From NCBI GenBank assembly GCA_031261085.1, contig JAISKB010000023.1, positions 1 to 64,000 on the forward strand: DNA of 64,000 bases. The letters are read 5' to 3'. The translations under genes and the position numbers were made by a program. The stretch comes from Christensenellaceae bacterium. GTDB taxonomy: Bacteria; Bacillota; Clostridia; Christensenellales; CAG-138. Of the stretch, positions 1 to 64,000 are shown in pieces; the first letter of the stretch is position 1; every line of letters begins with the position of its first letter. The notes under the pieces are model-generated. The model saw only the letters and a program-made list of their open reading frames with translations. It ran no database searches and was not told the DNA's origin.

Positions 1-100
<100 letters not shown>

Positions 101-389
101 GATTGTGGTGGGTACAATCATGTTTGTCAACCCCTTGCTACAATTCGCTTCTTAATAATAATGACTATGTACCATTACATGAATACGCCAACAAGAAAAC
201 TGAGGGAAAGAACTGCCGCAGGGCATGTCGCTAGTATCGCCCTATTTATACTTTCGTTGCTACTACTTTATAACGTGCAAGGGGTAAATTCAATTTTAGT
301 TCTTATTTATCTTATTTATTCCGTATATACTTGTTTTAAATATCATATGTGATACACGGAACGAAAAAAAAAACATTTCTAGGGCTTCG

Positions 390-438
390 TGGCGTTCCCG
401 GCGCGATTCGAACGCGCGGCCTACCGCTTAGGAGTTAA
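390..438 (-). other. 3' half of a tRNA (Arg CCT-like), probable attachment-site remnant
   Basis: Read on the minus strand, this stretch has an anticodon-loop-like CTCCTAAG, a T arm (GCGCG-TTCGAATC-GCGC) and an acceptor 3' strand ending in CCA. The sequence upstream of the anticodon arm has no D arm or 5' acceptor strand, so it is not a whole tRNA gene. A 3' tRNA fragment of this kind is the usual trace of integration by a tRNA-targeting mobile element. No integrase is visible in the window. The anticodon reading CCT (Arg) is tentative. Confidence 0.6.
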
Positions 439-569
439 GAGTGTATGGCGGCTTGCGGCGCGTCTGAACGGCTGTATATCTTTGAAAGCCCTATCGACGC
501 TACTCTAAGCGAATAACAATTATGAATGGAGGCTGCTGTTTGGGCGGCAACCTCCATACTAGTCTTTCG

Positions 570-719
570 TCAAGTTCCCTCCCTCAAAAGCTCAAGATAA
601 TCTTCATATTGCTCGAAATTGCCTTTATTGCGCACCTCGGTCATGCAATCATAATACTCAATGCGGTTCTTTTTCAGTGGGAGATTCTTAACGCCACTAT
701 TTTTCTAAAATCGTATTGA
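570..719 (-). pseudogene. Fic-like protein C-terminal remnant, frameshifted
   Basis: The minus-strand frame ending in TGA at 570-572 reads about 42 residues including KKNRIEYYDCM and VRNKGNFEQY. This resembles the C-terminal end of Fic/DOC-family AMP-transferases, which commonly end in N-R-x-E-Y-Y-D followed by a G-(D/N)-(F/Y/W)-E-Q segment. Upstream of 696 the frame is interrupted, and an adjacent frame (VNTILEK) continues toward 719, which suggests a frameshift. No catalytic HxFx(D/E)GNGR motif is present, so this is a dead fragment. It lies next to the tRNA fragment, consistent with a decayed mobile region. Identity is by eye only. Confidence 0.45.
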
Positions 720-785
720 CGGCTTGAATAAATCAGGATAAAATAACTCATACTTTATATTATCCTAATTAATAGGAGGTGCAAC

Positions 786-2012
786 ATGGATTATATCCCT
801 CGCCATTTAGAGCGTAAATTTACCCATATGAGCGAATTTTTCAAAGCGGTGCTGGTTACGGGAGCAAGGCAGGTCGGTAAAACCACCATGCTCAAACATT
901 TAGCGGAAGGACAAAACCGCACCTATGTCACGCTCGACAACAAAATGGCAAGGGAACTTGCGCAGGGCGACCCGGTTTTGTTTTTTCAGACCTATAAACC
1001 GCCGATTCTGATTGATGAGGTGCAGTACGCGCCGGAGCTGTTCCCGCAGATTAAAATCCTGTGTGATGAGAGCGAAGAAACCGGGCGCTTCTGGCTGGCT
1101 GGCTCTCAGCAGTATAAGATGATTACGAAAGCGCGTGAAACGCTGGCCGGACGCGTCAGCATTTTGAGCTTGTACAGCTTGTCCCAAACCGAAAAGGCGG
1201 GGCTTATTTTCCAAAACGATCTTGACTTCTCCCTTACCTGTTTACAGGGAAGGCAAGCGCTCGTTCCCAAAAATGATGTGGTGGATGTGTTCGAGCATAT
1301 TTGGCGAGGCGGTATGCCGCAGGTGCTTCAGGCTGATGCTGAACAGCGGCAGGAATACTACGATTCCTATACCAATACTTTTTTAATGCGAGATGTAGCG
1401 GAGCTGGGCGGTGTAACCGATACGCTGCGCTTTGGGAAGTTCTTGACCGCCTGCGCCTCTCTGGTGGGTGAACAGGTAAACTATAAAACGCTTGCTGAAA
1501 CAGCGGATATTTCGCAGCCCACCGCCAAAGCATGGCTGCAATTATTGGAAGGCTTATGTATCGTTTATCTGCTTGCGCCCTATGCGAACAACGCGCTGAA
1601 ACGACTGACGAAAACGCCGAAACTGTATTTCTGTGATACGGGGCTTGCTGCGCACCTCTCTATGTGGCTGACCCGTGAAACGCTGATGACCGGCGCAGCC
1701 AGCGGACATTTCTTTGAAAACTATGTGATTTCAGAGTTGCTTAAAAGCTATGCTTATTCGCCATTGAAAGCCAACATGACGTACTATCGGGACTCCAACG
1801 CCAAAGAGATTGACATTTTCATCGAGGAAAACAACTCGATTCACCCGTTGGAAATCAAAAAGTCGGCAAATCCTGACCGTCGGGAAATTAAGAAGTTTTC
1901 TGTTTTAGAGAAGACCACTGTACAGACCGGCGCGGGCGGGATTATTTGCATGTGTGAGGAAACAATACCGATTGACCCAAACAACTGCTTTATTCCCTGC
2001 AATCTGATTTAG
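786..2012 (+). CDS. AAA-family ATPase with DUF4143 C-terminal domain
   Basis: A 408-residue cytoplasmic protein of the AAA_14/DUF4143 family, common in anaerobes and of unknown cellular role. The Walker A motif is GARQVGKT at residues 26-33 and Walker B is ILIDE at about 74-78, followed by a sensor-like LAGSQQ. The C-terminal half (from about 215) is the DUF4143 part and contains E-I-D followed by E-I-K near residues 340-360, an arrangement like PD-(D/E)xK nucleases. The start is set by GGAGGT seven bases upstream. It is monocistronic, with its own terminator. It follows a region of decayed mobile DNA, so it may belong to that accessory segment. Family assignment is firm and function is not. 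Confidence 0.9.
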   Translation: MDYIPRHLERKFTHMSEFFKAVLVTGARQVGKTTMLKHLAEGQNRTYVTLDNKMARELAQGDPVLFFQTYKPPILIDEVQYAPELFPQIKILCDESEETGRFWLAGSQQYKMITKARETLAGRVSILSLYSLSQTEKAGLIFQNDLDFSLTCLQGRQALVPKNDVVDVFEHIWRGGMPQVLQADAEQRQEYYDSYTNTFLMRDVAELGGVTDTLRFGKFLTACASLVGEQVNYKTLAETADISQPTAKAWLQLLEGLCIVYLLAPYANNALKRLTKTPKLYFCDTGLAAHLSMWLTRETLMTGAASGHFFENYVISELLKSYAYSPLKANMTYYRDSNAKEIDIFIEENNSIHPLEIKKSANPDRREIKKFSVLEKTTVQTGAGGIICMCEETIPIDPNNCFIPCNLI

Positions 2013-2025
2013 CACATCACGCTTT

Positions 2026-2060
2026 AAGCCGTTTGTTCTGAAAAGAACAGGCGGCTTTTT
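2026..2060 (+). terminator. Rho-independent terminator of the ATPase gene
   Basis: A 14-base stem (AAGCCGTTTGTTCT) with a GAAA loop and near-perfect complement runs into a five-base T tract, 14 bases after the stop codon. Confidence 0.9.
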
Positions 2061-2157
2061 ATGTTTGTTCGAGATCAAAATACTTCACTTATCCGGGGTG
2101 CAATCCTTACTGCATTTTTACTACAATTATAGCCGTTTTTAAGAGCCGACCGAGCGC

Positions 2158-2202
2158 ACAAATACCCACCGTTTGGCTTCTTGCCATTCAGTGGGTATTT
2201 GT
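2158..2202. repeat. Long inverted repeat between convergent genes
   Basis: Perfect 12-base arms (ACAAATACCCAC and its complement) are separated by 21 bases, with short extra pairing outside. There is no T tract on either strand, so a terminator role is doubtful. It sits between the convergent ATPase and MATE genes. Confidence 0.7.
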
Positions 2203-2247
2203 ACTAGTGCGGTCTATACGCCTACGTTCCTCGGCGTTTTATTTGTG

Positions 2248-4233
2248 TTATTCGCCCCTGCCGTTCACATATGCCAAAATCACGTCGGCGGTTTTTTCTG
2301 CGCCTATGGAACTATCTAAGCACAAATGATACTGTTCCGCGGCGCCCCATTCCGCACCCGATATTTTGGTGAAGTACGACGACCGCGCCGCATCTGATCG
2401 CGCTATGCTTTTTTCGCCCTGCTCCTTGGTATCGCCGTAATTTTTCATCACCTGAGCTATGCGGAAAGCTTCCGGCGCGTGAATGAAGATTCTGACGATG
2501 TTTTTATGATCCCGCAACACAAAATCGGCAGCGCGCCCGACGATGACGCAAGAGCCGGCGTCCGCGATGGTGCGGATTATTTTTTCCTGTGCGATGATTG
2601 CCTGCTGAACAGGCTCCGTACTCAAATACAGCGTATGCGTTATGCCCGGTTCCGCTTCGTTAATATTGGAAATGAATTCCTTTGCCAAGCCGCTTTCCTG
2701 TGCGGCAAGGGCAATCATTTCCTTGTAGTAATATGGTATCCCAAGCCTTTCCGCAACAAGCTGTCCGATATATTTTCCGGATGAACCGTGTTCGCGGTCA
2801 ATCGTGATAATCACACCCGGCTTTGACGGCTTTAAGACTATTGCTTCGGTTTGCGGTTCTGCGTCTGAGACCAAACCGCTCAATTGTTTCCAAACACGGA
2901 TGACGACAGCAGCGGTTATCCCCATTGCCAATATGTCCGCAAGCGGAGCCGCCCAGAATATCCCGGTAACACCAATATACCCGGGAAGAATCAACGAGAA
3001 AGCTATCAGAAAAACTACATCGCGGAGCATGGACAGCGGGATTGCCGCCTTTGCCTTGCCGATTGATTGCAGGAAAATTGCGCACGTTTTTTGCAAGCAT
3101 GTCAGCACAATCAGCGACAGGTATATCCGCAAGCAGCTGACAGCAAAATTGGCGTAAAGTACGTTGCTTCCCTCTCCGAACAGGGCGATAAATGCCGCGG
3201 GAAAGACCTCGAACGCAAGCATGCATAGCACCGTGATAATCAAGGTGGATACCACAACATACTTGAATGTTTCCTTCACACGGTCGTAGCGCTTTGCGCC
3301 AAAGTTATAGCCTATAATCGGCTGTGCTCCCGCCGCGATGCCAATGGCGATGTTCAATACGATTTGGAATAACTTCATAATGACCACAAACGCCGCAAGT
3401 GGTATATCGCCGCCGTATTCGGACTTCATGCCATAGGATACGAGCAGTTTATTGTTGACTATCGTCACGAGGACAATCGAAATTTGTGTCAGAAAGCTCG
3501 AACCGCCAAGGGGTATTACCCGTTTTAATATGCTCCACTTCGGCATGAAATCAGAGAACTTCACGCGGAAGGTCTTGCTTCTGACCAGATATACCGCCGC
3601 CAGGACAAAACTCACAAACTGCCCGAAGATTGTGGCGTAAGCCGCGCCCTTAATGCCCCAACCCCACACAAAGATCGTTATCGGGTCGAAAATGATGTTC
3701 AATACGCAGCCCACCAGCATGGTGAACATTGCGTACTTCGGGCTGCCGTCCGCGCGAATGATGGTCACAAGGGTCTGCCCGGCCAAGGCTATCGGTATCA
3801 TCGCGAAAATGATGCGCCCATAGTCGCGGGTTAGTTCGATGGTCGCGTCCGTCGCGCCGAGCGCGTAAAGCAGGCTGTCACCCGCAATATAGCTCACGGC
3901 GATGAGAACTGCGCCTGTCAAAAATGATAACAGTAGGCTGTTGGCTACGGATTTACCCGCGTTTTTCGTGTCGCCCGCGCCCTGGTTTATGCTTAAAAAC
4001 GCCGCGCCTCCATCGCCAAACAGCAGCGATAGTCCCCATCCGATTACAGTAATTGGGAAAATAATCCCTGTCGCGGCGTTGCCGAGATAGCCAAGACCCT
4101 GTCCGACAAATATCTGATCCACGATATTGTACAGGCAGGAAATGAGCAGCGATATCACACTCGGTATAGCGAATTTTGGCAAAATCTTGCGTATCGGTTC
4201 TTTGAGCATCAAGTTGCTTTGCGAGTTGTCCAT
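2248..4233 (-). CDS. MATE-family transporter fused to cytidylate-kinase-like domain
   Basis: A 661-residue fusion. Residues 1 to about 455 are a complete MATE (multi-antimicrobial extrusion) transporter with about twelve membrane segments, which would exchange cations for drugs or metabolites. From about residue 472 a soluble domain begins with IITIDREHGSSGK, a P-loop-like start typical of the cytidylate-kinase-like family (AAK/Cytidylate_kin2), and runs to the end. MATE proteins normally stop near 450-460 residues, so the kinase-like tail is a true extension in one frame. The start is supported by GAGGTG upstream of ATG. A promoter, intrinsic terminator and short reading frame precede it. 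The role of the kinase domain (sensing, NMP phosphorylation) is unknown. Confidence 0.88.
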   Translation of the reverse strand: MDNSQSNLMLKEPIRKILPKFAIPSVISLLISCLYNIVDQIFVGQGLGYLGNAATGIIFPITVIGWGLSLLFGDGGAAFLSINQGAGDTKNAGKSVANSLLLSFLTGAVLIAVSYIAGDSLLYALGATDATIELTRDYGRIIFAMIPIALAGQTLVTIIRADGSPKYAMFTMLVGCVLNIIFDPITIFVWGWGIKGAAYATIFGQFVSFVLAAVYLVRSKTFRVKFSDFMPKWSILKRVIPLGGSSFLTQISIVLVTIVNNKLLVSYGMKSEYGGDIPLAAFVVIMKLFQIVLNIAIGIAAGAQPIIGYNFGAKRYDRVKETFKYVVVSTLIITVLCMLAFEVFPAAFIALFGEGSNVLYANFAVSCLRIYLSLIVLTCLQKTCAIFLQSIGKAKAAIPLSMLRDVVFLIAFSLILPGYIGVTGIFWAAPLADILAMGITAAVVIRVWKQLSGLVSDAEPQTEAIVLKPSKPGVIITIDREHGSSGKYIGQLVAERLGIPYYYKEMIALAAQESGLAKEFISNINEAEPGITHTLYLSTEPVQQAIIAQEKIIRTIADAGSCVIVGRAADFVLRDHKNIVRIFIHAPEAFRIAQVMKNYGDTKEQGEKSIARSDAARSSYFTKISGAEWGAAEQYHLCLDSSIGAEKTADVILAYVNGRGE

Positions 4234-4303
4234 TATTCACCTCAAAATTAAATTGTTGCGGAGGATTTTTTTGGAAAAAACCCTCGTAGCTTACGCCAAA
4301 CAA

Positions 4304-4392
4304 CAAAAAAGATGCGCGGAACCCCGTTAGGATTCTACGCATCTCTGCTGTCCAACTATGAGAATATATCATGTTTTTTGGCGGCTTGTCAA
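4304..4392 (-). promoter_or_regulatory. Promoter and attenuator-like leader of the MATE gene
   Basis: On the minus strand, TTGACA (4392-4387) and TATATT (4368-4363) are 18 bases apart. About 20 bases later comes a hairpin with arms AGATGCG/CGCATCT (4344-4310) followed by a T-rich run (4309-4304), which is an intrinsic terminator placed between promoter and gene. A short frame starting at ATG 4342-4340 inside the hairpin reads MRRILTGFRASFLLFGV. This arrangement suggests conditional termination, perhaps through ribosome stalling on the leader, but no trigger can be read from the sequence. Confidence 0.55.
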
Positions 4393-4453
4393 GTTTTTCG
4401 GGCAACGGGACGCCGTGGGCGGCATCCACTAGTTACAATTGAGAAAACAGGAT

Positions 4454-4873
4454 TTATCCGCCCTGCTCTCCTTCTTTCAGCGCCAGCTCAATCGCTTTCA
4501 AAATGACTTTACTGCTGTTGGTCGCACCACTGATGGTGTCAACATTGAGAGATTGAGCAGACAAAACGTCATCTGTGATTCGCTCCGCCTGTTGCCCTTT
4601 ATCAGTTTTGTGTTCATTGATTTTTATTTCCGTTATCCTATGGCTTCTAATAGTCACGCTGACATCAGCTGAAATCATGGCAGCATCAAAAGCTCCATTA
4701 TAAGTGCCGTCACTGATGTTTGACAGATTAGGGGCTTCAATCGCGATGTCTGCAACGACTTGCTTGTATTTTGACAGCTTATAAAAGTATCTGCCAGTCA
4801 AAAAAAGCAGGGAAATAAGGATTACACAGACCACGGCGGTAATTGTTTTCTTATACATATTGCTTCTCCTCAA
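4454..4873 (-). CDS. Membrane-anchored FMN-binding domain protein
   Basis: A 139-residue protein with one N-terminal membrane segment (about residues 7-25) and an FMN-binding domain (RnfG/NqrC-type, PF04205) outside the membrane. The motif SGAT (in DTISGATNSS) matches the site where ApbE-type transferases attach FMN covalently to Thr. It is likely an extracytoplasmic electron carrier. It is translated directly after the TetR regulator (two-base gap) and is probably its target. No ApbE gene is in the window. The family is clear but the electron partner is not. Confidence 0.82.
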   Translation of the reverse strand: MRRSNMYKKTITAVVCVILISLLFLTGRYFYKLSKYKQVVADIAIEAPNLSNISDGTYNGAFDAAMISADVSVTIRSHRITEIKINEHKTDKGQQAERITDDVLSAQSLNVDTISGATNSSKVILKAIELALKEGEQGG

Positions 4874-4875
4874 AA

Positions 4876-5493
4876 TTAGTTCATTATGCTTCGCAATAGG
4901 GTTTCAAAGCCATACCGCAGGAGTTCTTTCTTCCCATAGCCTGTTTCTTTTGAGAAGTAAATTTCTTTTTGATTCGCCATCCGAATCATGCCAGAAATGC
5001 AAGCCCAAAATACAATCGTTATGTTCGGGAATTGCACATCTGAACGAACCTTACCCTCTTTAACTCCCTGTGCAATAAGTTGTCCTACTATACCTGTGAT
5101 GTCCTCTCCGACTTCATAAATCTTTCTGCTGACTTCTTCGTTTTCCAAAAGAATCATACCGATTAAACTCTCAAAATATAGGGGATAATCATCTGAAAAA
5201 CCTGCTATCGCTTCACACAAGACAAAATATTTTTCAATAATGTCGCTGTCAGATAAAACTGCATTTTCCACTTTTGCTTTCAGCATTTTCATGGCTGATA
5301 GCAAAATATTATTCCAAATATCGGCCTTGCTTTTGAAATATACATAAAGCGTTGCTTTGCTGTATCCGGCAGTTTTAGCAATTTCATCTAACGAGGTTGA
5401 TGCAAGCCCTTTCTCCAAAAACAACTTTTCTGCTGCATTTTGAATGGTATGTCGGTGAAACTCTGTCAACGCCTGTTTTTTTTCTTGTTTCAC
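4876..5493 (-). CDS. TetR/AcrR-family transcriptional regulator
   Basis: A 205-residue regulator with an N-terminal TetR helix-turn-helix (about residues 12-58, including LDEIAKTAGYSKATLYVYF) and a variable ligand-binding C-terminal domain. The start codon is GTG at 5493-5491, chosen because GGAGGG lies eight bases upstream. It is co-transcribed with the FMN-binding protein gene. A palindrome overlapping its own promoter (5514-5532) suggests autorepression. The inducer is unknown. Confidence 0.9.
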   Translation of the reverse strand: MKQEKKQALTEFHRHTIQNAAEKLFLEKGLASTSLDEIAKTAGYSKATLYVYFKSKADIWNNILLSAMKMLKAKVENAVLSDSDIIEKYFVLCEAIAGFSDDYPLYFESLIGMILLENEEVSRKIYEVGEDITGIVGQLIAQGVKEGKVRSDVQFPNITIVFWACISGMIRMANQKEIYFSKETGYGKKELLRYGFETLLRSIMN

Positions 5494-5510
5494 AGTTTAC
5501 CCTCCTAAAA

Positions 5511-5557
5511 AACTATAATATCATATATTATACTCATAGTTCAAGTTTTGTCAATTG
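5511..5557 (-). promoter_or_regulatory. TetR-gene promoter overlapped by a palindromic operator
   Basis: On the minus strand TTGACA (5557-5552) and TATAAT are 16 bases apart. The -10 region lies inside the perfect palindrome TATAATAT-CAT-ATATTATA (5514-5532), which is extended by outer arms AACTAT/ATAGTT (5511-5541). This is the expected layout for a self-repressing TetR regulator. Confidence 0.7.
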
Positions 5558-5869
5558 GGTTTTGAAAATATTCTCTTTGAACGCAAATATCGCGGATGTG
5601 TATACATGATTTGTTTGTATGCACAAAAGTTAATTATCCGCAAAGCCTGTCCAACATCTGGAGGGCATAGTGAAAAGCAATCCGAGCCTGCTGTTGATAG
5701 AGGATGATAAGCAAACCGTTGACGCTCCTTGTGTCAAACATGAAATCGTATTGCCATAATGCAGATTGTGAAGTCGGGATAAACCCTAGGGCCGGCTCAG
5801 AGCTCCATACGCACTTGCCTATCATTGATAATAGGAGCGATATAAGCTATACTGAATCAAAAATAACGG
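5558..5869. other. Intergenic region upstream of ccdA, no supported gene
   Basis: About 310 bases between the divergent tetR and ccdA genes. A 63-codon minus-strand frame (5634-5825) has a protein-like composition but no ribosome-binding site and no family I recognise. It could be a decayed gene end. Nothing else convincing was seen apart from the ribosome-binding site of ccdA. Confidence 0.5.
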
Positions 5870-5882
5870 AGGATATTTCTCC

Positions 5883-6560
5883 ATGCAATATATCCTGTTG
5901 TTCTTAGAGGGCGTCATTACGTTTATTTCGCCCTGCCTGCTGCCCTTGCTGCCCATCTATGTTTCCTATTTCGCCGGAGGAGGCGGACGGGTTAACGCGC
6001 TCAAAAACGCGCTGGGCTTTGTGCTGGGCTTTACACTTGTGTTCGTGTCGCTCGGCGCGTTTGCCGGGAGCGTTGGCTGGCTTTTGCGGGAATATGCCGG
6101 CGCGCTTAATATCGTGACAGGCTTGGTTGTCGTCCTGTTCGGGCTAAATTACCTCGGAGCGCTAAAAATCCCGTTTTTAAATCGCACAGGCCGCCCCAAG
6201 GCAGATGTCAGGGATTTGGGCTTTGCATCCTCCGTGCTTTTCGGGCTCGTGTTCGCAATAGGCTGGACGCCGTGCGTGGGCGCTTTTCTGGGTTCCGCCC
6301 TTATGCTGGCCTCCCGCGCGGGTTCCGCAGCCCGCGGCATATTGATGCTTTTCACATTTTCGCTGGGACTTGGTATCCCCTTTGTGGCCAGCGCGGTATT
6401 GATTGAGCGTTTGAAATCTGTATTTGACTTTATTAAGCGGAATTACAGGGTGGTAAATATGATATCGGGCGGCCTGCTCGTCGTTATGGGGATTATGATG
6501 ATGACGGGTTTGATGGGATATGTACTGGGATTATTATCGTTTTATACGAATTCCAATTAA
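5883..6560 (+). CDS. ccdA: CcdA-type thiol:disulfide interchange membrane protein
   Basis: A 225-residue integral membrane protein of the CcdA/DsbD-transmembrane family, which moves reducing equivalents from cytoplasmic thioredoxin to extracytoplasmic thiol proteins. It has six predicted membrane segments. The family's two conserved Cys are visible, the first in the N-terminal ISPCLLPLLPIYVSYF and the second in the GWTPCVGAFLGSA segment. GGAGGA precedes the start. A TlpA-like thioredoxin follows in the same direction and is the natural acceptor. With the downstream rhodanese lipoprotein and flavodoxin it forms an extracytoplasmic redox set. Confidence 0.93.
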   Translation: MQYILLFLEGVITFISPCLLPLLPIYVSYFAGGGGRVNALKNALGFVLGFTLVFVSLGAFAGSVGWLLREYAGALNIVTGLVVVLFGLNYLGALKIPFLNRTGRPKADVRDLGFASSVLFGLVFAIGWTPCVGAFLGSALMLASRAGSAARGILMLFTFSLGLGIPFVASAVLIERLKSVFDFIKRNYRVVNMISGGLLVVMGIMMMTGLMGYVLGLLSFYTNSN

Positions 6561-6659
6561 AAAGCGCTTAAACTTCGGCGCTTATTTCCAAGCCCATCTC
6601 GGGATTTGGCGCCGCGTTTTTGCTGTTTTAATTTGAAATTACTATTAGGAGGTATAGAT

Positions 6660-7229
6660 ATGAGCAATAAAGCCAAGACGATTCTGTGGATTCTTGCGCT
6701 GGCGGCATTTTTTGCTGTCGCCTCTGTGTTGTATAGCTTATTGGGCGCAGGGGTCGAAACACCTGTGGTTCTGCCCGAACAGGAGGAGGCTTCGGCTGAA
6801 GCAAACGAACCAGCTGCCCCTGATTTTACTGTGTTGGACGAGTCAGGCGGTGAGGTAAAGCTTTCCGATATGCGCGGCAAGCCCGTCGTGCTCAACTTTT
6901 GGGCGTCGTGGTGTCCGCCGTGTAAGTCAGAGATGCCGGAGTTTGATAAGGTATATAAGGAGTTGGGCGGAGAAATCACGTTTATGATGATAGACTTGGC
7001 GGACAACCAGCGGGAAACGATAGAAACCGGCAAGGCTTATATAGAGAAGCAGGGCTACTCCTTCCCTGTGTACTATGATACAACCGGTGAGGCCGCCGAT
7101 AACTACGGGGTTTCGCTGATTCCCACCACGGTTTTCATTAACGGTGATGGCGTTCTTGTTACCCTCGCACAGGGGGCAATCGACAGGGATACTCTGCTTA
7201 AAGGCATTGAGATGATACGGAAAGATTAA
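6660..7229 (+). CDS. TlpA-like membrane-anchored thioredoxin-fold protein
   Basis: A 189-residue protein of the TlpA/ResA group. Residues 7-28 form an uncleaved signal anchor, a short acidic linker follows, and the thioredoxin fold carries the active site WCPPCK with Cys85 and Cys88. The cis-proline loop is in LIPTTVFI. The start at 6660 is preferred over an upstream in-frame ATG at 6606 because TTAGGAGGT lies just before it and because it begins the signal anchor. It probably receives electrons from CcdA, about 100 bases upstream, to reduce extracytoplasmic disulfides. Confidence 0.92.
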   Translation: MSNKAKTILWILALAAFFAVASVLYSLLGAGVETPVVLPEQEEASAEANEPAAPDFTVLDESGGEVKLSDMRGKPVVLNFWASWCPPCKSEMPEFDKVYKELGGEITFMMIDLADNQRETIETGKAYIEKQGYSFPVYYDTTGEAADNYGVSLIPTTVFINGDGVLVTLAQGAIDRDTLLKGIEMIRKD

Positions 7230-7261
7230 GGGGACAGGCAGGAAAAAAACTATAAAGAGTA

Positions 7262-7590
7262 TTGACAAATCACATCTCACGGCATATAGTATATAAAATA
7301 TATATGATTAGTATGATTTTTGCGGCAGGCATGTATCGCTATTGGAATGCCACCCGAAATTTTTACAAAGACAATGCCCGTTGTTTGGCTGGCAAAAACA
7401 GCGCCCGCCGGCATAGAATGTGAAATTTATGCATACGTTAAACAGCAAAATAATGCGTCAAAGTATAGCGGCAGCCCGTGTTTCTTCCTATGCCTCCATC
7501 CTTTTGATTAAATAAGCGGCTCTGTCTAAAAAGCGGAGTTGCTTTTTTAATAATTTAGCTAAAACAAATTATATTTGAGGAGAAACAACC
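7262..7590 (+). promoter_or_regulatory. Promoter and long 5' leader of the rhodanese gene
   Basis: TTGACA (7262-7267), a 17-base spacer and TATAGT (7285-7290) form a good promoter about 300 bases before the rhodanese start. The long transcribed leader contains a 63-codon frame (7320-7511) with no ribosome-binding site. I see no known riboswitch fold in it. Confidence 0.5.
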
Positions 7591-9189
7591 ATGAAGAGGA
7601 TACTCTGTATCGTATTATCCCTGATGCTGGCACTGTCCATAGCCGCCTGCGCCAATCAGCAGCCGGCAACCCTGCCTGCGGAAGCGCCCCAAATTGAAGA
7701 ACCAAAGGAAGACGCAGCGGCTGCTCCAGACGCGGCGGCTCCAAGTGCGGATGCTCCAAGCGCGGACACTCCAAGCGCTGAGGTTAACATCAAAGTTGAA
7801 GCGGCAACAGAAGAACAGGTAGAGGCATTCTTGAATGACTCTGATGAAAAGACAATCCTTGTGGATGCGCGTCCCCAGGAAGCATATGCCGGATGGGCTC
7901 TGGAAGGAGCGGCAAACGGCGGACATCTGAAGGATGCGATTCTGTATTCCGCAAGATGGCTTGACTTTAAGATGAATGACGAGAAACGCGCTACTAGATT
8001 GACCGCATATAACGATGCAATCAACTTGAGTTCAGAAAACAGTTATATTATTTACGATTACAATGGTACAAAAAATGCAGCTGCAAATGTAGCGAAGTAT
8101 TTCAAAACGCAAGGCATTGAAAATGTAACGGTTTTCAATGCAAAAGATATCATCGATGCTGGTGAGAATATCGTAAAATATACGAACTATGATCGTTACA
8201 TACCGGCTGAAATCGTAAAAACCATCTCTGATTATAAGTCAGGCGCTACGGATGCGCTGAATACGGCTGTAACCGAAGCGGCAGGCATCACAGAGGATAA
8301 TATCGATAAAGTTGTTCTTATCGATGTATCTTATGGTAATGTGCATGAATCTGTATATCTTACAGACGGACATGTTCCGGGAGCGATACATCTTAACACA
8401 AACGCCTATGAGAGGCCGCGTTCTTATACGCCGGAGAAAAGAGAGAATTTCTCTATTGAATACAGGTTGATTCCCATAGCGGAGTTCCGTGACAGTTTAT
8501 GTCCGGAATACGGTATTGATAAGGATTCTATTGTTATCGCAATTTCAACAGACGCTCGTCCCTTGGCAAGGTTCGGCTTTATGCTGAGATCTCTTGGCGT
8601 AAAATATTATGCGATGAGCGCAAACATGAATGCATGGATTTATAACGGGTACAGGCTTGACACAGAGAATATTGTAAAACCGACATCGGTTAAGAGCTTC
8701 GGGTCCGATAAGATTGCGTACCCTGATGAAATTGTTTGGATGGATCAGGCAAAGAGAATTCTTGCCGGGCAAGAGGAGGGCACGCTTGTTGGTGGGGATA
8801 ATTTCAGCACTTACAGCTACCATGACCTTATGGGGACGATACAGGGAATCGTTAGCGACGGAAGTATAATAACTGAAAATGTTGACAATACGCCGCCAAT
8901 GAAGGAAATTTTCCTGCAGGGCTACAAAAATGCCGGTATTGCGACAGACAAGCTGATCGTGCCATTCTGCGGTGACGGATGGGCCGCTTCCAGAACAGCT
9001 TACAATGCACAGTCGGTAGATTTGGATAACGTCAAATACTGGGGTGAAGGTTGGGTTGTATGGTCTAATACGGGCAATGAATTCATAACCTACGACGGAA
9101 AGCTTGTTCGTTATGATAAGTACATAGATGCGGTTATCGATAAAGACGGAAACATTATAGCTGACGAGAACGTTATGAAAGTAGAATAA
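7591..9189 (+). CDS. Lipoprotein with three rhodanese-like domains, one with active Cys
   Basis: A 532-residue extracytoplasmic lipoprotein. The signal peptide ends in a lipobox (LSIAAC), followed by an Ala/Pro/Ser linker with repeated APSAD units. Three rhodanese-like modules follow. Only the third has a Cys in the active loop (PFCGDGWAAS, Cys460); the first has Asp and the second Ser at that position. Sulfurtransferase activity, if any, would rest on the last domain, with the others structural or binding. The start has GAGGAG eight bases upstream. Together with CcdA/TlpA and the flavodoxin it suggests extracytoplasmic sulfur or thiol redox chemistry. The substrate is unknown. Confidence 0.8.
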   Translation: MKRILCIVLSLMLALSIAACANQQPATLPAEAPQIEEPKEDAAAAPDAAAPSADAPSADTPSAEVNIKVEAATEEQVEAFLNDSDEKTILVDARPQEAYAGWALEGAANGGHLKDAILYSARWLDFKMNDEKRATRLTAYNDAINLSSENSYIIYDYNGTKNAAANVAKYFKTQGIENVTVFNAKDIIDAGENIVKYTNYDRYIPAEIVKTISDYKSGATDALNTAVTEAAGITEDNIDKVVLIDVSYGNVHESVYLTDGHVPGAIHLNTNAYERPRSYTPEKRENFSIEYRLIPIAEFRDSLCPEYGIDKDSIVIAISTDARPLARFGFMLRSLGVKYYAMSANMNAWIYNGYRLDTENIVKPTSVKSFGSDKIAYPDEIVWMDQAKRILAGQEEGTLVGGDNFSTYSYHDLMGTIQGIVSDGSIITENVDNTPPMKEIFLQGYKNAGIATDKLIVPFCGDGWAASRTAYNAQSVDLDNVKYWGEGWVVWSNTGNEFITYDGKLVRYDKYIDAVIDKDGNIIADENVMKVE

Positions 9190-9258
9190 AAACGGGAAGG
9201 CCAAAGCGTTAAGTCTGCATTAAGGCAATAAAAACTTATTATACAAGGAGGTGAAAGG

Positions 9259-10260
9259 ATGAAAACTAAGGCGCGATTGCTTGCGGGAAGAATTGCTGTC
9301 GTTACCATAATTGTAGTGGTGGCGCTGTTCGTCATAGTCAAGTTTATGCCTCAAGCGAAGCCTCAGGCTCCATCTCAAGCGGGGCTTCAGACGGAACCTC
9401 AGGCGGAGTTTCAGGCGGAGCCTCAAAAGAAGTCCCTTGTTCTGTATTTCTCACGCGCTGAGAATATCGCTGACGCCAGCGAGTACCTTAACACGCTTGG
9501 CGGTGATGTGGATGCGATAACTTCCGCCAGTGTGCTGATGACGGATTCCGGTAAAATAACCGGCAATGTCGGGCTTCTCGCACGATGGATTGCAGAGGAA
9601 GCGGGTGCGGATATACATTCTATCCATGTGAAGGACTTGTATCCGCAGCCCAAGAAAGAAACGCAGAATATCGTTCTTCAAGAGCAGCTGGACGGTGTTT
9701 GGCCGGAAATCGTACCATCTACAGAGGAATTTGACCAATACGACGTGATTTATATTGGCTTCCCGAACTGGTATGCGGAACCGCCAAGAGCGCTTTACAC
9801 CTTTCTTGAAGAGAATGATTTGGATGGAAAGATTATCATTCCGTTCACATCCGATGATACGAATGGTTTCTCGGATTCCGTCGATATCTTGAAGAGCAAG
9901 CTGCCGAACGCAGCTGTACTCAGTGTGGAGGATGGCTTGCTTGTGAACAGAAAGGAGCTCTTTGACGCTAAGGAGAGAACACAAAAATGGGTAAAAACGG
10001 TCGCCCTAAAAGCAGAGTCGGCAAAAAACGATCCTCTCAGCACAAGTGAAGGGCAGAAGGCCGCCGCGCAAGCTCTAATCGGTCAGACTGTTACACATGA
10101 AGAAATTAAAGAAAAGGTTGGCGAGGATATCAGCTTTTCTAAAGGTACAAACGGATGTGCAAGGGAAATAACTTCAGGAAGATTTTATTATCCTGGCTTT
10201 GTTATTTATTGTCAGTCCGACGATCATGGGAAGACCTATACCGTCCTGTCGATTGATTAA
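9259..10260 (+). CDS. Membrane-anchored flavodoxin-like protein
   Basis: A 333-residue protein with an N-terminal membrane anchor (about residues 8-30) and a low-complexity Gln/Ala/Pro/Glu spacer (about 34-54) made of imperfect PQAEP-type repeats. A flavodoxin domain follows, starting KKSLVLYFSRAENI, where the FMN phosphate-binding loop is expected. An additional C-terminal domain of about 85 residues is not recognised. AGGAGGTG precedes the start. Flavodoxins are usually cytoplasmic, and the anchor and spacer point to the outer face. It sits directly downstream of the rhodanese lipoprotein, probably in one transcript. Confidence 0.85.
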   Translation: MKTKARLLAGRIAVVTIIVVVALFVIVKFMPQAKPQAPSQAGLQTEPQAEFQAEPQKKSLVLYFSRAENIADASEYLNTLGGDVDAITSASVLMTDSGKITGNVGLLARWIAEEAGADIHSIHVKDLYPQPKKETQNIVLQEQLDGVWPEIVPSTEEFDQYDVIYIGFPNWYAEPPRALYTFLEENDLDGKIIIPFTSDDTNGFSDSVDILKSKLPNAAVLSVEDGLLVNRKELFDAKERTQKWVKTVALKAESAKNDPLSTSEGQKAAAQALIGQTVTHEEIKEKVGEDISFSKGTNGCAREITSGRFYYPGFVIYCQSDDHGKTYTVLSID

Positions 10261-10304
10261 CGAAGTGCGGATTTTGTAAGCTTTTATGAAAGCGTAAACT
10301 AAAA

Positions 10305-10347
10305 AACAGCGGATTTACCGAAAGGACGGCAAATCCGTTGTTTTTAA
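10305..10347 (+). terminator. Terminator after the flavodoxin gene
   Basis: A long stem (AACAGCGGATTT...AAATCCGTTGTT) around a GAAAGGAC loop ends in a T run. The convergent hcp gene ends about 100 bases further, so it may act in both directions. Confidence 0.85.
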
Positions 10348-10448
10348 TTTTTTTGCCAACTAAAGTTTTTTAATAAAGTGCCGCACCACCACCAGCGCCA
10401 ACTGGGGGAAGCGCGCCGATGGCGCGTTTTAGCGACCGGGCATTTAGT

Positions 10449-11987
10449 TTACTTCAATATCCTCTTCATATCCTCCGCCGCCGTGGTGGTCGGCGTAATA
10501 CCGAAGTTTTTTACAAGAAAGTTCAGTATGTTGGGCGAAACGAACGCCGGCAGCGTGGGGCCAAGATGAATATTTTTGATGCCTAAGTACAGGAGCGTCA
10601 GCAGGATGCTCACCGCTTTTTGCTCATACCACGAAAGGATAAGCGTGAGCGGCAGCTCGTTTACGCCGCAGTCAAACGCTTCCGCAAGGGCGAGCGCCAC
10701 CCGAATCGCCGAATATGCATCGTTGCACTGCCCCATATCGAGTATGCGGGGCAGCCCGCCAATCTCGCCAAGGTCCAGGTCGTTGAAGCGGTATTTCCCG
10801 CAGGCGAGCGTTAAAATGATGGTGTCTTTCGGGGTTTGTTCCACGAATTCGGTGAAGTAATTGCGCCCGGGCCTGGCTCCATCGCAGCCGCCTACGAGGA
10901 AAAAGTGCTTGATTGCGCCGGACTTCACTGCGTCTATTACCTTGTCGGCTATAGATAGCACCGCGCCGTGCCCAAACCCCGTCATCACGCTGCCGCCGCC
11001 GTTGATACCCGCAATGGTATGCGGCCCGGCATACCCGCCGAGTGCAAGCGCCTTTTCGATAACCGGCGTGAAGTCCTTATCCTCGCCGATAGGAACAAGC
11101 CCCGGGTAGCCGACCACCGCCGTGGTGAAAACCCTGTCCAAATAGCTCTCCTTGGGCGGCATAAGGCAGTTTGTCGTAAACAGAAACGCCGCGGGAACAT
11201 CGGCAAATTCCTTTTGCTGGTTTTGCCAGGCCGTGCCAAAGTTCCCCTTTAGATGCGGATATTTTTTAAGCTCGGGATAGGCATGGGCGGGGAGCATTTC
11301 GCCGTGCGTGTATATATTCACGCCCTTGCCCGCTGTTTGCTCAAGCAAAAGCTTCAAATCGCGCAGGTCATGGCCGCTGACCACGATAGAGGGGCCGGGT
11401 TCCATCGTTTGCGCCACCCTTGTGGGCACGGGCGTTCCAAAGGCTTCGGTATTCGCTCTGTCGAGCAGCTCCATACACTTAAAATTCACTTTGCCCGTTT
11501 CGAGCACAAGCTGCACAAGCGCGTCTTGGCCGAGGGTGCTATCGCCGATGGCGGCCAGCGCTTTGTAGAAGTAACCGGTTACCTCTTCATCTGTGTAACC
11601 CAAAACCAGCGCGTGATACGCATATGCCGCCATACCGCGAATGCCAAACAGGACGAGCGCTTTTAGCGAGCGGATGTCATCGGGTGCGTTCCAAAGGCCG
11701 CTCATGTCATATGCCGTGCTGGCTCCGTTTATTTCGGCGTGGATGCCGGCGGCGGCTGCACTCACAGCTTCATCGCTGAAGTTCACATTCGTGACGGTCG
11801 TAAACAGCCCCTCGATTATTTTGCGGTCAAGGGCGGGGCTTCGAGCCGGGTTGGACTTTGCCAAATCGATGAGCGCGCCCGTCAGCGCATCCTGCAAAAG
11901 CGCGTTGTCGGCGGTTTTGCCGCACACCCCCGCTTTGCCTGTGCAGGCTTTGCAGCCCGCCGTTTGCTCGCATTGGAAACAGAACAT
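10449..11987 (-). CDS. hcp: Hydroxylamine reductase / hybrid-cluster protein
   Basis: A 512-residue hybrid-cluster protein of near-standard length for the anaerobe class. The N-terminal Cys cluster (FCFQCEQTAGCKACTGKAG) binds the cubane cluster. The later segments with TNCLMPP, GCDGARPGR and LACGKYRFN contain the Cys and Glu ligands of the hybrid 4Fe-2O-2S cluster. The enzyme reduces hydroxylamine and NO and protects anaerobes from nitrosative stress. It is preceded by AGGAGGGT and translated right after the Fe-S partner gene (12-base gap). A Crp/Fnr-family regulator lies divergently, matching the known HcpR-hcp-frdX arrangement. Confidence 0.97.
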   Translation of the reverse strand: MFCFQCEQTAGCKACTGKAGVCGKTADNALLQDALTGALIDLAKSNPARSPALDRKIIEGLFTTVTNVNFSDEAVSAAAAGIHAEINGASTAYDMSGLWNAPDDIRSLKALVLFGIRGMAAYAYHALVLGYTDEEVTGYFYKALAAIGDSTLGQDALVQLVLETGKVNFKCMELLDRANTEAFGTPVPTRVAQTMEPGPSIVVSGHDLRDLKLLLEQTAGKGVNIYTHGEMLPAHAYPELKKYPHLKGNFGTAWQNQQKEFADVPAAFLFTTNCLMPPKESYLDRVFTTAVVGYPGLVPIGEDKDFTPVIEKALALGGYAGPHTIAGINGGGSVMTGFGHGAVLSIADKVIDAVKSGAIKHFFLVGGCDGARPGRNYFTEFVEQTPKDTIILTLACGKYRFNDLDLGEIGGLPRILDMGQCNDAYSAIRVALALAEAFDCGVNELPLTLILSWYEQKAVSILLTLLYLGIKNIHLGPTLPAFVSPNILNFLVKNFGITPTTTAAEDMKRILK

Positions 11988-11999
11988 AATGCTACCCTC

Positions 12000-12692
12000 C
12001 TAATTTTCTTTTATGCTTCCATCGGTAGTAAGCGTGACAACCTGCCACGGGATAAACTTGCCGGAATTTTTTAGCGCGGCAACCGCCGCCTGCTCTATGC
12101 CGCCGCAGCACGGTACCTCCATCCGCACGACCGTCAAGGACTTGATATCGTTGCTGGCGATAATTTCGGTTAATTTTGCGCTGTAATCGACATCGTCCAG
12201 CTTCGGGCAGCCGATGAGCGTGATTTTCCCGCGCATAAACGCGGCGTGAAAGTTCGCGCGCGCGTAAGCGGCGCAGTCGGCGGCAATGAGCAGGCTGGCG
12301 CCCTCAAAGTACGGCGCGTTCACCGGCACGAGCTTTATCTGCACCGGCCATTGCCGCAATGCGCTTGCCATATCGCCTGGCTGAACGGGTGCGCCCGCCG
12401 CTGCCCTTTGGATGCTGTGCGCGTTTGAGCCGGGGCAACCCGCGTGCGGGGGTTGCTTCCCCATATGCTTTTTCACCTCGTTTTCGTCATATGCGGCGGC
12501 TTCGCGTTCCACAAAGGCTATCGCCCCCGTAGGGCAAACCGGCAGGCAGTTGCCCAGCCCGTCGCAATAATCATCGCGCAGCAGCCTTGCCTTGCCACCC
12601 ACTATGCCGATCGCACCCTCGTGGCAGGCATCGGCGCAAAGCCCGCATCCATTGCATGTTTCAGCATCGATCTCAATTATTTGGCGTTTCAT
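12000..12692 (-). CDS. Two-cluster ferredoxin-like partner of Hcp (FrdX-like)
   Basis: A 230-residue cytoplasmic Fe-S protein. The N-terminus carries two ferredoxin motifs (CNGCGLCADAC and CDGLGNCLPVCP), probably two [4Fe-4S] clusters, followed by a 150-residue domain with conserved-looking Cys (ADCAAY, IGCPKL, PCCGG). The start at 12692 is chosen because AAGGAGGTG lies seven bases upstream; a longer frame to 12761 lacks such a site. It is first in the operon with hcp and likely supplies electrons to it. Clostridial HcpR regulons contain an equivalent ferredoxin gene, frdX. Confidence 0.88.
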   Translation of the reverse strand: MKRQIIEIDAETCNGCGLCADACHEGAIGIVGGKARLLRDDYCDGLGNCLPVCPTGAIAFVEREAAAYDENEVKKHMGKQPPHAGCPGSNAHSIQRAAAGAPVQPGDMASALRQWPVQIKLVPVNAPYFEGASLLIAADCAAYARANFHAAFMRGKITLIGCPKLDDVDYSAKLTEIIASNDIKSLTVVRMEVPCCGGIEQAAVAALKNSGKFIPWQVVTLTTDGSIKEN

Positions 12693-12748
12693 CCACACAC
12701 CTCCTTGCTTTCTTGGCTCTATTATAGTAGAATAAAAACAACAAATCG

Positions 12749-12762
12749 GTTGGATTGCCAAC
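12749..12762. promoter_or_regulatory. Inverted repeat, candidate HcpR-like operator
   Basis: GTTGG-ATTG-CCAAC lies in the 83-base gap between the divergent ferredoxin/hcp operon and the Crp/Fnr-type regulator. Its spacing resembles a Crp/Fnr dimer site although the half-site sequence is not canonical. Confidence 0.45.
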
Positions 12763-12775
12763 GGAATGAGAATTT

Positions 12776-13450
12776 ATGAAAGAATATTTTCCGCTGCTTA
12801 CCTCTTCTCCCCTGTTTGCCGGGATTGGGCGCGACGATTTCGACGCCATGCTGCGTTGTTTGGGCGCGTCGCTTCGAGCGTATCCCAAAGGCGGCACGGT
12901 TTACTTCGAGGGCGATACCGTCACCGAAATCGGCATCGTGATCCGCGGCAGGCTTCACCTCATAAAAGACGATGTATGGGGCAACACCTCCATCGTGACC
13001 GAAATCGACCCGCCGGGGCTGTTTGCTGAAGCGGTCGTTTGCAGCGGCATAGGCCGTATCCCGGTCAGCGTCATCGCCAAGGAAGAGAGTGAGATTCTCT
13101 TTATCGACTACAAAAGAATCGTAACAAGCTGTTCCTCCGCCTGCGCGTTTCATTCCAAGCTGATTCGCAACATGATTGGGATTTTGGCGCAAAAAAATAT
13201 CCTTATGTCGGCGAAGATGGAGCATATCACAAAGCGAACCATAAGGGAAAAGCTGCTCTCCTACCTTATGGAGCAGGCGAGGCAGATGAACAGCAGGAGC
13301 TTTGATATCCCTTACAACCGGCAGGAGCTTGCGGATTATCTATCGGTGGAGCGCAGCGCGCTGTCGGCGGAAATGAGCAAGCTCAAAGCCGATGGGGTGC
13401 TCGACTACAGGAAAAACCACTTTGAAATATTGAGGAGAGCAACCCCGTGA
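12776..13450 (+). CDS. Crp/Fnr-family regulator, HcpR-like
   Basis: A 224-residue regulator with an N-terminal cyclic-nucleotide-binding-type beta-roll (about residues 10-125) and a C-terminal Crp helix-turn-helix (about 150-220, with NRQELADYLSVERSALSAEMSKL as recognition region). It has no N-terminal Cys cluster as in Fnr, which agrees with the haem/NO-sensing HcpR group. Its divergent placement next to hcp makes control of that operon by nitrosative stress likely. HcpR identity rests on context and not on a ligand motif. Confidence 0.85.
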   Translation: MKEYFPLLTSSPLFAGIGRDDFDAMLRCLGASLRAYPKGGTVYFEGDTVTEIGIVIRGRLHLIKDDVWGNTSIVTEIDPPGLFAEAVVCSGIGRIPVSVIAKEESEILFIDYKRIVTSCSSACAFHSKLIRNMIGILAQKNILMSAKMEHITKRTIREKLLSYLMEQARQMNSRSFDIPYNRQELADYLSVERSALSAEMSKLKADGVLDYRKNHFEILRRATP

Positions 13451-13576
13451 ACGAACGGGCGGCGGCGAAACGCCGGGCCGCCAAAATGATGCCAAACCGC
13501 GCCCTTGGCTCCATTCCATATTGCCTGCGCGCGGCTTTTATGATACGCTTGAAAAGAAATGGATATGGGGGTAAGT

Positions 13577-15589
13577 ATGAAAAACAAAGCACTAAAATCC
13601 TGTATTGCGCTAATCGTGCTGCTGGTTCTGGTGTTTGTCTGCACCGGGCTTGCAGCTTGGGTTTTGACGGATTTCGGCAAGGTAGAGGTGACGCTGGGCT
13701 CGTTGGAAACCGACAAAGGCACGCTCACCTACCGCCTGTACACGCCGCGCACGGCAACGGCGCAAACGCCCGCGCCGGGCATGCTGCTGCTGCACGGCTA
13801 TCAAAACGATAAGGATACCAGCTCGGCCTACGCACTTGAGCTGGCCCGCCGCGGCATGGTGGTGCTGGCGCTCGATGAATATGGCCATGGCAACACCCAG
13901 GTGGGCATGGCGGCGCGCGGCTTTGTGAACCACAAGGCAACCGTAAACTATGGCGAGGCCAATGAAGAAGACGGAACCTTCGTCTCTATGGGCGGGCCGC
14001 GCCGCGTGAAGATATTGAGCAATTTTTCCGACCTTTCCTTCTTTAACGAAAAATATTCCGCCGATACGGACGGGAACTCGATTGTCGACAGCGCCATGGG
14101 CGGCATAGAAGCCTATGCCCTGCTGACCGGCCTCCCCAACGTGGTGGATACCCGCTGCGCGGTGGGCGGGCACTCCATGGGCACATGGGCCTCCTGGAGC
14201 GTAGCGGCGGCCTATTCAGGGTCCGTCAACGCGGCGGGCGGCGATATCGCGCCCAAGGCCGTGGTGCTGCAATGCGGCGAGCTGTTTGGCGACGAGGCCT
14301 ACGACAGCGCCAGCATCCATTTCAACAATGTGCTGATTTTGCAAGCCAAGTACGATGAATTCAACATGTTCCGCGATTATAAGCCCACGGTGACGGAAGC
14401 GATGATTCACTCCCCCCTGCGCGCCGGCTTTTTGGGCGCCGCGCCCGCAGACGCCGCTTGGGATACCACCTTTGGCAGCTTTGCCGAGGGCACGGCGCGG
14501 CGCATCCAGCTGCTGCAAACCAACCACCGCTTGGTCACCCACAGCGGCAAGGCTATCGCTACCGCGACGGATTGGCTGGCGCAGGCCATCGATTTGACCC
14601 CCGCGTTCACAAGCACAACCCAGGTTTACATGGTAAAGGAATGGCTGCTGCTTGCCGCCATGCTGTGCGCGCTGCTCGCTATGCTGCCCCTGCTGCAGCT
14701 TCTTTTGCTGCTGCCCTTCTTTTCCCCCGCGGCGCAGCCCCTGCCGCCCCTCCCAGGCGCCTATACCCGCCGTGCTTGGTGGAAGGGCGCAATCATCACC
14801 ATGCTGATTGCGGGCTTCTCCTACCCGTTTATGACACAGCTCGGGCAGGGTTTGCTGCCGGTGCCGGAGGGCGTGTTCCGCATGCCCATCGCCACGGGCT
14901 TTTGGACTTGGTATGTGCTGCTGATTTTGGTTATGGCGTTTACCTTTTTGCAGGCGCGGCACAAGGCGCGCAAAAAGGGCGAGCCGCAAGATCTTTATGA
15001 CTTGGGGCTGGCCACGGCAAAGAGCAAGCATAAGGTGTCCTGGGGATTCTTGGGCCGCGGGCTGTTGCTTGCCCTGTGCATGGTGGGCATGGTGTACCTG
15101 CTCGTGACGCTTTGCCAAGCCTTCTTCGGGCTGGATCTGCGCTTTATTTGGCCGTTCTTCCGCACATACTCGGGCGAGCGCTTGGTGCAGCTTTGCGTAT
15201 ACCTGCCGGTGTTCGCGCTGTTCTTCCTGCTGAACAACAGCAAGCTGGTGGCCGGGATGCGCACGCGCTCCGCCGCGCAGCCGGGCTTCAAGCACTTTAT
15301 GGCAAGCTGGGGCGCCAACATCCTGCTGATGATTGGCGGCGTGCTGCTGATTGTACTCATCGAATACATCCCCTTCTTTGCGGGCATCGGCCCGGGCGCC
15401 GACCTGCTGTTCTCCACCACCTTCGGCGGGCCGTTTATGTCGCTGCTGATCGTGTTTATACCGCAAGTCACGGTGCTTGCCCTGCTGTGCACGGCAGCTT
15501 ACCGCAAAACGGGCCAGGTGTATACCGGCGCGTTTACCGCGGCCCTGCTCGCCTGCTGGATTGTCACCGGCGGGTCGGCGATACTATAA
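13577..15589 (+). CDS. Alpha/beta hydrolase with large C-terminal membrane domain
   Basis: A protein of about 670 residues. A signal anchor (about residues 7-28) is followed by an extracytoplasmic alpha/beta-hydrolase domain: LLLHGYQ forms the oxyanion strand and the nucleophile elbow is GHSMG with Ser200. From about residue 346 to the end there are eight or so membrane segments. The fusion resembles uncharacterised Clostridia hydrolases whose substrate could be a lipid or envelope ester, which is inference. The start is ambiguous between 13559 and 13577, and the second is preferred because it begins the basic signal anchor. It is followed by a strong inverted repeat. Confidence 0.75.
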   Translation: MKNKALKSCIALIVLLVLVFVCTGLAAWVLTDFGKVEVTLGSLETDKGTLTYRLYTPRTATAQTPAPGMLLLHGYQNDKDTSSAYALELARRGMVVLALDEYGHGNTQVGMAARGFVNHKATVNYGEANEEDGTFVSMGGPRRVKILSNFSDLSFFNEKYSADTDGNSIVDSAMGGIEAYALLTGLPNVVDTRCAVGGHSMGTWASWSVAAAYSGSVNAAGGDIAPKAVVLQCGELFGDEAYDSASIHFNNVLILQAKYDEFNMFRDYKPTVTEAMIHSPLRAGFLGAAPADAAWDTTFGSFAEGTARRIQLLQTNHRLVTHSGKAIATATDWLAQAIDLTPAFTSTTQVYMVKEWLLLAAMLCALLAMLPLLQLLLLLPFFSPAAQPLPPLPGAYTRRAWWKGAIITMLIAGFSYPFMTQLGQGLLPVPEGVFRMPIATGFWTWYVLLILVMAFTFLQARHKARKKGEPQDLYDLGLATAKSKHKVSWGFLGRGLLLALCMVGMVYLLVTLCQAFFGLDLRFIWPFFRTYSGERLVQLCVYLPVFALFFLLNNSKLVAGMRTRSAAQPGFKHFMASWGANILLMIGGVLLIVLIEYIPFFAGIGPGADLLFSTTFGGPFMSLLIVFIPQVTVLALLCTAAYRKTGQVYTGAFTAALLACWIVTGGSAIL

Positions 15590-15617
15590 ATAATAAACAG
15601 CTCGAATCAGGCATGCC

Positions 15618-15651
15618 AAACCACAGGCCTACTTAAGTAGACCTGTGGTTT
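15618..15651. terminator. Inverted repeat between convergent genes, probable terminator
   Basis: AAACCACAGG and its complement surround a second palindrome (TACTTAAGTA) between the convergent hydrolase and PucR-type genes. The stem ends in TTT only, so termination is plausible but not strong. Confidence 0.55.
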
Positions 15652-15679
15652 GCTATATACGAAGGATTCAAAAAAGCAT

Positions 15680-17338
15680 TTATTGTGTGGGAATCCCATC
15701 CATCGGTGCGCTGGATATCTGCAACGCCACAAAAAAATTAAAAAGATAAGGCAACTCAAAGGGAGAATATCCGAGGATATCAACGATTTTGTGCTTTCGA
15801 TAGATCAATGTGTTCCGATGGATGTAAAGTTCCCTGGAGGCCTTTACCATATCCAGATTGCATGCAATGAGTACGGAAAGGGTTTCTACCAAACATCCAT
15901 CATATTGTTTGTCATGCTTGGCGAGCGGAGCAATCCATTGTTCGAACATTGTTTTTGCATGCTGATCCTCCGCTAGGCATTGTAAATTATTCAGAAGCCA
16001 CATTTCAGGCCACGTCGTAACATGGCTATCCGAAAGAAAGGATCGACCCAGCGCTGCAGCATTAATCGCTTGCTTGTAGGCTGTGCCGAGTTCACGGATA
16101 CTTTGCACAGAATCGCTGATTCCTGCGAAAACGGACAACTGGCGTTCTTTATTGAAAAGATGCTCAATTGCATTCCCCAGTTGTTTAAGATTCAGCAAAC
16201 TATTCGTATTTTCAAAAAAAACAATAATCGTGTCTCCGCGGCAAATCAAAGACGCATTGGAGTCATGATAATGCACCAGTTCATTTACCAGTGGAAAATA
16301 AGTTTCGCGAATATGGGAACGCACGTTGAGTATGCTTTCGACCATGGATTTTGGGTCTGGGCGAATGGTAATCGCCATTACCTCATGCTTGTTGCCTATA
16401 TTAAGGCCGACTTCCGCGCCTCTTGTAATCGCGACATCCTCAGATGGAAAATTCCATGCCAAAAGGTCGGCGACATATTCATTTTGATATCGCTCCTGCA
16501 ATTCATCAAGGCGATCTTTACGGCTGAGCATCATGGTGCATATAACGACGAGGGAAGAGACCAACTCGCTGATTAATTTTTCATCGGAGGAATCATGGCC
16601 ATCTTTAAAATCTAAAATTAAATAGCCAAAGAAGCTTTGCATGGTTTTAACAAGCGCAATCACTTTATTGCCAGTATCGGTGCGCCATATATAATACAAG
16701 TTGTTTATGGTATTGTGTCTGATTTTACTGATGTTTTCGCGGATATAGTTGATCTCTTCTTCAACCGCGCTGTAGGGCTTATCCGAATAGATACACTCGT
16801 AATAAATATCCAAATAAGTAGAGTTGATCCCGGTTTGCTGGGAAATTTTTTGCAATACCGAAACCGAATCGCTTTCGTGGACGGACAGCTCTAAAATATC
16901 GTTGCGAATTTGTATGCAATTCCCGGTCTGCTGATTATCCGTTCCCAACATCAGGCTCTTTAAGATTGGCTCAATGATAGACGCATACGAAACTTCCGGG
17001 TTGGCGATAATCAAAGGCAAATTTAAAGTATTGCAAAGATTGACGACCTCTGCGGATACCTCTGGTATCCAATGGCCAAGATGGCATATAATCAGTGCAC
17101 TGCAACCACAATTGGCAAGCACATTAATCACGACTTTTTGCATGTCAACATCGTTGCGGATGGCGTATAACGCCGTCACATATACCTGATTTTGAACAAC
17201 CCACCGTCCAATTGCCGCCTCGCCAACTTCTAGCACGCTGATGCTGCTGACCGAATTGCTTAGCCCCCGCTCTCCCGCAATAATCCGCGCATCGGTCAAC
17301 CCGCCAGTCCCAAGGATACTTTCAACAGTTAAATTCAT
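15680..17338 (-). CDS. PucR-family transcriptional regulator
   Basis: A 552-residue regulator of the PucR/CdaR type. The N-terminal part (about residues 5-125) is a PucR-type sensing domain, the middle part a GGDEF-like/GAF-like segment, and the C-terminus is the PucR helix-turn-helix (VKASRELYIHRNTLIYRKHKI near residues 500-525). PucR proteins activate purine or related N-compound catabolism in response to pathway metabolites. It heads the left end of the low-GC catabolic cluster and is the best candidate controller of it, with palindromes upstream of the hydroxylase operon as possible sites. The actual ligand is unknown. Confidence 0.9.
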   Translation of the reverse strand: MNLTVESILGTGGLTDARIIAGERGLSNSVSSISVLEVGEAAIGRWVVQNQVYVTALYAIRNDVDMQKVVINVLANCGCSALIICHLGHWIPEVSAEVVNLCNTLNLPLIIANPEVSYASIIEPILKSLMLGTDNQQTGNCIQIRNDILELSVHESDSVSVLQKISQQTGINSTYLDIYYECIYSDKPYSAVEEEINYIRENISKIRHNTINNLYYIWRTDTGNKVIALVKTMQSFFGYLILDFKDGHDSSDEKLISELVSSLVVICTMMLSRKDRLDELQERYQNEYVADLLAWNFPSEDVAITRGAEVGLNIGNKHEVMAITIRPDPKSMVESILNVRSHIRETYFPLVNELVHYHDSNASLICRGDTIIVFFENTNSLLNLKQLGNAIEHLFNKERQLSVFAGISDSVQSIRELGTAYKQAINAAALGRSFLSDSHVTTWPEMWLLNNLQCLAEDQHAKTMFEQWIAPLAKHDKQYDGCLVETLSVLIACNLDMVKASRELYIHRNTLIYRKHKIVDILGYSPFELPYLFNFFVALQISSAPMDGIPTQ

Positions 17339-17371
17339 AGCTACCTCAATTCGTTTTAAGAAATTACCAAT

Positions 17372-18796
17372 CTATTGATTTGCCAGGGGCAGAATATGGT
17401 CGATCCGTTGCACGGCAAAAACATAAATTTTTATAGCGCTTAGCACATCATCAATATAAATGCACTCATCGGGCATATGCTCTTTCCCTTGTTGATTAGA
17501 CGCTTTGGCGGATGCAGCGGGGAAGTGCGGGCCATAGGTAAATGAGTTTGGAATGATGCGCGCATATGTAATGCTGCCTTCATAATAAGGCGTGGCCTCA
17601 TCCTGTGCAATCTCGTTATAAATTTCAGTCATCGCCTGCACGATTGGGGATGTGGGGGAGATATAAATAGGCGCAGAATCTACAACTTCATCTACAGAAA
17701 AGCCGTTTTGCGCTACCAAAGCCGTTACGCTTTCAATAATTTGGGTATGGGTGATGCAAGCGGGATACCGCACGTTGAAATTGAGAGCCAACTCCCAATT
17801 TTCCGTAATCCAGCACATGCAGGCCACATGTGTAAGTCGGCCGGTATGCTGATCCGTAATCTTGACATCAATGCTTTCGCCGTAGTAATCGTTTAAGTAG
17901 CCTGCAGCATGGAGAAAAACGGAGGAATCTTCGCTGGCAATGCCGCTTTTACCCAAAGCATTGAGCAGCACTGAAATGGCATTGCGTGAACCTTCCGGCT
18001 TGGCCGCGTGGCTGGCAATACCCGTAGCCTCCACCTCAATCGTGCCATCTTCCGTTACTGTGGCTGTAACAGGGAAGGGCGCTAAGGCTTGCAAGGCCTG
18101 TGCCGAGGGAATATTTTTTAATGTAGCCTTTGCCATAGCGGGAACCACGTTTGGGACTTCCCCGCCCGCAATATCTTGAACGCACCGCGAACTTAGAGGG
18201 TGCTTAATGGTGAACCCTAGGCAGCCCTTTTCTGCATAGCATACAGGAAATTGGCCATCCGCAATGATGGAAAATTCAGGAAGAGCAGAAATATGTTCCT
18301 TATATGTGATTAGGTCGTTCATGCCATTTTCTTCGTTGCAGCCCATTACAAGTCGCAGCGCGTGATGCTCCATAATTCCTAAATCACGAAGACATTTCAT
18401 GGTATATAAAGCAATGATTGCAGGCCCTTTGTCATCCAGCGTACCGCGGCCAAATAGGTATCCATCGGCTTGCTCTGCCGAAAAAGGCGCATGCTCCCAT
18501 TTTCCGCTGGCGGGGACAACATCCAAATGCGTAAAAAAACCGATTTCCTTATCTTGTCCTCCGCAACGGATGGAGCCGCAACAATACTCGTAGTTTTCCG
18601 TATCAAATCCCAAATCATGGCCTATGCCAAGCGCGATGTCCAGCACCTTGGCGCATCCCTCGCCAAACGGATGCGGGCCGGCGTTTGGGGCACTTACGCT
18701 TTCAACATCGACTAGGCGCTTGATGTGTTCGATGATGGCATTTCGATTTTCTTTGAGAAAAGCATCCACCTTTTGTGAAAGAATATCCATTTCCAT
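17372..18796 (-). CDS. M20 dipeptidase-like metallohydrolase (Sapep/PepV type)
   Basis: A 474-residue cytoplasmic enzyme of peptidase family M20. The metal ligands can be followed: His in THLDVV, the bridging Asp in TLDDKGP, Glu in CNEENG, Asp in IIADGQF and the late His in KEHMPDE. The length and insertions match Sapep/PepV dipeptidases. Known members cleave dipeptides with Mn or Zn, but in this setting it may cleave an amide intermediate. It is transcribed away from the hydroxylase operon, sharing a 415-base regulatory gap, and toward the PucR-type gene with a 33-base gap. Confidence 0.88.
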   Translation of the reverse strand: MEMDILSQKVDAFLKENRNAIIEHIKRLVDVESVSAPNAGPHPFGEGCAKVLDIALGIGHDLGFDTENYEYCCGSIRCGGQDKEIGFFTHLDVVPASGKWEHAPFSAEQADGYLFGRGTLDDKGPAIIALYTMKCLRDLGIMEHHALRLVMGCNEENGMNDLITYKEHISALPEFSIIADGQFPVCYAEKGCLGFTIKHPLSSRCVQDIAGGEVPNVVPAMAKATLKNIPSAQALQALAPFPVTATVTEDGTIEVEATGIASHAAKPEGSRNAISVLLNALGKSGIASEDSSVFLHAAGYLNDYYGESIDVKITDQHTGRLTHVACMCWITENWELALNFNVRYPACITHTQIIESVTALVAQNGFSVDEVVDSAPIYISPTSPIVQAMTEIYNEIAQDEATPYYEGSITYARIIPNSFTYGPHFPAASAKASNQQGKEHMPDECIYIDDVLSAIKIYVFAVQRIDHILPLANQ

Positions 18797-18922
18797 ATTC
18801 TGATTTCCTTCCAGTATAAAATCGATTACAATACTGATGTAGTTTTACAATTTTGTACAAAATACTTTTTGAGTATTCATTTTAACAAAAGAGGTTCATA
18901 ATTCTTGCTGGCAATGTTTTTT

Positions 18923-19141
18923 ACAATGGGTATCACACAAAAGCACAATGGGTATATTAAGTATACAATACCTAAAAATAGTTTGTAAATTAAAAAATCA
19001 CTATTTTAGGATGATTTTGCAGTTCAACTTTGCTAGTAAAACTGCTGCACTTGTGAGGATGCACAAAATACTGATTTGTTTTTTGATAATCTTTACATGC
19101 GCTTTCTGTTGAATAATCAAGTATACTTAATTATACTTGAT
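18923..19141. promoter_or_regulatory. Operator-rich divergent regulatory region
   Basis: The 415-base gap between the M20 gene and the hydroxylase operon holds several paired elements. ATCAAGTATA-CTTAAT-TATACTTGAT is a perfect 10-base inverted repeat at 19116-19141. A second site at 18952-18966 (GTATA-TTAAG-TATAC) shares the core GTATACTTAAT with it when read on the minus strand. CAATGGGTAT occurs twice, about 22 bases apart, near 18924 and 18946. TTGTGAGGATGCACAA (19051-19066) is the reverse complement of an element upstream of the M29-like gene. These are plausible sites for the PucR-type regulator and at least one other factor. Confidence 0.6.
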
Positions 19142-19211
19142 GCTATATCAATCCAATATCAATAGCACCGACACTGCTTAAGACAAATCACTTTTGCGAC
19201 AGGAGGGTTAT

Positions 19212-20072
19212 ATGAAATACTATTCACCGCAAACCGTTGCGGAGGCACTCGAACTTCTTGCCGTATATAAGGGACAGGCACGGTTGATTGCCGGCGGGAC
19301 AGATCTTTTGCTGGATCTAAAAAGTGGCAAGTATCATATCGAGGCTCTGATTGATACTGCAAAAATCCATGAACTTTGCCAGATCGAGCAAGAAGGTGAT
19401 TGTTTGGTCATCGGCGGCGGCACAACTCATACGCAGATTTGCAAGAATGATTTAATTAGGCGCTATGCGGCTTCGCTGGCCGAAGGATGCCATGCGGTTG
19501 GTTCTTTGCAAATCCGAAATGTTGCAACGTTGGCCGGCAACCTTGTAAATGCGCAACCGGCGGCGGATGGAGCCATGGGCCTAGCGGTGCTGGATCCAGA
19601 AATTGTTGTGCTCTCTCAGAGAGTGGAGCGCAGGCTTAAGATGGATCAGATTTATGCGGGGTTTGGCAAGAGCGCAATCGACAACACACAAGAAATCATT
19701 ACGCAAATTCGTCTCCCCATCTCCAAGGACAATGTAGCATCGGCTTTTATACGTCTCGAATTGCGCAAGGCGCTGGCTTTACCCATGCTAAATGCAGCTG
19801 CCGCTGTGGGCATAAAAAACGATTACGTCCGTTGGGCAAAGATTGCGATGGGGCCGGTGGGAGTTGGTCCTACCCGTGCATGCGAAGCAGAAAAATTTCT
19901 TGAAGGCAAGCAATTTACTGAGGAAAATATCCACAAAGCATCACAATTGGCGCTTGCGCAAGCGAACCCGCGCAGCAATCCTTTGCGGGGTTCCCGGGAA
20001 TACCGAATGGAAACCTTGCCCGCCGTTGTCATGGACTGCCTGTATGCCGTCCAATCCCGCTTAGAACATTGA
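19212..20072 (+). CDS. Molybdenum hydroxylase FAD-binding subunit
   Basis: A 286-residue FAD subunit (CoxM/XdhB type) of the xanthine dehydrogenase family. It moves electrons from the Fe-S subunit to an acceptor. The FAD-binding loops LIAGGTDLLLDLK and RNVATLAGNLVNAQPAAD, including the TxGGN-like TLAGN, are present. The start at 19212 follows CAGGAGGG. It is the first gene of a three-subunit operon ordered FAD, Fe-S, Mo as in CO dehydrogenase-like and nicotinate or purine hydroxylases. Substrate specificity cannot be read from this subunit. Confidence 0.92.
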   Translation: MKYYSPQTVAEALELLAVYKGQARLIAGGTDLLLDLKSGKYHIEALIDTAKIHELCQIEQEGDCLVIGGGTTHTQICKNDLIRRYAASLAEGCHAVGSLQIRNVATLAGNLVNAQPAADGAMGLAVLDPEIVVLSQRVERRLKMDQIYAGFGKSAIDNTQEIITQIRLPISKDNVASAFIRLELRKALALPMLNAAAAVGIKNDYVRWAKIAMGPVGVGPTRACEAEKFLEGKQFTEENIHKASQLALAQANPRSNPLRGSREYRMETLPAVVMDCLYAVQSRLEH

Positions 20073-20090
20073 ATTTTTAGGAGCACTGCT

Positions 20091-20597
20091 ATGCAAGAAC
20101 ATACCGATATTTTACGATTTATCATCAACGGGCGGGAGATATACACGCAAGCCCCTCATGATATGATGCTGTCTGATTTTTTGCGTGACCAACTTTTTTT
20201 AACGGGCACAAAAAAAGGATGCGGTAAAGGAGAGTGTGGTGCGTGCACGGTTATTGTAAACGGGGATGCCGTTAATTCCTGCATGATCCTTCTTGGTAAA
20301 GTAAACGGTGCTATAATCGAAACCATCGAGGGCCTTGAGAAGGATGGGAAACTGCATCCTCTGCAGGAGAGCTTCGTGCAAAAAGGGGCGGTACAGTGCG
20401 GTTTTTGTACGCCAGGCATGATTATGAGCGCCAAAGCGCTGCTGGACCGGAACGATAATCCCTCAAAAGAGGAAATCAGGGAAGCTCTTGGGGGTAATAT
20501 CTGCCGTTGTACCGGCTATGTTAAAATTGAGCAGGCTGTGGAAGCGGCTGTAGAGGAGATCCGCAAAAATGCGGGGAAGGAAACCAAGGATGAATAA
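20091..20597 (+). CDS. Molybdenum hydroxylase [2Fe-2S] subunit
   Basis: A 168-residue Fe-S subunit (CoxS type) with two [2Fe-2S] clusters. The N-terminal plant-ferredoxin motif is CGKGECGACTV with a later Cys in NSCM, and the C-terminal motifs are CGFCTPG and CRCTGY. It passes electrons from the molybdenum centre to the FAD subunit. AGGAGC lies before the start. It overlaps the large subunit gene by eight bases, so translation is probably coupled. Confidence 0.95.
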   Translation: MQEHTDILRFIINGREIYTQAPHDMMLSDFLRDQLFLTGTKKGCGKGECGACTVIVNGDAVNSCMILLGKVNGAIIETIEGLEKDGKLHPLQESFVQKGAVQCGFCTPGMIMSAKALLDRNDNPSKEEIREALGGNICRCTGYVKIEQAVEAAVEEIRKNAGKETKDE

Positions 20598-22833
20598 CAA
20601 TATCGGGAATGGCATCTCGCGTCAGGACGCATATGAAAAGGTTCGAGGTGTGGCCGGTTATACCCATGATGTTGTTTTACCGGGTATGCTGCATTCTTGC
20701 GTGCTTCGCAGCCCATACGCGCACGCAAAGGTGGTTTCTATCGATACGACGGCGGCCGAAGCATTGCCGGGGGTATATGCGGTGGGCACATATAAAAACA
20801 CATCGAGCCGCTTGTTCAATGCATCCGGCGTGATGGCTTTTTTAGCCCCGGATCTAAACCCGGTTCTGGATCAAGTTATCTTTACCGATTGCCCCCGTTA
20901 TATAGGGGATGAAATAGCCGGCATCGCCGCGGAGACTGAAGAAATTGCGCAGCATGCCTTGCGCTTGATTAAAGTGAAGTATAAAAAACTCCCTACGGTA
21001 TTTGACCCATTAGAAGCATTAGAATCAAACGCGCCCCTGCTACACCCGCATATCTCATCATGCAATACGCCCGGCGGGGTATATACGGTAAATCAGGGTG
21101 ATGTTGCCACAGGGTTTCAAGAGTGCGATGTGGTTTTCGAAGGCAAGTATAAACTGCCCATCCAAAAGCAAGCCCAGCTTGAAACACAAGCGGCAGTTGC
21201 CGATTTTAGAAGATCCGGCGAACTAATCGTATATTCATCCACCCAATCCACACATCCTACGCGCATCATATTGGCGCATATATTCGATATGGACCAAAGC
21301 AAGGTCCGCGTATTAAACCCCAAATATGTTGGCGGCGCATTCGGCGTGCGCATCGGCATGAGCGGAAAAGCCGAAGCAATCGCTGCCGCGCTGTCGAAAT
21401 TGGCAGGACGGCCTGTACAAACCGTATATTCTCGAGAAGAAGATTTTATGGCCAGCGATTCGAGGCACAGCGGCTATGTATCTGTAAAACTCGGCGCAAA
21501 AAAAGACGGCACATTTCACGCACTGGATATTCATGCCGTACTCAATACCGGGGCCTATACGACATATGGCATAGAAGTCGGCATTGTGCTTGGCAATTTA
21601 GCCACCTCCGTATACCGCATGCCCCACATCCATTATGACGGACGGGTCGTATACACGAATATTCTAACGGCGGGCGCTTTTCGAGGGTTTGGGAACCCGC
21701 AAGGCACTTTTGCCTTAGAAGCGGCTGTGGATGGTATAGCCAAGATGCTCCATAAAGATCCTTTGGAGTTGAGATTGCAAAACATCGTATGTGACGGGGA
21801 TGTTTGGCCCCTTGCATACCCTTGCCGTGCAAGCGGCTTAGGCGAGTGCCTTAGCAAAGCTGCCAAAGGGATCGATTGGAAGCAGCACGGTAAGTTTGAT
21901 GCGGTTGGGCGTTTCCGCCGCGGCATAGGTATCTCCTCTGGCACCCATCTTTGCGGCACCGCTTCCTCGGCTTGTGCCGTATTAAGGCTCGAATTTGACG
22001 GTTCACTTCAAATCGCTACCGGCACGTCGGATATTGGCACCGGCAATATGACCGCCTTCCAGCAAATTGCTGCGGACCTAGTGGGTATTCCCCTTGAAAG
22101 AACCTACGTCATGTGGTCGGATACAGACAATACGCCTTATGATATTGGCGCGCATTCCAGCCGGTGCCTGTATAGCATTGGTTTGGCGCTGGAAGACGCA
22201 TCCCATAAAATGAAGGAAAAAATCCTGGATTATGCGGCAGAAATGCTGGAAGAAAGCCCGAAGCAACTGCGGGTAGAGCAGGGGGTTATTCGCGGGGGAA
22301 ACCGGGAAATAACGGTGACGGAATTGGCGGATCATGCGCATCGAAGGGAAATACAGTTTGTTACACGGGGGTTCCCACGAAACAACGGTTTTACGGCAAC
22401 TTGGCACGCGGTGGCCGCCGATGTGGAAATAGATACCTATACGGGCGTAGTAAACGTCCTCAAAATTGTTGCGGCACACGATATTGGCAAAGCGATCAAC
22501 CCCGTATCCGTGGAGGGGCAAATTGAAGGAGGGATTGTGCAGGGCCTGGGCTACGCGTTGCGTGAGGAAATGACGATACAAGCCGACGGGCGGCCGTACA
22601 ACACGAGCTACCATACTTATATGCTGCCAACGATAGGAGATATCCCCGAAATGGAGATTCAACTGGTGGAGTGCCCGGATCCTTCCGGGCCCTTGGGCGC
22701 AAAGGGTACGGGCGAAAGCGGCATGGTTTCTACAGCTGCCGCAATAGCGGCGGCAGTGGAAGACGCGATTGGAGTTCGCCCTCAAGAGATACCTATGACT
22801 CCGGAGCGAATCCTAAAAATACTAAAAGACTAG
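20590..22833 (+). CDS. Molybdenum hydroxylase catalytic (molybdopterin) subunit
   Basis: A 747-residue molybdopterin-binding subunit of the xanthine dehydrogenase family, which hydroxylates a carbon next to nitrogen or a similar position using water as oxygen donor. Family landmarks are GGAFGVRIG, FRGFGNPQ, GTSDIGTGN and the final GAKGTGESG, which contains the catalytic Glu. The start at 20590 is preferred over an ATG at 20569 because it follows AAGG and opens the conserved N-terminal SRQDAYEKVRG region. In an anaerobe with a PucR-type regulator, purines, nicotinate or another N-heterocycle are reasonable substrate guesses, no more. Confidence 0.92.
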   Translation: MNNNIGNGISRQDAYEKVRGVAGYTHDVVLPGMLHSCVLRSPYAHAKVVSIDTTAAEALPGVYAVGTYKNTSSRLFNASGVMAFLAPDLNPVLDQVIFTDCPRYIGDEIAGIAAETEEIAQHALRLIKVKYKKLPTVFDPLEALESNAPLLHPHISSCNTPGGVYTVNQGDVATGFQECDVVFEGKYKLPIQKQAQLETQAAVADFRRSGELIVYSSTQSTHPTRIILAHIFDMDQSKVRVLNPKYVGGAFGVRIGMSGKAEAIAAALSKLAGRPVQTVYSREEDFMASDSRHSGYVSVKLGAKKDGTFHALDIHAVLNTGAYTTYGIEVGIVLGNLATSVYRMPHIHYDGRVVYTNILTAGAFRGFGNPQGTFALEAAVDGIAKMLHKDPLELRLQNIVCDGDVWPLAYPCRASGLGECLSKAAKGIDWKQHGKFDAVGRFRRGIGISSGTHLCGTASSACAVLRLEFDGSLQIATGTSDIGTGNMTAFQQIAADLVGIPLERTYVMWSDTDNTPYDIGAHSSRCLYSIGLALEDASHKMKEKILDYAAEMLEESPKQLRVEQGVIRGGNREITVTELADHAHRREIQFVTRGFPRNNGFTATWHAVAADVEIDTYTGVVNVLKIVAAHDIGKAINPVSVEGQIEGGIVQGLGYALREEMTIQADGRPYNTSYHTYMLPTIGDIPEMEIQLVECPDPSGPLGAKGTGESGMVSTAAAIAAAVEDAIGVRPQEIPMTPERILKILKD

Positions 22834-22836
22834 CGT

Positions 22837-22875
22837 AAAAAGAGCGGGGATGTGAATCCTCGCTCTTTTGTTTTT
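22837..22875 (+). terminator. Terminator of the hydroxylase operon
   Basis: AAAAAGAGCG pairs with CGCTCTTTT across a 14-base loop and runs into GTTTTT. It lies four bases after the stop, and the convergent small gene ends 22 bases further, so it probably serves both. Confidence 0.85.
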
Positions 22876-22896
22876 ATGGGCCGAAAAGAATTTCGG

Positions 22897-23199
22897 TTAA
22901 TCGCCATGGCTAAGAATTTCCTGAAGTCTGGCAGGGCCATCGGGGAAATAATCCACATAGCCAACGGGAACCGCATCGTCGATAGCCGCCACCAAACGCT
23001 CGGCTCCATCTTTACCAAAACCGCCGCATACCTCGATTAGTTGGCAACCGCTCGAAACGAGCGTTTTAGCAAGCTCACAACCGTCATCAATGGAATCCAC
23101 TCCACAAATACACACTTCCCATCCGGGAGAAGCAATGGTGGCTTTGTGAATTTTAGGATTACATCCTGGAGACAAGTAGATAAATGCCCAAACGATCAT
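22897..23199 (-). CDS. Small conserved hypothetical protein (DUF6506-like)
   Basis: A 100-residue soluble protein starting MIVWAFIYLSPGCNP and containing a Gly-rich VCGGFGKDGAERL segment. It is similar by eye to the DUF6506 family of about 100 residues, whose function is unknown. GAAAGGGG precedes the start. It is convergent with the hydroxylase operon and divergent from the M29-like operon, within the catabolic cluster. A short nucleotide- or ligand-binding role is possible but unsupported. Confidence 0.6.
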   Translation of the reverse strand: MIVWAFIYLSPGCNPKIHKATIASPGWEVCICGVDSIDDGCELAKTLVSSGCQLIEVCGGFGKDGAERLVAAIDDAVPVGYVDYFPDGPARLQEILSHGD

Positions 23200-23348
23200 A
23201 TCAGTAAGCCCCTTTCAGTAAGTTGAAGATTTGTTTGTTTTGTGAGCAATTCCAATATCGAAATTATATAGAGTGCATTTTAAAAAGTCAAATCTTTTGT
23301 ATCGAATCAGGAAAGAACTGGAGAAAAGCAAAACGAACGGATGCTGAA

Positions 23349-23364
23349 TTGTGCATCCTCACAA
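23349..23364. promoter_or_regulatory. 16-base element shared with the hydroxylase promoter region
   Basis: TTGTGCATCCTCACAA, itself an inverted repeat (TTGTG, six bases, CACAA), occurs here about 200 bases before the M29-like gene and, reverse-complemented and without mismatch, at 19051-19066. The rest of the 364-base gap 23200-23563 shows no gene. The ribosome-binding site GGAGGA is at about 23553. Confidence 0.65.
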
Positions 23365-23563
23365 TTGCATGCCCGAATTATTAAGGAACGTTACTAATGA
23401 CAGTGATCAAATGCCATGATATCATGAGGCTATAAAAACAGCATAAGATTACAAATGGTTAATAATTTTTAGTCAAATTTAAAAACTGCTTCGATTTCAT
23501 TTTGTATTGAATAGTAGACTCTATCAATCCGTGTAATAAAAACAAAGATGTGGAGGAAGAACT

Positions 23564-24610
23564 ATGCCAACTTATAAGGACCTGGAGCTTGCGCGTGCAT
23601 CGTACAAATTGATGCATGATCTGATTGACGTAAAGAAGGGTGAGAGTGTGCTCATCACTATTGATTCGGTTGCGGATTTCAGAGTTGCTGAAGAATTGGC
23701 TAAAGCCGCTGAAATTCTTGGCGGAAAAGTCATGGTGGCCTGGCATAGCACTCCCAAAGGTTATGGCGCATTGACCATGCCATATTTGCCGGAACCTCTA
23801 ATTGCCGGCGCGGCGAAAACGGATGTTTGGGTGGAGCTCAATGAGCAATGGCTGCTATATTCTCCAATTTGGGATGAGGCGGTTACCAACGGTAGAACGC
23901 GCCAGATTCAGTTGGGTGGCCTTGGCGTAGACCGCATCACCCGTTGTATCGGAGATACCGACATCACATCGCTCAAGGCATTTCAAGATACCCTTACCGG
24001 GATGACCAGAGCGGCACACAAGGGCCGCATTACCAACGAAGCCGGCACGGATGTCTCCTTTGACATCAGCCCAACTCGCCCTGTTACCAACGAAATTAAC
24101 TATGCCACGCCCGGCGTACACTTTTTGTTGGGGCAAATCGGCTGGGCGCCTGTGGAAGAATCCATTCAGGGCGTCATCGCGTTCGACGGCACCATCAGCG
24201 GCGGCGGCGATGCAGACCTTGGATTCCTCACCGAACCGCTGAAATACATCGTGCAAGAAGGCCGCATCCGAGAGATTAAGGGCGGGAGGCAGGCGGACAT
24301 CCTGCGTGCCTATTACAAATCCTTGAACGATGACAACATGTATATTTCTGCGCATGTATGCTATGGCGTTCTGCCCAACGCACAGTTGGGAGAATGCACG
24401 GTGGAAAACGAACGCGTGTGGGGCAGCACGCAGTGGGGCTTTGGACACCAGGGTTCCTGCTTTTCCGGCGGCGAACCACGCGTAGCCGTCAGTCATATTG
24501 ATGGAATCTGCTTAAACTGCAGCGTGTGGCTCGATGGTATCCAAATACTGGATAAGGGAACATATATCGAGCCAAAACTGGCGGAATTGGCAAAAAAACT
24601 CGGCAAATAA
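23564..24610 (+). CDS. M29-family aminopeptidase-like metallohydrolase
   Basis: A 348-residue cytoplasmic protein of the M29/leucyl aminopeptidase superfamily, which also includes the pyridine-ring dioxygenase NicX. The C-terminal FGHQG and SHIDG segments supply the His and His-x-Asp metal ligands typical of the fold, and acidic residues occur in LTEPLKY and LGECTVENE. It is shorter than classical M29 peptidases (about 410 residues). Ring opening by a dioxygenase would need oxygen, so a hydrolytic role is more likely here. It starts an operon that continues through the LeuCD-like and LarA-like genes to the importer. GGAGGA precedes the start. Confidence 0.75.
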   Translation: MPTYKDLELARASYKLMHDLIDVKKGESVLITIDSVADFRVAEELAKAAEILGGKVMVAWHSTPKGYGALTMPYLPEPLIAGAAKTDVWVELNEQWLLYSPIWDEAVTNGRTRQIQLGGLGVDRITRCIGDTDITSLKAFQDTLTGMTRAAHKGRITNEAGTDVSFDISPTRPVTNEINYATPGVHFLLGQIGWAPVEESIQGVIAFDGTISGGGDADLGFLTEPLKYIVQEGRIREIKGGRQADILRAYYKSLNDDNMYISAHVCYGVLPNAQLGECTVENERVWGSTQWGFGHQGSCFSGGEPRVAVSHIDGICLNCSVWLDGIQILDKGTYIEPKLAELAKKLGK

Positions 24611-24632
24611 TACAGCAGAGCGGAGCGACACT

Positions 24633-25274
24633 ATGGCTAAAATCATCAAAGTTGGCGCTGACTATTTCCCTCCGTATCAATACTTTAACGATGCGGGTAA
24701 GCCGGACGGAATCGATTACCAGAAGGTGAAAGCTGTGTTGGAGACTATGGGTTATGAGATGGATATCTTGATTGCCGATGATTGGGGTGAAGTGCAGCGT
24801 CGCTTTGATAGTTTGGCGCTAGACGTCGCGTTCCAAATGCAGCCCACGCCGGAACGGCTGGAGAAATATTATTTTTCCGACTTGCTTCGTGAAGCGGTGA
24901 CAGAAGTTGTCACATCCCATTCACAGCTGCAGATTACTTGCTACCGAGATATTGAAGACCAAAAGTTAAAACTCGGAGTTTTGCAAGGCTATACCAACGG
25001 CCCCGACATCGATGCCCTTTGCGCGGAGTGCAAACTGGAATATGCCAATTCCGCAGAATTGCTCGAAGGTATCGGTACTGCGCAAGTTGATTTGGGTGTG
25101 ATGGATCAAGGCGTAAAAAGATATTTGATGCAAAAAAATGGAGTTGAGAACATTTATGCAATCGATGCTTTGGCATTCTCCCGTCCCTTGCATGTGATAT
25201 TTAATGATTGGGCTCTCCGGGATTCTTTTAACCGCGCAATGGCGAAACTTTTAACGTCAGATGGCGTTGAATGA
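24633..25274 (+). CDS. Solute-binding-protein-like domain without signal peptide
   Basis: A 213-residue protein with the fold signature of family 3 periplasmic amino-acid-binding proteins (VGADYFPPYQYFNDAGKPDGIDYQ at the start, later KLGVLQGYTN). Unlike true importer components it has no signal peptide or lipobox: the first residues after ATG at 24633 already enter the domain. An in-frame ATG at 24534 lies inside the preceding gene and adds no signal sequence. It may be a cytoplasmic ligand sensor or an enzyme-like derivative. It lies 22 bases after the M29-like gene. Confidence 0.72.
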   Translation: MAKIIKVGADYFPPYQYFNDAGKPDGIDYQKVKAVLETMGYEMDILIADDWGEVQRRFDSLALDVAFQMQPTPERLEKYYFSDLLREAVTEVVTSHSQLQITCYRDIEDQKLKLGVLQGYTNGPDIDALCAECKLEYANSAELLEGIGTAQVDLGVMDQGVKRYLMQKNGVENIYAIDALAFSRPLHVIFNDWALRDSFNRAMAKLLTSDGVE

Positions 25275-25347
25275 GCTGCTTTCTTGTTTAATGCTGGTTG
25301 AAATGTTACGGGTACAAGCGTTTTAAACCCATTGAAAGGATATCAAG

Positions 25348-26601
25348 ATGCACGCAATTGAAAAAATTCTTGCAAAGCACGCTGGGAAAGCATCTGTGAC
25401 AACAGGTGAAATTATCTTTGCAAAAATAGACTTTGCAGAGATTAATGATCTATACCTGCAAACCGTATATTCTTTTATGGAAATGGGCGGCACCAAAGTA
25501 TGGGATAACAATAAGGTCGCGTTTGTATTTGACCACTATGCGCCCGCCCCTACGATACAATCTGCGAAGAATCAAGCCGAGATGCGAGAATTTGCACAAA
25601 AAAACGCGTTCAAGCACCATTTTGATATCAACGCAGGTGTTTGCCACCAAGTAATGGTAGAGGCCGGTATCATATTGCCGGGGCGGTTAATAGTGGCAAC
25701 GGATTCGCATACCACAACCCACGGCGCTTTCGGCGCATTTGGCACCGGGGTTGGTGCAACGGACATGGCTACCGTATTGCTGACCGGGGAACTTTGGTTC
25801 CGAGTTCCGGAGATAGTAGAAATCCGCATAGAGGGTATCCCCGCCAAGGGAGTTTATCCTAAAGATGTGGTGCTGCATGTTTTAGGAAAGATGAAAGCAG
25901 ATGGCGCAGTATATAAAGCGATTGACTTTACGGGCAGTTATGTGAACCAGTTGGGCCCGGCCGGTCGGATGGTATTGTGCAATATGGCTGTAGAAATGGG
26001 CGCAAAAACAGCCTATATGCAGCCCAACAAATTGGTAATGGATTATGTAGAGCGGGTTGCGGCTTATCCATTTGAGGTGAGTTATACGGATCCGGGCTAT
26101 TTATACGAGCAAGGATATACGTTTGATGTGACCCATCTCTCGCCGCAAATCGCCATTCCTCATAGTGTGGATCGCGTCCGCAGCATAGAGGATGTGGAAA
26201 ATGTGAAAGTAAATCAAGGTTTTATCGGCTCTTGTACAGGCGGCAGGTTGGAAGACTTTGAATCGGCGGCAAACATACTACGCGGCAAAAAGCTGCCCCC
26301 ATTTGTGCGACTGGTTATTATCCCCGCTTCGACAAAGGTATTGGAACAATGTATGGAAAAGGGCATTTTGCAGGAATTAATTCAGTCCGGCGCTACCCTA
26401 TCAACGCCTGGGTGCGGGCCATGCTTGGGTGCGCATGAGGGTATCATCGCACCCGGCGAGGTATGTATTACCGCTTCCAACCGCAATTTTCCTGGGCGCA
26501 TGGGTAGCACGGATGCCGGCATTTATCTAGCCTCACCGGCAACTGTGGCAGCTTCAGTATTAAACGGTCACATTACGGACCCTAGAAACTATTTGACTTG
26601 A
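25348..26601 (+). CDS. LeuC/aconitase-family hydro-lyase large subunit
   Basis: A 417-residue [4Fe-4S] dehydratase large subunit of the isopropylmalate isomerase/homoaconitase/dimethylmaleate hydratase group. The cluster ligands are Cys296 (GSCTGG), Cys356 and Cys359 (GCGPC). TDSHTTTHGAFGAFGTGVG and the ending SNRNFPGRMG are the family substrate-binding motifs. The small subunit follows. No leucine biosynthesis genes are adjacent, and placement between an M29-like hydrolase and a LarA-type protein suggests catabolic hydration or dehydration of a di- or tricarboxylic acid. Dimethylmaleate hydratase in nicotinate fermentation is a known relative. Confidence 0.9.
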   Translation: MHAIEKILAKHAGKASVTTGEIIFAKIDFAEINDLYLQTVYSFMEMGGTKVWDNNKVAFVFDHYAPAPTIQSAKNQAEMREFAQKNAFKHHFDINAGVCHQVMVEAGIILPGRLIVATDSHTTTHGAFGAFGTGVGATDMATVLLTGELWFRVPEIVEIRIEGIPAKGVYPKDVVLHVLGKMKADGAVYKAIDFTGSYVNQLGPAGRMVLCNMAVEMGAKTAYMQPNKLVMDYVERVAAYPFEVSYTDPGYLYEQGYTFDVTHLSPQIAIPHSVDRVRSIEDVENVKVNQGFIGSCTGGRLEDFESAANILRGKKLPPFVRLVIIPASTKVLEQCMEKGILQELIQSGATLSTPGCGPCLGAHEGIIAPGEVCITASNRNFPGRMGSTDAGIYLASPATVAASVLNGHITDPRNYLT

Positions 26602-26622
26602 AGATTGAGAAAGAGGCTACGA

Positions 26623-27123
26623 ATGATTACAACATTTGTGGGCAAGGCGGTTGTGTTATCCAATAATATCGATACGGACCAAATCTATCCGGGCCGGTAT
26701 CTGTCTTTGATAGATCCCAAAGAAATCGGCGCCCATTGCCTAGAGGGGGTAGATTCGGCAATCAGTCCTAATTTTGAAAAGAATGGCGTAGTGCTTGCGG
26801 GTAGCAACTTTGGCTGTGGCTCCAGTCGGGAGCACGCTCCCATTGCGCTATTGAGCATGGGGGCTTCCGTTGTGATTGCGGAATCCTTTTCGCGGATTTT
26901 CTTTCGCAATGCGATTAATTTGGGATTGCCGCTGTTAACATGCAAGGGAGCAAATAAACGTATCCGTTCTGGGCAAATGTTGGAAATCGATATTATGCAG
27001 GGTACGATTCGTGTGGTAGAGACCGGGGAGATACTCTTGTGCGATAAAATCGGAGAGCACGCCATCAGCATACTCGAAGCGGGAGGCATAAAACCACTGA
27101 TGCGTAAACGGATGGGGTTATAA
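26623..27123 (+). CDS. LeuD/aconitase-family hydro-lyase small subunit
   Basis: A 166-residue swivelling-domain subunit matching LeuD-type proteins. DTDQIYPGRYL and NFGCGSSREHAP are the hallmark substrate-contact segments. The start at 26623 is favoured by GAAAGAGG upstream; an in-frame ATG at 26605 has no such site. It follows the large subunit by 21 bases and precedes the LarA-type gene by no bases at all, so the three products are likely made together. Confidence 0.93.
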   Translation: MITTFVGKAVVLSNNIDTDQIYPGRYLSLIDPKEIGAHCLEGVDSAISPNFEKNGVVLAGSNFGCGSSREHAPIALLSMGASVVIAESFSRIFFRNAINLGLPLLTCKGANKRIRSGQMLEIDIMQGTIRVVETGEILLCDKIGEHAISILEAGGIKPLMRKRMGL

Positions 27124-28392
27124 ATGTCGGCAATCCATGTAGGCTTTAAATTTGGCACCGGCATTGTTTCCGCTGATTTTCAGTCAGACAACCTGATGGG
27201 CGTCCTAAAAGGTGATTTTATTGAGGCGCCGCTCCCGGAAGAAGAACTTACCGAAGTATTGCGTTCCATTCGAGAACCAATCGGCGGTTTGCCGTTGGAG
27301 AAAATCGTTGAGCCAAATCAAAGAATCGTCATCATGGTCAGCGATATCACAAGGCCGGTTCCATCCTGGAAAATATTGCCCGTGCTTTTGGATGAGCTGA
27401 ATACATACGGCGTTGCCGATAGCCACATCACTGTGTTGTTCGGGATGGGCATCCACCGGGCTCACAGCGAGGAAGAACGAAAAAAGCTCGTGGGAGAAGA
27501 AGTCTATCGTCGGGTTTACTGTTGCGACAGCGTCAATGGCGAACCATATGTTCATGTGGGAAATTCCAAGTTGGGCACGCCGTATTATGTGCATCAACGG
27601 GTGGTGGCGGCGGATGTGCTGATTTGCACCGGCAACATCGAGTATCATTGGTTTGCCGGGTATTCGGGGGGCGCAAAGGCAGTCCTGCCGGGGGCGTGCA
27701 GTTTTGAAACAATCCGCGCGAGTCATTCCCGCATCGGTCAAGAAAATACGGAAGCCGGTAATTTAAACAGCCCCGTGCGGCAAGACATCGACGGAATATT
27801 AGACTATATGGGCATTGATTTTATTGTAAATGTAGTCATTGATGACAATAAACGCATTCTGCGTTCGTTTGCTGGTGATCCCATAGAAGCCCACCGGGCG
27901 GGGTGCGCCTATTTAGACAGTATATATGGCAGAGAGATTCCTCACGCGGCCGATGTCGTGGTTGCCTCCTGCGGCGGTTATCCCAAGGACATCAATATCT
28001 ATCAAGCGCAAAAAGCCTTAGATAATGCCAATTTGGCGGTGCGCACCGGCGGAACCATAATTCTGATAGGCTCTTGCCAAGAGGGGTTTGGCGATAAAAC
28101 ATTCGAAAGCTGGATGCGAGACGCTAATTCCCCTCAAGAAATCCTCAATCGCATCCACATCGAGTTCCAAATGGGCGGGCATAAAGCCGCAAGCTTTGCA
28201 AAAGTGCTCGTTCGTGCTCGGATTGTGATGGTGACCGATATGGCCCAAGCCGATGTAAGCAGCGCTTTCTTAGAATATGCATCTATCGATCAATTGCAAA
28301 ACAAGATCGACCAGTATGCGCAAGGCGCATCGTCCGTTTTAGTTATACCTCAAGCCGGTTCTATTTTGCCTATAGTTGGGCAAAAAGAATAA
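27124..28392 (+). CDS. LarA-family nickel-pincer racemase/epimerase homologue (first)
   Basis: A 422-residue LarA-family protein. In lactate racemase the nickel-pincer cofactor is tied to Lys184 and nickel is held by His200, with His108 and His174 as acid-base pair. Here Lys185 (SGGAK), His201, His111 and His175 fall at the same spacings, and Asp74/Arg77 match Asp72/Arg75. An active pincer enzyme is therefore expected, acting on a 2-hydroxy acid, perhaps the product of the LeuCD-like pair just upstream (adjacent stop and start). The cofactor-synthesis genes larB, larC and larE are not in the window. Confidence 0.85.
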   Translation: MSAIHVGFKFGTGIVSADFQSDNLMGVLKGDFIEAPLPEEELTEVLRSIREPIGGLPLEKIVEPNQRIVIMVSDITRPVPSWKILPVLLDELNTYGVADSHITVLFGMGIHRAHSEEERKKLVGEEVYRRVYCCDSVNGEPYVHVGNSKLGTPYYVHQRVVAADVLICTGNIEYHWFAGYSGGAKAVLPGACSFETIRASHSRIGQENTEAGNLNSPVRQDIDGILDYMGIDFIVNVVIDDNKRILRSFAGDPIEAHRAGCAYLDSIYGREIPHAADVVVASCGGYPKDINIYQAQKALDNANLAVRTGGTIILIGSCQEGFGDKTFESWMRDANSPQEILNRIHIEFQMGGHKAASFAKVLVRARIVMVTDMAQADVSSAFLEYASIDQLQNKIDQYAQGASSVLVIPQAGSILPIVGQKE

Positions 28393-28454
28393 AAGCAGAA
28401 AATGCGTCCCAAAATTTCAGTAATGATACTGCAAATTAATTAGGAGGAAAGAAA

Positions 28455-29690
28455 ATGAAAAAAGTTCTTGTGTTCATCTTGGCTGTAACCCTAATCCTTT
28501 CCATGGCTGCCTGTACACAAACAGAGAGCCCCGCACAGCCAGCACCAGATGCTGCGCCAAACGGCGATTCATCCAATCAGACCAATGCGACGGCTACGCC
28601 GGAACCCACTGGCGGGGTTGTGAAAATCGGCATCATTGGCGCGCGCACCGGGACCAGCGTATTGTATGGCGATATGACCATACATGCGGCTGAGGCGGCA
28701 GCCGATGCTATCAATGCTGCCGGCGGCATCCTGGGCAACACCATTGAATTTGTGATTGAAGACGAAGGCAGCGATTTGCAGTCTTCCGTCAATGCAACGC
28801 AAAAGCTGATCGACGAAAACAAAGATTTACTTGCCATCCTTGGGTCCCAATACTCCACCCGCATTCTTTCTACGATTGATGTCATCAACGAAGGTGCGGT
28901 TCCTCTCTTCACATTTGGTTCCAATGCTACCTTGCTTGAGCAGAACTGTGAGTGGCTTTGGATGATGCGTGTTGCCGACTCCTACACCGGCGTAGGCATC
29001 CATCAGGTTGCTTCGGATTATCTCAAGTGCAGCAACCCGGCGTTCATTTATTCCACAAACGCGTTTGGACAGGGGTTATACGATGTAGTATCCAAGCAGT
29101 TTACCGATGCTGGAGTCACGCTTAACCCCCGCCTGGCATTTGGTGTTGGCGAAACCGAAGTGAACTTCACAAACCAGCTTACCCAAATCGCAAACTCCGA
29201 TGCGGATTGCCTGATTGCCCTTGGTACGGATATCGCGCCCTACGTTGTGAAGCAAGCTTATGCAGCGGGAATCACCATACCGCGTATCGGCTCCATGTCC
29301 TTTGCAAATCAAACCACATTCACTCAATGCACCGAAGAAGAAACCAATGGCTGGTACTCTGTGTGTGAATGGTCCACCGATGTTAAACATGCGGAAAGTC
29401 AAGCGTATATGGATTATGTAATGAATACCTATGGTAGCTTGGATACTACCGGCCAACCGGGCGCTTACGATGCAATGTGGGTGCTCAAAGCAGCCTGCGA
29501 AGCGGCAGGTACCGTTACAGATCACGCCGCTATTAACAAAGCGATTGGCGAAACCAATGGCATCGTTGGCGCAAGCGGCACTTTGGCGGCTTATGGAACC
29601 CAATGCTTATGCACAGAGCTTGTAATTACGCAAAACGAAGGCAGTGCGGCAAAGGTCCAGTCTCGTATTTCGGTACGAACCGCCGGGTAA
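28455..29690 (+). CDS. Liv-type ABC importer substrate-binding lipoprotein
   Basis: A 411-residue substrate-binding protein of the branched-chain-amino-acid (LivJ/LivK) family. The signal peptide ends in lipobox LSMAAC, followed by a Pro/Ala/Asn-rich linker and a type I binding fold from about residue 52 (KIGIIGARTG). AGGAGG precedes the start. It begins a complete importer (binding protein, two permeases, two ATPases) inside the catabolic operon. Its ligand may be the substrate of the pathway, since this family also binds amides, ureas and aromatic acids. Confidence 0.93.
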   Translation: MKKVLVFILAVTLILSMAACTQTESPAQPAPDAAPNGDSSNQTNATATPEPTGGVVKIGIIGARTGTSVLYGDMTIHAAEAAADAINAAGGILGNTIEFVIEDEGSDLQSSVNATQKLIDENKDLLAILGSQYSTRILSTIDVINEGAVPLFTFGSNATLLEQNCEWLWMMRVADSYTGVGIHQVASDYLKCSNPAFIYSTNAFGQGLYDVVSKQFTDAGVTLNPRLAFGVGETEVNFTNQLTQIANSDADCLIALGTDIAPYVVKQAYAAGITIPRIGSMSFANQTTFTQCTEEETNGWYSVCEWSTDVKHAESQAYMDYVMNTYGSLDTTGQPGAYDAMWVLKAACEAAGTVTDHAAINKAIGETNGIVGASGTLAAYGTQCLCTELVITQNEGSAAKVQSRISVRTAG

Positions 29691-29721
29691 GTAAACAAGT
29701 AAGGTTCGTCATGTGAGCATA

Positions 29722-29753
29722 TAGCTCACCTCGAACTCATTCGAGGTGAGCTA
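29722..29753. repeat. Perfect hairpin between binding protein and permease genes
   Basis: Fourteen-base perfect arms (TAGCTCACCTCGAA) close a four-base loop. There is no T tract. In ABC operons such hairpins often stabilise the upstream message so that binding protein exceeds permease, which is an inference here. Confidence 0.8.
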
Positions 29754-29826
29754 ACCTCGTATTTATGGCATAAGAGAATGTATCGGCAACGGCGAAATCA
29801 CACAAACTTAGCTTTGAGGTGTAATT

Positions 29827-30720
29827 ATGTTGAATAACCTAATAGGACTAACCGTCAACGGATTAGCCATGGGGGTTGTATATGCGCTTATTGCGATGGG
29901 ATTGATCCTATTGGTAAGAGCAGTTGGCGTCATGAATTTTGCGCAAGGTGATTTGTTTATGCTTGGCGCATATCTTTCCTTTACATTTATTGTGAATATT
30001 AAGCTGCCTTACTGGTTATTTGTTCCAGCTTCGCTTATAAGTTTTGCCATTGTGGGTCTGATTTTTATGGCGGTTACCTATTGGCCTCTCCGGGAGGCAT
30101 CCTACCCCCAGGCTGTTATTATTGCAACGATGGGTGCCGGCTATGTAATTAAGGAACTGGCCTATAAAATTTGGGGCCCCGTTGCGCTGTCAATGCCAGC
30201 CCTTGTTATTAATCCGGAAACCGGAACCACAAAAGTTCTTGAGATATTTGGTATAAAACTGCAATGGCAGTATGTAATGATTATCGCTGTATGCGCGGTA
30301 TTAATCGTATTGGTCTTCATGCTGTTTGAAAAGCTCTATGCGGGCAGGATGATGCAAGCCACCGCGCAGGATAAATACGCCGCCGAGTTGATTGGTATAC
30401 CATCGGTGGTGACGATTGCGGCAACCTATATGCTTGTGACTATGGTTGTTTCCATCGGAGGCTATATGGTCGCGCCCGTATTCTTTATCAGCGCAACGCT
30501 TTCAAGCTTGCAGCTGCGCGCCTTTGCGGGGGTGGTAATCGGCGGGTTTGGCAACCTGAAGGGAGCGATTATCGGTTCGTTGATCGTAGGCCTCATTGAA
30601 GCCTACGCAACACTGCAATGGTCATCCTACAAAGATGCGGTGGTATTCATCGTGCTGATCATCGTGCTGATTTTCCGCCCCCAAGGGCTATTCGGCGAAA
30701 AAATAGCGGATAAGGCGTGA
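29827..30720 (+). CDS. livH: Liv-type ABC importer permease (LivH-like)
   Basis: A 297-residue membrane permease of the LivH family with about eight membrane segments and the conserved ALIAMGLILLVRAVGVMNFA entry region where the EAA-loop permeases of this class begin. The end GLFGEK is typical. It is followed nine bases later by the second permease. It forms the transport pore with LivM-like, LivG-like and LivF-like products downstream. Confidence 0.93.
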   Translation: MLNNLIGLTVNGLAMGVVYALIAMGLILLVRAVGVMNFAQGDLFMLGAYLSFTFIVNIKLPYWLFVPASLISFAIVGLIFMAVTYWPLREASYPQAVIIATMGAGYVIKELAYKIWGPVALSMPALVINPETGTTKVLEIFGIKLQWQYVMIIAVCAVLIVLVFMLFEKLYAGRMMQATAQDKYAAELIGIPSVVTIAATYMLVTMVVSIGGYMVAPVFFISATLSSLQLRAFAGVVIGGFGNLKGAIIGSLIVGLIEAYATLQWSSYKDAVVFIVLIIVLIFRPQGLFGEKIADKA

Positions 30721-30729
30721 GGTGATAAT

Positions 30730-31764
30730 ATGAAAAATTTCACAATAAAAAAACTAAAAATACGCCCTGCTACAATTATTGTTTTTGTAGTTGCCATGGC
30801 CTTCATCCTTCTTATGCCCCAAGTAAACAGCGGCTATAAGATGCTATGCCTGAATTTGACGTTAATCTATGCAATGGTAGCGTTGAGTATTTCGATTATG
30901 CTGGGCATGGGTGGACAAATGACCTTTGCCGGCGTGACGATGATGGGCGTAGGCGGCTATTTTACAGCAAACATGACCTCCGGCCGCTTGGGGTTTGCCA
31001 TCCCCACTTTGCCTGCGTTATTACTTGCTCCCCTTTTTACGGCTCTTGTAGCCCTTGCCCTGGGTCTTGTCTTATTGCGCCTGCGCGGCACATATTTCAC
31101 GTTCGCTACGATAGGGCTGGTACAGGTTGCGTGGTCTTTTTACTCTATGAACAAGCCTGCGTTTGGCGGATATGATGGTATTTCCGGCGTACCCAAGCTG
31201 GATTTGTTTGGTTTTGTGCCGGCGGACTACAACCAATGGTTCTACATTTTGGCGGGTGGATTGGTGATTGTTGCGCTTATCATAGAACGGATTCGCAAGA
31301 CACAGTTTGGTCGCTCTTTGGCAGCAGTGCGGGATAACGAGACCGCAGCGCTTACATTAGGCATCAACGTTTATATCACAAAAGTATATGCTTTTGCTGT
31401 GGCCGGCGCTATCTGCGGCTTTGCAGGGGCGCTGTATGCTATGATGAATCGCTACATTTCAGCGGACACCTTTACATTTGACGTGGGCGTGCGCTATATC
31501 ATCATGGCCATGTTAGGAGGCGTTAACAACACCATCGGTTGTATTTTGGGGGCAGTTTTAATCGGCATGCTCCCGGAATGGCTGCGGGTCCTGCAGGGAT
31601 ATATGCAATTCATCTACGGCATTGGCATTATCTTGCTGATGATTTTTATGCCGATGGGTCTCTCCGGCGTATTCCTTACAGCCTTGAAAAGATACCGTAA
31701 AAAGAAAAAAATCAAACTCGAGCACAGGGCAAGTCAAACTGCTGCCGAGAAAGGGGAGGCATAG
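30730..31764 (+). CDS. livM: Liv-type ABC importer permease (LivM-like)
   Basis: A 344-residue permease of the LivM family with about nine membrane segments. Family segments MLGMGGQMTFAGVTMMGVGGY and GRSLAAVRDNETAALTLGIN (ATPase-coupling region) are clear. The C-terminal 25 residues are basic and cytoplasmic. It lies two bases before the ATPase gene and is part of the five-gene importer. Confidence 0.93.
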   Translation: MKNFTIKKLKIRPATIIVFVVAMAFILLMPQVNSGYKMLCLNLTLIYAMVALSISIMLGMGGQMTFAGVTMMGVGGYFTANMTSGRLGFAIPTLPALLLAPLFTALVALALGLVLLRLRGTYFTFATIGLVQVAWSFYSMNKPAFGGYDGISGVPKLDLFGFVPADYNQWFYILAGGLVIVALIIERIRKTQFGRSLAAVRDNETAALTLGINVYITKVYAFAVAGAICGFAGALYAMMNRYISADTFTFDVGVRYIIMAMLGGVNNTIGCILGAVLIGMLPEWLRVLQGYMQFIYGIGIILLMIFMPMGLSGVFLTALKRYRKKKKIKLEHRASQTAAEKGEA

Positions 31765-31766
31765 CG

Positions 31767-32531
31767 ATGAAACCGGTTTTGAGGCTTGATACTGTTTGTA
31801 AACGATTTGGCGGTGTAATCGCCGCGGATAATACATCTTTCTCTGTACTACCAGGCGAAATCCACGGGTTAATTGGGCCGAATGGCGCCGGGAAAAGCAC
31901 GCTGATGAATCTTATTAGCGGCATCTATACTTGCGACCATGGCAATATCTATTTCAACGAGCAGGATATTACACAAATGCCCCCCTATGAAAGAGCCCGT
32001 CTTGGCATAGGGCGCACCTTTCAAACCCCGCGTTTTTTACAGCGCTCAAATATTCGGGACAACCTGCTGCTGGGCACCGATCTTAGCAACCGCTTTGGCT
32101 ACACATCCGCCTTCTTTGGTAAAAAAGGCGATGACTTTGAAAGCGAGCTCAACAAATTGATGCAATACGCCGGGTTCTCCTTCGATTGGGATGACGACAT
32201 TAGCGGTATCCCTTTCGGCCAAAGGAAGCTGCTTGAAATTGTGCGGTCTATGCTGGCGCATCCCAAGGTAATATTGGTGGACGAACCCGCCGCAGGATTG
32301 AATAACAGTGAAGTCGACAATGTGATGAAGCTCCTAACGGTCGCCGCAAAGGAAAGAGGGATTGGCATCTTGCTCATTGAGCATGCGATGGATTTGGTCA
32401 TGAACTTCTGCGAACAAATCGTAGTCATCAACTTTGGTAAGGTAATCGCATCCGGTAATCCCGAAGAGGTATCCTCTAATCAAGATGTAATCGAGGCGTA
32501 TTTGGGGAGGCAGCGAAATGCTCAAAATTAA
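31767..32531 (+). CDS. livG: Liv-type ABC importer ATPase (LivG-like)
   Basis: A 254-residue ATPase of the LivG family. Walker A is GPNGAGKST, Walker B and catalytic Glu are ILVDEPAAGL, and the switch His is in LIEHAMD. The signature motif is atypical: the expected LSGGQ region reads SGIPFGQRKLLEIVR, as in other LivG-type proteins where LS.GxQR varies. It overlaps the second ATPase gene by 14 bases. Confidence 0.93.
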   Translation: MKPVLRLDTVCKRFGGVIAADNTSFSVLPGEIHGLIGPNGAGKSTLMNLISGIYTCDHGNIYFNEQDITQMPPYERARLGIGRTFQTPRFLQRSNIRDNLLLGTDLSNRFGYTSAFFGKKGDDFESELNKLMQYAGFSFDWDDDISGIPFGQRKLLEIVRSMLAHPKVILVDEPAAGLNNSEVDNVMKLLTVAAKERGIGILLIEHAMDLVMNFCEQIVVINFGKVIASGNPEEVSSNQDVIEAYLGRQRNAQN

Positions 32532-33243
32532 AAACCTGCATGCATATTATGGTGCAATCGAAGGACTTAAAGGTGTGGATATCGATGTAGAAGATGGTAA
32601 AATAACCTGTATCATCGGCAGCAATGGGGCCGGGAAGACTACGCTTCTAAAAGCCATTTCCGGCGTGGTCAAGCGTTTTGGCTCAATGCTGCTGGATGAT
32701 ATGGAGATTGGCAGCTTTACACCCAGGCAAGTAGCTAGAGCGGGTATTACGCATGTTCCGGAAAGCCGACATATTTTCCCCGGGCTGACGGTGGAAAAAA
32801 ACCTGGAAACAGGCACATTCCCTTGGCATGGGTTTTTCTCAAACGCATCATTCACCAAAGAACTCGATGAAGTGTATGAGTTGTTCCCACGGCTGAAAGA
32901 ACGACGCAATCAATTGGGTTGGTCCTTGTCGGGCGGCGAACAGCAGATGTTGGCCATTGGCCGTGGAATCATGGCAAGGCCGAAAATTTTGATGCTGGAT
33001 GAGCCTTCAATGGGGTTGGCGCCCATGCTTATAGACGAGCTTTTTGAAAAAATCGTGGAGATTAACGCACGTGGCATCTCCATACTGTTGGTTGAACAAA
33101 ACGCACATATCGCACTGGAAGTATCCCACAACGCCTATGTAATGGAAAGCGGCAAGATTGCGCTGCAAGGGCCGTCGATTTCCTTGCAGCATGATGATCG
33201 GGTAACCAAAGCGTACTTTGGCAGTTTGTATAAAAAGAAGTAG
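32518..33243 (+). CDS. livF: Liv-type ABC importer ATPase (LivF-like)
   Basis: A 241-residue ATPase of the LivF family with Walker A GSNGAGKTT, signature LSGGEQQML, Walker B ILMLDEPSMGLAP and switch His in QNAHIAL. It pairs with the LivG-like protein in the importer. Translation begins inside the preceding gene, so the two ATPases are made in fixed ratio. Two serine-hydrolase genes follow without a terminator. Confidence 0.95.
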   Translation: MLKIKNLHAYYGAIEGLKGVDIDVEDGKITCIIGSNGAGKTTLLKAISGVVKRFGSMLLDDMEIGSFTPRQVARAGITHVPESRHIFPGLTVEKNLETGTFPWHGFFSNASFTKELDEVYELFPRLKERRNQLGWSLSGGEQQMLAIGRGIMARPKILMLDEPSMGLAPMLIDELFEKIVEINARGISILLVEQNAHIALEVSHNAYVMESGKIALQGPSISLQHDDRVTKAYFGSLYKKK

Positions 33244-33254
33244 GAGGGTCATGT

Positions 33255-34211
33255 ATGTCGGATTTTTATCATGGGCCGAGTGCGGTCAGCCACAGCGCGG
33301 TATCAGAAAAAAAGTATCTTCCTCCAATGCGCGCCTTCCTTGAGTTTGTGAACGAGGAAAAGCTGGATCTTCTTTACGCTCAGCTGCGTATAGATAATTT
33401 GGTGCGTGACGATTATACAACGCATCCGTTAAAAACCCGATTAAACGTTTTTACCGTTTCTGAAGGGGCTGTAAGCCTAGCGGTGGGTATTGCTATCGAA
33501 GAAGGTCTAATTTCTTTAAATGATAAAATATGCGAGTATTTCCCGGAATACACATCCAGAGAAACCAACGAAAACCTTCAGGCGGTAACGCTGGAACATC
33601 TGCTCACCATGTCTACTGGCGTGGCAAGCAGCCTGTTTATCTGTGACGATGCAGCACGATATACCGTCAAAGACTGGATGCAATGTTTTTTTGATGCGGC
33701 CTATATCCATAAGCCGGGAACCGCTTTTATGCATTGTAATCTAAACACTTATATGATTTGCTGCATGATCGAAAAGAAGGCCGGCACCAATCTTTTGGAA
33801 TACCTGCGCAATCGGCTTTTTGAAAACATCGGGATAGGAAACCCGGATTGGCTACCTTGTGCCAAAGGGCATATCATGGGCTTTAATGGGTTATATTTGA
33901 CCGTGGAAGAAATGGGTATGTTAGGTCAATTGTTCTTAAACAAAGGGACGCTGAACTGGCACAGTATCGTACCTCGTTCCTATATCAGCCAAGCCATAAC
34001 AGCGCGCATGCAGGTGGATGCCGATATATCCTACGGTTACCACATATGGGTGCCCGGTCATGTTCCAAACACCCTCCTGCTCAAAGGGAGATTTGGCCAA
34101 GGTATCATCATCAACGCGGATAAAAATGCGGTTTTTACATTCCAGGCGCTGGAAGGCTATCGATATGAAGAGATGTTTTCAAAAGCAGTCGAATTCCTGC
34201 AACTACTGTAA
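33255..34211 (+). CDS. Serine-hydrolase (beta-lactamase-fold) paralogue lacking catalytic residues
   Basis: A 318-residue protein of the class C beta-lactamase/esterase fold without a signal peptide. Aligned with the next gene, where the SxxK motif is SLCK, the same segment here reads Thr67-V-S-Glu70, so nucleophile and general base are both changed. The second motif, YSN in the paralogue, reads His160-Cys-Asn. The scaffold is otherwise well kept (EEGLISLND, LEHLLTMSTG). It is probably non-hydrolytic: a binding, regulatory or partner subunit. AGGAGGGT precedes the start, 11 bases after the ATPase gene. Confidence 0.82.
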   Translation: MSDFYHGPSAVSHSAVSEKKYLPPMRAFLEFVNEEKLDLLYAQLRIDNLVRDDYTTHPLKTRLNVFTVSEGAVSLAVGIAIEEGLISLNDKICEYFPEYTSRETNENLQAVTLEHLLTMSTGVASSLFICDDAARYTVKDWMQCFFDAAYIHKPGTAFMHCNLNTYMICCMIEKKAGTNLLEYLRNRLFENIGIGNPDWLPCAKGHIMGFNGLYLTVEEMGMLGQLFLNKGTLNWHSIVPRSYISQAITARMQVDADISYGYHIWVPGHVPNTLLLKGRFGQGIIINADKNAVFTFQALEGYRYEEMFSKAVEFLQLL

Positions 34212-34233
34212 TTGGTACTAAGAGGAGGTTTCT

Positions 34234-35175
34234 ATGTCGGTTAAGGTTTTTAATGAATTTGTCAAGCAGATTCAAGATGAAGGAATCAACTTAAAATACG
34301 CCCAGTTGCGGCAGGGCGGAGATGTGATTGCCGAATATTCTGCGATGCCTACTAAAACGCGGCTAAACAGTTTTTCCTTGTGTAAATCCGTCGTGGGGCT
34401 CGCGGCCGGATACGCGCTGCAGGAGGGCCTGATTTCTTTGGATGAGAAAGTATGCGATATTTTCCCGGAATATGTTGAGCCTACAACCAGCGCCAACCTG
34501 CTCAAATGTACCTTTCGCCATTTGTTGACCATGACTAGCGGGTTGGATACCACATTGTTCTTTTGTGATTGGCCTGAGCGCTATTATATTCGCGATTGGA
34601 TACAGTACTATTTCAATGTGAATTTCCCGCACGAGCCTGGGACGGTATTTGTATATAGCAATTTCAACACCTATATGGCAACCTGCTGTATCGAGCGGCG
34701 CGCCGGGGAAAATTTGCTGGAGTTCCTCCGTCACCGTTTTTTTGAACCCATTGGTATCGAAAACCCGGACTGGACGCTTTGCCCCAACGGACATGTTGTA
34801 TCCGCCAACGGCCTGCATATGACCATTGATGAAATGGGCTTTTTTGGAGAGTTTGTGCTTCGCAGAGGGAACTGGCAAGGGCAGCAACTTTTAAACAAGG
34901 AATATGTTGATGAAGCGACATCCGCCATTGTGGACACCGGGAAATACATCAAGCAGTTGGAAGGTGCCGGGTTCAGCCCCAAAGTGTTCTGCCATGGATA
35001 TGGCTACCAGTTTTGGAAAACGCCGGTACCCGGTACCACGCTTTCTAGCGGCAACTATGGGCAACATTGTTTCATCATCCCACAAAGCGACGCCGTGTTT
35101 TGCTATCAAGCAATGGCCGGATTTAAACTGCTCCGGTTGATGGAGTTGGGCGGGGAAACCGTAGCAAACATGTAG
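34234..35175 (+). CDS. Serine hydrolase, beta-lactamase/esterase fold, motifs intact
   Basis: A 313-residue cytoplasmic serine hydrolase of the class C beta-lactamase family. Ser48-x-x-Lys51 (SLCK) and Tyr141-Ser-Asn143 supply nucleophile, base and Tyr; the third motif region is around SSGNYGQ. Members hydrolyse amides, esters or lactams. With no signal peptide it should act on an intermediate inside the cell, for example a ring amide or ester. It follows its degenerate paralogue by 22 bases with AGGAGG before the start, which suggests a duplicated pair acting as a heteromer. It is the last gene before a strong terminator. Confidence 0.85.
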   Translation: MSVKVFNEFVKQIQDEGINLKYAQLRQGGDVIAEYSAMPTKTRLNSFSLCKSVVGLAAGYALQEGLISLDEKVCDIFPEYVEPTTSANLLKCTFRHLLTMTSGLDTTLFFCDWPERYYIRDWIQYYFNVNFPHEPGTVFVYSNFNTYMATCCIERRAGENLLEFLRHRFFEPIGIENPDWTLCPNGHVVSANGLHMTIDEMGFFGEFVLRRGNWQGQQLLNKEYVDEATSAIVDTGKYIKQLEGAGFSPKVFCHGYGYQFWKTPVPGTTLSSGNYGQHCFIIPQSDAVFCYQAMAGFKLLRLMELGGETVANM

Positions 35176-35202
35176 TCCTACATAAAACTCATTTGCCATA
35201 AA

Positions 35203-35235
35203 AACGAGCCTTGCTTTTGTCTTGGCTCGTTTTTT
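35203..35235 (+). terminator. Terminator of the catabolic operon
   Basis: AACGAGCC and GGCTCGTT enclose a 13-base loop, followed by a T tract, 27 bases after the second serine-hydrolase gene. The remaining gap to 35368 shows no gene. Confidence 0.9.
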
Positions 35236-35368
35236 GAATACCGTACCGCCATAAGCCCCCTATCTTCCCACTCTAGCCGAACACAACGGGGAGAGAGTTA
35301 TTTGCCAGGCTTCATTGAAAGTTCCCTTTGTGGTACAATAACAGCATATCGGCGAAACGGAGACCTTT

Positions 35369-36646
35369 ATGGAGCAAATTTCTTTGGCCTATGGTGCGCA
35401 GCGCCTGAATGTACGGCTTGCGGGCGCCGGGTCCATAACCATTTTAGAGGAGCGGGCGCTCACGCCCATCCAAGACCTGCCTGCCGCCTTTAGTCAGGCG
35501 GTGGAGAACCCCATCGCGTCGCCGCCGCTTCGGCAGGTGATAGATGGGAGGGATTGCGTTACGATCGTGCTCAGCGACATCACGCGCTTTTGGATGCGGC
35601 AGGATAAGATTTGCGCGCTGTTGACCGCGTATCTGCACGATGTCATCGGCGTCCCTTATGATAACATGGCCATTCTCATCGCGCTGGGCACGCACCGCGC
35701 ACAAACCGAAGATGAGCTTACAACGCTGGTCACGCCAGGCGTATTCGCGCGCGTGCGGGTATATAACCACGATTGCATGGCCGATGATTTGGTAGAGGTG
35801 GGCGTTACCTCCCGCGGCACGGTGGTAAAAGTGCACCCGCTGGCCGTGGGACGTAAGGTCATATTGGTGGGCGGCACGGTGCATCATTTGATGGCGGGGT
35901 TTGGGGGCGGGCGCAAAAACATCTTGCCCGGCATCTGCGCAAAGAGCACCATCAACCAAAACCATCTGCATTCGCTAAGCCAAACGGCCCCCTGCTCCAA
36001 CCCGTTCATCGGCACGGGCAAACGGGCCGGCAACCCGATATATGAGGATATGGATGAAGCGGCCGCGCTGGTTGCACCCGTGTTTGGCATCAACATCGTG
36101 GCGAGCGGCGGGGCGCATTGCCGCCTGTTTTGCGGGCATTGGCGCCTGGCATGGGAAGAGAGCTGCAAGGTCGTACAGGAGGCCATGGGGGTGACGATAC
36201 CCCACCTTGCGGATGTGGTGGTGGCCAGCGCGGGCGGCTTCCCGCGCGACATCAACCTGTATCAAAGCATAAAAACGCTGCTCAACGCCTCGCTTGCGGT
36301 GAAGGATGGCGGCAGCATCTACTTTTTGGCGGAATGCCGCGAGGGCGGCGGCACGCCGGATTTTTTTGGCTGGCTCGAGCCTTTGCGCCGGGGCACGCTG
36401 GATGCCGAGCTGCGGGCCAATTACAGCATAGGCGGGTATATCTTTTATGCCGCGTGCGAAATTATGGCGCGCGCAAACGTCGTTATGCTCACGCAGCTGC
36501 CCCCCAGCCTTATGGCGGATATGCGGATACGCGCCTATGCGGAGGTGGCCGATTTTCAGGCGAATTTAGACGTATGCGGCAAGTCGGTGTATGTTATGCC
36601 GCGCGGCGGGAATACCGTACCGTGCCTGCACGGCGCCCTCGGCTAA
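35369..36646 (+). CDS. LarA-family nickel-pincer racemase/epimerase homologue (second)
   Basis: A 425-residue LarA-family protein. The pincer Lys183 (GGRK), the acid-base His109 and His173 and the nickel ligand His199 are at the same spacing as in lactate racemase, and Asp70/Arg73 match the substrate-side pair. It is clearly diverged from the first LarA homologue and has the high GC of the right-hand backbone and not the lower GC of the cluster. It lies after a terminator and is therefore separately expressed. Substrate unknown; lactate itself is possible. Confidence 0.85.
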   Translation: MEQISLAYGAQRLNVRLAGAGSITILEERALTPIQDLPAAFSQAVENPIASPPLRQVIDGRDCVTIVLSDITRFWMRQDKICALLTAYLHDVIGVPYDNMAILIALGTHRAQTEDELTTLVTPGVFARVRVYNHDCMADDLVEVGVTSRGTVVKVHPLAVGRKVILVGGTVHHLMAGFGGGRKNILPGICAKSTINQNHLHSLSQTAPCSNPFIGTGKRAGNPIYEDMDEAAALVAPVFGINIVASGGAHCRLFCGHWRLAWEESCKVVQEAMGVTIPHLADVVVASAGGFPRDINLYQSIKTLLNASLAVKDGGSIYFLAECREGGGTPDFFGWLEPLRRGTLDAELRANYSIGGYIFYAACEIMARANVVMLTQLPPSLMADMRIRAYAEVADFQANLDVCGKSVYVMPRGGNTVPCLHGALG

Positions 36647-36689
36647 TCGCCGCTTGTACAATATCCATGCGATTTATTTTATTTTCCGC

Positions 36690-37005
36690 TTGACAAAGTG
36701 ATTCGGATATGGTTTTATATCTTTACACCTACGATGCAGAAATCAAACCGTAAGCGCGCTTACAGAGAGTCGGGAGTGCTGTAAACCCGGCAGAAAGCGG
36801 AACGGCAAATGGGCTGCGGAGGGCGCAAGGAAAGGGAGTTTATCCCCAGTATTTTGCGACGCATCACCGGCGTTATCGGGTGAGGAGTGTGTCGGCACTC
36901 TGCAGAGCAGGGCGAGCAATCGCCAACCAAGGTGGCACCGCAGACGTTTAGCGTTTGTCCTTGTGTATGCGCAATCGCGCATCTATAAGGGCAGGCGTTT
37001 TTTGT
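36690..37005 (+). promoter_or_regulatory. Trp-type T-box leader with promoter and terminator
   Basis: A promoter (TTGACA at 36690) precedes a T-box. Stem I opens with AGAGAGTCGGG (36764), the specifier region reads CAAATGGGCTG with codon UGG at 36810-36812, and the T-box element is CAAGGTGGCACCGCAG (36928-36943). The intrinsic terminator runs from 36951 to about 37003: GCGTTTGTCC pairs imperfectly with GGGCAGGCG, an inner ATGCGC-AATC-GCGCAT stem follows, then a T run. Uncharged tRNA-Trp would favour antitermination and expression of the ABC importer. Confidence 0.85.
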
Positions 37006-37061
37006 TGCCCGCGGCCCCCCGCGCTCATTAACCGGCAAAAATTATTTTGAGGAGGTTCATC

Positions 37062-38051
37062 ATGAACATCACAAGCATCAAAAAGACACTTTCCCTTTTG
37101 CTGGTTTTAGCCGCGCTAAGCACGCTTACCGCCTGTGCGGGCAAACCCGCCCAAAACGTTACGGTTTTGCACGTGGGCATCGTACAACTGGTGGATAACG
37201 GCGCATTCACCGATATGCGTGAAGGCTTTATCGCCAGGATGCGCGAGCTGGGGTATTCGGAGGATAAGATGACGTTTTCGTACCAAAACGCGCAGGGCGA
37301 TATGAGTAACCTCAATTCCATCTGCCAAAACATGGCCAGCGAAAACCTCGATGTTATCGTTACCATCGCCACCCCGCCCACGCAGGCCATGGTAAACCTT
37401 GCGCCCAAAGCGCCGATTTTCTTCATCGCGGTATCCAACCCCGTGGCGGCCGGCGTCATTACCGATATGGCCAAGCCGGATAAAAACGCCACCGGCACCT
37501 CCAACGCCATACCGGTGGATGAAATGTTTAAGCTCGCCGCGCAGGTAACGCCCAATGTAACATCCTTCGGCCTGCTGTATAACGCGGGCGAGGTCAATTC
37601 GGTAAGCACCGTAACCGCCGCCAAGGCCTATTTGGAGCAGACCGGCAGCTACACCTATGAGGAAGCCGTTGTAACCGCCTCTTCGGAGGTACAGCAGGCC
37701 GCGCAGGCTTTGGCCGAAAAGGTGGACGCCATATTCGTGCCCAATGACAGCATGATACAGAGCGCGCTCACGCAGGTGGTGGAGGTAGCCAACGCCGCGG
37801 GCGTGCCCGTATATGGCAGCTCGGCGGTTATGGTAAACACGGGCGCGTTTGCCACCATCAGCATCGATGATACGGTAATCGGCGCAAGGACCGCCGATAT
37901 GGTGCACAGCTACCTTGGCGGCACGGCGGTAGCGGATATTCCCGCGGTGGTCATATCCGACTTCGTTACGCTGTTCCATCAGGGCACAGCCGATGCCATC
38001 GGGATAAAAATCCCGGATTCCATGCTGCAAAACGCGGTAATCGTAAAATAA
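37062..38051 (+). CDS. ABC transporter substrate-binding lipoprotein, TrpX-like
   Basis: A 329-residue lipoprotein of the ABC_sub_bind family (PF04392), to which the tryptophan importer component TrpX belongs. Signal peptide with lipobox LTAC, then a type I binding fold starting LHVGIVQLVDNGAF. The start at 37062 follows GAGGAGGT. The upstream Trp-type T-box makes tryptophan or a precursor the likely ligand. It begins a three-gene importer with permease and ATPase. Confidence 0.88.
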   Translation: MNITSIKKTLSLLLVLAALSTLTACAGKPAQNVTVLHVGIVQLVDNGAFTDMREGFIARMRELGYSEDKMTFSYQNAQGDMSNLNSICQNMASENLDVIVTIATPPTQAMVNLAPKAPIFFIAVSNPVAAGVITDMAKPDKNATGTSNAIPVDEMFKLAAQVTPNVTSFGLLYNAGEVNSVSTVTAAKAYLEQTGSYTYEEAVVTASSEVQQAAQALAEKVDAIFVPNDSMIQSALTQVVEVANAAGVPVYGSSAVMVNTGAFATISIDDTVIGARTADMVHSYLGGTAVADIPAVVISDFVTLFHQGTADAIGIKIPDSMLQNAVIVK

Positions 38052-38078
38052 CAAAGCGACAAAAGGAGGCGGCCCGGT

Positions 38079-38993
38079 ATGACGCTGCTCATGGGTTCAT
38101 TGCACTTGGGGCTTATATACGGCCTGATGGCGCTGGGGATATACATCACGTTTCGCATCCTCAACACGCCGGACTTAACCACCGATGGCAGCTTTACACT
38201 GGGCATGGCTGTTAGCGCCACGCTCACCGTGGCCGGGTACCCCGCCTATGGCATTTTGCTGGGGATACTGGCCGGGGCTTTGGCCGGCGTCATAACCGGG
38301 CTGCTTCAAACCAAGCTCAAAATACATCCCATACTATCCGGCATACTCACCATGAGCGGGCTTTATACCATAAACCTGTTCATCCTGGGGGATCGCTCCA
38401 ACGTATCGCTGCTTGGCGCATCGCACCTGTTCTCTTGGGCGGCGGCGCTGCTGCCCAATGCGGCGGGCCGGGATATAACGCGGCTGGCGCTTACACTGCT
38501 GCTCGCCTGCGGGTGCTTCGCGGCGCTGGTATGGTTCTTTCACACGCACTTGGGGCTTTGCATCCGCGCGGTGGGCGATAACGACGACATGGTGCGCGCT
38601 TCCTCCATCAATGTGGATGCCATACGGATACTCGCCATCGCGCTGTCCAACGCCTGCGTCGCGTTTTCGGGCGCGGTGGCCGCGCAGTACCAGGGCTTTG
38701 CGGATATCAGCTCCGGCGTGGGCATGATGGTGGTGGGCTTGGCCTCGGTCATCATCGGCGAAATGTTCTTTGGCCGCCGCAGCGTAACGATAGGCTTGCT
38801 TTCGGCGGTATGCGGCTCGCTGCTATACCGGCTTATCATCGCACTCGCGCTCAAGAGCGACTTCTTCCCCGCCTATGCGCTCAAGCTGGTTTCGGCGTTA
38901 ATCGTGACAATCGCGCTTTCGCTGCCTGCCGTACGGGGCTGGCTGCAGCTCGCCAGGGTAAAAAAGGAGGCGAACCAACATGCTGGTAATTGA
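38079..38993 (+). CDS. ABC transporter permease, TrpY-like
   Basis: A 304-residue permease related to LivH/ribose-type permeases with about nine membrane segments. The N-terminal LGLIYGLMALGIYITFRIL and central RAVGDNDDMVRASSINVDA (coupling region) are characteristic. AAAGGAGG precedes the start. It overlaps the ATPase gene by 14 bases and forms the pore of the putative tryptophan importer. Confidence 0.9.
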   Translation: MTLLMGSLHLGLIYGLMALGIYITFRILNTPDLTTDGSFTLGMAVSATLTVAGYPAYGILLGILAGALAGVITGLLQTKLKIHPILSGILTMSGLYTINLFILGDRSNVSLLGASHLFSWAAALLPNAAGRDITRLALTLLLACGCFAALVWFFHTHLGLCIRAVGDNDDMVRASSINVDAIRILAIALSNACVAFSGAVAAQYQGFADISSGVGMMVVGLASVIIGEMFFGRRSVTIGLLSAVCGSLLYRLIIALALKSDFFPAYALKLVSALIVTIALSLPAVRGWLQLARVKKEANQHAGN

Positions 38994-39750
38994 CAAGGCG
39001 CAAAAGACGTTTTTGCAGGGCATGCCCAACCAGCGCGTCGCGTTGGATAGCTTAAGCCTAACGCTGGCGCAGGGTGAATTCGCCACCATGATAGGTTCCA
39101 ACGGCGCGGGCAAATCCACGCTGTTCAACGCGATTACCGGCGCGTTTTTGCTCGACAGCGGGCGCATCACCGTAAACGGGGTCGATATCACCTGGCGGCC
39201 CCCACACAAGCGCGCGTTTCAGATTGGCTATTTATTTCAAGACCCTATGAAGGGCACCGCGCCGCATATGACCATCGTGGAAAACCTATCGCTGGCATAT
39301 AGCCGCGGCCGGCGCTCCCCCTTGCGGCCGGGCGTAACCAAAAAGGACGCGGCGTTCTTCCGCACGCAGCTCGCCCGCTTTGGCATGGGGCTGGAAGATA
39401 GGCTGGACGCCAAGGTCGGCCTGCTTTCGGGCGGGCAGCGGCAAGCGCTCTCCCTGCTTATGTCTACGGTAGCGGGGCCGGGCCTGCTCCTGCTCGATGA
39501 GCATACCGCAGCCTTGGACCCTGTGGCGGCCGAAAAGATCATGGTGCTCACCAAGGAAATCGTGCAGGAGCAAAACCTTGCCGCCATCATGATCACGCAC
39601 AACATCCGCCAGGCTTTGGCGGTGGGCAGCCGCACCATCATGCTGGAAGATGGGCGCATCGCGCTGGATATATCGGGTGAGGCGCGCAAAGACATGACGC
39701 CCGCCGCGCTGATGCAGCATTATACGCCGGGCACGGCCTCCAAGGTATAA
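38980..39750 (+). CDS. ABC transporter ATPase, TrpZ-like
   Basis: A 256-residue ATPase. Walker A is GSNGAGKST, the signature is LLSGGQRQAL, Walker B is LLLLDEHTAAL and the switch His is in MITHNIRQA. His in place of Pro after the catalytic Glu (DEHT) is typical of this transporter subgroup. AAAGGAGGCG precedes the start. A bidirectional-looking terminator follows. Confidence 0.92.
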   Translation: MLVIDKAQKTFLQGMPNQRVALDSLSLTLAQGEFATMIGSNGAGKSTLFNAITGAFLLDSGRITVNGVDITWRPPHKRAFQIGYLFQDPMKGTAPHMTIVENLSLAYSRGRRSPLRPGVTKKDAAFFRTQLARFGMGLEDRLDAKVGLLSGGQRQALSLLMSTVAGPGLLLLDEHTAALDPVAAEKIMVLTKEIVQEQNLAAIMITHNIRQALAVGSRTIMLEDGRIALDISGEARKDMTPAALMQHYTPGTASKV

Positions 39751-39772
39751 AACCCCTTCGCCCCGTGTTAAA

Positions 39773-39809
39773 AATAGCGATTCCCCGGCAAAACCGGGGA
39801 GTCGCTATT
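39773..39809. terminator. Strong inverted repeat between convergent genes
   Basis: AATAGCGA and CCCCGG pair with CCGGGG and TCGCTATT around a CAAAA loop. It sits between the convergent ABC ATPase gene and the permease gene and probably ends both transcripts. Confidence 0.75.
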
Positions 39810-39846
39810 CGTTCATTCACGTATGCTTGCCAGCCCTTGGCAGGCT

Positions 39847-41739
39847 TTATTTTTGATTCGCATCGGCCCTCGCGCCACGGGATTCCATATAATAATAGGG
39901 TATAAGCACCGTGGCCACGTTGCGCAGGTTGCCGAGCTTGCGCTGCAGGAAAAAGCTCGTTTGGTTGTGCAGGGCCCTGTCATACCAATGCTCTTCGATA
40001 AACCTTGTCATCACAACCGTCAGCTTATTGCCGTGCGGCAAGCTGCTTTCCAGCTGCAGCACATAGTCGCGGATGGGGATAAGCACATCGCGGAACGGCG
40101 CCAAAAGCACCACGAGCTGAGGCTCGATATGCAGGGACGCCCAGGTTTTTTGCAGCTCCTGCCGCTGCGCCTCATCCTCCACAACGCTTAACACCCGCAC
40201 GTTGCGCGATACCTGGCTGGCATAATTGAGCGATTTTGCCGCCGAGCGCGTTAAGCGCCCCGTCATCAGCACCAGCATAAGCGCATCGCCCTGCGTCGTG
40301 CTGGGGTGGCAGATACGGGCAAATTCCTCAGGGGTAATCTCCTGCGCAATGCGTTGATAATGCCTTTGAATGCGGCTCATCAAAAACATCAGCGCCGATA
40401 TGAGCAAGATGAGTATCCACGCGCCGTGCGCGAATTTTGTCACCAGCACAATGACGCCCCCTATGAGCGTGACCAGCGCGCCCACGCCGTTGATGAGGGA
40501 TTTATATTGCCAGCCGGGCTCTTTGGCCTTATGCCATTTGATGAACATGCCCGCCTGGGATAAGGTGAACGAAACGAATACGCCCACAGAGTACAGCGGT
40601 ATGAGCCGGTGGGTTTCGGCGCCGAACAGGATGACCATAACGGAGGCGGCCACGCAGATAAACAGTATGCCATTGGAAAAGCTGAGCTTTGCCCCCCGCT
40701 GCGAAAACTGCCGCGGCACATAGGAATCGCGCGCCAAAATGGCGAGCAGCGTTGGCAGGCCGCTGTAGGCCGTGTTGGCCGCCAGCAAAAGTATAATCGC
40801 CGTGAAGCCCTGCAGCGCATAGTATAGCGGGCCTTGTCCAAATATCGCGCGCGCCATCTGCGAAAGCACCGTTTCACCCGCAATGGGCAGCACCTGCAGC
40901 CGCGTGGCCAGCAAGGAGGTGCCGCCGAAGATGAATATAATCACACAGGCCAGCAGCAACAGCACGCGGCGGGCCGTAACGGTGGAAGGCGAGCGGAAGG
41001 ACGGCACCGCGTTGCTGACGGCCTCCACGCCCGTTAACGCCGAGCACCCCGAGGAAAACGCGCGCAGCAGCAAAAACAGCGAAACCGAGGACACGGCATT
41101 TTGCGCGCCGGTTTGCAACGGCGCCGGCGCCGGTGCGGCGAGGCTGCCGGTGAGCATCCGCACAAAGCCGACGATGATGAGCAGCGCCATCAAAAAGATG
41201 AACAGATAGGTGGGTACGCCAAATATCTTGGCCGATTCGCTGATGCCGCGCAGGTTGAGTAGCGTAATCAAAACGATGCAGGCTATGCAAATGGGCAAGC
41301 GAAACGGATCCAGCGCCGGCAGGGCCGAAACGAGCGCCTCGGTGGAGGAGGATACGCTTACTGCCACGGTAAGAACATAATCGATGATGAGCGCGGATGC
41401 GGCAAGCATGGCCGGTTTATGCCCAAAGCTATCCAGCGAAACCGCATAGGCGCCGCCGCCGCTGGGGTAATGCTGGATGATTTGCATATAAGAAAACACG
41501 AGTATGCTCAGCAGCAGAATAATGGGCGCCACCACGGTGGGCACAAACCGAAACGCCACCAGCGAGAGCACGGGAACCAGCACCAACAAAACCTCTTCGA
41601 TAGCATAGGCGACAGAAGAAACGGCGTCGCTGGCCAAAATGGGCAAGCCCCAAAACACGGATAGCTTTTCGTGCCCAAGCTCATCGCTGCGCAGCGGCCT
41701 GCCTAACAAAAATTCTTTAATGCTTTTATTGTGTTTCAT
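39847..41739 (-). CDS. APC-superfamily permease, KimA/YdaO-like
   Basis: A 630-residue membrane protein with about twelve membrane segments and a C-terminal cytoplasmic domain of about 160 residues. The start (LSVFWGLPILASDAVSSVAYA) and IIQHYPSGGGAYAVS match the KimA (YdaO) group of the APC superfamily, which import potassium with protons. Other members of the group are annotated as amino-acid permeases. In Bacillus kimA sits behind a c-di-AMP riboswitch; the 160-base upstream gap here shows none. GGGAGGAC precedes the start. The ion or amino acid carried is not certain. Confidence 0.8.
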   Translation of the reverse strand: MKHNKSIKEFLLGRPLRSDELGHEKLSVFWGLPILASDAVSSVAYAIEEVLLVLVPVLSLVAFRFVPTVVAPIILLLSILVFSYMQIIQHYPSGGGAYAVSLDSFGHKPAMLAASALIIDYVLTVAVSVSSSTEALVSALPALDPFRLPICIACIVLITLLNLRGISESAKIFGVPTYLFIFLMALLIIVGFVRMLTGSLAAPAPAPLQTGAQNAVSSVSLFLLLRAFSSGCSALTGVEAVSNAVPSFRSPSTVTARRVLLLLACVIIFIFGGTSLLATRLQVLPIAGETVLSQMARAIFGQGPLYYALQGFTAIILLLAANTAYSGLPTLLAILARDSYVPRQFSQRGAKLSFSNGILFICVAASVMVILFGAETHRLIPLYSVGVFVSFTLSQAGMFIKWHKAKEPGWQYKSLINGVGALVTLIGGVIVLVTKFAHGAWILILLISALMFLMSRIQRHYQRIAQEITPEEFARICHPSTTQGDALMLVLMTGRLTRSAAKSLNYASQVSRNVRVLSVVEDEAQRQELQKTWASLHIEPQLVVLLAPFRDVLIPIRDYVLQLESSLPHGNKLTVVMTRFIEEHWYDRALHNQTSFFLQRKLGNLRNVATVLIPYYYMESRGARADANQK

Positions 41740-41903
41740 ACGGGCGTCCTCCCAAACACGCTTATTATAGCAGAAAAGCGCAGTGGGTCAAGCGCAATTT
41801 CACAGGAGCTGCGCCAAACGGAATATTCTGTTTAAATCGTGCTGTTATGCTGTAAAATGTCCGTTATATTTTGTAGGTTGCCCCCTTGCCGCGCAATTCC
41901 ACC

Positions 41904-42455
41904 CTACCCCAAGGCACGGGCATACGCGGGCGCCCCATACCCATAAATCGCGGCATCCGTGCGCGCATAGCTGCGCTGGCGGCAGGCGTTGCCGGCATTG
42001 CCCTCTATGGTATACACGGTGTCCTCTTCATATTTTTCCACAATGCCGGTATGGTCCGGCACGCCATCCCCCTGCCAATCGAAGAATATGATATCCCCCG
42101 CACAGGGCGCATAGCCCGGCTGCCTCCATTGCCCCTTGCCCTTAAACCAACTGACGCCCTGCGTACAGCCCGCGTACTTGGGGAATAAGCCGCTTTGGAT
42201 ATAGCCGCACCGATAGGCGCACCACGATACGAAGCAGGCGCACCACTCCACCCGGTATTCAAACCCAAACCAGGACCAATACGGTTCACCATCCGTATTG
42301 CCCACCTGCGATAGCGCCACCTCCACAATGCGCTGCGGGGCCGGAACCCCGCCGGCCGGCAGCCCGGCCAGCAGCATCCCTATGGGGAGCAGCAGGAGCA
42401 GCGCCGCGGCGGCCCCGATGGCGCGCGCTCCCCGCCTTCGCCGCCCGGCCCTCAT
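41904..42455 (-). CDS. CHAP-domain cell-wall hydrolase, membrane-anchored
   Basis: A 183-residue protein: basic N-terminus (RAGRRRRGAR), one membrane segment (about residues 12-31) and a CHAP domain. The catalytic Cys is in EWCACFVSWCA, His is in PDHTGIV and the final polar residue in IEGNAG. It would cut peptidoglycan peptides or amide bonds outside the cell. A longer frame runs to 42755, but the start at 42455 is preferred because GAGGGCGG lies before it and the anchor begins there. The longer frame would cross the 31-base repeat. Confidence 0.75.
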   Translation of the reverse strand: MRAGRRRRGARAIGAAAALLLLLPIGMLLAGLPAGGVPAPQRIVEVALSQVGNTDGEPYWSWFGFEYRVEWCACFVSWCAYRCGYIQSGLFPKYAGCTQGVSWFKGKGQWRQPGYAPCAGDIIFFDWQGDGVPDHTGIVEKYEEDTVYTIEGNAGNACRQRSYARTDAAIYGYGAPAYARALG

Positions 42456-42508
42456 AGCGCCGCCCTCGGTCTGGGTAAAATCCAAAAATTCCTCATGGAA
42501 TATGAATA

Positions 42509-42539
42509 TGTAATGTTTTCGCTGGTCATCCCCGCATTT
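42509..42539. repeat. 31-base direct repeat, left copy
   Basis: Starts TGTAATGTTTTCGCTGG and ends CCCCGCATTT. It is identical over 31 bases to 44526-44556, and flanking bases differ on both sides. The two copies bracket the XRE, zinc-ribbon, hicB and hicA genes. The gap 42456-42685 shows no other feature. Confidence 0.9.
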
Positions 42540-42685
42540 TTGCTTAAACAATGCGCCCCGCTCCTTTAACTTCCCTAAAAGAAACCACCAATCCAAAAAA
42601 ATAAATCCCCGCTTTAAAAGCAGAGGATAAAGAACAAATATGAATCTACGCAAAAACGCGTAACCGACAGCAAGCCATATGATGT

Positions 42686-42997
42686 TTACTGTTGAAGGCA
42701 GCCAAGGATATAGGCCATTACTCTTTCTTTTTGCGATGGAGAGAGTATTACCCATTTTTGAAGCAATTCCTGCTGGTCAGCCGTCAACGCATGCCCCTCA
42801 TCGGCTCCCGCGAAAAATTGAGAAAGTGAGATGCCGAAAGCGCCGCAAATAGCGCTCAATGTTGACACAGTGGGCGAATTCTTTCTTTTATAAAGGTTAG
42901 AAAGCGTTGACTGTGGAATTCCAGCTTCTTTTGCAAGACGGTAAGCACTCCAACCTCGAGCTTCGCACAAGCTTGTGATTTGTTGAAGAATATCCAT
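42686..42997 (-). CDS. XRE-family helix-turn-helix regulator
   Basis: A 103-residue regulator. The XRE helix-turn-helix covers about residues 5-60 (SAYRLAKEAGIPQSTLSNLYKRK). The C-terminal 40 residues are helical and may dimerise. It is divergent from the zinc-ribbon protein gene with a 136-base gap and probably controls it or itself. It lies inside the repeat-bounded islet. Confidence 0.9.
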   Translation of the reverse strand: MDILQQITSLCEARGWSAYRLAKEAGIPQSTLSNLYKRKNSPTVSTLSAICGAFGISLSQFFAGADEGHALTADQQELLQKWVILSPSQKERVMAYILGCLQQ

Positions 42998-43133
42998 AAG
43001 TGTACCACCTTTTCAAAACCATTCTACTAGACATCTGTGAACTACAAATAGTTTTAATAAGGGTTGTTATTAGTATACAAATAAGTTATAATTTCAAGTA
43101 GTAAATTTATGGCAGGTTGAGAAAGGAGTACAT

Positions 43134-43733
43134 ATGAGTGAAAACACTAAAATGGCAAAATGCGCTGTCTGTGGCCAAGAAATAGCCAAAAGCGCAAAAA
43201 CTTGCCCGCATTGCGGTGCAAAAAACAAGAAACCGGTATATAAGAGATGGTGGTTTTGGGTGATAGCTGTCATCGTATTTATCATTATTATTACACCGAA
43301 AAATAATAATAGTGGCACGCCGCCAGCTTCCCAAAGCACATCTGCAGTTAATAGCAGCGCTCCATCGCAAAAACCAACCAACAGTTCTGCGCCCCAAAAG
43401 AATACAAAGGAGTACATCTCTGTTACTGCAACGGAACTAAGCGAAGCCTATAAAGCCAACGAAGTAGCTGCTGATAAGAAATATAAAGGGCAATGGCTCA
43501 CTGTAACCGGCACGGTCGATTCGATTGGAGTAACACTTGGGGATACATATGTTATACTTGCAAATGATAAAGATGACTGGGCGATTGTAAATCTCATACA
43601 ATGTACTGTTACAGAAGATACCATTGATGCTGTTGCAGAATTAAGCAAAGGTGATGTCATTACCCTGCAAGGAAAATGCTCTGGATTGTCATTTTATGTT
43701 TCTGTAGATAATTGTATTATTATTCCAAACTAA
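43134..43733 (+). CDS. Zinc-ribbon membrane protein with OB-fold (tRNA_anti-like) domain
   Basis: A 199-residue protein with three parts: an N-terminal zinc ribbon (CAVCGQ and CPHCGA, residues 10-29), a membrane segment (about 38-54), and, after a Ser/Gln/Pro linker, a tRNA_anti-like OB-fold domain (about 97-199, with GQWLTVTGTVDSIG). The OB domain should lie outside the cell and the zinc ribbon inside. AAAGGAG precedes the start. This architecture occurs in Firmicutes and phage-associated regions; its role is not known. Confidence 0.8.
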   Translation: MSENTKMAKCAVCGQEIAKSAKTCPHCGAKNKKPVYKRWWFWVIAVIVFIIIITPKNNNSGTPPASQSTSAVNSSAPSQKPTNSSAPQKNTKEYISVTATELSEAYKANEVAADKKYKGQWLTVTGTVDSIGVTLGDTYVILANDKDDWAIVNLIQCTVTEDTIDAVAELSKGDVITLQGKCSGLSFYVSVDNCIIIPN

Positions 43734-43744
43734 CAACCAATACA

Positions 43745-43792
43745 AAAAAACGCTGCTGTCGGGTTAAGCACACCCAACAGCAGCGTTTTTTA
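43745..43792. terminator. Terminator between convergent genes in the islet
   Basis: AAAAAACGCTGCTGT pairs with ACAGCAGCGTTTTTT around a 17-base loop. A-rich and T-rich ends make it bidirectional, serving the zinc-ribbon gene and hicB. Confidence 0.92.
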
Positions 43793-43800
43793 TATGAAAA

Positions 43801-44145
43801 TCAGTTGCAAAGCTTATAAAGCGCGTATTGATTAAGGGATACGCCTTCTTTTTCAGCCGCCATTGCCAATTTGAAATGGAGTGTTTTGGGGATACGCACT
43901 ACAAATTTCCCGCTGTAATCATCGGTATCCACCGGCTCGGGGACGGGAAACCCATGCGCCAATTTCGTTTCAATCCATCCAGTCATCGCTTCTTGCAAGC
44001 TATCCATCGCTTCATCAAAAGTAGCGCCGGTGCTTTGGCAGCCATCCAGCTCTAACACCATGGCATGATAATATGTTCCGCTCTCATCGTTAATCGGCTT
44101 GATGACATAGTTATATGGCAGTTTCATGTATTCCTGTACGTTCAT
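43801..44145 (-). CDS. hicB: HicB-family antitoxin
   Basis: A 114-residue antitoxin. The N-terminal half is the HicB partial-RNase-H fold (YHAMVLELDGCQSTGATFDEA), and the C-terminal 40 residues form a ribbon-helix-helix DNA-binding region (GKFVVRIPKTLHFKLAMAA). It binds and neutralises the HicA mRNA interferase and represses the operon. It follows hicA by 16 bases, the usual toxin-first order. Confidence 0.93.
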   Translation of the reverse strand: MNVQEYMKLPYNYVIKPINDESGTYYHAMVLELDGCQSTGATFDEAMDSLQEAMTGWIETKLAHGFPVPEPVDTDDYSGKFVVRIPKTLHFKLAMAAEKEGVSLNQYALYKLCN

Positions 44146-44161
44146 AATACGATTCCTCTCT

Positions 44162-44386
44162 TTAATACCCTATACGCCGCAAAATATCTTTAACATAAAC
44201 AGCCTTTAAAGGCGTTTCATCCTTGATTGTAAGGACATCGCCGTCTGCATTGATGTACTGACGGTGTGAACCATTTTGTCTGTCAAGATGATAGCCGCTT
44301 TCACTTAACACCTTGTCGGCTTCCACCATACGGATGCCATTGGGCTGCCGCTTCATCTTTTCGATTAGCTTTTCCACCCCCGCCAT
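44162..44386 (-). CDS. hicA: HicA-family mRNA interferase toxin
   Basis: A 74-residue toxin with a double-stranded-RNA-binding-like fold. The catalytic His lies in NGSHRQY, followed by the conserved strand DVLTIK and the end KDILRRIGY. Free HicA cleaves mRNA and stops growth. The start is preceded by GGATG-rich sequence only; the length is standard for longer HicA proteins. The gap 44387-44525 before the repeat shows no other gene. Confidence 0.9.
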   Translation of the reverse strand: MAGVEKLIEKMKRQPNGIRMVEADKVLSESGYHLDRQNGSHRQYINADGDVLTIKDETPLKAVYVKDILRRIGY

Positions 44387-44525
44387 CTCTTACACCCATC
44401 CTTTTAGCTCGTAGGTTTATAGTACTATATATGATACTATTCTGCAAGTTCATCTTTTGTGCCGCCACGCCTAAAGCAACATAAAGCCACCTCCAACCAT
44501 AGGGCGTGCAACCAAAATGGCACTT

Positions 44526-44568
44526 TGTAATGTTTTCGCTGGTCATCCCCGCATTTCTTTACTATAAT
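44526..44568 (+). repeat. 31-base direct repeat, right copy, joined to a promoter
   Basis: The repeat occupies 44526-44556. A candidate promoter has -35 TGGTCA inside the repeat (44540-44545), a 17-base spacer and -10 TATAAT (44563-44568), placing the start of the large three-gene cassette under a promoter half made of the repeat. The left copy lacks the -10 box. Confidence 0.7.
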
Positions 44569-44626
44569 ATGATAAAATACTGGTGATACACGAAAAATGC
44601 GCACCCGAGCAGAAAGGCCACTTCAA

Positions 44627-47600
44627 ATGCCGAATGTTGCACAAGAACGATACAAACCCCTGCTGGATAACCTGCTGACCGGCTTTTCCCGGCAGGCGCA
44701 CATCACGCGGCGCACGCTGCGCGTCTATTTGGAAAAGAGCGGCTTTTCCAACGCGCTGGGCGCCCTGCACCCGGATGTGCGCATCGACTGCGCGCAGGTG
44801 CTCTCCTTTTGCCGGCCGGTCATGGCATATTTCCACCCCGAGCCCAGCGAGGGCTGGATGCGGCGCGTTTACGCGCATTTGGCGAACGGGTTGTTTGCCG
44901 ATGCGGACTTCACGCCCTTGGCCAAGGGTGAAAAGCAGGCGGTGGAGTTTTTCCTCATCGTGTTCACCTGGCTGTTAAATCAGGAAAGCGCGTTTTGCCC
45001 CCCCTCGCCGTTCCACGATATCCAATTTGCCACCAAAGCGGAGCTGTCGCACAGCCGCATACGGGCGGAATACGCGCAGTTTCTTTGCCGCTTAAAAGAA
45101 AGCCGCTATGCCGAGGCCTTGCGTATGGCGCGCTATGTGCTGCCCTACGACCCGGCCGGTCACATCATCGGCGTGCATAACATATCGGTAAGCATCGCAC
45201 GGCGCGCGGCGGCCTGCGGGCTGCCGGTGGATATACCGCTGCTGGCCGCGGCCTCGCTGTGCCACGATGTAGGCAAGTTTGGCTGCCGGGGTGAGGATGC
45301 CAAACGGGTGCCCCACCTGCACTATTACTACACCTGGGAATGGCTCACGCGGGGCGGCATGGATGAAATCGCGCATGTGGCGGCCAACCATTCCACCTGG
45401 GATTTGGAATTTGAAAACCTGCCCATCGAATCCTTATTGCTGATTTATGCCGATTTCCGCGTGCGCGGCGAGCGGGATGCCGCCGGCAACGAGCAGATAC
45501 ACATCTATACGCTGGAAGAGGCGCGGGAGATCATCTTAAACAAGCTGTGCGATATCAATGATGAAAAGCGGCTGCAATACGAAACCGTCTACTTAAAGCT
45601 GCGGGATTTTGAGCGGTTCCTGCGCGATAAAGGCGTGTATGTAGGCTTAGAAGATAAGGGGCCGCTCCCGCCCATGTCCACGGATGCCTCGCTGCTCTCG
45701 GGCGCGGGCGCCATGGACGCCCTGCGGGATATGACCTTCGATCACAACATACAGCTGATGCACACGCTCTCGCGGGGGGAATCCTTCGAACAATTGCTGG
45801 AGCAGGCCCGCGCCGAAAAGAACCCGCAGCGCATACGCACCTATTTGCGTTTGCTCGAAGAATACAGCATATACCTCACCCTTGCGGCCAAGCTGCAGGC
45901 GCTCAGCTTTTTATACGAGCTGCTGATGCACCACGAGGGGGATGTGCGCCGCCACGCGGGCCGCATCATGGGGCTTATTTTGGCGGGCAGCGGCCCCCGC
46001 TACCGCAAAGAATTGCCTACGCACGCCCCGCAGGATGCCGCCGCCCCCGGCGTGACCGATGTGCTGCTCGAAGCCACCGCCCTGTGGGATACCTATATCG
46101 ACCTGTTCCTGCACCCGGATGTTAAAATATCGGCCAAGCATGCCCTGCGCATATCCAACTCGCTTAAAACCGTGGCGGGCAGCCTGTTTGCGCATTGCCC
46201 GCCGGCAGAAGCGCCGCACTATTTCGCGCCGCTGCTCTCCCGCGTGCTCAAGCCTGGGTTGCCCGTTGGCGTGCAATTTGTGCTGGTAGACGCCCTGCTG
46301 CATGTGCCGGTGGCGCTGTTTTCGAGCGCCGCCATAGCCGCGCTCGCCAATGTGCTTGCCAACATGCTCCAAAGCGACGAGCTGCGGCTGGTCATCAGCG
46401 TGCTGCGGCTGGGCGAGCGGCTGCTGGAGGCGGATAGCGACGAGGCGGTCGCCTGCGCGCAAAAGCTGCTGCAGGCGGCGCCCGGCCAGCCGGTGGTGGC
46501 CTACCTCGTGCTGCGTATCAACCGGCGTTTGGCCCACAAGCACGGCGTGCCCGCACCCGGCGCACAGGGCAGCTTCCCGGATATATCCGAGCTGTACCTG
46601 AGCAACCTCAAAAACGCCGTGCATTGGACGGTGAAGCTCGCCTATATCGACATGCTGCTCGAGCACGCGCAGACCGAAGGCCACGGCGAGGCCTTCCACA
46701 TCGCCATGCATCTTTCCAACCTGCTTTCGGTCAGCGAGCACCTGCCGGTGCGCGAAAGGGCGGGCGCGGCGCTGAGCGAAATCGCGCCGCTGCTGAGCGT
46801 GGATCAATGCAACGAGATCGTCATAGACCTTATCCGGGAGCTGGAGAGCGGGCAAGATGAAATATCCCGCTATATACCGCCCTATTTGGGCGCGCTCATC
46901 TGCCGCCTGCCCCCCAAGGAGATGGAGGAATGCCTGGCGCTGCTCGAAGGCTTGGTCCGCTCCTCCAACATACGCCCCGCGCGCACCGCGCTCTCCACGC
47001 TGGGCGCCGTGCTGTGCAGCCTTTGCGTAGAGGGCAACGCGGGGCTGGAGCGGCATATACTGGGGCTTATACTCACCGGCATCGCCCACTATGAAGACAG
47101 CATACACCGCACCGCGCTGCATGTGCTCTGCCGCGGGTTTTTCGCCAACGAAGCCGTGGGCATCGCGCGGCGGCGCGCCGTGTTCGATGGCTGCGCCAAA
47201 AAGCTGCTCACATTGCTGTGTGAGCCGCGGGATCAATCCCTCACATTTTTCAACCGCGCCGCCATGCTCAACCAGCTCTATCGCTTCATCACGGGGAGCG
47301 AACTTACCATACCCGCCGCCCCGCTCATCTCCCAAACCCCGGTCGCCTTCTTCCCCGGCGCGTTCGATCCATTCTCCGCCGGGCACCGCGCCATCGTAGA
47401 TGAAATCGCGGCGCTGGGCATGGAGGTGTACCTCTCCATCGACGAATTCTCCTGGAGCAAGCGCACGCTGCCCAAGCTGCTCCGGCGGCAAATCGCCACC
47501 ATGAGCGTGGCCGATACGCAGGCTGTGTTTTTGTTCCCCGATGATATACCCATCAACATCGCCAACGAGGCCGATTTGGCCAAGCTCACCGAGCTGTTCC

Positions 47601-49336
47601 CCGCGCGGGATACCTACATTGTGCTGGGCAGCGATGTGATCGAAAACGCATCGGCCTACGCCAAGGATGGCCCCGGCACCGCCTCGTGCTACAACCACAT
47701 CGTGTTTTCCCGCCTGCACCCGGATGGCCAGGCGGCGGATGCCGAGGTGATACAAAAGCGCATACACGGCAAGCTCATACAGCTCTCGCTGCCCGCCCAT
47801 TACGAGGGCGTAAGCTCCTCGCGCATACGCGAATACATCGATAAAAACTTGGATATCTCCATGCTGGTAGACCCTGTGGTGCAGGATTTTATCTACTCGC
47901 ACGCGCTGTACCTGCGCGCGCCGCTCAACAAGCATATGATGACCCCCGAGAAGCTCTTTTTGGAGGCGGAGCGGCAGGAAGGCCGCTATACGGTCACGCT
48001 GTACCGGCGGGAGGACGGCGCGGCGCTGGGCAAGGTGTTTGCCCAGGCCCTGCCCATGGCGGATGCCTACCACGCGCTGTGCGACAGGGCGGCCGCCGAG
48101 CATTTGCGCAACTATACCTCGGGGCGGCTGTTGATGCTGAACGGGCTGGAGGAGGACGCGCCCGGCGGCATAGATGCGCCGCTGCTGCTGTGCAACGAAT
48201 TGCTGGCCCGCAGCCTAAACGATGACATCACCTATGCGTTTTACCGCACGTCCGGCCCCAACGACCCTCTTGCGCCCACGCTGGAGCAGCTCGGCTTCAT
48301 ACCGCTGCCCGAAGAGGCGAGCATACTCTATGTGGATATGCGCTCGGCCAGCATACTGGTGCAGGATACCCTGGGGCGCATCAAGGAACCGCTGCGTTCC
48401 GACGAGGCGGTGGTGAGCGCGGTGCTCAATACCCGCCCGGCGCTGCGGCGCGCGTTGGCCGCGCTGTTCCCCGGCAAGCTCACGCTGTGCTTCGATACCG
48501 AGCTGCTCAATCAGGCGCTGATGCAGCGCGTGCAGCAATGCAACGATGTGCTGGATTTGCCCGCGGGGAGCCGCACCCTGGGCAACGATATGTGCGTGCC
48601 CTATGGCAAGGTGCTTTCGGGGGAAATCGTGCCCCATACCGTCACCAAAACGCTGCATGCCGACAAGGTGTTCAACCCCAACCTTGTGGGGTTCGACATT
48701 ATGGAATCCCCCGGGTATTCCTCGCTGGTAAATCAGGTGCGCACGCTCAAATCCTTCCGGCGGCCCGTGCTGCTGGTGGATGACCTGCTGCACAACGGCT
48801 ACCGGCTCGAAAAGCTGGATCCTATCTTCAAGAACGAAAACGTGCCCATCTCCCGCATCATCGTGGGCATACTCTCGGGGCGGGGCAACGACCTGATGCA
48901 GGTGCAGGGCCGCGCGGTAAGCTGCGAATACTTCATACCCAACCTGCATTACTGGTTTACCGAAAGCCTGCTCTACCCGTTTTTGGGCGGGGACGGCGCG
49001 GGCGGGCGCACCATGGAGGATACCCTGCAGCCCTCAGTAAACCTCATACTCCCCTATGTATACCCGCGCTTTATGCGCAACGCGCCCGCGCGGGCGATAT
49101 GGGAGCTTTCCGGCACGGCCTTGCGCAATGCCCACGCCATACTCACGGTGCTCGAGCGCCGTCATCAGGCGCTGTTTGCGGGCGTGCTGACCATACGGCG
49201 GCTAAGCGAGGCTTTAATTTCCCCCCGCATACCCAACAAGGGTGCGCATATCGAATACGAGAGCGGCGTCACGGCCTCGGCCTGCCTGGCGGAGGATATG
49301 GCTTGGCTGGACCGCCTGCGGCCGGAGCTGAAATGA
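44627..49336 (+). CDS. Giant multidomain protein: HD, helical repeats, nucleotidyltransferase, PRT-like
   Basis: About 1569 residues, cytoplasmic. After an unassigned N-terminus, an HD phosphohydrolase-like domain holds CHDVGK (His213/Asp214). Residues of about 370-890 are Leu/Ala-rich helical, HEAT-like repeats. An NadD-type nucleotidyltransferase follows, with GAFDPFSAGH at 911-920 (Ser replaces the first His of HxGH) and SSSRIREY near 1061. A possible acetyltransferase-like segment comes next, then a phosphoribosyltransferase-like loop VLLVDDLLHNGYR (Asp1385/Asp1386). The start at 44627 has AGAAAGG upstream; an in-frame ATG at 44597 is possible. Its stop overlaps the next start. The domain set points to nucleotide or NAD-like cofactor chemistry. 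No characterised protein of this architecture is known to me. Confidence 0.8.
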   Translation: MPNVAQERYKPLLDNLLTGFSRQAHITRRTLRVYLEKSGFSNALGALHPDVRIDCAQVLSFCRPVMAYFHPEPSEGWMRRVYAHLANGLFADADFTPLAKGEKQAVEFFLIVFTWLLNQESAFCPPSPFHDIQFATKAELSHSRIRAEYAQFLCRLKESRYAEALRMARYVLPYDPAGHIIGVHNISVSIARRAAACGLPVDIPLLAAASLCHDVGKFGCRGEDAKRVPHLHYYYTWEWLTRGGMDEIAHVAANHSTWDLEFENLPIESLLLIYADFRVRGERDAAGNEQIHIYTLEEAREIILNKLCDINDEKRLQYETVYLKLRDFERFLRDKGVYVGLEDKGPLPPMSTDASLLSGAGAMDALRDMTFDHNIQLMHTLSRGESFEQLLEQARAEKNPQRIRTYLRLLEEYSIYLTLAAKLQALSFLYELLMHHEGDVRRHAGRIMGLILAGSGPRYRKELPTHAPQDAAAPGVTDVLLEATALWDTYIDLFLHPDVKISAKHALRISNSLKTVAGSLFAHCPPAEAPHYFAPLLSRVLKPGLPVGVQFVLVDALLHVPVALFSSAAIAALANVLANMLQSDELRLVISVLRLGERLLEADSDEAVACAQKLLQAAPGQPVVAYLVLRINRRLAHKHGVPAPGAQGSFPDISELYLSNLKNAVHWTVKLAYIDMLLEHAQTEGHGEAFHIAMHLSNLLSVSEHLPVRERAGAALSEIAPLLSVDQCNEIVIDLIRELESGQDEISRYIPPYLGALICRLPPKEMEECLALLEGLVRSSNIRPARTALSTLGAVLCSLCVEGNAGLERHILGLILTGIAHYEDSIHRTALHVLCRGFFANEAVGIARRRAVFDGCAKKLLTLLCEPRDQSLTFFNRAAMLNQLYRFITGSELTIPAAPLISQTPVAFFPGAFDPFSAGHRAIVDEIAALGMEVYLSIDEFSWSKRTLPKLLRRQIATMSVADTQAVFLFPDDIPINIANEADLAKLTELFPARDTYIVLGSDVIENASAYAKDGPGTASCYNHIVFSRLHPDGQAADAEVIQKRIHGKLIQLSLPAHYEGVSSSRIREYIDKNLDISMLVDPVVQDFIYSHALYLRAPLNKHMMTPEKLFLEAERQEGRYTVTLYRREDGAALGKVFAQALPMADAYHALCDRAAAEHLRNYTSGRLLMLNGLEEDAPGGIDAPLLLCNELLARSLNDDITYAFYRTSGPNDPLAPTLEQLGFIPLPEEASILYVDMRSASILVQDTLGRIKEPLRSDEAVVSAVLNTRPALRRALAALFPGKLTLCFDTELLNQALMQRVQQCNDVLDLPAGSRTLGNDMCVPYGKVLSGEIVPHTVTKTLHADKVFNPNLVGFDIMESPGYSSLVNQVRTLKSFRRPVLLVDDLLHNGYRLEKLDPIFKNENVPISRIIVGILSGRGNDLMQVQGRAVSCEYFIPNLHYWFTESLLYPFLGGDGAGGRTMEDTLQPSVNLILPYVYPRFMRNAPARAIWELSGTALRNAHAILTVLERRHQALFAGVLTIRRLSEALISPRIPNKGAHIEYESGVTASACLAEDMAWLDRLRPELK

Positions 49337-50565
49337 TGCGTTTTTACAGCTGCCAAGGCATTTGCCTCGTTCCCATTTCCCCCGCCGCACTGCCGCCCGG
49401 CGCGCAGCAAGTCGACGCCCCGTTTGCGCCGCTCGCGCTGCTGCTATACGACAGTTCACCCGGCGCGCGGGGCATATGGGGGGTGCGCAGCTATGCCGAA
49501 TTATACGAATCGCCCGGCATAGGCCTGCTCTGCCCGCCCCAAGCATCACCCGCGGATTTTGACTTCCCCAAAACGTTGCAAAGCATACTGGCAAGCAACG
49601 GCGCCGCGGCGGTCAACACCGCATATGCCAACTGGCACGCCGTGCTTCGGCGCTTAACTTCCCCGCCCGCGCACCCCCGCATCACGCTGATCGGCCTGGG
49701 GGATGTGGGCGGCGCGCTGTTGATGGGGCTAAAGTTGCTGGGGCATGAGCTTGCGGGCATCGGCATATACGACCCCAACGCCAGCCAGTGCGCGCGCTAC
49801 GAGATGGAGCTTAACCAGGTGCTGCCCTATGACGGCGCGCCGCTGCCCCCTGTAACCATACAAAACGAAAGCACCCTGTTTGACTGCGACGCGATATTGT
49901 TTGCGGCGAGCCGGGGCGTGCCGCCGCTCTCCCATCAGGGCGATGTGCGCATGGCGCAATACGCGGCCAACCGGCACATGCTGGAACCCTATGCGAAGCG
50001 CGCGCGGGATGCGAGGTTCACCGGCCTGTTCGCCCAAATATCCGACCCGGTCGATCACTTGGCCCGCGCGGTATTTGAGATGAGCAACGAGGGCGCAAGC
50101 GACGCGTTCGATTTTGCGGGCTTGCTGCCCGAACAGGTGCAGGGGTATGGCTTGGGCGTTATGCGCGCCCGCGCGGCCTATTATGCGCAAAGTGAGCAAG
50201 TCGACTTTTCTCAGGGCCGGGCCTATGGGCCGCATGGCGAAGGGCTGGTCATCGCCAACGCGCCAAACGCAGGCTACGATGCGGCGCTCTCGCTCCGCTT
50301 AACCGAGCTTGCGCAAACCGCCAATCTCCGCGTGCGGGAGCTGGGCTTTAAGCCCTATATCGCGCCCGGGCTTTCTTCGGCCTGCGTTTCGGTGCTGCGC
50401 ACCCTCAGGGGGGAATGGCACGATGGCGCGGTGCCGCTGGGCGGCGCGTACTTTGGCTGTACCAGCCGCTTTACGCAAAACGGACTGGAAGTAAAGCGGG
50501 AGGCCCTCTGTCCGGCATTGCGCGCGCGCATAGAAGCCGCGCATACTATGCTAAAGGAGTTTTAG
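49333..50565 (+). CDS. Lactate/malate dehydrogenase-fold protein
   Basis: A 410-residue protein. After about 115 unassigned residues, a Rossmann fold begins with ITLIGLGDVGGALL, and the LDH/MDH features ISDPVD (cf. SNPVD) and GPHGEG (catalytic His region) follow. The Arg-rich loop that binds the 2-oxo acid is poorly conserved (AASRGVPPL), so substrate may differ or activity may be lost. It starts inside the stop of the giant gene (ATGATG at 49333) and is followed six bases later by the third cassette gene. It may bind the nucleotide cofactor made or modified by the giant protein. Confidence 0.75.
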   Translation: MMRFYSCQGICLVPISPAALPPGAQQVDAPFAPLALLLYDSSPGARGIWGVRSYAELYESPGIGLLCPPQASPADFDFPKTLQSILASNGAAAVNTAYANWHAVLRRLTSPPAHPRITLIGLGDVGGALLMGLKLLGHELAGIGIYDPNASQCARYEMELNQVLPYDGAPLPPVTIQNESTLFDCDAILFAASRGVPPLSHQGDVRMAQYAANRHMLEPYAKRARDARFTGLFAQISDPVDHLARAVFEMSNEGASDAFDFAGLLPEQVQGYGLGVMRARAAYYAQSEQVDFSQGRAYGPHGEGLVIANAPNAGYDAALSLRLTELAQTANLRVRELGFKPYIAPGLSSACVSVLRTLRGEWHDGAVPLGGAYFGCTSRFTQNGLEVKREALCPALRARIEAAHTMLKEF

Positions 50566-50570
50566 CGCAT

Positions 50571-51626
50571 ATGGAGCAAAGCCTTACCGTAGTATCCATA
50601 GGCCGGCATACGCGGCTGACCCAAGCGCTGCAATATGCGCTAAGCGGCGTGCCGCACGATATGGCCATAATCGATACCGAGGGGGATATGCCCTGCCTGC
50701 GGGGGAAGCGCGTGCTGTTCGCGCTGTCCGTGGGCGCATATGGGCTTAGCGCCGAGCTCTGCCGCCTGCTGCTGCACCTGCGCGCGCAAGCCGATGCGCT
50801 GGATGGCAGCGTGGCGGCGCTGCTGATAGATGGGGAAAGCGAGCTTTATACCAAGCAGCTTGCGCAGATGCTGGTGCTAAGCGCCAACGGCGCGGGCTGC
50901 TGCTTTATCGGCAAGCCGCTCGTAGAGGGCACCGGCTCGCTCGCCAACCTGGCCATCCATGCCGGGCTAAGGGGCGGCTCGCTGCTTAACGCCTACTGCG
51001 AAACCGCACGGGGGCTGGTGGAGCGGCTGCGCGCCTTCCAGCCGCCGCAGTATGCCAAGCCCCGCATGCTGGTGCTGCACGCCAGCGACCACGCCACCTC
51101 CAACACGCTGGATTTAAGCGGCGCGGTATGCACAAAGCTCGCCGGCGCATTCGATATACGCGAGCTTTCCTTGCAAAACGGGGCCATTATGGATTGCCGA
51201 GGTTGTTCTTATAAAACCTGCGCGCACTTCGCGCAGCATAACGCCTGCTTTTACGGCGGCGTCATGGTGGATGATGTGTTCCCCGCGCTGCTAAACAGCC
51301 AGGTATTGCTTCTGCTCTGCCCCAATTATAACGATTCCGTCAGCGCCAACATCATGGCGTTCATCAACCGGCTTACGGTATTGCTGGTGAACAATGCCTT
51401 TTACAGCACATACCTATATGCCATCGTGGTATCCGGCTACAGCGGCGGCGACCTTGTGGCCCAGCAGGTTTTGGGCGCGCTGTGCCTCAATAAAACCTTT
51501 TTGCTCCCGCCCCGGTTTTGCCTGCTGCAAACCGCCTGCGACCCCGGCGCGGCGCTAAAGCTGCCCGGCATCCAAGAGCAAATCGACAGCTTTGCGCAGA
51601 GCATGCTGGATACGGTGGTGGGGTAA
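50571..51626 (+). CDS. Flavodoxin-fold oxidoreductase with Cys motif
   Basis: A 351-residue protein. The N-terminal 165 residues form an alpha/beta domain without a recognised motif. The second half resembles NADPH-dependent FMN reductases and iron-sulfur flavoproteins: phosphate-binding loop HASDHATSNTLDL, then Cys209-x-x-Cys212-x4-Cys217 (CRGCSYKTC), and CPNYNDSVSANIMAFINRLT, the flavin-contact region. It probably binds FMN and perhaps an Fe-S cluster. AAAGGAG precedes the start. It is the third gene of the tightly packed cassette and convergent with the acyl-CoA ligase gene, with no terminator visible in the ten-base gap. Confidence 0.75.
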   Translation: MEQSLTVVSIGRHTRLTQALQYALSGVPHDMAIIDTEGDMPCLRGKRVLFALSVGAYGLSAELCRLLLHLRAQADALDGSVAALLIDGESELYTKQLAQMLVLSANGAGCCFIGKPLVEGTGSLANLAIHAGLRGGSLLNAYCETARGLVERLRAFQPPQYAKPRMLVLHASDHATSNTLDLSGAVCTKLAGAFDIRELSLQNGAIMDCRGCSYKTCAHFAQHNACFYGGVMVDDVFPALLNSQVLLLLCPNYNDSVSANIMAFINRLTVLLVNNAFYSTYLYAIVVSGYSGGDLVAQQVLGALCLNKTFLLPPRFCLLQTACDPGAALKLPGIQEQIDSFAQSMLDTVVG

Positions 51627-51636
51627 CAACTGCCCC

Positions 51637-53286
51637 TTATCCTTTGCGCAGCTCCACCCGGCGTATTTTCCCGCTGGCGGTTTTGGGCAGGCTGTCTACA
51701 AAGTCGATCAACCGGGGGTATTTATACGGCGCGGTCATGCGCTTCACATGCTCCTGTATGTCTTTTTTAAGGGTGTCTGTGCCCTCATAGCCCGGCTTCA
51801 GCACGATGGTCGCCTTCACGATTTGGCCGCGGAGCGGGTCGGGCACGCCGGTAACGGCCGCTTCGAGCACCGCCTCATGCTCGAGCAGCGCGCTCTCCAC
51901 CTCAAACGGCCCAATGCGATAGCCGGAGGACTTAATCAAATCATCCTTGCGGCCCACATACCAAAAATAACCGTCCGCATCCCGCCAGGCGACGTCGCCG
52001 GTGTGATAATAGCCGTCATACCAGCTGCGCGTGGTGGATAGCTCATCGCGGTAGTAGCCCATAAACAGCCCCAGCGGCACCGCTTCCTGCGTGCGGATGC
52101 AAATTTCGCCATGCTCGCCCTCGGCGCTGGGCTTGCCGTTTTCATCCAGCAGGTCTATTACATAATCCGGCACGGGGCGGCCCATCGAGCCGAGCTGTAT
52201 CTGCATGCCGGGGAAGGTGCCCAGGCAGCAGGTGGTTTCGCTTTGGCCAAACCCCTCGTAAATGGCTTGCCCCGTCTGCCTTTTCCAATCGCTGAACACC
52301 TCGGGGTTTAGGGCTTCCCCCGCGCTGCAGCAATGCTCCAGCGAGCTGAGGTCATAGTTGGCCGCCAGATCATTTTGCGTCATCATGCGGTACATCGTGG
52401 GCGGCGCGCAAAATGTGGTGATGCGGTGCTTTTGTATCATCTCCAATACCCTGGGCGGGTCAAACCTGTCGAAATCATAAGCGAATATGGCGGTTTCACA
52501 CAGCCACTGGCCATATATTTTGCCCCAGCCCGCCTTGGCCCAGCCGGTATCCGAAATGGTGAAGTGTATGCCGCCGGGCCTGTTGGTGTGCCAGTAGCGC
52601 GCGGTGGCGATATGCCCCAGCGGGTAGAGGAAGCTGTGCCGCGCCATCTTGGGGAAGCCGGTGGTGCCGGAGGTGAAGTATATGAGCATAGGGTCCGCGG
52701 CGCAGGTGGCCGCCTCGCCGGTGGGGCGGGGGAACGCCGGGCTTTCCTTGGCGGTTTCGGCGTCAAAATCCAGCCAATTTTCTTTGCTGCCGCCCGTCAA
52801 AACGCAGGTGCGCACCGTGGGGCAAGAGGGCAGCGCGCCCTCCACCGCCTGTATAATATACGGATCGTTGGCGCAGATGACCGTGGTGGCCGAAGACGCG
52901 TTGCAGCGGTAGCTGATATCGTGCGAAAGCAGCTGCCCCGTGGCGGGTATCATCACCGCGCCTATTTTGCACAGCGCCACGTTCACAAACCAGTATTGAT
53001 AGCTGCGCTTCATAATCAGCAGCACCTTATCGCCCTTTTTAATGCCCAGGCGGCAAAAGAAGTTGGCGGCGCGGGCGCTCTGTTCCATAATATCAAAAAA
53101 CGTGAAGCGCCGCTCCTCGCCCTCGTTGCTGATGTGCAGCAGCGCCAGCGCATCGGGCGTGCGCGCGGCAATCGCATCCACAACATCATAGCCAAAGTTG
53201 AAGTCCTCGGTTGGAGACAGCCGGTAGCTCGCATAAAAGCTCGCATAATCCGCCGTGTTCGCCTGCACATATCCATCGCTCAGCAT
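51637..53286 (-). CDS. Acyl-CoA ligase (AMP-forming), medium/branched-chain type
   Basis: A 549-residue adenylate-forming enzyme that makes acyl-CoA from a carboxylic acid, ATP and CoA. Core motifs are YFTSGTTGFPKMARH (A3), YEGFGQSE (A5), YHTGD (A7), GRKDDLIKSSGYRIGPFEVE (A8) and the catalytic Lys in PKTASGKIRR (A10). It is most like medium-chain acyl-CoA synthetases (Acs-like), which accept branched short acids. It is the last gene of the VOR/IlvE unit and has its own promoter and an Ile-type T-box, so it should be made when Ile-tRNA is uncharged. 2-Methylbutyrate is the logical substrate, an inference from regulation. Confidence 0.9.
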   Translation of the reverse strand: MLSDGYVQANTADYASFYASYRLSPTEDFNFGYDVVDAIAARTPDALALLHISNEGEERRFTFFDIMEQSARAANFFCRLGIKKGDKVLLIMKRSYQYWFVNVALCKIGAVMIPATGQLLSHDISYRCNASSATTVICANDPYIIQAVEGALPSCPTVRTCVLTGGSKENWLDFDAETAKESPAFPRPTGEAATCAADPMLIYFTSGTTGFPKMARHSFLYPLGHIATARYWHTNRPGGIHFTISDTGWAKAGWGKIYGQWLCETAIFAYDFDRFDPPRVLEMIQKHRITTFCAPPTMYRMMTQNDLAANYDLSSLEHCCSAGEALNPEVFSDWKRQTGQAIYEGFGQSETTCCLGTFPGMQIQLGSMGRPVPDYVIDLLDENGKPSAEGEHGEICIRTQEAVPLGLFMGYYRDELSTTRSWYDGYYHTGDVAWRDADGYFWYVGRKDDLIKSSGYRIGPFEVESALLEHEAVLEAAVTGVPDPLRGQIVKATIVLKPGYEGTDTLKKDIQEHVKRMTAPYKYPRLIDFVDSLPKTASGKIRRVELRKG

Positions 53287-53332
53287 AAAAGTATCTCTTC
53301 CTTTCCTATCCTATCCAAGGGCGTTCGTAAAA

Positions 53333-53560
53333 ATAAAAAGCCCCGTCTCTTATTTGAGACGAGGCTTTGTTCAGCTCGCGTTACCACTCAATTTGATTTA
53401 CCGTTTCGTTTGGTAAACCCACTCTGCAGGATTCCAGCAAATCCCTCGCCTATAACGGGGCGAACCCGGAACCTTCTATTCTTGTTACATTTCAAAGGCC
53501 CTGCTCTGGAGTGACCGCAAGATTTCGTCATCATCGGCTTGCACCCACTGCCGACTCTCT
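53333..53560 (-). promoter_or_regulatory. Ile-type T-box leader
   Basis: On the minus strand Stem I starts AGAGAGTCGGCAG (53560). The specifier loop reads GACGAAATCTTGC with codon AUC at 53523-53521. The T-box element is TGAGTGGTAACGCGAGC (53390-53374), and the terminator AAGCCTCGTCTC...GAGACGGGGCTT with T run lies at 53367-53333. Uncharged tRNA-Ile would prevent termination and turn on the acyl-CoA ligase gene 47 bases downstream. Confidence 0.87.
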
Positions 53561-53624
53561 GTGCATGACATCCATCGAGTTATTTCCATCATCGCATTTT
53601 TTGCATTATTATGAAATTACAGCA

Positions 53625-53653
53625 ATTATAATGCACGTTTGCACGCTTGTCAA
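53625..53653 (-). promoter_or_regulatory. Consensus promoter for the Ile T-box/ligase gene
   Basis: TTGACA (53653-53648), a 17-base spacer and TATAAT (53630-53625) match the sigma-A consensus at all twelve positions. It lies just downstream of the TIM-barrel/ligase gene, so the final ligase can be expressed separately. Confidence 0.85.
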
Positions 53654-53664
53654 GCATGAATTAT

Positions 53665-56160
53665 TTAGCCCTCGAGCCCATATTTTTTGGCCGCGTCCTC
53701 CCGCATTTTGTATTTGAGTATCTTACCCGCGGCATTCATCGGGAAGCCCTCCATAAAGTCCACATAGCGGGGCACCTTATGCCTTGCCATGTTGGCGCGC
53801 ACATATTCGCGCACCTCCTGCTCCGTCATGCCCTCCCCCGCCTTGAGTACGACGCACGCCATAATCTCCTCGCCATAGTTTTTATCCGGCACGCCTATCA
53901 CCTGCACGTCCTTCACCTTGGGGTGGGTGTAGATGAACTCCTCGATCTCCTTGGGATATATGTTTTCGCCGCCGCGTATGATCATATCCTTGAGGCGGCC
54001 CGTGATGCGAAAGTTCCCATCCGGCGTGCGGCAGGCGAGGTCGCCCGTATGCAGCCAGCCCTCCGCGTCGATGGCCGCCGCGGTCGCCTGCGGCATTTTA
54101 TAATACCCCTTCATGAGGTTATAGCCCCGGGCCACAAACTCGCCATTCGTGCCATCGGGCACCTCCTGGTTGGTATCCGGGTCCACGATTTTACACTCCA
54201 CCTCGGGCAGCGCGTGCCCCACGGTGGCCACCCGCACCTCGTTCGGGTCCGATGTGCTGCTCATGGTGCAGCCGGGGGAAGCCTCGGTTTGCCCAAACAC
54301 GATGGTAATCTCCGTCATATGCATCTTCTCGAGCACATCCCGCATCACGGGCTCGGGGCAGGGGCTGCCCGCCATGATGCCGGTACGCATAAAGCTGAAA
54401 TCCTGTGAGCGGAAATCCGGGTGCTCCAGCATGGCGATAAACATGGTGGGCACGCCATGAAAGCAGGTGATGCGCTCCTGCTTCACGCAGGTGAGCGCCG
54501 GCTTGGGTGAAAAGTAAGGCAGCGGCGAAAGCGTGGCCGAATGCGTCATGGCCGCCGTCATAGCCAGCACCATGCCAAAGCAATGGAACATGGGCACCTG
54601 TATCATCATGCGGTCGGCGGTAGAAAGGTCCATCCGGTCGCCGATGCACTTGCCGTTGTTGACGATATTGCGGTGCGTGAGCATAACCCCTTTGGGGAAC
54701 CCCGTTGTGCCGGAGGTATATTGCATATTGCAAACGTCATCCGGCTGTACCTTGGCCGCCCTGCGCCACACCTCCTCCACCGGCACGCGCTCGGCAAAGG
54801 CCATGGCGTCCTCCCAGGTGAGGCAGCCGTTCTGCCGGGAGGATATCGTGACGACATGCCGCAAAAACGGCAGGCGCTTGCACCGGAGCGGCTGCTGCGG
54901 GTCGGCCGTTTGCAGCTCGGGGCAAAGCGTTTGTATAATCTCCACATAGTTTGCATCGCGGGAGCCGTCTATCATCACCAGCGTATGCGTATCGGACTGG
55001 CGCAGCAGGTATTCGGCCTCGTGAATTTTGTAGGCGGTGTTTACCGTGACCAGCACCGCGCCCAGCTTTACCGCCGCCCAAAACGCGATATACCACTGCG
55101 GCACATTGGTGGCCCACACGGCCACATGATCCCCCGCCTTTACGCCCAGCGCGATGAGCGCCCGGGCAAACGCATCCACATCGGCGCGGAATTCGGCATA
55201 GGTGCGGGTATAATCCAGCGTGGTATAGCGGAAGGCATATTGGTCGGGGAACTCCTCGGCTACCTTATCGAGCATTTGCGAAAAGGTGAGCGGTATGAGC
55301 ACGTCCTTTTTCCATATGAATTTGCCGGTGCCGGAGCGGTTATAATACAGCCGGCCACGCCGCTGCCCGCCCTGCAAATAGCGCTGCATATGGTTTGCAT
55401 AGTGCGGCAGCGCCACATCCACACCCAGCGCCGCCCAAGCCTCGGCCGGCCATACCAGGGAAAGGAAGCCCTTATAATCGATGGAGCGCAGCGCCAGCAT
55501 CACATCGGCAAGCGGTACATCGCCCTCACCCGCCAGGCAGGGCGCAGACCCATCCTGGGCCTTGGAATCCCGAATGTAAACATGCTTTACATAGGCGCCC
55601 AGGTTCTCTATGGTGCTATTGGGCATTTCGCCAGCATAGCGGTAAGGGTTGTGTACATCCCATAAGGCGGCTAAAAAATCGCTGGCATATTCATCGAGCA
55701 GGCCGCGCAGGCGCTTGGTATCGGCATATATGCCGCTGGACTGCACCAACAGCACCACGCCTTTCGCCTGCGCCTCGGGCAGCAGCGCATCGAGCGCGGC
55801 GCGCAGGGCGGCTTCCCCGCCGGGCAGGTCTACCCCGCCGGGAGCCAGCGCCACATAGGGTATGGCGAGCGCGGCGCACAGCCGTATGGCGGCGAGCATG
55901 CCGTCACGCACGGCTTCATCCTGAGCGGCCTGCTCCAAACAGCCTGCCGCCGCCAGGCAGGGTATGGCCATATCCGCCTCGTTGAACGCGCGCTGCAAAG
56001 ATCGGCAGCGTTCCGACGCGCGGGCGCTCTCCAAATAGCGGTGCGCGGCCCGCGGCGAATATTCGTAGCTTACGCCCACAAAGCCCTGCTCCTTGGCCAA
56101 GGCAAAGCATTCCTCCCACGAAAATTCCTTCCAGCCCTGCGTTTCAAAAGAGAGTTTCAT
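53665..56160 (-). CDS. TIM-barrel (AP endonuclease 2-like) / acyl-CoA ligase fusion
   Basis: An 831-residue two-domain protein. Residues 1 to about 265 form a xylose-isomerase-like/AP-endonuclease-2-like TIM barrel, with ALWDVHNPYRYAGE and HVYIRDSK segments where metal ligands usually lie. Residues from about 285 onward are an AMP-forming acyl-CoA ligase with MQYTSGTTGFPKGVMLTHRN, VFGQTEASPG, HTGD, GRLKDMIIRGGENIYPKEIE and the A10 Lys in NAAGKILKYK. The start overlaps the LeuA-like gene stop (ATGA). The ligase half resembles fatty-acyl-CoA synthetases of the FadD/AcsA group and differs from the terminal ligase. The role of the barrel is unknown. Confidence 0.85.
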   Translation of the reverse strand: MKLSFETQGWKEFSWEECFALAKEQGFVGVSYEYSPRAAHRYLESARASERCRSLQRAFNEADMAIPCLAAAGCLEQAAQDEAVRDGMLAAIRLCAALAIPYVALAPGGVDLPGGEAALRAALDALLPEAQAKGVVLLVQSSGIYADTKRLRGLLDEYASDFLAALWDVHNPYRYAGEMPNSTIENLGAYVKHVYIRDSKAQDGSAPCLAGEGDVPLADVMLALRSIDYKGFLSLVWPAEAWAALGVDVALPHYANHMQRYLQGGQRRGRLYYNRSGTGKFIWKKDVLIPLTFSQMLDKVAEEFPDQYAFRYTTLDYTRTYAEFRADVDAFARALIALGVKAGDHVAVWATNVPQWYIAFWAAVKLGAVLVTVNTAYKIHEAEYLLRQSDTHTLVMIDGSRDANYVEIIQTLCPELQTADPQQPLRCKRLPFLRHVVTISSRQNGCLTWEDAMAFAERVPVEEVWRRAAKVQPDDVCNMQYTSGTTGFPKGVMLTHRNIVNNGKCIGDRMDLSTADRMMIQVPMFHCFGMVLAMTAAMTHSATLSPLPYFSPKPALTCVKQERITCFHGVPTMFIAMLEHPDFRSQDFSFMRTGIMAGSPCPEPVMRDVLEKMHMTEITIVFGQTEASPGCTMSSTSDPNEVRVATVGHALPEVECKIVDPDTNQEVPDGTNGEFVARGYNLMKGYYKMPQATAAAIDAEGWLHTGDLACRTPDGNFRITGRLKDMIIRGGENIYPKEIEEFIYTHPKVKDVQVIGVPDKNYGEEIMACVVLKAGEGMTEQEVREYVRANMARHKVPRYVDFMEGFPMNAAGKILKYKMREDAAKKYGLEG

Positions 56161-57590
56161 ACCATGCGTTCCTCATATACAATTTTGTTGAGCGCATGCA
56201 AATACGCCTTTATGCTCGCGCCGATGATGTCGGTGGAAAGCCCGTGCCCGGGGTATAGCTTGCCGTTGCTGCGCAATTTTACCAGCGCATCGCCCATAGC
56301 CTCCCGTCCCTCGGTAACGGCCTGTATCTGGAAATCATCCAGTTCAATGTGGTGCCCCACCATCTGCTCTATGGCCAAAAATGCGGCGTCGATAGGCCCA
56401 TCGCCAATGGATACGGCCTGCAGCGGTTCACCCTGCTTATCGAGCTGTATGCACGCGGTGGCGGTTATGGACTGGCCGCTGTTTATCACATAGTTGACCA
56501 GCTGATAGGTGGGCGTAACATGGCGGGTCAGCTCGGCCACCAGCGCCTCGAGATCGCGGTTATCCACCCGCTTTTTTTCGGAAAGCTGCAGCACGCGCTG
56601 GTACACGCGGTTCATGTCCTCATCCTCCAAATCGTAGCCCAGGCTTTCGACCTTGTGGCGCACGGTAAACAAGTCCGCCCCGGCGGCAATACCCTCCTGG
56701 TTTAGCTTATCCTCCGCAACGGCGGTGCCTACCACGCGGCTGAACGCGCTGCGCCCTGTGCGGTTCATGCCCAGCAGGGCCTCCATCTGCTTGCAGCCCC
56801 GCTGCAGCTCGGTGATGCGCAGGCCGCAACCGGCGTTCAAGGCATCCTCCCGCTGGGTGAGCGCATGGGCAAATTGCTCCATCGAAAGGCAGGCGCCCAT
56901 GCCGTTAAAGGTGGTTTTAAGCGCCATGGCGCCCGCGCCTATGGCGGCAATCGCGTTGGCCGTGGCCAGCCCCAAATCATCCTTGCACTGCAGGGTCAGC
57001 TTTGCGCTTGCCAAGCCCGGCACATCGCGCAGCAAATTTTGCACGAGCGCCGCGGTTTCGCCGGGCAGCAGCAGCCCCGCCGAATCACACAGGGTGATGG
57101 TTTTTGCGCCCTGCTCGAGCGCCGCCGCCAGCACCTTAACCAAAAAGTCATATTCGCTGCGGGTCGCATCCTCGGCGGTAAACTCCACATCCGGGCAAAG
57201 GCTTGTGCAGTAGCCCACCAGCTCGCGGCAGGTTTGCAGCAATGCTTCGGGCTTTACCTGATAGGCATATTCCATCTGCACGGCGGAGGTGGGCGCCACG
57301 AGGTTGATCCTGGGCCGTTTGGCGCGGGATACGGCCTCCGCCGCCCGCGCGATGGCGTCGCGGTCAATCCCCACCGGCACGCTCACGATGCTTCGGCTTA
57401 CCGTATCCGCAATGGCGGCCACAATCACCTTGTCGGCCGGCGCATCGCCCACATAGCCGGTTTCAATCACATCCACATGCAGCTTTTCCAGCAACTTGGC
57501 AAGCTCCAGTTTTTCTTTAAAGCTAAGGCCGCTGGCGGCGGTTTGTTCGCTGATGCGCAATGTGATGTCTACGATGTCGATGCTGTTCAC
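56157..57590 (-). CDS. LeuA-like DRE-TIM protein lacking metal ligands, probable pseudoenzyme
   Basis: A 477-residue protein with the 2-isopropylmalate synthase fold: TIM barrel (1 to about 270), linker, and a LeuA-type regulatory domain (about 355-470). The catalytic metal site is altered. LeuA has LRDGEQ, but this protein has L-Arg12-Ile13-S-E-Q, losing the Asp. LeuA has HxHDDLG, but this one has Gln201-C-Lys203-DDLG, losing both His. Only Asn229 of NGxG remains, and the following GERAGN is GACLSM. It is probably not a condensing enzyme; it may sense leucine or acyl-CoA and regulate partners. It lies between ilvE and the TIM/ligase gene. Confidence 0.85.
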   Translation of the reverse strand: MNSIDIVDITLRISEQTAASGLSFKEKLELAKLLEKLHVDVIETGYVGDAPADKVIVAAIADTVSRSIVSVPVGIDRDAIARAAEAVSRAKRPRINLVAPTSAVQMEYAYQVKPEALLQTCRELVGYCTSLCPDVEFTAEDATRSEYDFLVKVLAAALEQGAKTITLCDSAGLLLPGETAALVQNLLRDVPGLASAKLTLQCKDDLGLATANAIAAIGAGAMALKTTFNGMGACLSMEQFAHALTQREDALNAGCGLRITELQRGCKQMEALLGMNRTGRSAFSRVVGTAVAEDKLNQEGIAAGADLFTVRHKVESLGYDLEDEDMNRVYQRVLQLSEKKRVDNRDLEALVAELTRHVTPTYQLVNYVINSGQSITATACIQLDKQGEPLQAVSIGDGPIDAAFLAIEQMVGHHIELDDFQIQAVTEGREAMGDALVKLRSNGKLYPGHGLSTDIIGASIKAYLHALNKIVYEERMV

Positions 57591-57675
57591 AGGGGGTCAC
57601 CTTCCTTTGATTTTTTAAAATAATTCGATTAAGTTCGGCGGCATTAAGCCTTGGCTTTTGCCCGCTCTCTACAGC

Positions 57676-58758
57676 CTATATCGTTACCGTCCAGTGCATG
57701 TCATCGGGCAGGCTGCCGGTCTGTATGCCATACAGCGTGTCATACAGCCTTTGCGCAACCGGGCCCACCTTGCCGTTGCCCACGGCATAGTCGGTATCCG
57801 TCGCCTCGTAGTGCAGGCAGCCTATGGGGGAGATTACCGCGGCGGTGCCGCTGGCAAATACCTCCTGCAGCTTGCCGCTATCCGACGCGGCAAACAGCTC
57901 CTCCACCGATAAGCGCCGCTCCGAAACCTTCATGCCCCACTTGCGCAGCAGCGCGAGCACGCTATCCCGCGTGACGCCGGGCAATATGGTGCCGGTCAGG
58001 GGGGAGGTAATCACCTCGCCGTCGATGAGGAAAAACGCGTTGGAGGTGCCTATCTCCTCCACATACCTATGCTCTATGGCATCCAGCCAAAGCACATCCT
58101 TGCAGTGATACTTCATCGCCTTTTCGGAAGCCTTCATGCCGCCGGCATAGTTGCCGCCCACCTTGCAGGCCCCGGTGCCGCCCGGTGCGGCGCGGATAAA
58201 CTCATCCTCCACATAGATGCGGGTGGCGGAAAGCCCGCCGTCGTTGGCCGCATAATAGGAGCCTACCGGGGAGAGTATAATCATAAAGCGGTAATGCTTG
58301 GCGGGCAGCACGCTAAAGGATACCTCATCCGCAAATATGAACGGGCGCACATACAGCGCGGTACCGGCGCCGCTGGGCACCCAGTCGGCATCGGCCTGCA
58401 CAATGGCGCGCACGGCCTCGATAAACAAATCCTCCGGCATGGCGGGTATGCACATGCGCAAATTGGTGTTGTTCATGCGCTTCAGGTTCATATCCGGGCG
58501 GAACAGCTGCACGCTGCCCCCCGGCGTTTTATAGGCTTTAAGCCCCTCAAACATCATTTGCGCATAGTGCAGCACGCAGGAGGCGGGCTCTATGGTGATG
58601 GGCTCGTGCGGCACGATTTTGCCGTCGTGCCAGCCCTGCCCCTCGTCGTAATGCATCACGAACATATGGTCGGTAAAGTAGTTGGCAAACCCCAGGTTAT
58701 CCCAATTTGGCTTGGGCTTGGGGTGCTGCGTGCGGGTGATGGGGAAAGTATATGTCAT
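57676..58758 (-). CDS. ilvE: Branched-chain amino acid aminotransferase
   Basis: A 360-residue fold-type IV aminotransferase of the eukaryote-like BCAT group. The PLP Lys is Lys199 in ACKVGGNYAGG; VEEIGTSNAFF and ASGTAAVISPIG are cofactor phosphate and substrate-side segments. It interconverts branched 2-oxo acids with Val, Leu and Ile. It follows the oxidoreductase subunit genes in the same transcript, linking VOR products to amino acids. Length and motifs are standard. Confidence 0.96.
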   Translation of the reverse strand: MTYTFPITRTQHPKPKPNWDNLGFANYFTDHMFVMHYDEGQGWHDGKIVPHEPITIEPASCVLHYAQMMFEGLKAYKTPGGSVQLFRPDMNLKRMNNTNLRMCIPAMPEDLFIEAVRAIVQADADWVPSGAGTALYVRPFIFADEVSFSVLPAKHYRFMIILSPVGSYYAANDGGLSATRIYVEDEFIRAAPGGTGACKVGGNYAGGMKASEKAMKYHCKDVLWLDAIEHRYVEEIGTSNAFFLIDGEVITSPLTGTILPGVTRDSVLALLRKWGMKVSERRLSVEELFAASDSGKLQEVFASGTAAVISPIGCLHYEATDTDYAVGNGKVGPVAQRLYDTLYGIQTGSLPDDMHWTVTI

Positions 58759-58791
58759 GGCTCTGTACCTCGTGCTTAAAAATTTTATGCT

Positions 58792-59322
58792 TCAGTTAAC
58801 CTTTACCGCGTGGAACGCCGCCCGGTTCAGGTCGAGCAGCGCCGCCTTTTTGCCGGAAAACGTCTTTTGCATGATTTTATCGAAGGCCGCATCCGCCACG
58901 ATGCCAATCGAGTGCGCGACCGCGCCCAGCATAATCATGTTGGCGGCGCGACCATTGCCCATTTCGGCGGCCAAATCGTTGGCGGGCACGTCGATTACCT
59001 GAATATCGGTGCGGGTGGGCCGCTGATCGATGAGCGAGGTGTTGACGAACAGCTTGCCGCCCGGCTTTACCAGGCTTTCGAACTTGGTGAGCGAGGGCAG
59101 GTTCATGGCCACCACCACGTCCGCTTCATATACCAAGGGGCAGCTCACCGGCTTATCCGAAATCACCACGGTGCAGTTGGCGGTGCCGCCGCGCATCTCG
59201 GGCCCATAGGAGGGCAAAAAGGTGACGGCCTTGTTGTCGTACATCGCCGCGTAGGTGATCATTTGCCCCATCAGTATGATGCCCTGCCCGCCGGAACCGG
59301 CGAAAAACATTTTTTCTATCAT
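58792..59322 (-). CDS. 2-oxoacid:ferredoxin oxidoreductase gamma subunit
   Basis: A 176-residue gamma subunit (PorG/KorC-like), binding CoA at the active site. [19 protein letters not shown] at the start is the family hallmark. Translation is coupled to the TPP subunit gene by a four-base overlap. It belongs to the four-subunit complex with the alpha, beta and ferredoxin-type subunits upstream. Confidence 0.94.
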
Positions 59323-60074
59323 GCCTGGCCTCCTTCCGGCTGCGGCGCCCTATACACGCCCAGCGGATAATACGGTATCATCTTATCGCTCACCCATTGC
59401 AGCGCGTCGCTGGGCGTAAGCCCCCAGTTGGTGGGGCAGGTGGATAGGAATTCCACAAACGAGAACCCCAAGCCCTTTTCCTGCACCTCAAACGCTTTTT
59501 GCACGGCCTTTTTGGCCTTGCGCACATTGGCGGGCGTGTTGAGCGCCACCCGCTCCACATACACGGCGCACTCGAGCTGCGCAATCAGCTCGCACATTTT
59601 GATGGGCATACCGAATTGCGCCTTTGTGCGGCCCTCCACCGCGGTGGTGCCGCGCTGGCCTATCAGCGTGGTGGGGGCTATTTGCCCGCCCGTCATGCCG
59701 TAGATGCCGTTGTTGATGAAGAAGGTGCTAAAGCGCTCGCCCCGCGCGGCCGCCGCTATGATTTCGGACATGCCTATGGAGGCCAAATCGCCATCGCCCT
59801 GGTAGGTGAACACCACCTTGTGCGGCTGTGCGCGGCGTATGCCGGTGGCCACGGCGGGCGCCCGGCCATGCGCGGCCTCGCACATATCCACATTCATAAA
59901 CTGGTGCGCCAGCACGCTGCAGCCTATCGGCGCCACGCCCACGGTATCGCCCAGCTTGCCGTTTTCTTCAAGCACCTCCATAATGAGCCGGTGCGCTATG
60001 CCGTGCGTGCAGCCCGGGCAGTAGCTTGTGCTTACAGGGAGCATCCCCTTGGTGTATGTAAATACAGGTTTCAT
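59319..60074 (-). CDS. 2-oxoacid:ferredoxin oxidoreductase beta (TPP) subunit
   Basis: A 251-residue thiamine-diphosphate-binding subunit. YCPGCTHG carries the conserved Cys motif, and GDGDLASIG...NNGIYGMTGGQ is the TPP/Mg motif. The start at 60074 is chosen because it overlaps the preceding stop by four bases and begins the conserved region; the frame extends further upstream only inside the alpha gene. It catalyses 2-oxo acid decarboxylation or, in reverse, reductive carboxylation of acyl-CoA. Confidence 0.94.
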   Translation of the reverse strand: MKPVFTYTKGMLPVSTSYCPGCTHGIAHRLIMEVLEENGKLGDTVGVAPIGCSVLAHQFMNVDMCEAAHGRAPAVATGIRRAQPHKVVFTYQGDGDLASIGMSEIIAAAARGERFSTFFINNGIYGMTGGQIAPTTLIGQRGTTAVEGRTKAQFGMPIKMCELIAQLECAVYVERVALNTPANVRKAKKAVQKAFEVQEKGLGFSFVEFLSTCPTNWGLTPSDALQWVSDKMIPYYPLGVYRAPQPEGGQA

Positions 60075-61156
60075 TTTAAGCCCTCCAGTATCGCCTTCGC
60101 TTTTTGCGCCACTTCGATAGAAGTGGGTATAATGCCGCCGGTGCGGTGTATCAGCTCCACGGGCAGCCGCCCGTTTACGCCCCTGTATACATCCTCTATC
60201 AGCTGGCCCATCGACAGCTCGGCCGAAACCACCACCTTGGTGCGCTTGCCGATTTGGTCGAACGCCTCGTAGGGGAAGGGCCACAGGCTGATGGGGCGGA
60301 TAAGCCCCGCCTTAATGCCCTGCTCGGCCAGCATCTCGATAACCTCCAGCGTGAGCCGCGCAATGGTGCCATAGGCCACAAACACCAGCTCCGCATCCTC
60401 CAGGCCTATACATTCATAGCGGGTAAGCTCCGCTTTTGCCGCATCGTAGCGCGCAAACAGGCGTTCCACATGCTCTTCGAGCGCCTCGGGCTGCATCCGC
60501 AGGGATTTTACCACCGCGCGCGCGCCGCCCGGCTTTTTGGCATAGCCCGTGATGGCCCAGGGCTTGTTCGCCGGTATCTCCTCCGGCTCCACAAAGGGCT
60601 TCGGGTCGGGCAGCGCCACGGGCTCCATCATTTGGCCCATCATGCCGTCGGCCAGTATCATGACCGGGGTACGCCACTTATCGGCCAGCGCCGGCGCTTC
60701 ATAAATGATGTCCACCGCCTCCTGCATATTGCAGGGCGCGAATACCGGCATGTGATAATCGCCGTTGCCGCCGCCGCGCGTAGCCTGAAAATAATCCGCC
60801 TGACCGGGCTGTATGCCGCCTATGCCGGGGCCGCAGCGCGAAACGTTGAGTATCACCGCGGGCACCTCGGCCGAGCAGAGGAAGCTCATGCCCTCCTGCA
60901 TCAACGCAATGCCGGGGGACGAAGAGGAAATAAACACGCTGCCGCCCGCCGCGCCCGCGCCATAGGTCATGTTGATGGCGCCCAGCTCGCTTTCGGCCTG
61001 CACAAATACGCCGCCCCGCTTGGGCAGTTCCCGCGACATATATTCGGGTATTTCGCTCTGCGGCGTGATGGGATACCCAAAGTAAAACCTGCATCCGCCG
61101 CGCATTGCGGCTTCTGCAAAGGCCTCGTTGCCTTTCATCAATACCTTTTCCGCCAT
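60071..61156 (-). CDS. vorB: 2-oxoacid:ferredoxin oxidoreductase alpha subunit, VorB-type
   Basis: A 361-residue alpha subunit. VLMKGNEAFAEAAMRGGCRFYFGYPITPQSE is the pyrimidine-domain start typical of VorB/KorA, and the C-terminal domain has LIRPISLWPFPYEA. The start at 61156 follows GGAGGGAAAG. Sequence alone does not separate 2-oxoisovalerate from 2-oxoglutarate enzymes of this group, but the branched-chain leader peptide upstream and IlvE downstream favour 3-methyl-2-oxobutanoate and related branched substrates. Confidence 0.9.
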   Translation of the reverse strand: MAEKVLMKGNEAFAEAAMRGGCRFYFGYPITPQSEIPEYMSRELPKRGGVFVQAESELGAINMTYGAGAAGGSVFISSSSPGIALMQEGMSFLCSAEVPAVILNVSRCGPGIGGIQPGQADYFQATRGGGNGDYHMPVFAPCNMQEAVDIIYEAPALADKWRTPVMILADGMMGQMMEPVALPDPKPFVEPEEIPANKPWAITGYAKKPGGARAVVKSLRMQPEALEEHVERLFARYDAAKAELTRYECIGLEDAELVFVAYGTIARLTLEVIEMLAEQGIKAGLIRPISLWPFPYEAFDQIGKRTKVVVSAELSMGQLIEDVYRGVNGRLPVELIHRTGGIIPTSIEVAQKAKAILEGLK

Positions 61157-61169
61157 TTTCTTTCCTCCC

Positions 61170-61385
61170 TCAATCCACCTGATAAATTTCGATTGCGCCA
61201 TCCGGGCACATCATCGCGCAGCTCGCGCAGCCAATGCACGCGCTCTCATCCGTAACGCTCGCGGGGCTATAGCCCTTTTGATTGACCTGCTTGCGCATAC
61301 CGATGATCTTTTTCGGGCATACCGATACGCACACACCGCAGCCCTTACACGTTTCGTCCTGGATTTTTACCATAAATTTTGCCAT
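61170..61385 (-). CDS. 2-oxoacid:ferredoxin oxidoreductase delta (2x[4Fe-4S]) subunit
   Basis: A 71-residue ferredoxin-type subunit with two CxxCxxCxxxCP motifs (CKGCGVCVSVCP and CIGCASCAMMCP). It transfers electrons between TPP and external ferredoxin. AGGAGGAA precedes the start, and it lies 13 bases before the alpha gene. Such a subunit is found in VOR and POR and in some KOR enzymes. Confidence 0.95.
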   Translation of the reverse strand: MAKFMVKIQDETCKGCGVCVSVCPKKIIGMRKQVNQKGYSPASVTDESACIGCASCAMMCPDGAIEIYQVD

Positions 61386-61424
61386 GCTGTTTTCCTCCTG
61401 CCGTTGTATCTATATAAAATTCTT

Positions 61425-61562
61425 CTTATGTAAAGCTTATTTAAAGCGTAAGAAGCATGATTTATCGAGTCTGAGTCTCCGCATATACATCCCCTTATGT
61501 AAAGCTTATTTAAAGCGTAAGAAGCATTATTTATCCAGCCAGGTCTCCCGCATATACATCCC
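61425..61562. repeat. Tandem duplication of a 69-base unit at the ATPase gene end
   Basis: Two near-identical units (61425-61493 and 61494-61562) start CTTATGTAAAGCTTATTTAAAG. The right unit contains the last codons and stop of the P-loop ATPase gene, and the left copy is a duplicate lying outside it. About six differences separate them, clustered in the coding part. Confidence 0.85.
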
Positions 61563-62231
61563 CAGCGGGAAGGGGTTCGCAATACCCTGCAGTTCGCGCG
61601 CCTGCACCAAGGGCGCGGGGTAACAGTCGCACACGATGGGGAGCTGCAGCCGCGCCTGCACCTTCTCGCAGAGCGCATGTCCCTTTAACACGGTTTGCGC
61701 GGTGGTTTCGCGCAGCAGGTGGCAGTTGTTGATGATGCCTGTCACGCGCAGGCCGGTCGCCGCCTGTATGCTGTAGATATGCTCCAGCGCGCCCTCCACG
61801 GTGGCGGTATCCGGCCGGTTGGCGTTCACCACGCAATATACCTCGTGCTGATCCCCCTCAAAGTAGGAATGGAACTGGTGAATCACCTTGGCCCCCTCAC
61901 CGTTCCCGCCCAAATCCACAATGGCAAAGCACCCCGCATCCTCCAGCGGCGCTTTGGCGTTGGCCCCCAGCGCGGGCAGCTCCGCGGTGATCTCCTCGCG
62001 GTAGGCGCCGCCATATACCGCCACGCCTGCCTCCTCCAGCAGGCCGCGCCGCTCGCGGGAGCGGAAGTATGGGTTGGCGATATCCAAATCTATCACCGCC
62101 AGGCGCGCAAAGCGGCGCTCTGCTTGCCCCGCTTCCCACAGCGCCAGCGATACGGCAAACTCGGTTTTGCCGCTGCCATAATGCCCGGTAACGGCAATGA
62201 TGCGTTTTTGTGTGGCAAGGCTCCACTGCAT
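61527..62231 (-). CDS. P-loop ATPase, MinD/ParA-like
   Basis: A 234-residue cytoplasmic ATPase. Walker A is TGHYGSGKTEF near residues 16-26, followed by VIDLDIANPYFRS (switch/Walker A' region) and FAIVDLGGNGEGA (Walker B). The start at 62231 follows GGGAGGGGAG; a longer frame to 62270 lacks this. Homologues in Clostridia often precede VOR/KOR operons, and a role in maturation or cofactor insertion has not been shown to my knowledge. It is the first structural gene after the attenuator. Confidence 0.85.
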   Translation of the reverse strand: MQWSLATQKRIIAVTGHYGSGKTEFAVSLALWEAGQAERRFARLAVIDLDIANPYFRSRERRGLLEEAGVAVYGGAYREEITAELPALGANAKAPLEDAGCFAIVDLGGNGEGAKVIHQFHSYFEGDQHEVYCVVNANRPDTATVEGALEHIYSIQAATGLRVTGIINNCHLLRETTAQTVLKGHALCEKVQARLQLPIVCDCYPAPLVQARELQGIANPFPLGMYMRETWLDK

Positions 62232-62280
62232 ATGCGCTCCCCTCCCTTCGATACTATCTTTTGAATACAAACATCTTTCA

Positions 62281-62357
62281 AATAAATAAGCCCCGTTCGC
62301 TTAGAACGGAGCTTATGCACAACTTTGCACTTGCTATGCTGTCATTCTAAGGCGAAC
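62281..62357 (-). promoter_or_regulatory. Attenuator: overlapping antiterminator and terminator
   Basis: On the minus strand a terminator hairpin AAGCTCCGTTC-TAAG-CGAACGGGGCTT lies at 62314-62288 and is followed by ATTTATTT. Just upstream, GTTCGCCTTAGAA (62357-62345), inside the leader-peptide frame, can pair with the TTCTAAGCGAAC half of that hairpin, a mutually exclusive antiterminator. A still earlier CGAAC can pair with its GTTCG, giving the preemptor of a classical 1:2, 2:3, 3:4 layout. Confidence 0.75.
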
Positions 62358-62585
62358 TCTTGGTTTGTTCGTAAGGCTGAGTACCAGTACCAGCAGGCTG
62401 ACCAAAATAATAACCAAGCCCAGTACAGTGACTAGACCGAGCGCACGCAATACCGCCGCGGAAAACAAAAGGCACGCTTTTGCAGCATGCCTTTGTATAA
62501 ACGGGATAATTTTTGCACAAGAGAACATACCCTGCGCGCAGGGCCGGGTTGCGGTATGCTGTTGTTGGCGCGTTGTATGGGCCAT
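62334..62585 (-). CDS. Branched-chain-amino-acid-rich leader peptide of the VOR operon
   Basis: An 83-codon frame. After an N-terminal part rich in polar residues, residues 45-72 are dominated by Leu, Val and Ile (LGLVTVLGLVIILVSLLVLV), followed by a short tail and a stop next to the antiterminator. GAGAGGGGGAG lies eight bases before the ATG, and a promoter starts just upstream. Ribosomes starved of branched-chain aminoacyl-tRNA would stall in this run. It is longer than enterobacterial ilv leaders (about 32 codons), and an internal ATG at 62528 could give a shorter form. It might alternatively be a small membrane protein, but the structures downstream favour a leader. Confidence 0.7.
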   Translation of the reverse strand: MAHTTRQQQHTATRPCAQGMFSCAKIIPFIQRHAAKACLLFSAAVLRALGLVTVLGLVIILVSLLVLVLSLTNKPRVRLRMTA

Positions 62586-62628
62586 GGCAAATAGCTCCCC
62601 CTCTCAAATTTCTCTTGTGATTGAAAAT

Positions 62629-62657
62629 AATATATCAACTGTGCCCACATTTGTCAA
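62629..62657 (-). promoter_or_regulatory. Promoter of the VOR/IlvE operon
   Basis: TTGACA (62657-62652), 17 bases, TATATT (62634-62629) on the minus strand, about 45 bases before the leader peptide start. It is near the sigma-A consensus. Confidence 0.85.
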
Positions 62658-62698
62658 CCGTAAAAATAATATCATACATTATGTAATTTATTTTCTTA

Positions 62699-62727
62699 TT
62701 GACAGACGCTGGAAGGTGTGCTAAAGT
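62699..62727 (+). promoter_or_regulatory. Promoter of the XRE-cupin-ligase gene
   Basis: TTGACA (62699-62704), 17 bases, TAAAGT (62722-62727). It is divergent from the VOR operon promoter about 45 bases away and leads into the Ile-type T-box. Confidence 0.75.
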
Positions 62728-62784
62728 ACATAGCAATTAAATAAATAAAAGCGATGACGAAGACGGCGGAGTGAATTTGTTTCC

Positions 62785-63012
62785 AGAGAGTCGGCGGGCG
62801 GTGCAAGCCGATAGCGAGTTGCTCACATGTGCCTATCACTTCTGAGCTGGTAACCTGAACCGCCCTTATGCGAAGGGCCCGTAGGGGCTACCCGTGAAGC
62901 TGCGTAAATGCGATGGGCTTGCTGGAGCCCTTGAGGTGGCATAGAAATATGCAATTTGAGTGGTACCGCGGATATAGAATCCGTCTCAAAGAGATTTGAG
63001 ACGGGTTTTTTA
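62785..63012 (+). promoter_or_regulatory. Ile-type T-box leader (second)
   Basis: Stem I opens AGAGAGTCGGCGG (62785). The specifier region reads GTGCCTATCACTTCTGAG with AUC at 62835-62837, the T-box element is TTGAGTGGTACCGCGGAT (62955-62972) and the terminator CCGTCTCAAA-GAGA-TTTGAGACGG with T run is at 62981-63011. The start of Stem I is closely similar to the other Ile-type leader at 53560. Confidence 0.87.
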
Positions 63013-63044
63013 TTTTACCAAAAACCGAAGGGAGTAACCTACCT

Positions 63045-64000
63045 ATGTTTGCACAAAACGCATCACCCACTTCCCCCGAGCTGCGCGAGGTGGCCGCCCG
63101 CATTCACGAGCTGCGGGAAATCGCCGGCTATACGCAGGAGGAGATGGCGCAGTATGCCAACGTATCCGTGGAGGATTACAGGCTATACGAAGCCGCGCGC
63201 GCCGACCTGCCGTTTTCGTTTATACACAAATGCGCGCTCACCTTTAACGTAGGTATTACCGACCTTATGGAGGGCCAAAGCGCCCGGCTTTCCTCTTATA
63301 CCGTAACGCGCCGCGGCCAGGGCCAAACCACCGCCAAGGAGCCCGGCATCGAAATTAAAAACCTCGCCCCGCTATTCCGCAGCAAAATCGCGGAGCCCTA
63401 TTGGGTCACCTACGAATATGCGGAGGATCAGCAAAACAAGCCCATACACCTTGCCACCCACGGCGGCCAGGAGTTTGACATCATCCTAAACGGCAAGCTC
63501 AAGGTGCAGGTAGGCTCCAATGTAGAGGTGCTGGGCGAAGGCGACTGCATCTATTACGACAGTTCCGCGCCGCATGGCATGCTGGCCGTGGACGGCGCCG
63601 ACTGTACCTTCTGCGCCGTCATATTGCCGGGGGAAGAAAGTGGCGCGCGCGAAAACCTGGGCGAAACCATACTGCCGGCCAAAACCACGCAGCGCCTCAT
63701 CTACGAGGACTTTGTCACCACGGCCGAAGATGAAACCGGCGCGCTGCAGGGCATCTCCTTCCAAAATCAGGAGCAGTTCAACTTCGCCTTCGATGTGGTG
63801 GATGCCCTGGCGGCCAAAAAGCCGGGCAAGCTGGCCATGCTGCATTTGGATAACGACAAGGTGGCGCGCAGCTTCTCCTTTGAGGATATGAAGCTGCAAT
63901 CCGCCCGGGCGGCCAACTACTTTAAATCGCTGGGCATACAAAAGGGTGATCGGGTCATGCTGGTGCTAAAGCGCAGCTACCACTTCTGGTTCGCCATACT
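63045..64000 (+). CDS. XRE-cupin-acyl-CoA ligase fusion, 3' end outside the window
   Basis: The frame is open from ATG 63045 to the window end (318 complete codons), so the gene is partial. Residues about 12-70 form an XRE helix-turn-helix (IHELREIAGYTQEEMAQYANV), residues about 105-200 a cupin (THGGQEFDIILNGKLKVQV, then SSAPHG), and from about 225 the N-terminus of an AMP-forming ligase begins. That last part parallels the ligase at 51637-53286: FNFAFDVVDALAA against FNFGYDVVDAIAA and SARAANYF against SARAANFF. The start has GAAGGGAG upstream. A DNA-binding, ligand-binding and acid-activating chain in one, placed behind an Ile T-box, suggests a substrate-sensing enzyme. Confidence 0.88.
   Translation, partial: MFAQNASPTSPELREVAARIHELREIAGYTQEEMAQYANVSVEDYRLYEAARADLPFSFIHKCALTFNVGITDLMEGQSARLSSYTVTRRGQGQTTAKEPGIEIKNLAPLFRSKIAEPYWVTYEYAEDQQNKPIHLATHGGQEFDIILNGKLKVQVGSNVEVLGEGDCIYYDSSAPHGMLAVDGADCTFCAVILPGEESGARENLGETILPAKTTQRLIYEDFVTTAEDETGALQGISFQNQEQFNFAFDVVDALAAKKPGKLAMLHLDNDKVARSFSFEDMKLQSARAANYFKSLGIQKGDRVMLVLKRSYHFWFAI

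Follow-up and report, generated by a model that had tools for sequence, protein, structure and literature searches.

Why should acyl-CoA ligase genes stand behind T-boxes, in the company of a 2-oxoacid:ferredoxin oxidoreductase (VOR) and a branched-chain aminotransferase (IlvE)? These activities are encoded together near one end of the window, the stretch of DNA analysed here, which comprises the first 64,000 nucleotides of contig JAISKB010000023.1 in the draft genome (28 contigs, 95.5% complete) of a Christensenellaceae bacterium, and they are encoded together in relatives as well. A preliminary description of the DNA had proposed a pathway of ligase, reversed VOR and IlvE centred on isoleucine; its core, reductive carboxylation, is supported by the lack of a clear ilvB, ilvC, ilvD or leuB and by the recurring gene set, but the pathway has to be widened to three amino acids with one ligase each. 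Judged from sequence, the locus is predicted, with a probability of about 0.8, to make valine, isoleucine and leucine from isobutyrate, 2-methylbutyrate and isovalerate by reductive carboxylation, both the substrates and the direction of flux being predictions.

Gene content of the locus

Between the two T-boxes runs a minus-strand series of genes for a SIMIBI-type P-loop NTPase, a ferredoxin, the VOR subunits, IlvE, a LeuA-like protein and a fused acyl-CoA ligase. The preliminary description names neither of the last two, nor the HTH-cupin architecture of the plus-strand ligase. Profile matches bear out the VOR and IlvE unit of the preliminary description as a single run. VorB, the 3-methyl-2-oxobutanoate dehydrogenase (ferredoxin) subunit (60071-61156), scores 463.5 bits with NF005507 (cut-off 399), and IlvE (57676-58758) 457.3 bits with NF009897 (cut-off 307). 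The gamma subunit (58792-59322; PF01558) is just over the cut-off of TIGR02175 (81.7 bits, cut-off 81.1), and the TPP-binding (beta) subunit (59319-60083; PF02775) lies below that of TIGR02177 (101.5 bits, cut-off 261.9). The 71-residue ferredoxin (61170-61385), taken as the delta subunit, has two 4Fe-4S motifs that match PF00037 in two stretches; its best NCBIfam models, OorD/PorD, are below cut-off.

The NTPase (61527-62270, minus strand, likely start 62231) matches no Pfam family over cut-off but recurs in the locus across relatives (47 sequences aligned), with a motif GHYGSGKT that is invariant in 36 sequences. Its AlphaFold2 model resembles FtsY (SRP GTPases), HypB and the nitrogenase iron protein at a TM score of about 0.5, from which assignment to the SIMIBI class, and to the class alone, appears safe. 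The 85% consensus of the 47 sequences holds no cysteine, for which reason the NTPase is not proposed as an ATP-driven electron donor, and a search for sequence relatives in the PDB gave none of use (best E value 0.28).

As had been noticed earlier, this run sits behind a leader open reading frame (62334-62585, minus strand) in which 18 of 23 residues in one stretch are leucine, isoleucine or valine, placed on that strand between a sigma-70-like promoter (62629-62657, TTGACA-17-TATATT) and a terminator-like hairpin (62286-62316) of 13 pairs with a short T-rich tail. A short frame rich in the controlled amino acids and upstream of a hairpin makes it an attenuator candidate. The layout is that of the Staphylococcus aureus ilv-leu operon, where the leader peptide of a leucine-rich attenuator, rich in branched-chain residues, precedes a terminator hairpin, in the part of that source available to us (PMC5794164); here the leader stands before VOR, IlvE, LeuA-like and ligase genes and beside T-boxes on sister ligases. 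The T tract of the hairpin is poor, and the leader folds no better than shuffled sequences (z -1.0). One sister genome (G002) has a counterpart frame at the same place; the regions upstream of 47 other NTPase genes show no such leader, with one weak frame only.

T-box specifiers in the window

T-boxes act by antitermination, raising expression of the downstream gene when the cognate tRNA is uncharged. Covariance-model matches to RF00230 place one before each of two acyl-CoA ligase genes, as the preliminary description had it. The first (53352-53601, minus strand, 98.0 bits) precedes a 549-residue ligase at 51637-53286 on the same strand (PF00501, PF13193). The second (62745-62991, plus strand, 84.8 bits, E value 1.3e-17) falls under the Rfam gathering score of 93; it follows a sigma-70-like promoter at 62699-62727 and precedes a 758-residue HTH-cupin-ligase fusion that begins at 63045 and whose reading frame runs beyond the window to contig base 65321. 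In that fusion AMP-binding and Cupin_2 are over cut-off, and HTH_3 scores 21.8 bits against 23. Both T-boxes match across model positions 1-219, which include Stem I, the antiterminator and the T-box sequence.

Both specifiers had been given as AUC. The specifier can be read by its conserved distance (the codon, one base, five bases, then GAGC), and this confirms AUC (Ile) at 62835-62837 in the second T-box; AUC also recurs before the best-matching gene of those relatives that gave a call. In the first T-box the same spacing yields GCG-GUC-A-CUCCA-GAGC, that is GUC (Val) at 53515-53513. The AUC proposed there, in GAAAUC, is off the conserved spacing and higher in Stem I, where GGAU on the opposite strand could pair with it. 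T-boxes elsewhere in the genome served as controls and read as expected: GUC for valS, CUC for leuS, and UUC for pheS, the last from a match of only 29 bits on a fragment.

A specifier code across relatives

In other genomes too, T-box, ligase and vor genes are found together, the arrangement that the preliminary description had suggested looking for. Among 80 stretches, vorB occurs with ilvE in 27 and with a ligase of this kind in 33; vorB is present in 27 of the 43 stretches of at least 18 kb in the set L078-L157. Up to three T-boxes stand on these genes, reading Leu before the LeuA-like gene and its fused ligase, Ile before one HTH-cupin ligase and Val before the other ligase. This rule was formed on the window together with loci L048-L065, where all 21 calls fit (Leu 5 for leuA-like genes; Ile 8 and Val 8 for HTH-cupin or plain ligases). 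The separate set L078-L157 gave Leu in 25/28 leuA-like calls and Ile or Val in 35/37 HTH-cupin-ligase calls. When four of the five misses were inspected directly, correctly spaced codons were present (CUC, CUC, GUC and AUC), the L116 leader having AAGC where GAGC is usual; for the fifth (L110), CUC was second on its list. In six loci with three Rfam T-boxes each, 18 of 18 read Leu, Ile and Val. Of 93 LeuA-like genes, 33 were called by the specifier pattern as preceded by a T-box.

The choice between Ile and Val follows the ligase tree: on a quick tree with 51 labelled rows only 3 changes are needed, against at least 11 (mean 17.1) in 2000 shuffles. Each switch likely senses shortage of its one matching amino acid, and we infer that the amino acid named by the specifier marks the branch to which the ligase's substrate belongs.

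The standard pathway and the question of fermentation

The rest of the genome bears on the direction of the pathway. When the check for ilvC, ilvD and leuB called for by the preliminary description was carried out, the draft held no match to ilvC or ilvD and no leuB over cut-off. The ilvB profile likewise gave none over cut-off (one match, 192.9 bits against 538). For leuB there were partial matches only (28.5 and 25.2 bits), with a model that clears its own cut-off in just 9 of 14 control genomes; nor did either sister genome, G001 or G002, yield a leuB over cut-off. More widely, ilvC was present in 2 of 17 carriers, namely G063, which has both markers, and G030, which has the full HTH-cupin ligase. 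It was found in 1/19 carriers of the fused ligase compared with 31/102 other genomes (two-sided p 0.023, kinship ignored); of 13 genomes with both markers, 1 had it (one-sided p 0.09, kinship again ignored). On these figures ilvC is only weakly depleted among carriers.

In anaerobes, VOR and IlvE are also enzymes of oxidative amino acid fermentation, and an apparent branched-chain-amino-acid ABC transporter, recognized by eye and gene order, lies at 28455-33243 in the window. The locus might then ferment branched-chain amino acids, IlvE and VOR oxidising them to acyl-CoAs and the ligases running backwards to give ATP and free acids. We consider this quite unlikely: induction on tRNA starvation has the wrong sign, AMP-forming ligases normally use ATP, the ilv and leuB genes are missing to the extent just described, and the specifiers are sorted by ligase clade. 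ATP-using ligases under starvation-type T-boxes suit synthesis and not fermentation.

The acyl-CoA ligases

For both T-boxed ligases the best NCBIfam model is that of MbcS, the methylbutyryl-CoA synthetase of S. aureus (NF047394), with 438.8 bits for the ligase at 51637 and 412.7 for that at 63045; at about half the cut-off of 850, neither would be named an MbcS equivalog from its sequence. MbcS prefers 2-methylbutyrate and isobutyrate and activates them for FabH in fatty acid synthesis, according to the part of the source available, whose abstract mentions neither T-box nor VOR (PMC10026030). By this likeness the chief task of the ligases might be to supply membrane branched-chain fatty acid synthesis with primers salvaged from branched acids, but tRNA control specific to single amino acids, the presence of VOR and IlvE alongside and the lack of the standard pathway favour amino acids instead, and such a main role is quite improbable. 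Primer use and amino acid synthesis may coexist.

The third ligase (53665-56160, minus strand, 831 residues) fuses a xylose-isomerase-like TIM barrel to an AMP-forming acyl-CoA ligase (PF01261, PF00501, PF13193), and in the window it has no T-box of its own. In 91 of 93 LeuA-like loci the fused ligase is the next gene downstream of the LeuA-like one, the other two loci lying at contig ends; in L054, L055 and L058 it has no LeuA-like gene beside it. The full HTH-cupin ligase was not seen in 49 of the 93, within the stretches examined. On plasmids no full-length fused ligase was found (among 82 matching records, none spans 80% of the query at E 1e-100). The Ruminococcus entries among the named matches listed (the best 120 of each list) are all "Ruminococcus sp."

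A LeuA-like protein lacking its metal ligands

The gene upstream of the fused ligase (56157-57590, minus strand) matches PF00682 and the LeuA_dimer regulatory domain (PF08502, 113.4 bits). Its product shares barrel and regulatory domain with 2-isopropylmalate synthase, LeuA, and the barrel fold is kept (model m6f41620e4b61 against 3ewb, 1.2 Å rmsd over 274 columns); the best fold matches include leucine-bound LeuA (3fig). The metal ligands of the LeuA barrel, which we take to be one Asp and two His, are replaced in the window protein by Ile, Gln and Lys in an alignment to solved LeuA. None of 213 aligned LeuA-like sequences keeps all three, and 210 have neither His. Across other loci the median identity to the window protein is 38% in the barrel and 63% in the C-terminal domain. 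Because the metal ligands are lost in 213 of 213 and the C-terminal regulatory domain is the better conserved part, the protein is probably, on its sequence, no leucine synthase.

A working LeuA, making leucine from 2-oxoisovalerate with LeuBCD, would agree with the kept barrel, with best family names that are all 2-isopropylmalate synthases (each below cut-off) and with LeuC/LeuD-family genes at 25348-27123. Against it stand the lost ligands and the want of a leuB over cut-off here and in both sister genomes, and the LeuCD-like pair matches a mixture of hydratase families. With no leuB over cut-off and a malate-racemase-family gene next to it, the pair was set aside as part of leucine synthesis. 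We regard a working LeuA as very improbable indeed. A third aconitase-family piece lies at the end of contig C25.

Somewhat short of an even chance is a more specific suggestion, that the protein is a dead synthase turned leucine-sensing subunit of the fused isovalerate--CoA ligase, so that each amino acid would be controlled twice, by RNA and by protein, the latter through the HTH-cupin parts in the case of the Ile and Val ligases. If true, the feedback site of the former enzyme would survive by itself in a pathway that bypasses leucine synthesis.

The proposed pathway and its relatives

Under reductive carboxylation, branched short-chain acids excreted by neighbouring microbes would each be turned into a CoA ester by a dedicated ligase; the ferredoxin-linked VOR complex, working in reverse, would carboxylate the ester with CO2, and amination by IlvE would follow. 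The fusion at 53665 would lead from isovalerate to leucine, the HTH-cupin ligase at 63045 from 2-methylbutyrate to isoleucine, and the ligase at 51637 from isobutyrate to valine, assignments made because T-box antitermination would raise the expression of a ligase when its cognate tRNA lacks an amino acid. In the window, the leader peptide would control the shared VOR, IlvE and the fused ligase. The LeuA-like protein, its catalysis presumably lost and its regulatory domain kept, would report leucine to the adjoining ligase, giving feedback in the absence of the synthase reaction.

The predicted route, on which an acid passes through its acyl-CoA and a 2-oxoacid to the amino acid, is that of rumen reductive carboxylation. 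Incorporation of isovalerate into leucine by ruminococci (1962) and of isobutyrate into valine (1971) is cited in PMC7356843, and carboxylation of branched acids was invoked as the probable isoleucine route of Methanobrevibacter ruminantium (PMC2812497), as far as the portions of these sources available to us go. That process is known as physiology, whereas the present locus offers a gene set in which each amino acid has its ligase, with switches specific to single tRNAs and a LeuA-like protein as partner. It also shares its RNA family, RF00230, and its logic with T-box regulons of ilv-leu operons, aminoacyl-tRNA synthetases and transporters, in which specifiers match the function of verified genes (PMC2494555, seen in part), but the targets here are acyl-CoA ligases; words beginning "CoA" or "AMP-binding" are absent from the main texts of PMC2494555 and PMC12452182. 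In the open-access literature no paper was found that describes this gene set or places T-boxes before ligases of this kind, which does not prove that none exists.

The need of ruminococci for branched-chain volatile fatty acids as growth factors has been in print since 1962, to go by a reference title in PMC7356843, and no paper found in the open-access literature ties it to a gene set and its control. The cluster is a candidate, with a ligase for each acid, VOR and aminotransferase in common, and switches from which each ligase's acid may be read, and it yields directly testable predictions of substrate. In genomes it may serve to mark cross-feeding on branched acids, a matter of relevance to fibre digestion and feed supplements. 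Finally, a widespread gene that is often annotated as 2-isopropylmalate synthase may encode a regulator, and metabolic models that count leucine synthesis from it would therefore be wrong.

Organization of the cluster

The cluster lies in a draft genome of 2.22 Mb on 28 contigs (95.5% complete), the window being bases 1-64000 of contig C9. Its minus-strand run extends from 62657 to 51637, from a promoter-like site (TTGACA-17-TATATT) through the second of two acyl-CoA ligase genes. The promoter-like site is followed by an ORF in which one stretch has Leu, Val or Ile at 18 of 23 residues, a hairpin of 13 pairs, and the gene of a SIMIBI-type P-loop NTPase (61527-62270) to which no Pfam model fits over cut-off. 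Next are the genes for a ferredoxin with two 4Fe-4S motifs, for VorB and the TPP and gamma subunits of a 2-oxoacid:ferredoxin oxidoreductase (VOR), and then for IlvE and a LeuA-like protein (56157-57590). The LeuA-like gene is followed by the fused ligase (53665-56160), in which an acyl-CoA ligase part comes after a xylose-isomerase-like barrel, and a T-box and a second acyl-CoA ligase (51637-53286) end the run. The plus strand carries a T-box (62745-62991) upstream of an HTH-cupin-ligase fusion of 758 aa, which begins at 63045 and reaches contig base 65321; next on the contig is a C-N hydrolase gene of the omega-amidase type. The NTPase gene also adjoins the ferredoxin and VOR genes in the compared loci (47 sequences aligned). 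Elsewhere in the window, 44597-49336 (+) is a single ORF of 1579 aa with, by eye, an HD-like start and a nucleotidyltransferase-like motif.

Specifiers were read by counting back from GAGC, the conserved sequence at which Stem I closes, in the order codon, one base, five bases, GAGC. By this spacing the plus-strand T-box specifies AUC and the minus-strand T-box GUC, so that the preliminary description, which had assigned AUC to each, was half right: its plus-strand reading stands and its minus-strand reading gives way to GUC. The same rule was applied to four of the eight other T-boxes listed in the source genome, where GUC precedes valS, CUC leuS, UUC pheS (a fragment scoring only 29 bits), and UAC a gene that fits models of tryptophanase (best) and tyrosine phenol-lyase. 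An additional T-box in the window (36722-36965, +; 72.5 bits) precedes what appears by eye to be an ABC-transporter-like operon.

Occurrence in other genomes

A first comparison comprised 20 stretches, two from the source genome and 18 from genomes matched by the fused ligase. The LeuA-like gene is present in 12 of the 18, with the fused ligase next to it every time, and 11 of these 12 also carry VOR-type genes together with ligases of the HTH-cupin or plain kind, in varying order; the 11 loci span five families of the taxonomic order (f1, f10, f12, f14 and f16) and have up to three T-boxes each. Three of the 18 (L054, L055, L058) have a fused ligase without a LeuA-like neighbor, and three (L063, L064, L065) have the ligase part or a fragment only. 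By eye, the isomerase domain of L054, L055 and L058 retains Glu/Asp/His residues, some of which the LeuA-linked fusions have lost, a hint of a different ancestral job.

A scan with 13 LeuA-like proteins matched at least 594 stretches, at least 586 of them confirmed, and the best 80 of the at least 594 (L078-L157) formed a separate set. Many titles among these best 80 are of Clostridia MAGs from goat, sheep, deer, buffalo or rumen, and three are of Bacteroidota type. The fused ligase is found in 78 of the 80, vorB in 37, ilvE in 36, and the HTH-cupin ligase, whole or partial, in 36, with two full copies in 22. Many stretches end at contig ends; among the 43 of these 80 that reach at least 18 kb, vorB occurs in 27, ilvE in 26 and the HTH-cupin ligase in 26. 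With the window counted, the fused ligase directly follows the LeuA-like gene in 91 of 93 loci, and the remaining two stop at contig ends. L145, L146 and L148, from MAGs titled Salinivirgaceae or Bacteroidetes, have the LeuA-like gene and fused ligase with no T-box called upstream, an occurrence that may reflect horizontal transfer or binning error. In L057, L100, L103 and L115 the HTH-cupin part is matched on its own next to a plain ligase, which suggests that a regulator was joined to the ligase in other lineages.

A three-way T-box code

Under a fixed calling rule (the first codon at the right distance), a codon-bearing T-box was called before 33 of 93 LeuA-like genes, 51 of 80 HTH-cupin matches, two of eight plain ligases and none of 100 fused ligases. 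The codon is Leu in 30 of the 33 calls for LeuA-like genes, Ile or Val in 49 of the 51 for HTH-cupin ligases, and Val in both for plain ligases. All 21 calls fit this rule in the stretches on which it was formed (the window and L048-L065); in the separate set, Leu makes up 25 of the 28 calls for LeuA-like genes, and Ile or Val 35 of the 37 for HTH-cupin ligases. Inspection of four of the five misses gave CUC (L102, L119), GUC (L116, with AAGC replacing GAGC) and AUC (L121), and in the fifth, L110, CUC is second in the codon list. By the Rfam model, six loci (L049, L060, L061, L093, L119 and L128) have exactly three T-boxes each, and the codons at the conserved place are Leu, Ile and Val for 18 of 18; in L093 and L128, earlier GAGC matches also occur in the apical part of the Leu T-box. 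When 30 loci were read in addition, AUC was the codon in each of the 11 calls obtained, and eight of these calls concern genes already counted.

In 14 loci an Ile ligase occurs together with a Val ligase. On a quick ligase tree of 76 rows (51 labelled), in which the program flags long branches, the Ile/Val specifiers need three changes, whereas 2000 shuffles averaged 17.1 and never fell below 11; tRNA specificity and ligase clade are therefore associated. PMC2494555 argues that the function of a downstream gene can be predicted from its T-box specifier.

The LeuA-like protein

The LeuA-like protein aligns with solved LeuA enzymes, but TLRI replaces TLRD and QCKDD replaces HCHND. Among 213 aligned sequences (120 proteins among the matches listed plus the 93 loci, with the window in both and overlaps kept), no sequence has the full set of three ligands, and one or both His are present in three. 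Compared with the window protein, the barrel has a median identity of 38% and the C-terminal domain, which is the LeuA regulatory domain, one of 63%. In an AlphaFold model (mean pLDDT 84.5, pTM 0.59) the barrel is that of LeuA and superposes on 3ewb at 1.2 A over 274 columns; full-length LeuA entries also rank with the best fold matches. Its T-box is of the leucine type where read, and its neighbor is a ligase gene; on the simplest reading, the protein is a predicted leucine sensor for the adjacent fused ligase.

Absence of the standard pathway

In the source draft genome, ilvC was not found with TIGR00465 or PF01450, nor ilvD by model search. Nothing in this genome exceeds cut-off for leuB (matches of 28.5 and 25.2 bits), ilvB (a single 192.9-bit match in a 657-aa frame) or LeuA (the window protein, a 91.8-bit match on contig C20 and a 24-bit match on C17). 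Each search gave matches in 14 of 14 control genomes, over cut-off in all 14 for ilvB, ilvC and ilvD and in only nine for leuB and leuA. Among 121 genomes, with kinship ignored, ilvC is present in one of 19 fused-ligase carriers (assigned by reading of the fused-ligase search) versus 31 of 102 others (two-sided p 0.023), in one of 13 carriers of both the fused and full HTH-cupin ligases (one-sided p 0.09), and in two of 17 carriers of the full HTH-cupin ligase. This statistic takes no account of kinship, and 89 of the 121 genomes lack ilvC, so the argument leans on the window's own genome. At 25348-28392 (+), a pair of LeuC/LeuD-family genes with a nickel-dependent gene of the malate-racemase family (LarA) downstream is probably a hydroxyacid hydratase-racemase unit, not one of leucine synthesis.

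Proposed mechanism

The ligases would activate isobutyrate, 2-methylbutyrate and isovalerate to CoA esters, which VOR would carboxylate with reduced ferredoxin, amination by IlvE being the last step. The predicted substrate is isobutyrate for the ligase at 51637, 2-methylbutyrate for that at 63045 and isovalerate for that at 53665. The omega-amidase-type product, whose gene adjoins the Ile ligase on the window's contig and is also present in L048, L049, L093 and L111, could drive forward transamination with glutamine as donor. Each T-box would increase expression of a single ligase in response to one tRNA left without its amino acid. In the window, the leader ORF precedes the genes of the shared enzymes, and it has a counterpart in the sister genome G002; none was found in 47 other NTPase-upstream regions except for a weak frame in L061, in many of them because another gene occupies the place. 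The leader ORF is likely an attenuator.

Known and new elements

That rumen organisms incorporate branched acids into Leu, Val and Ile is old knowledge (PMC7356843, PMC2812497 and PMC10658910). MbcS, the methylbutyryl-CoA synthetase of S. aureus, is the nearest named ligase to those of the cluster. T-box control of ilv-leu genes has been described, as have leucine-rich attenuators. No description of T-boxes on such ligases, of the cluster itself or of a LeuA pseudoenzyme was found in the open-access library searched. The chemistry and the RNA family are known; the gene set and its regulatory partner look new.
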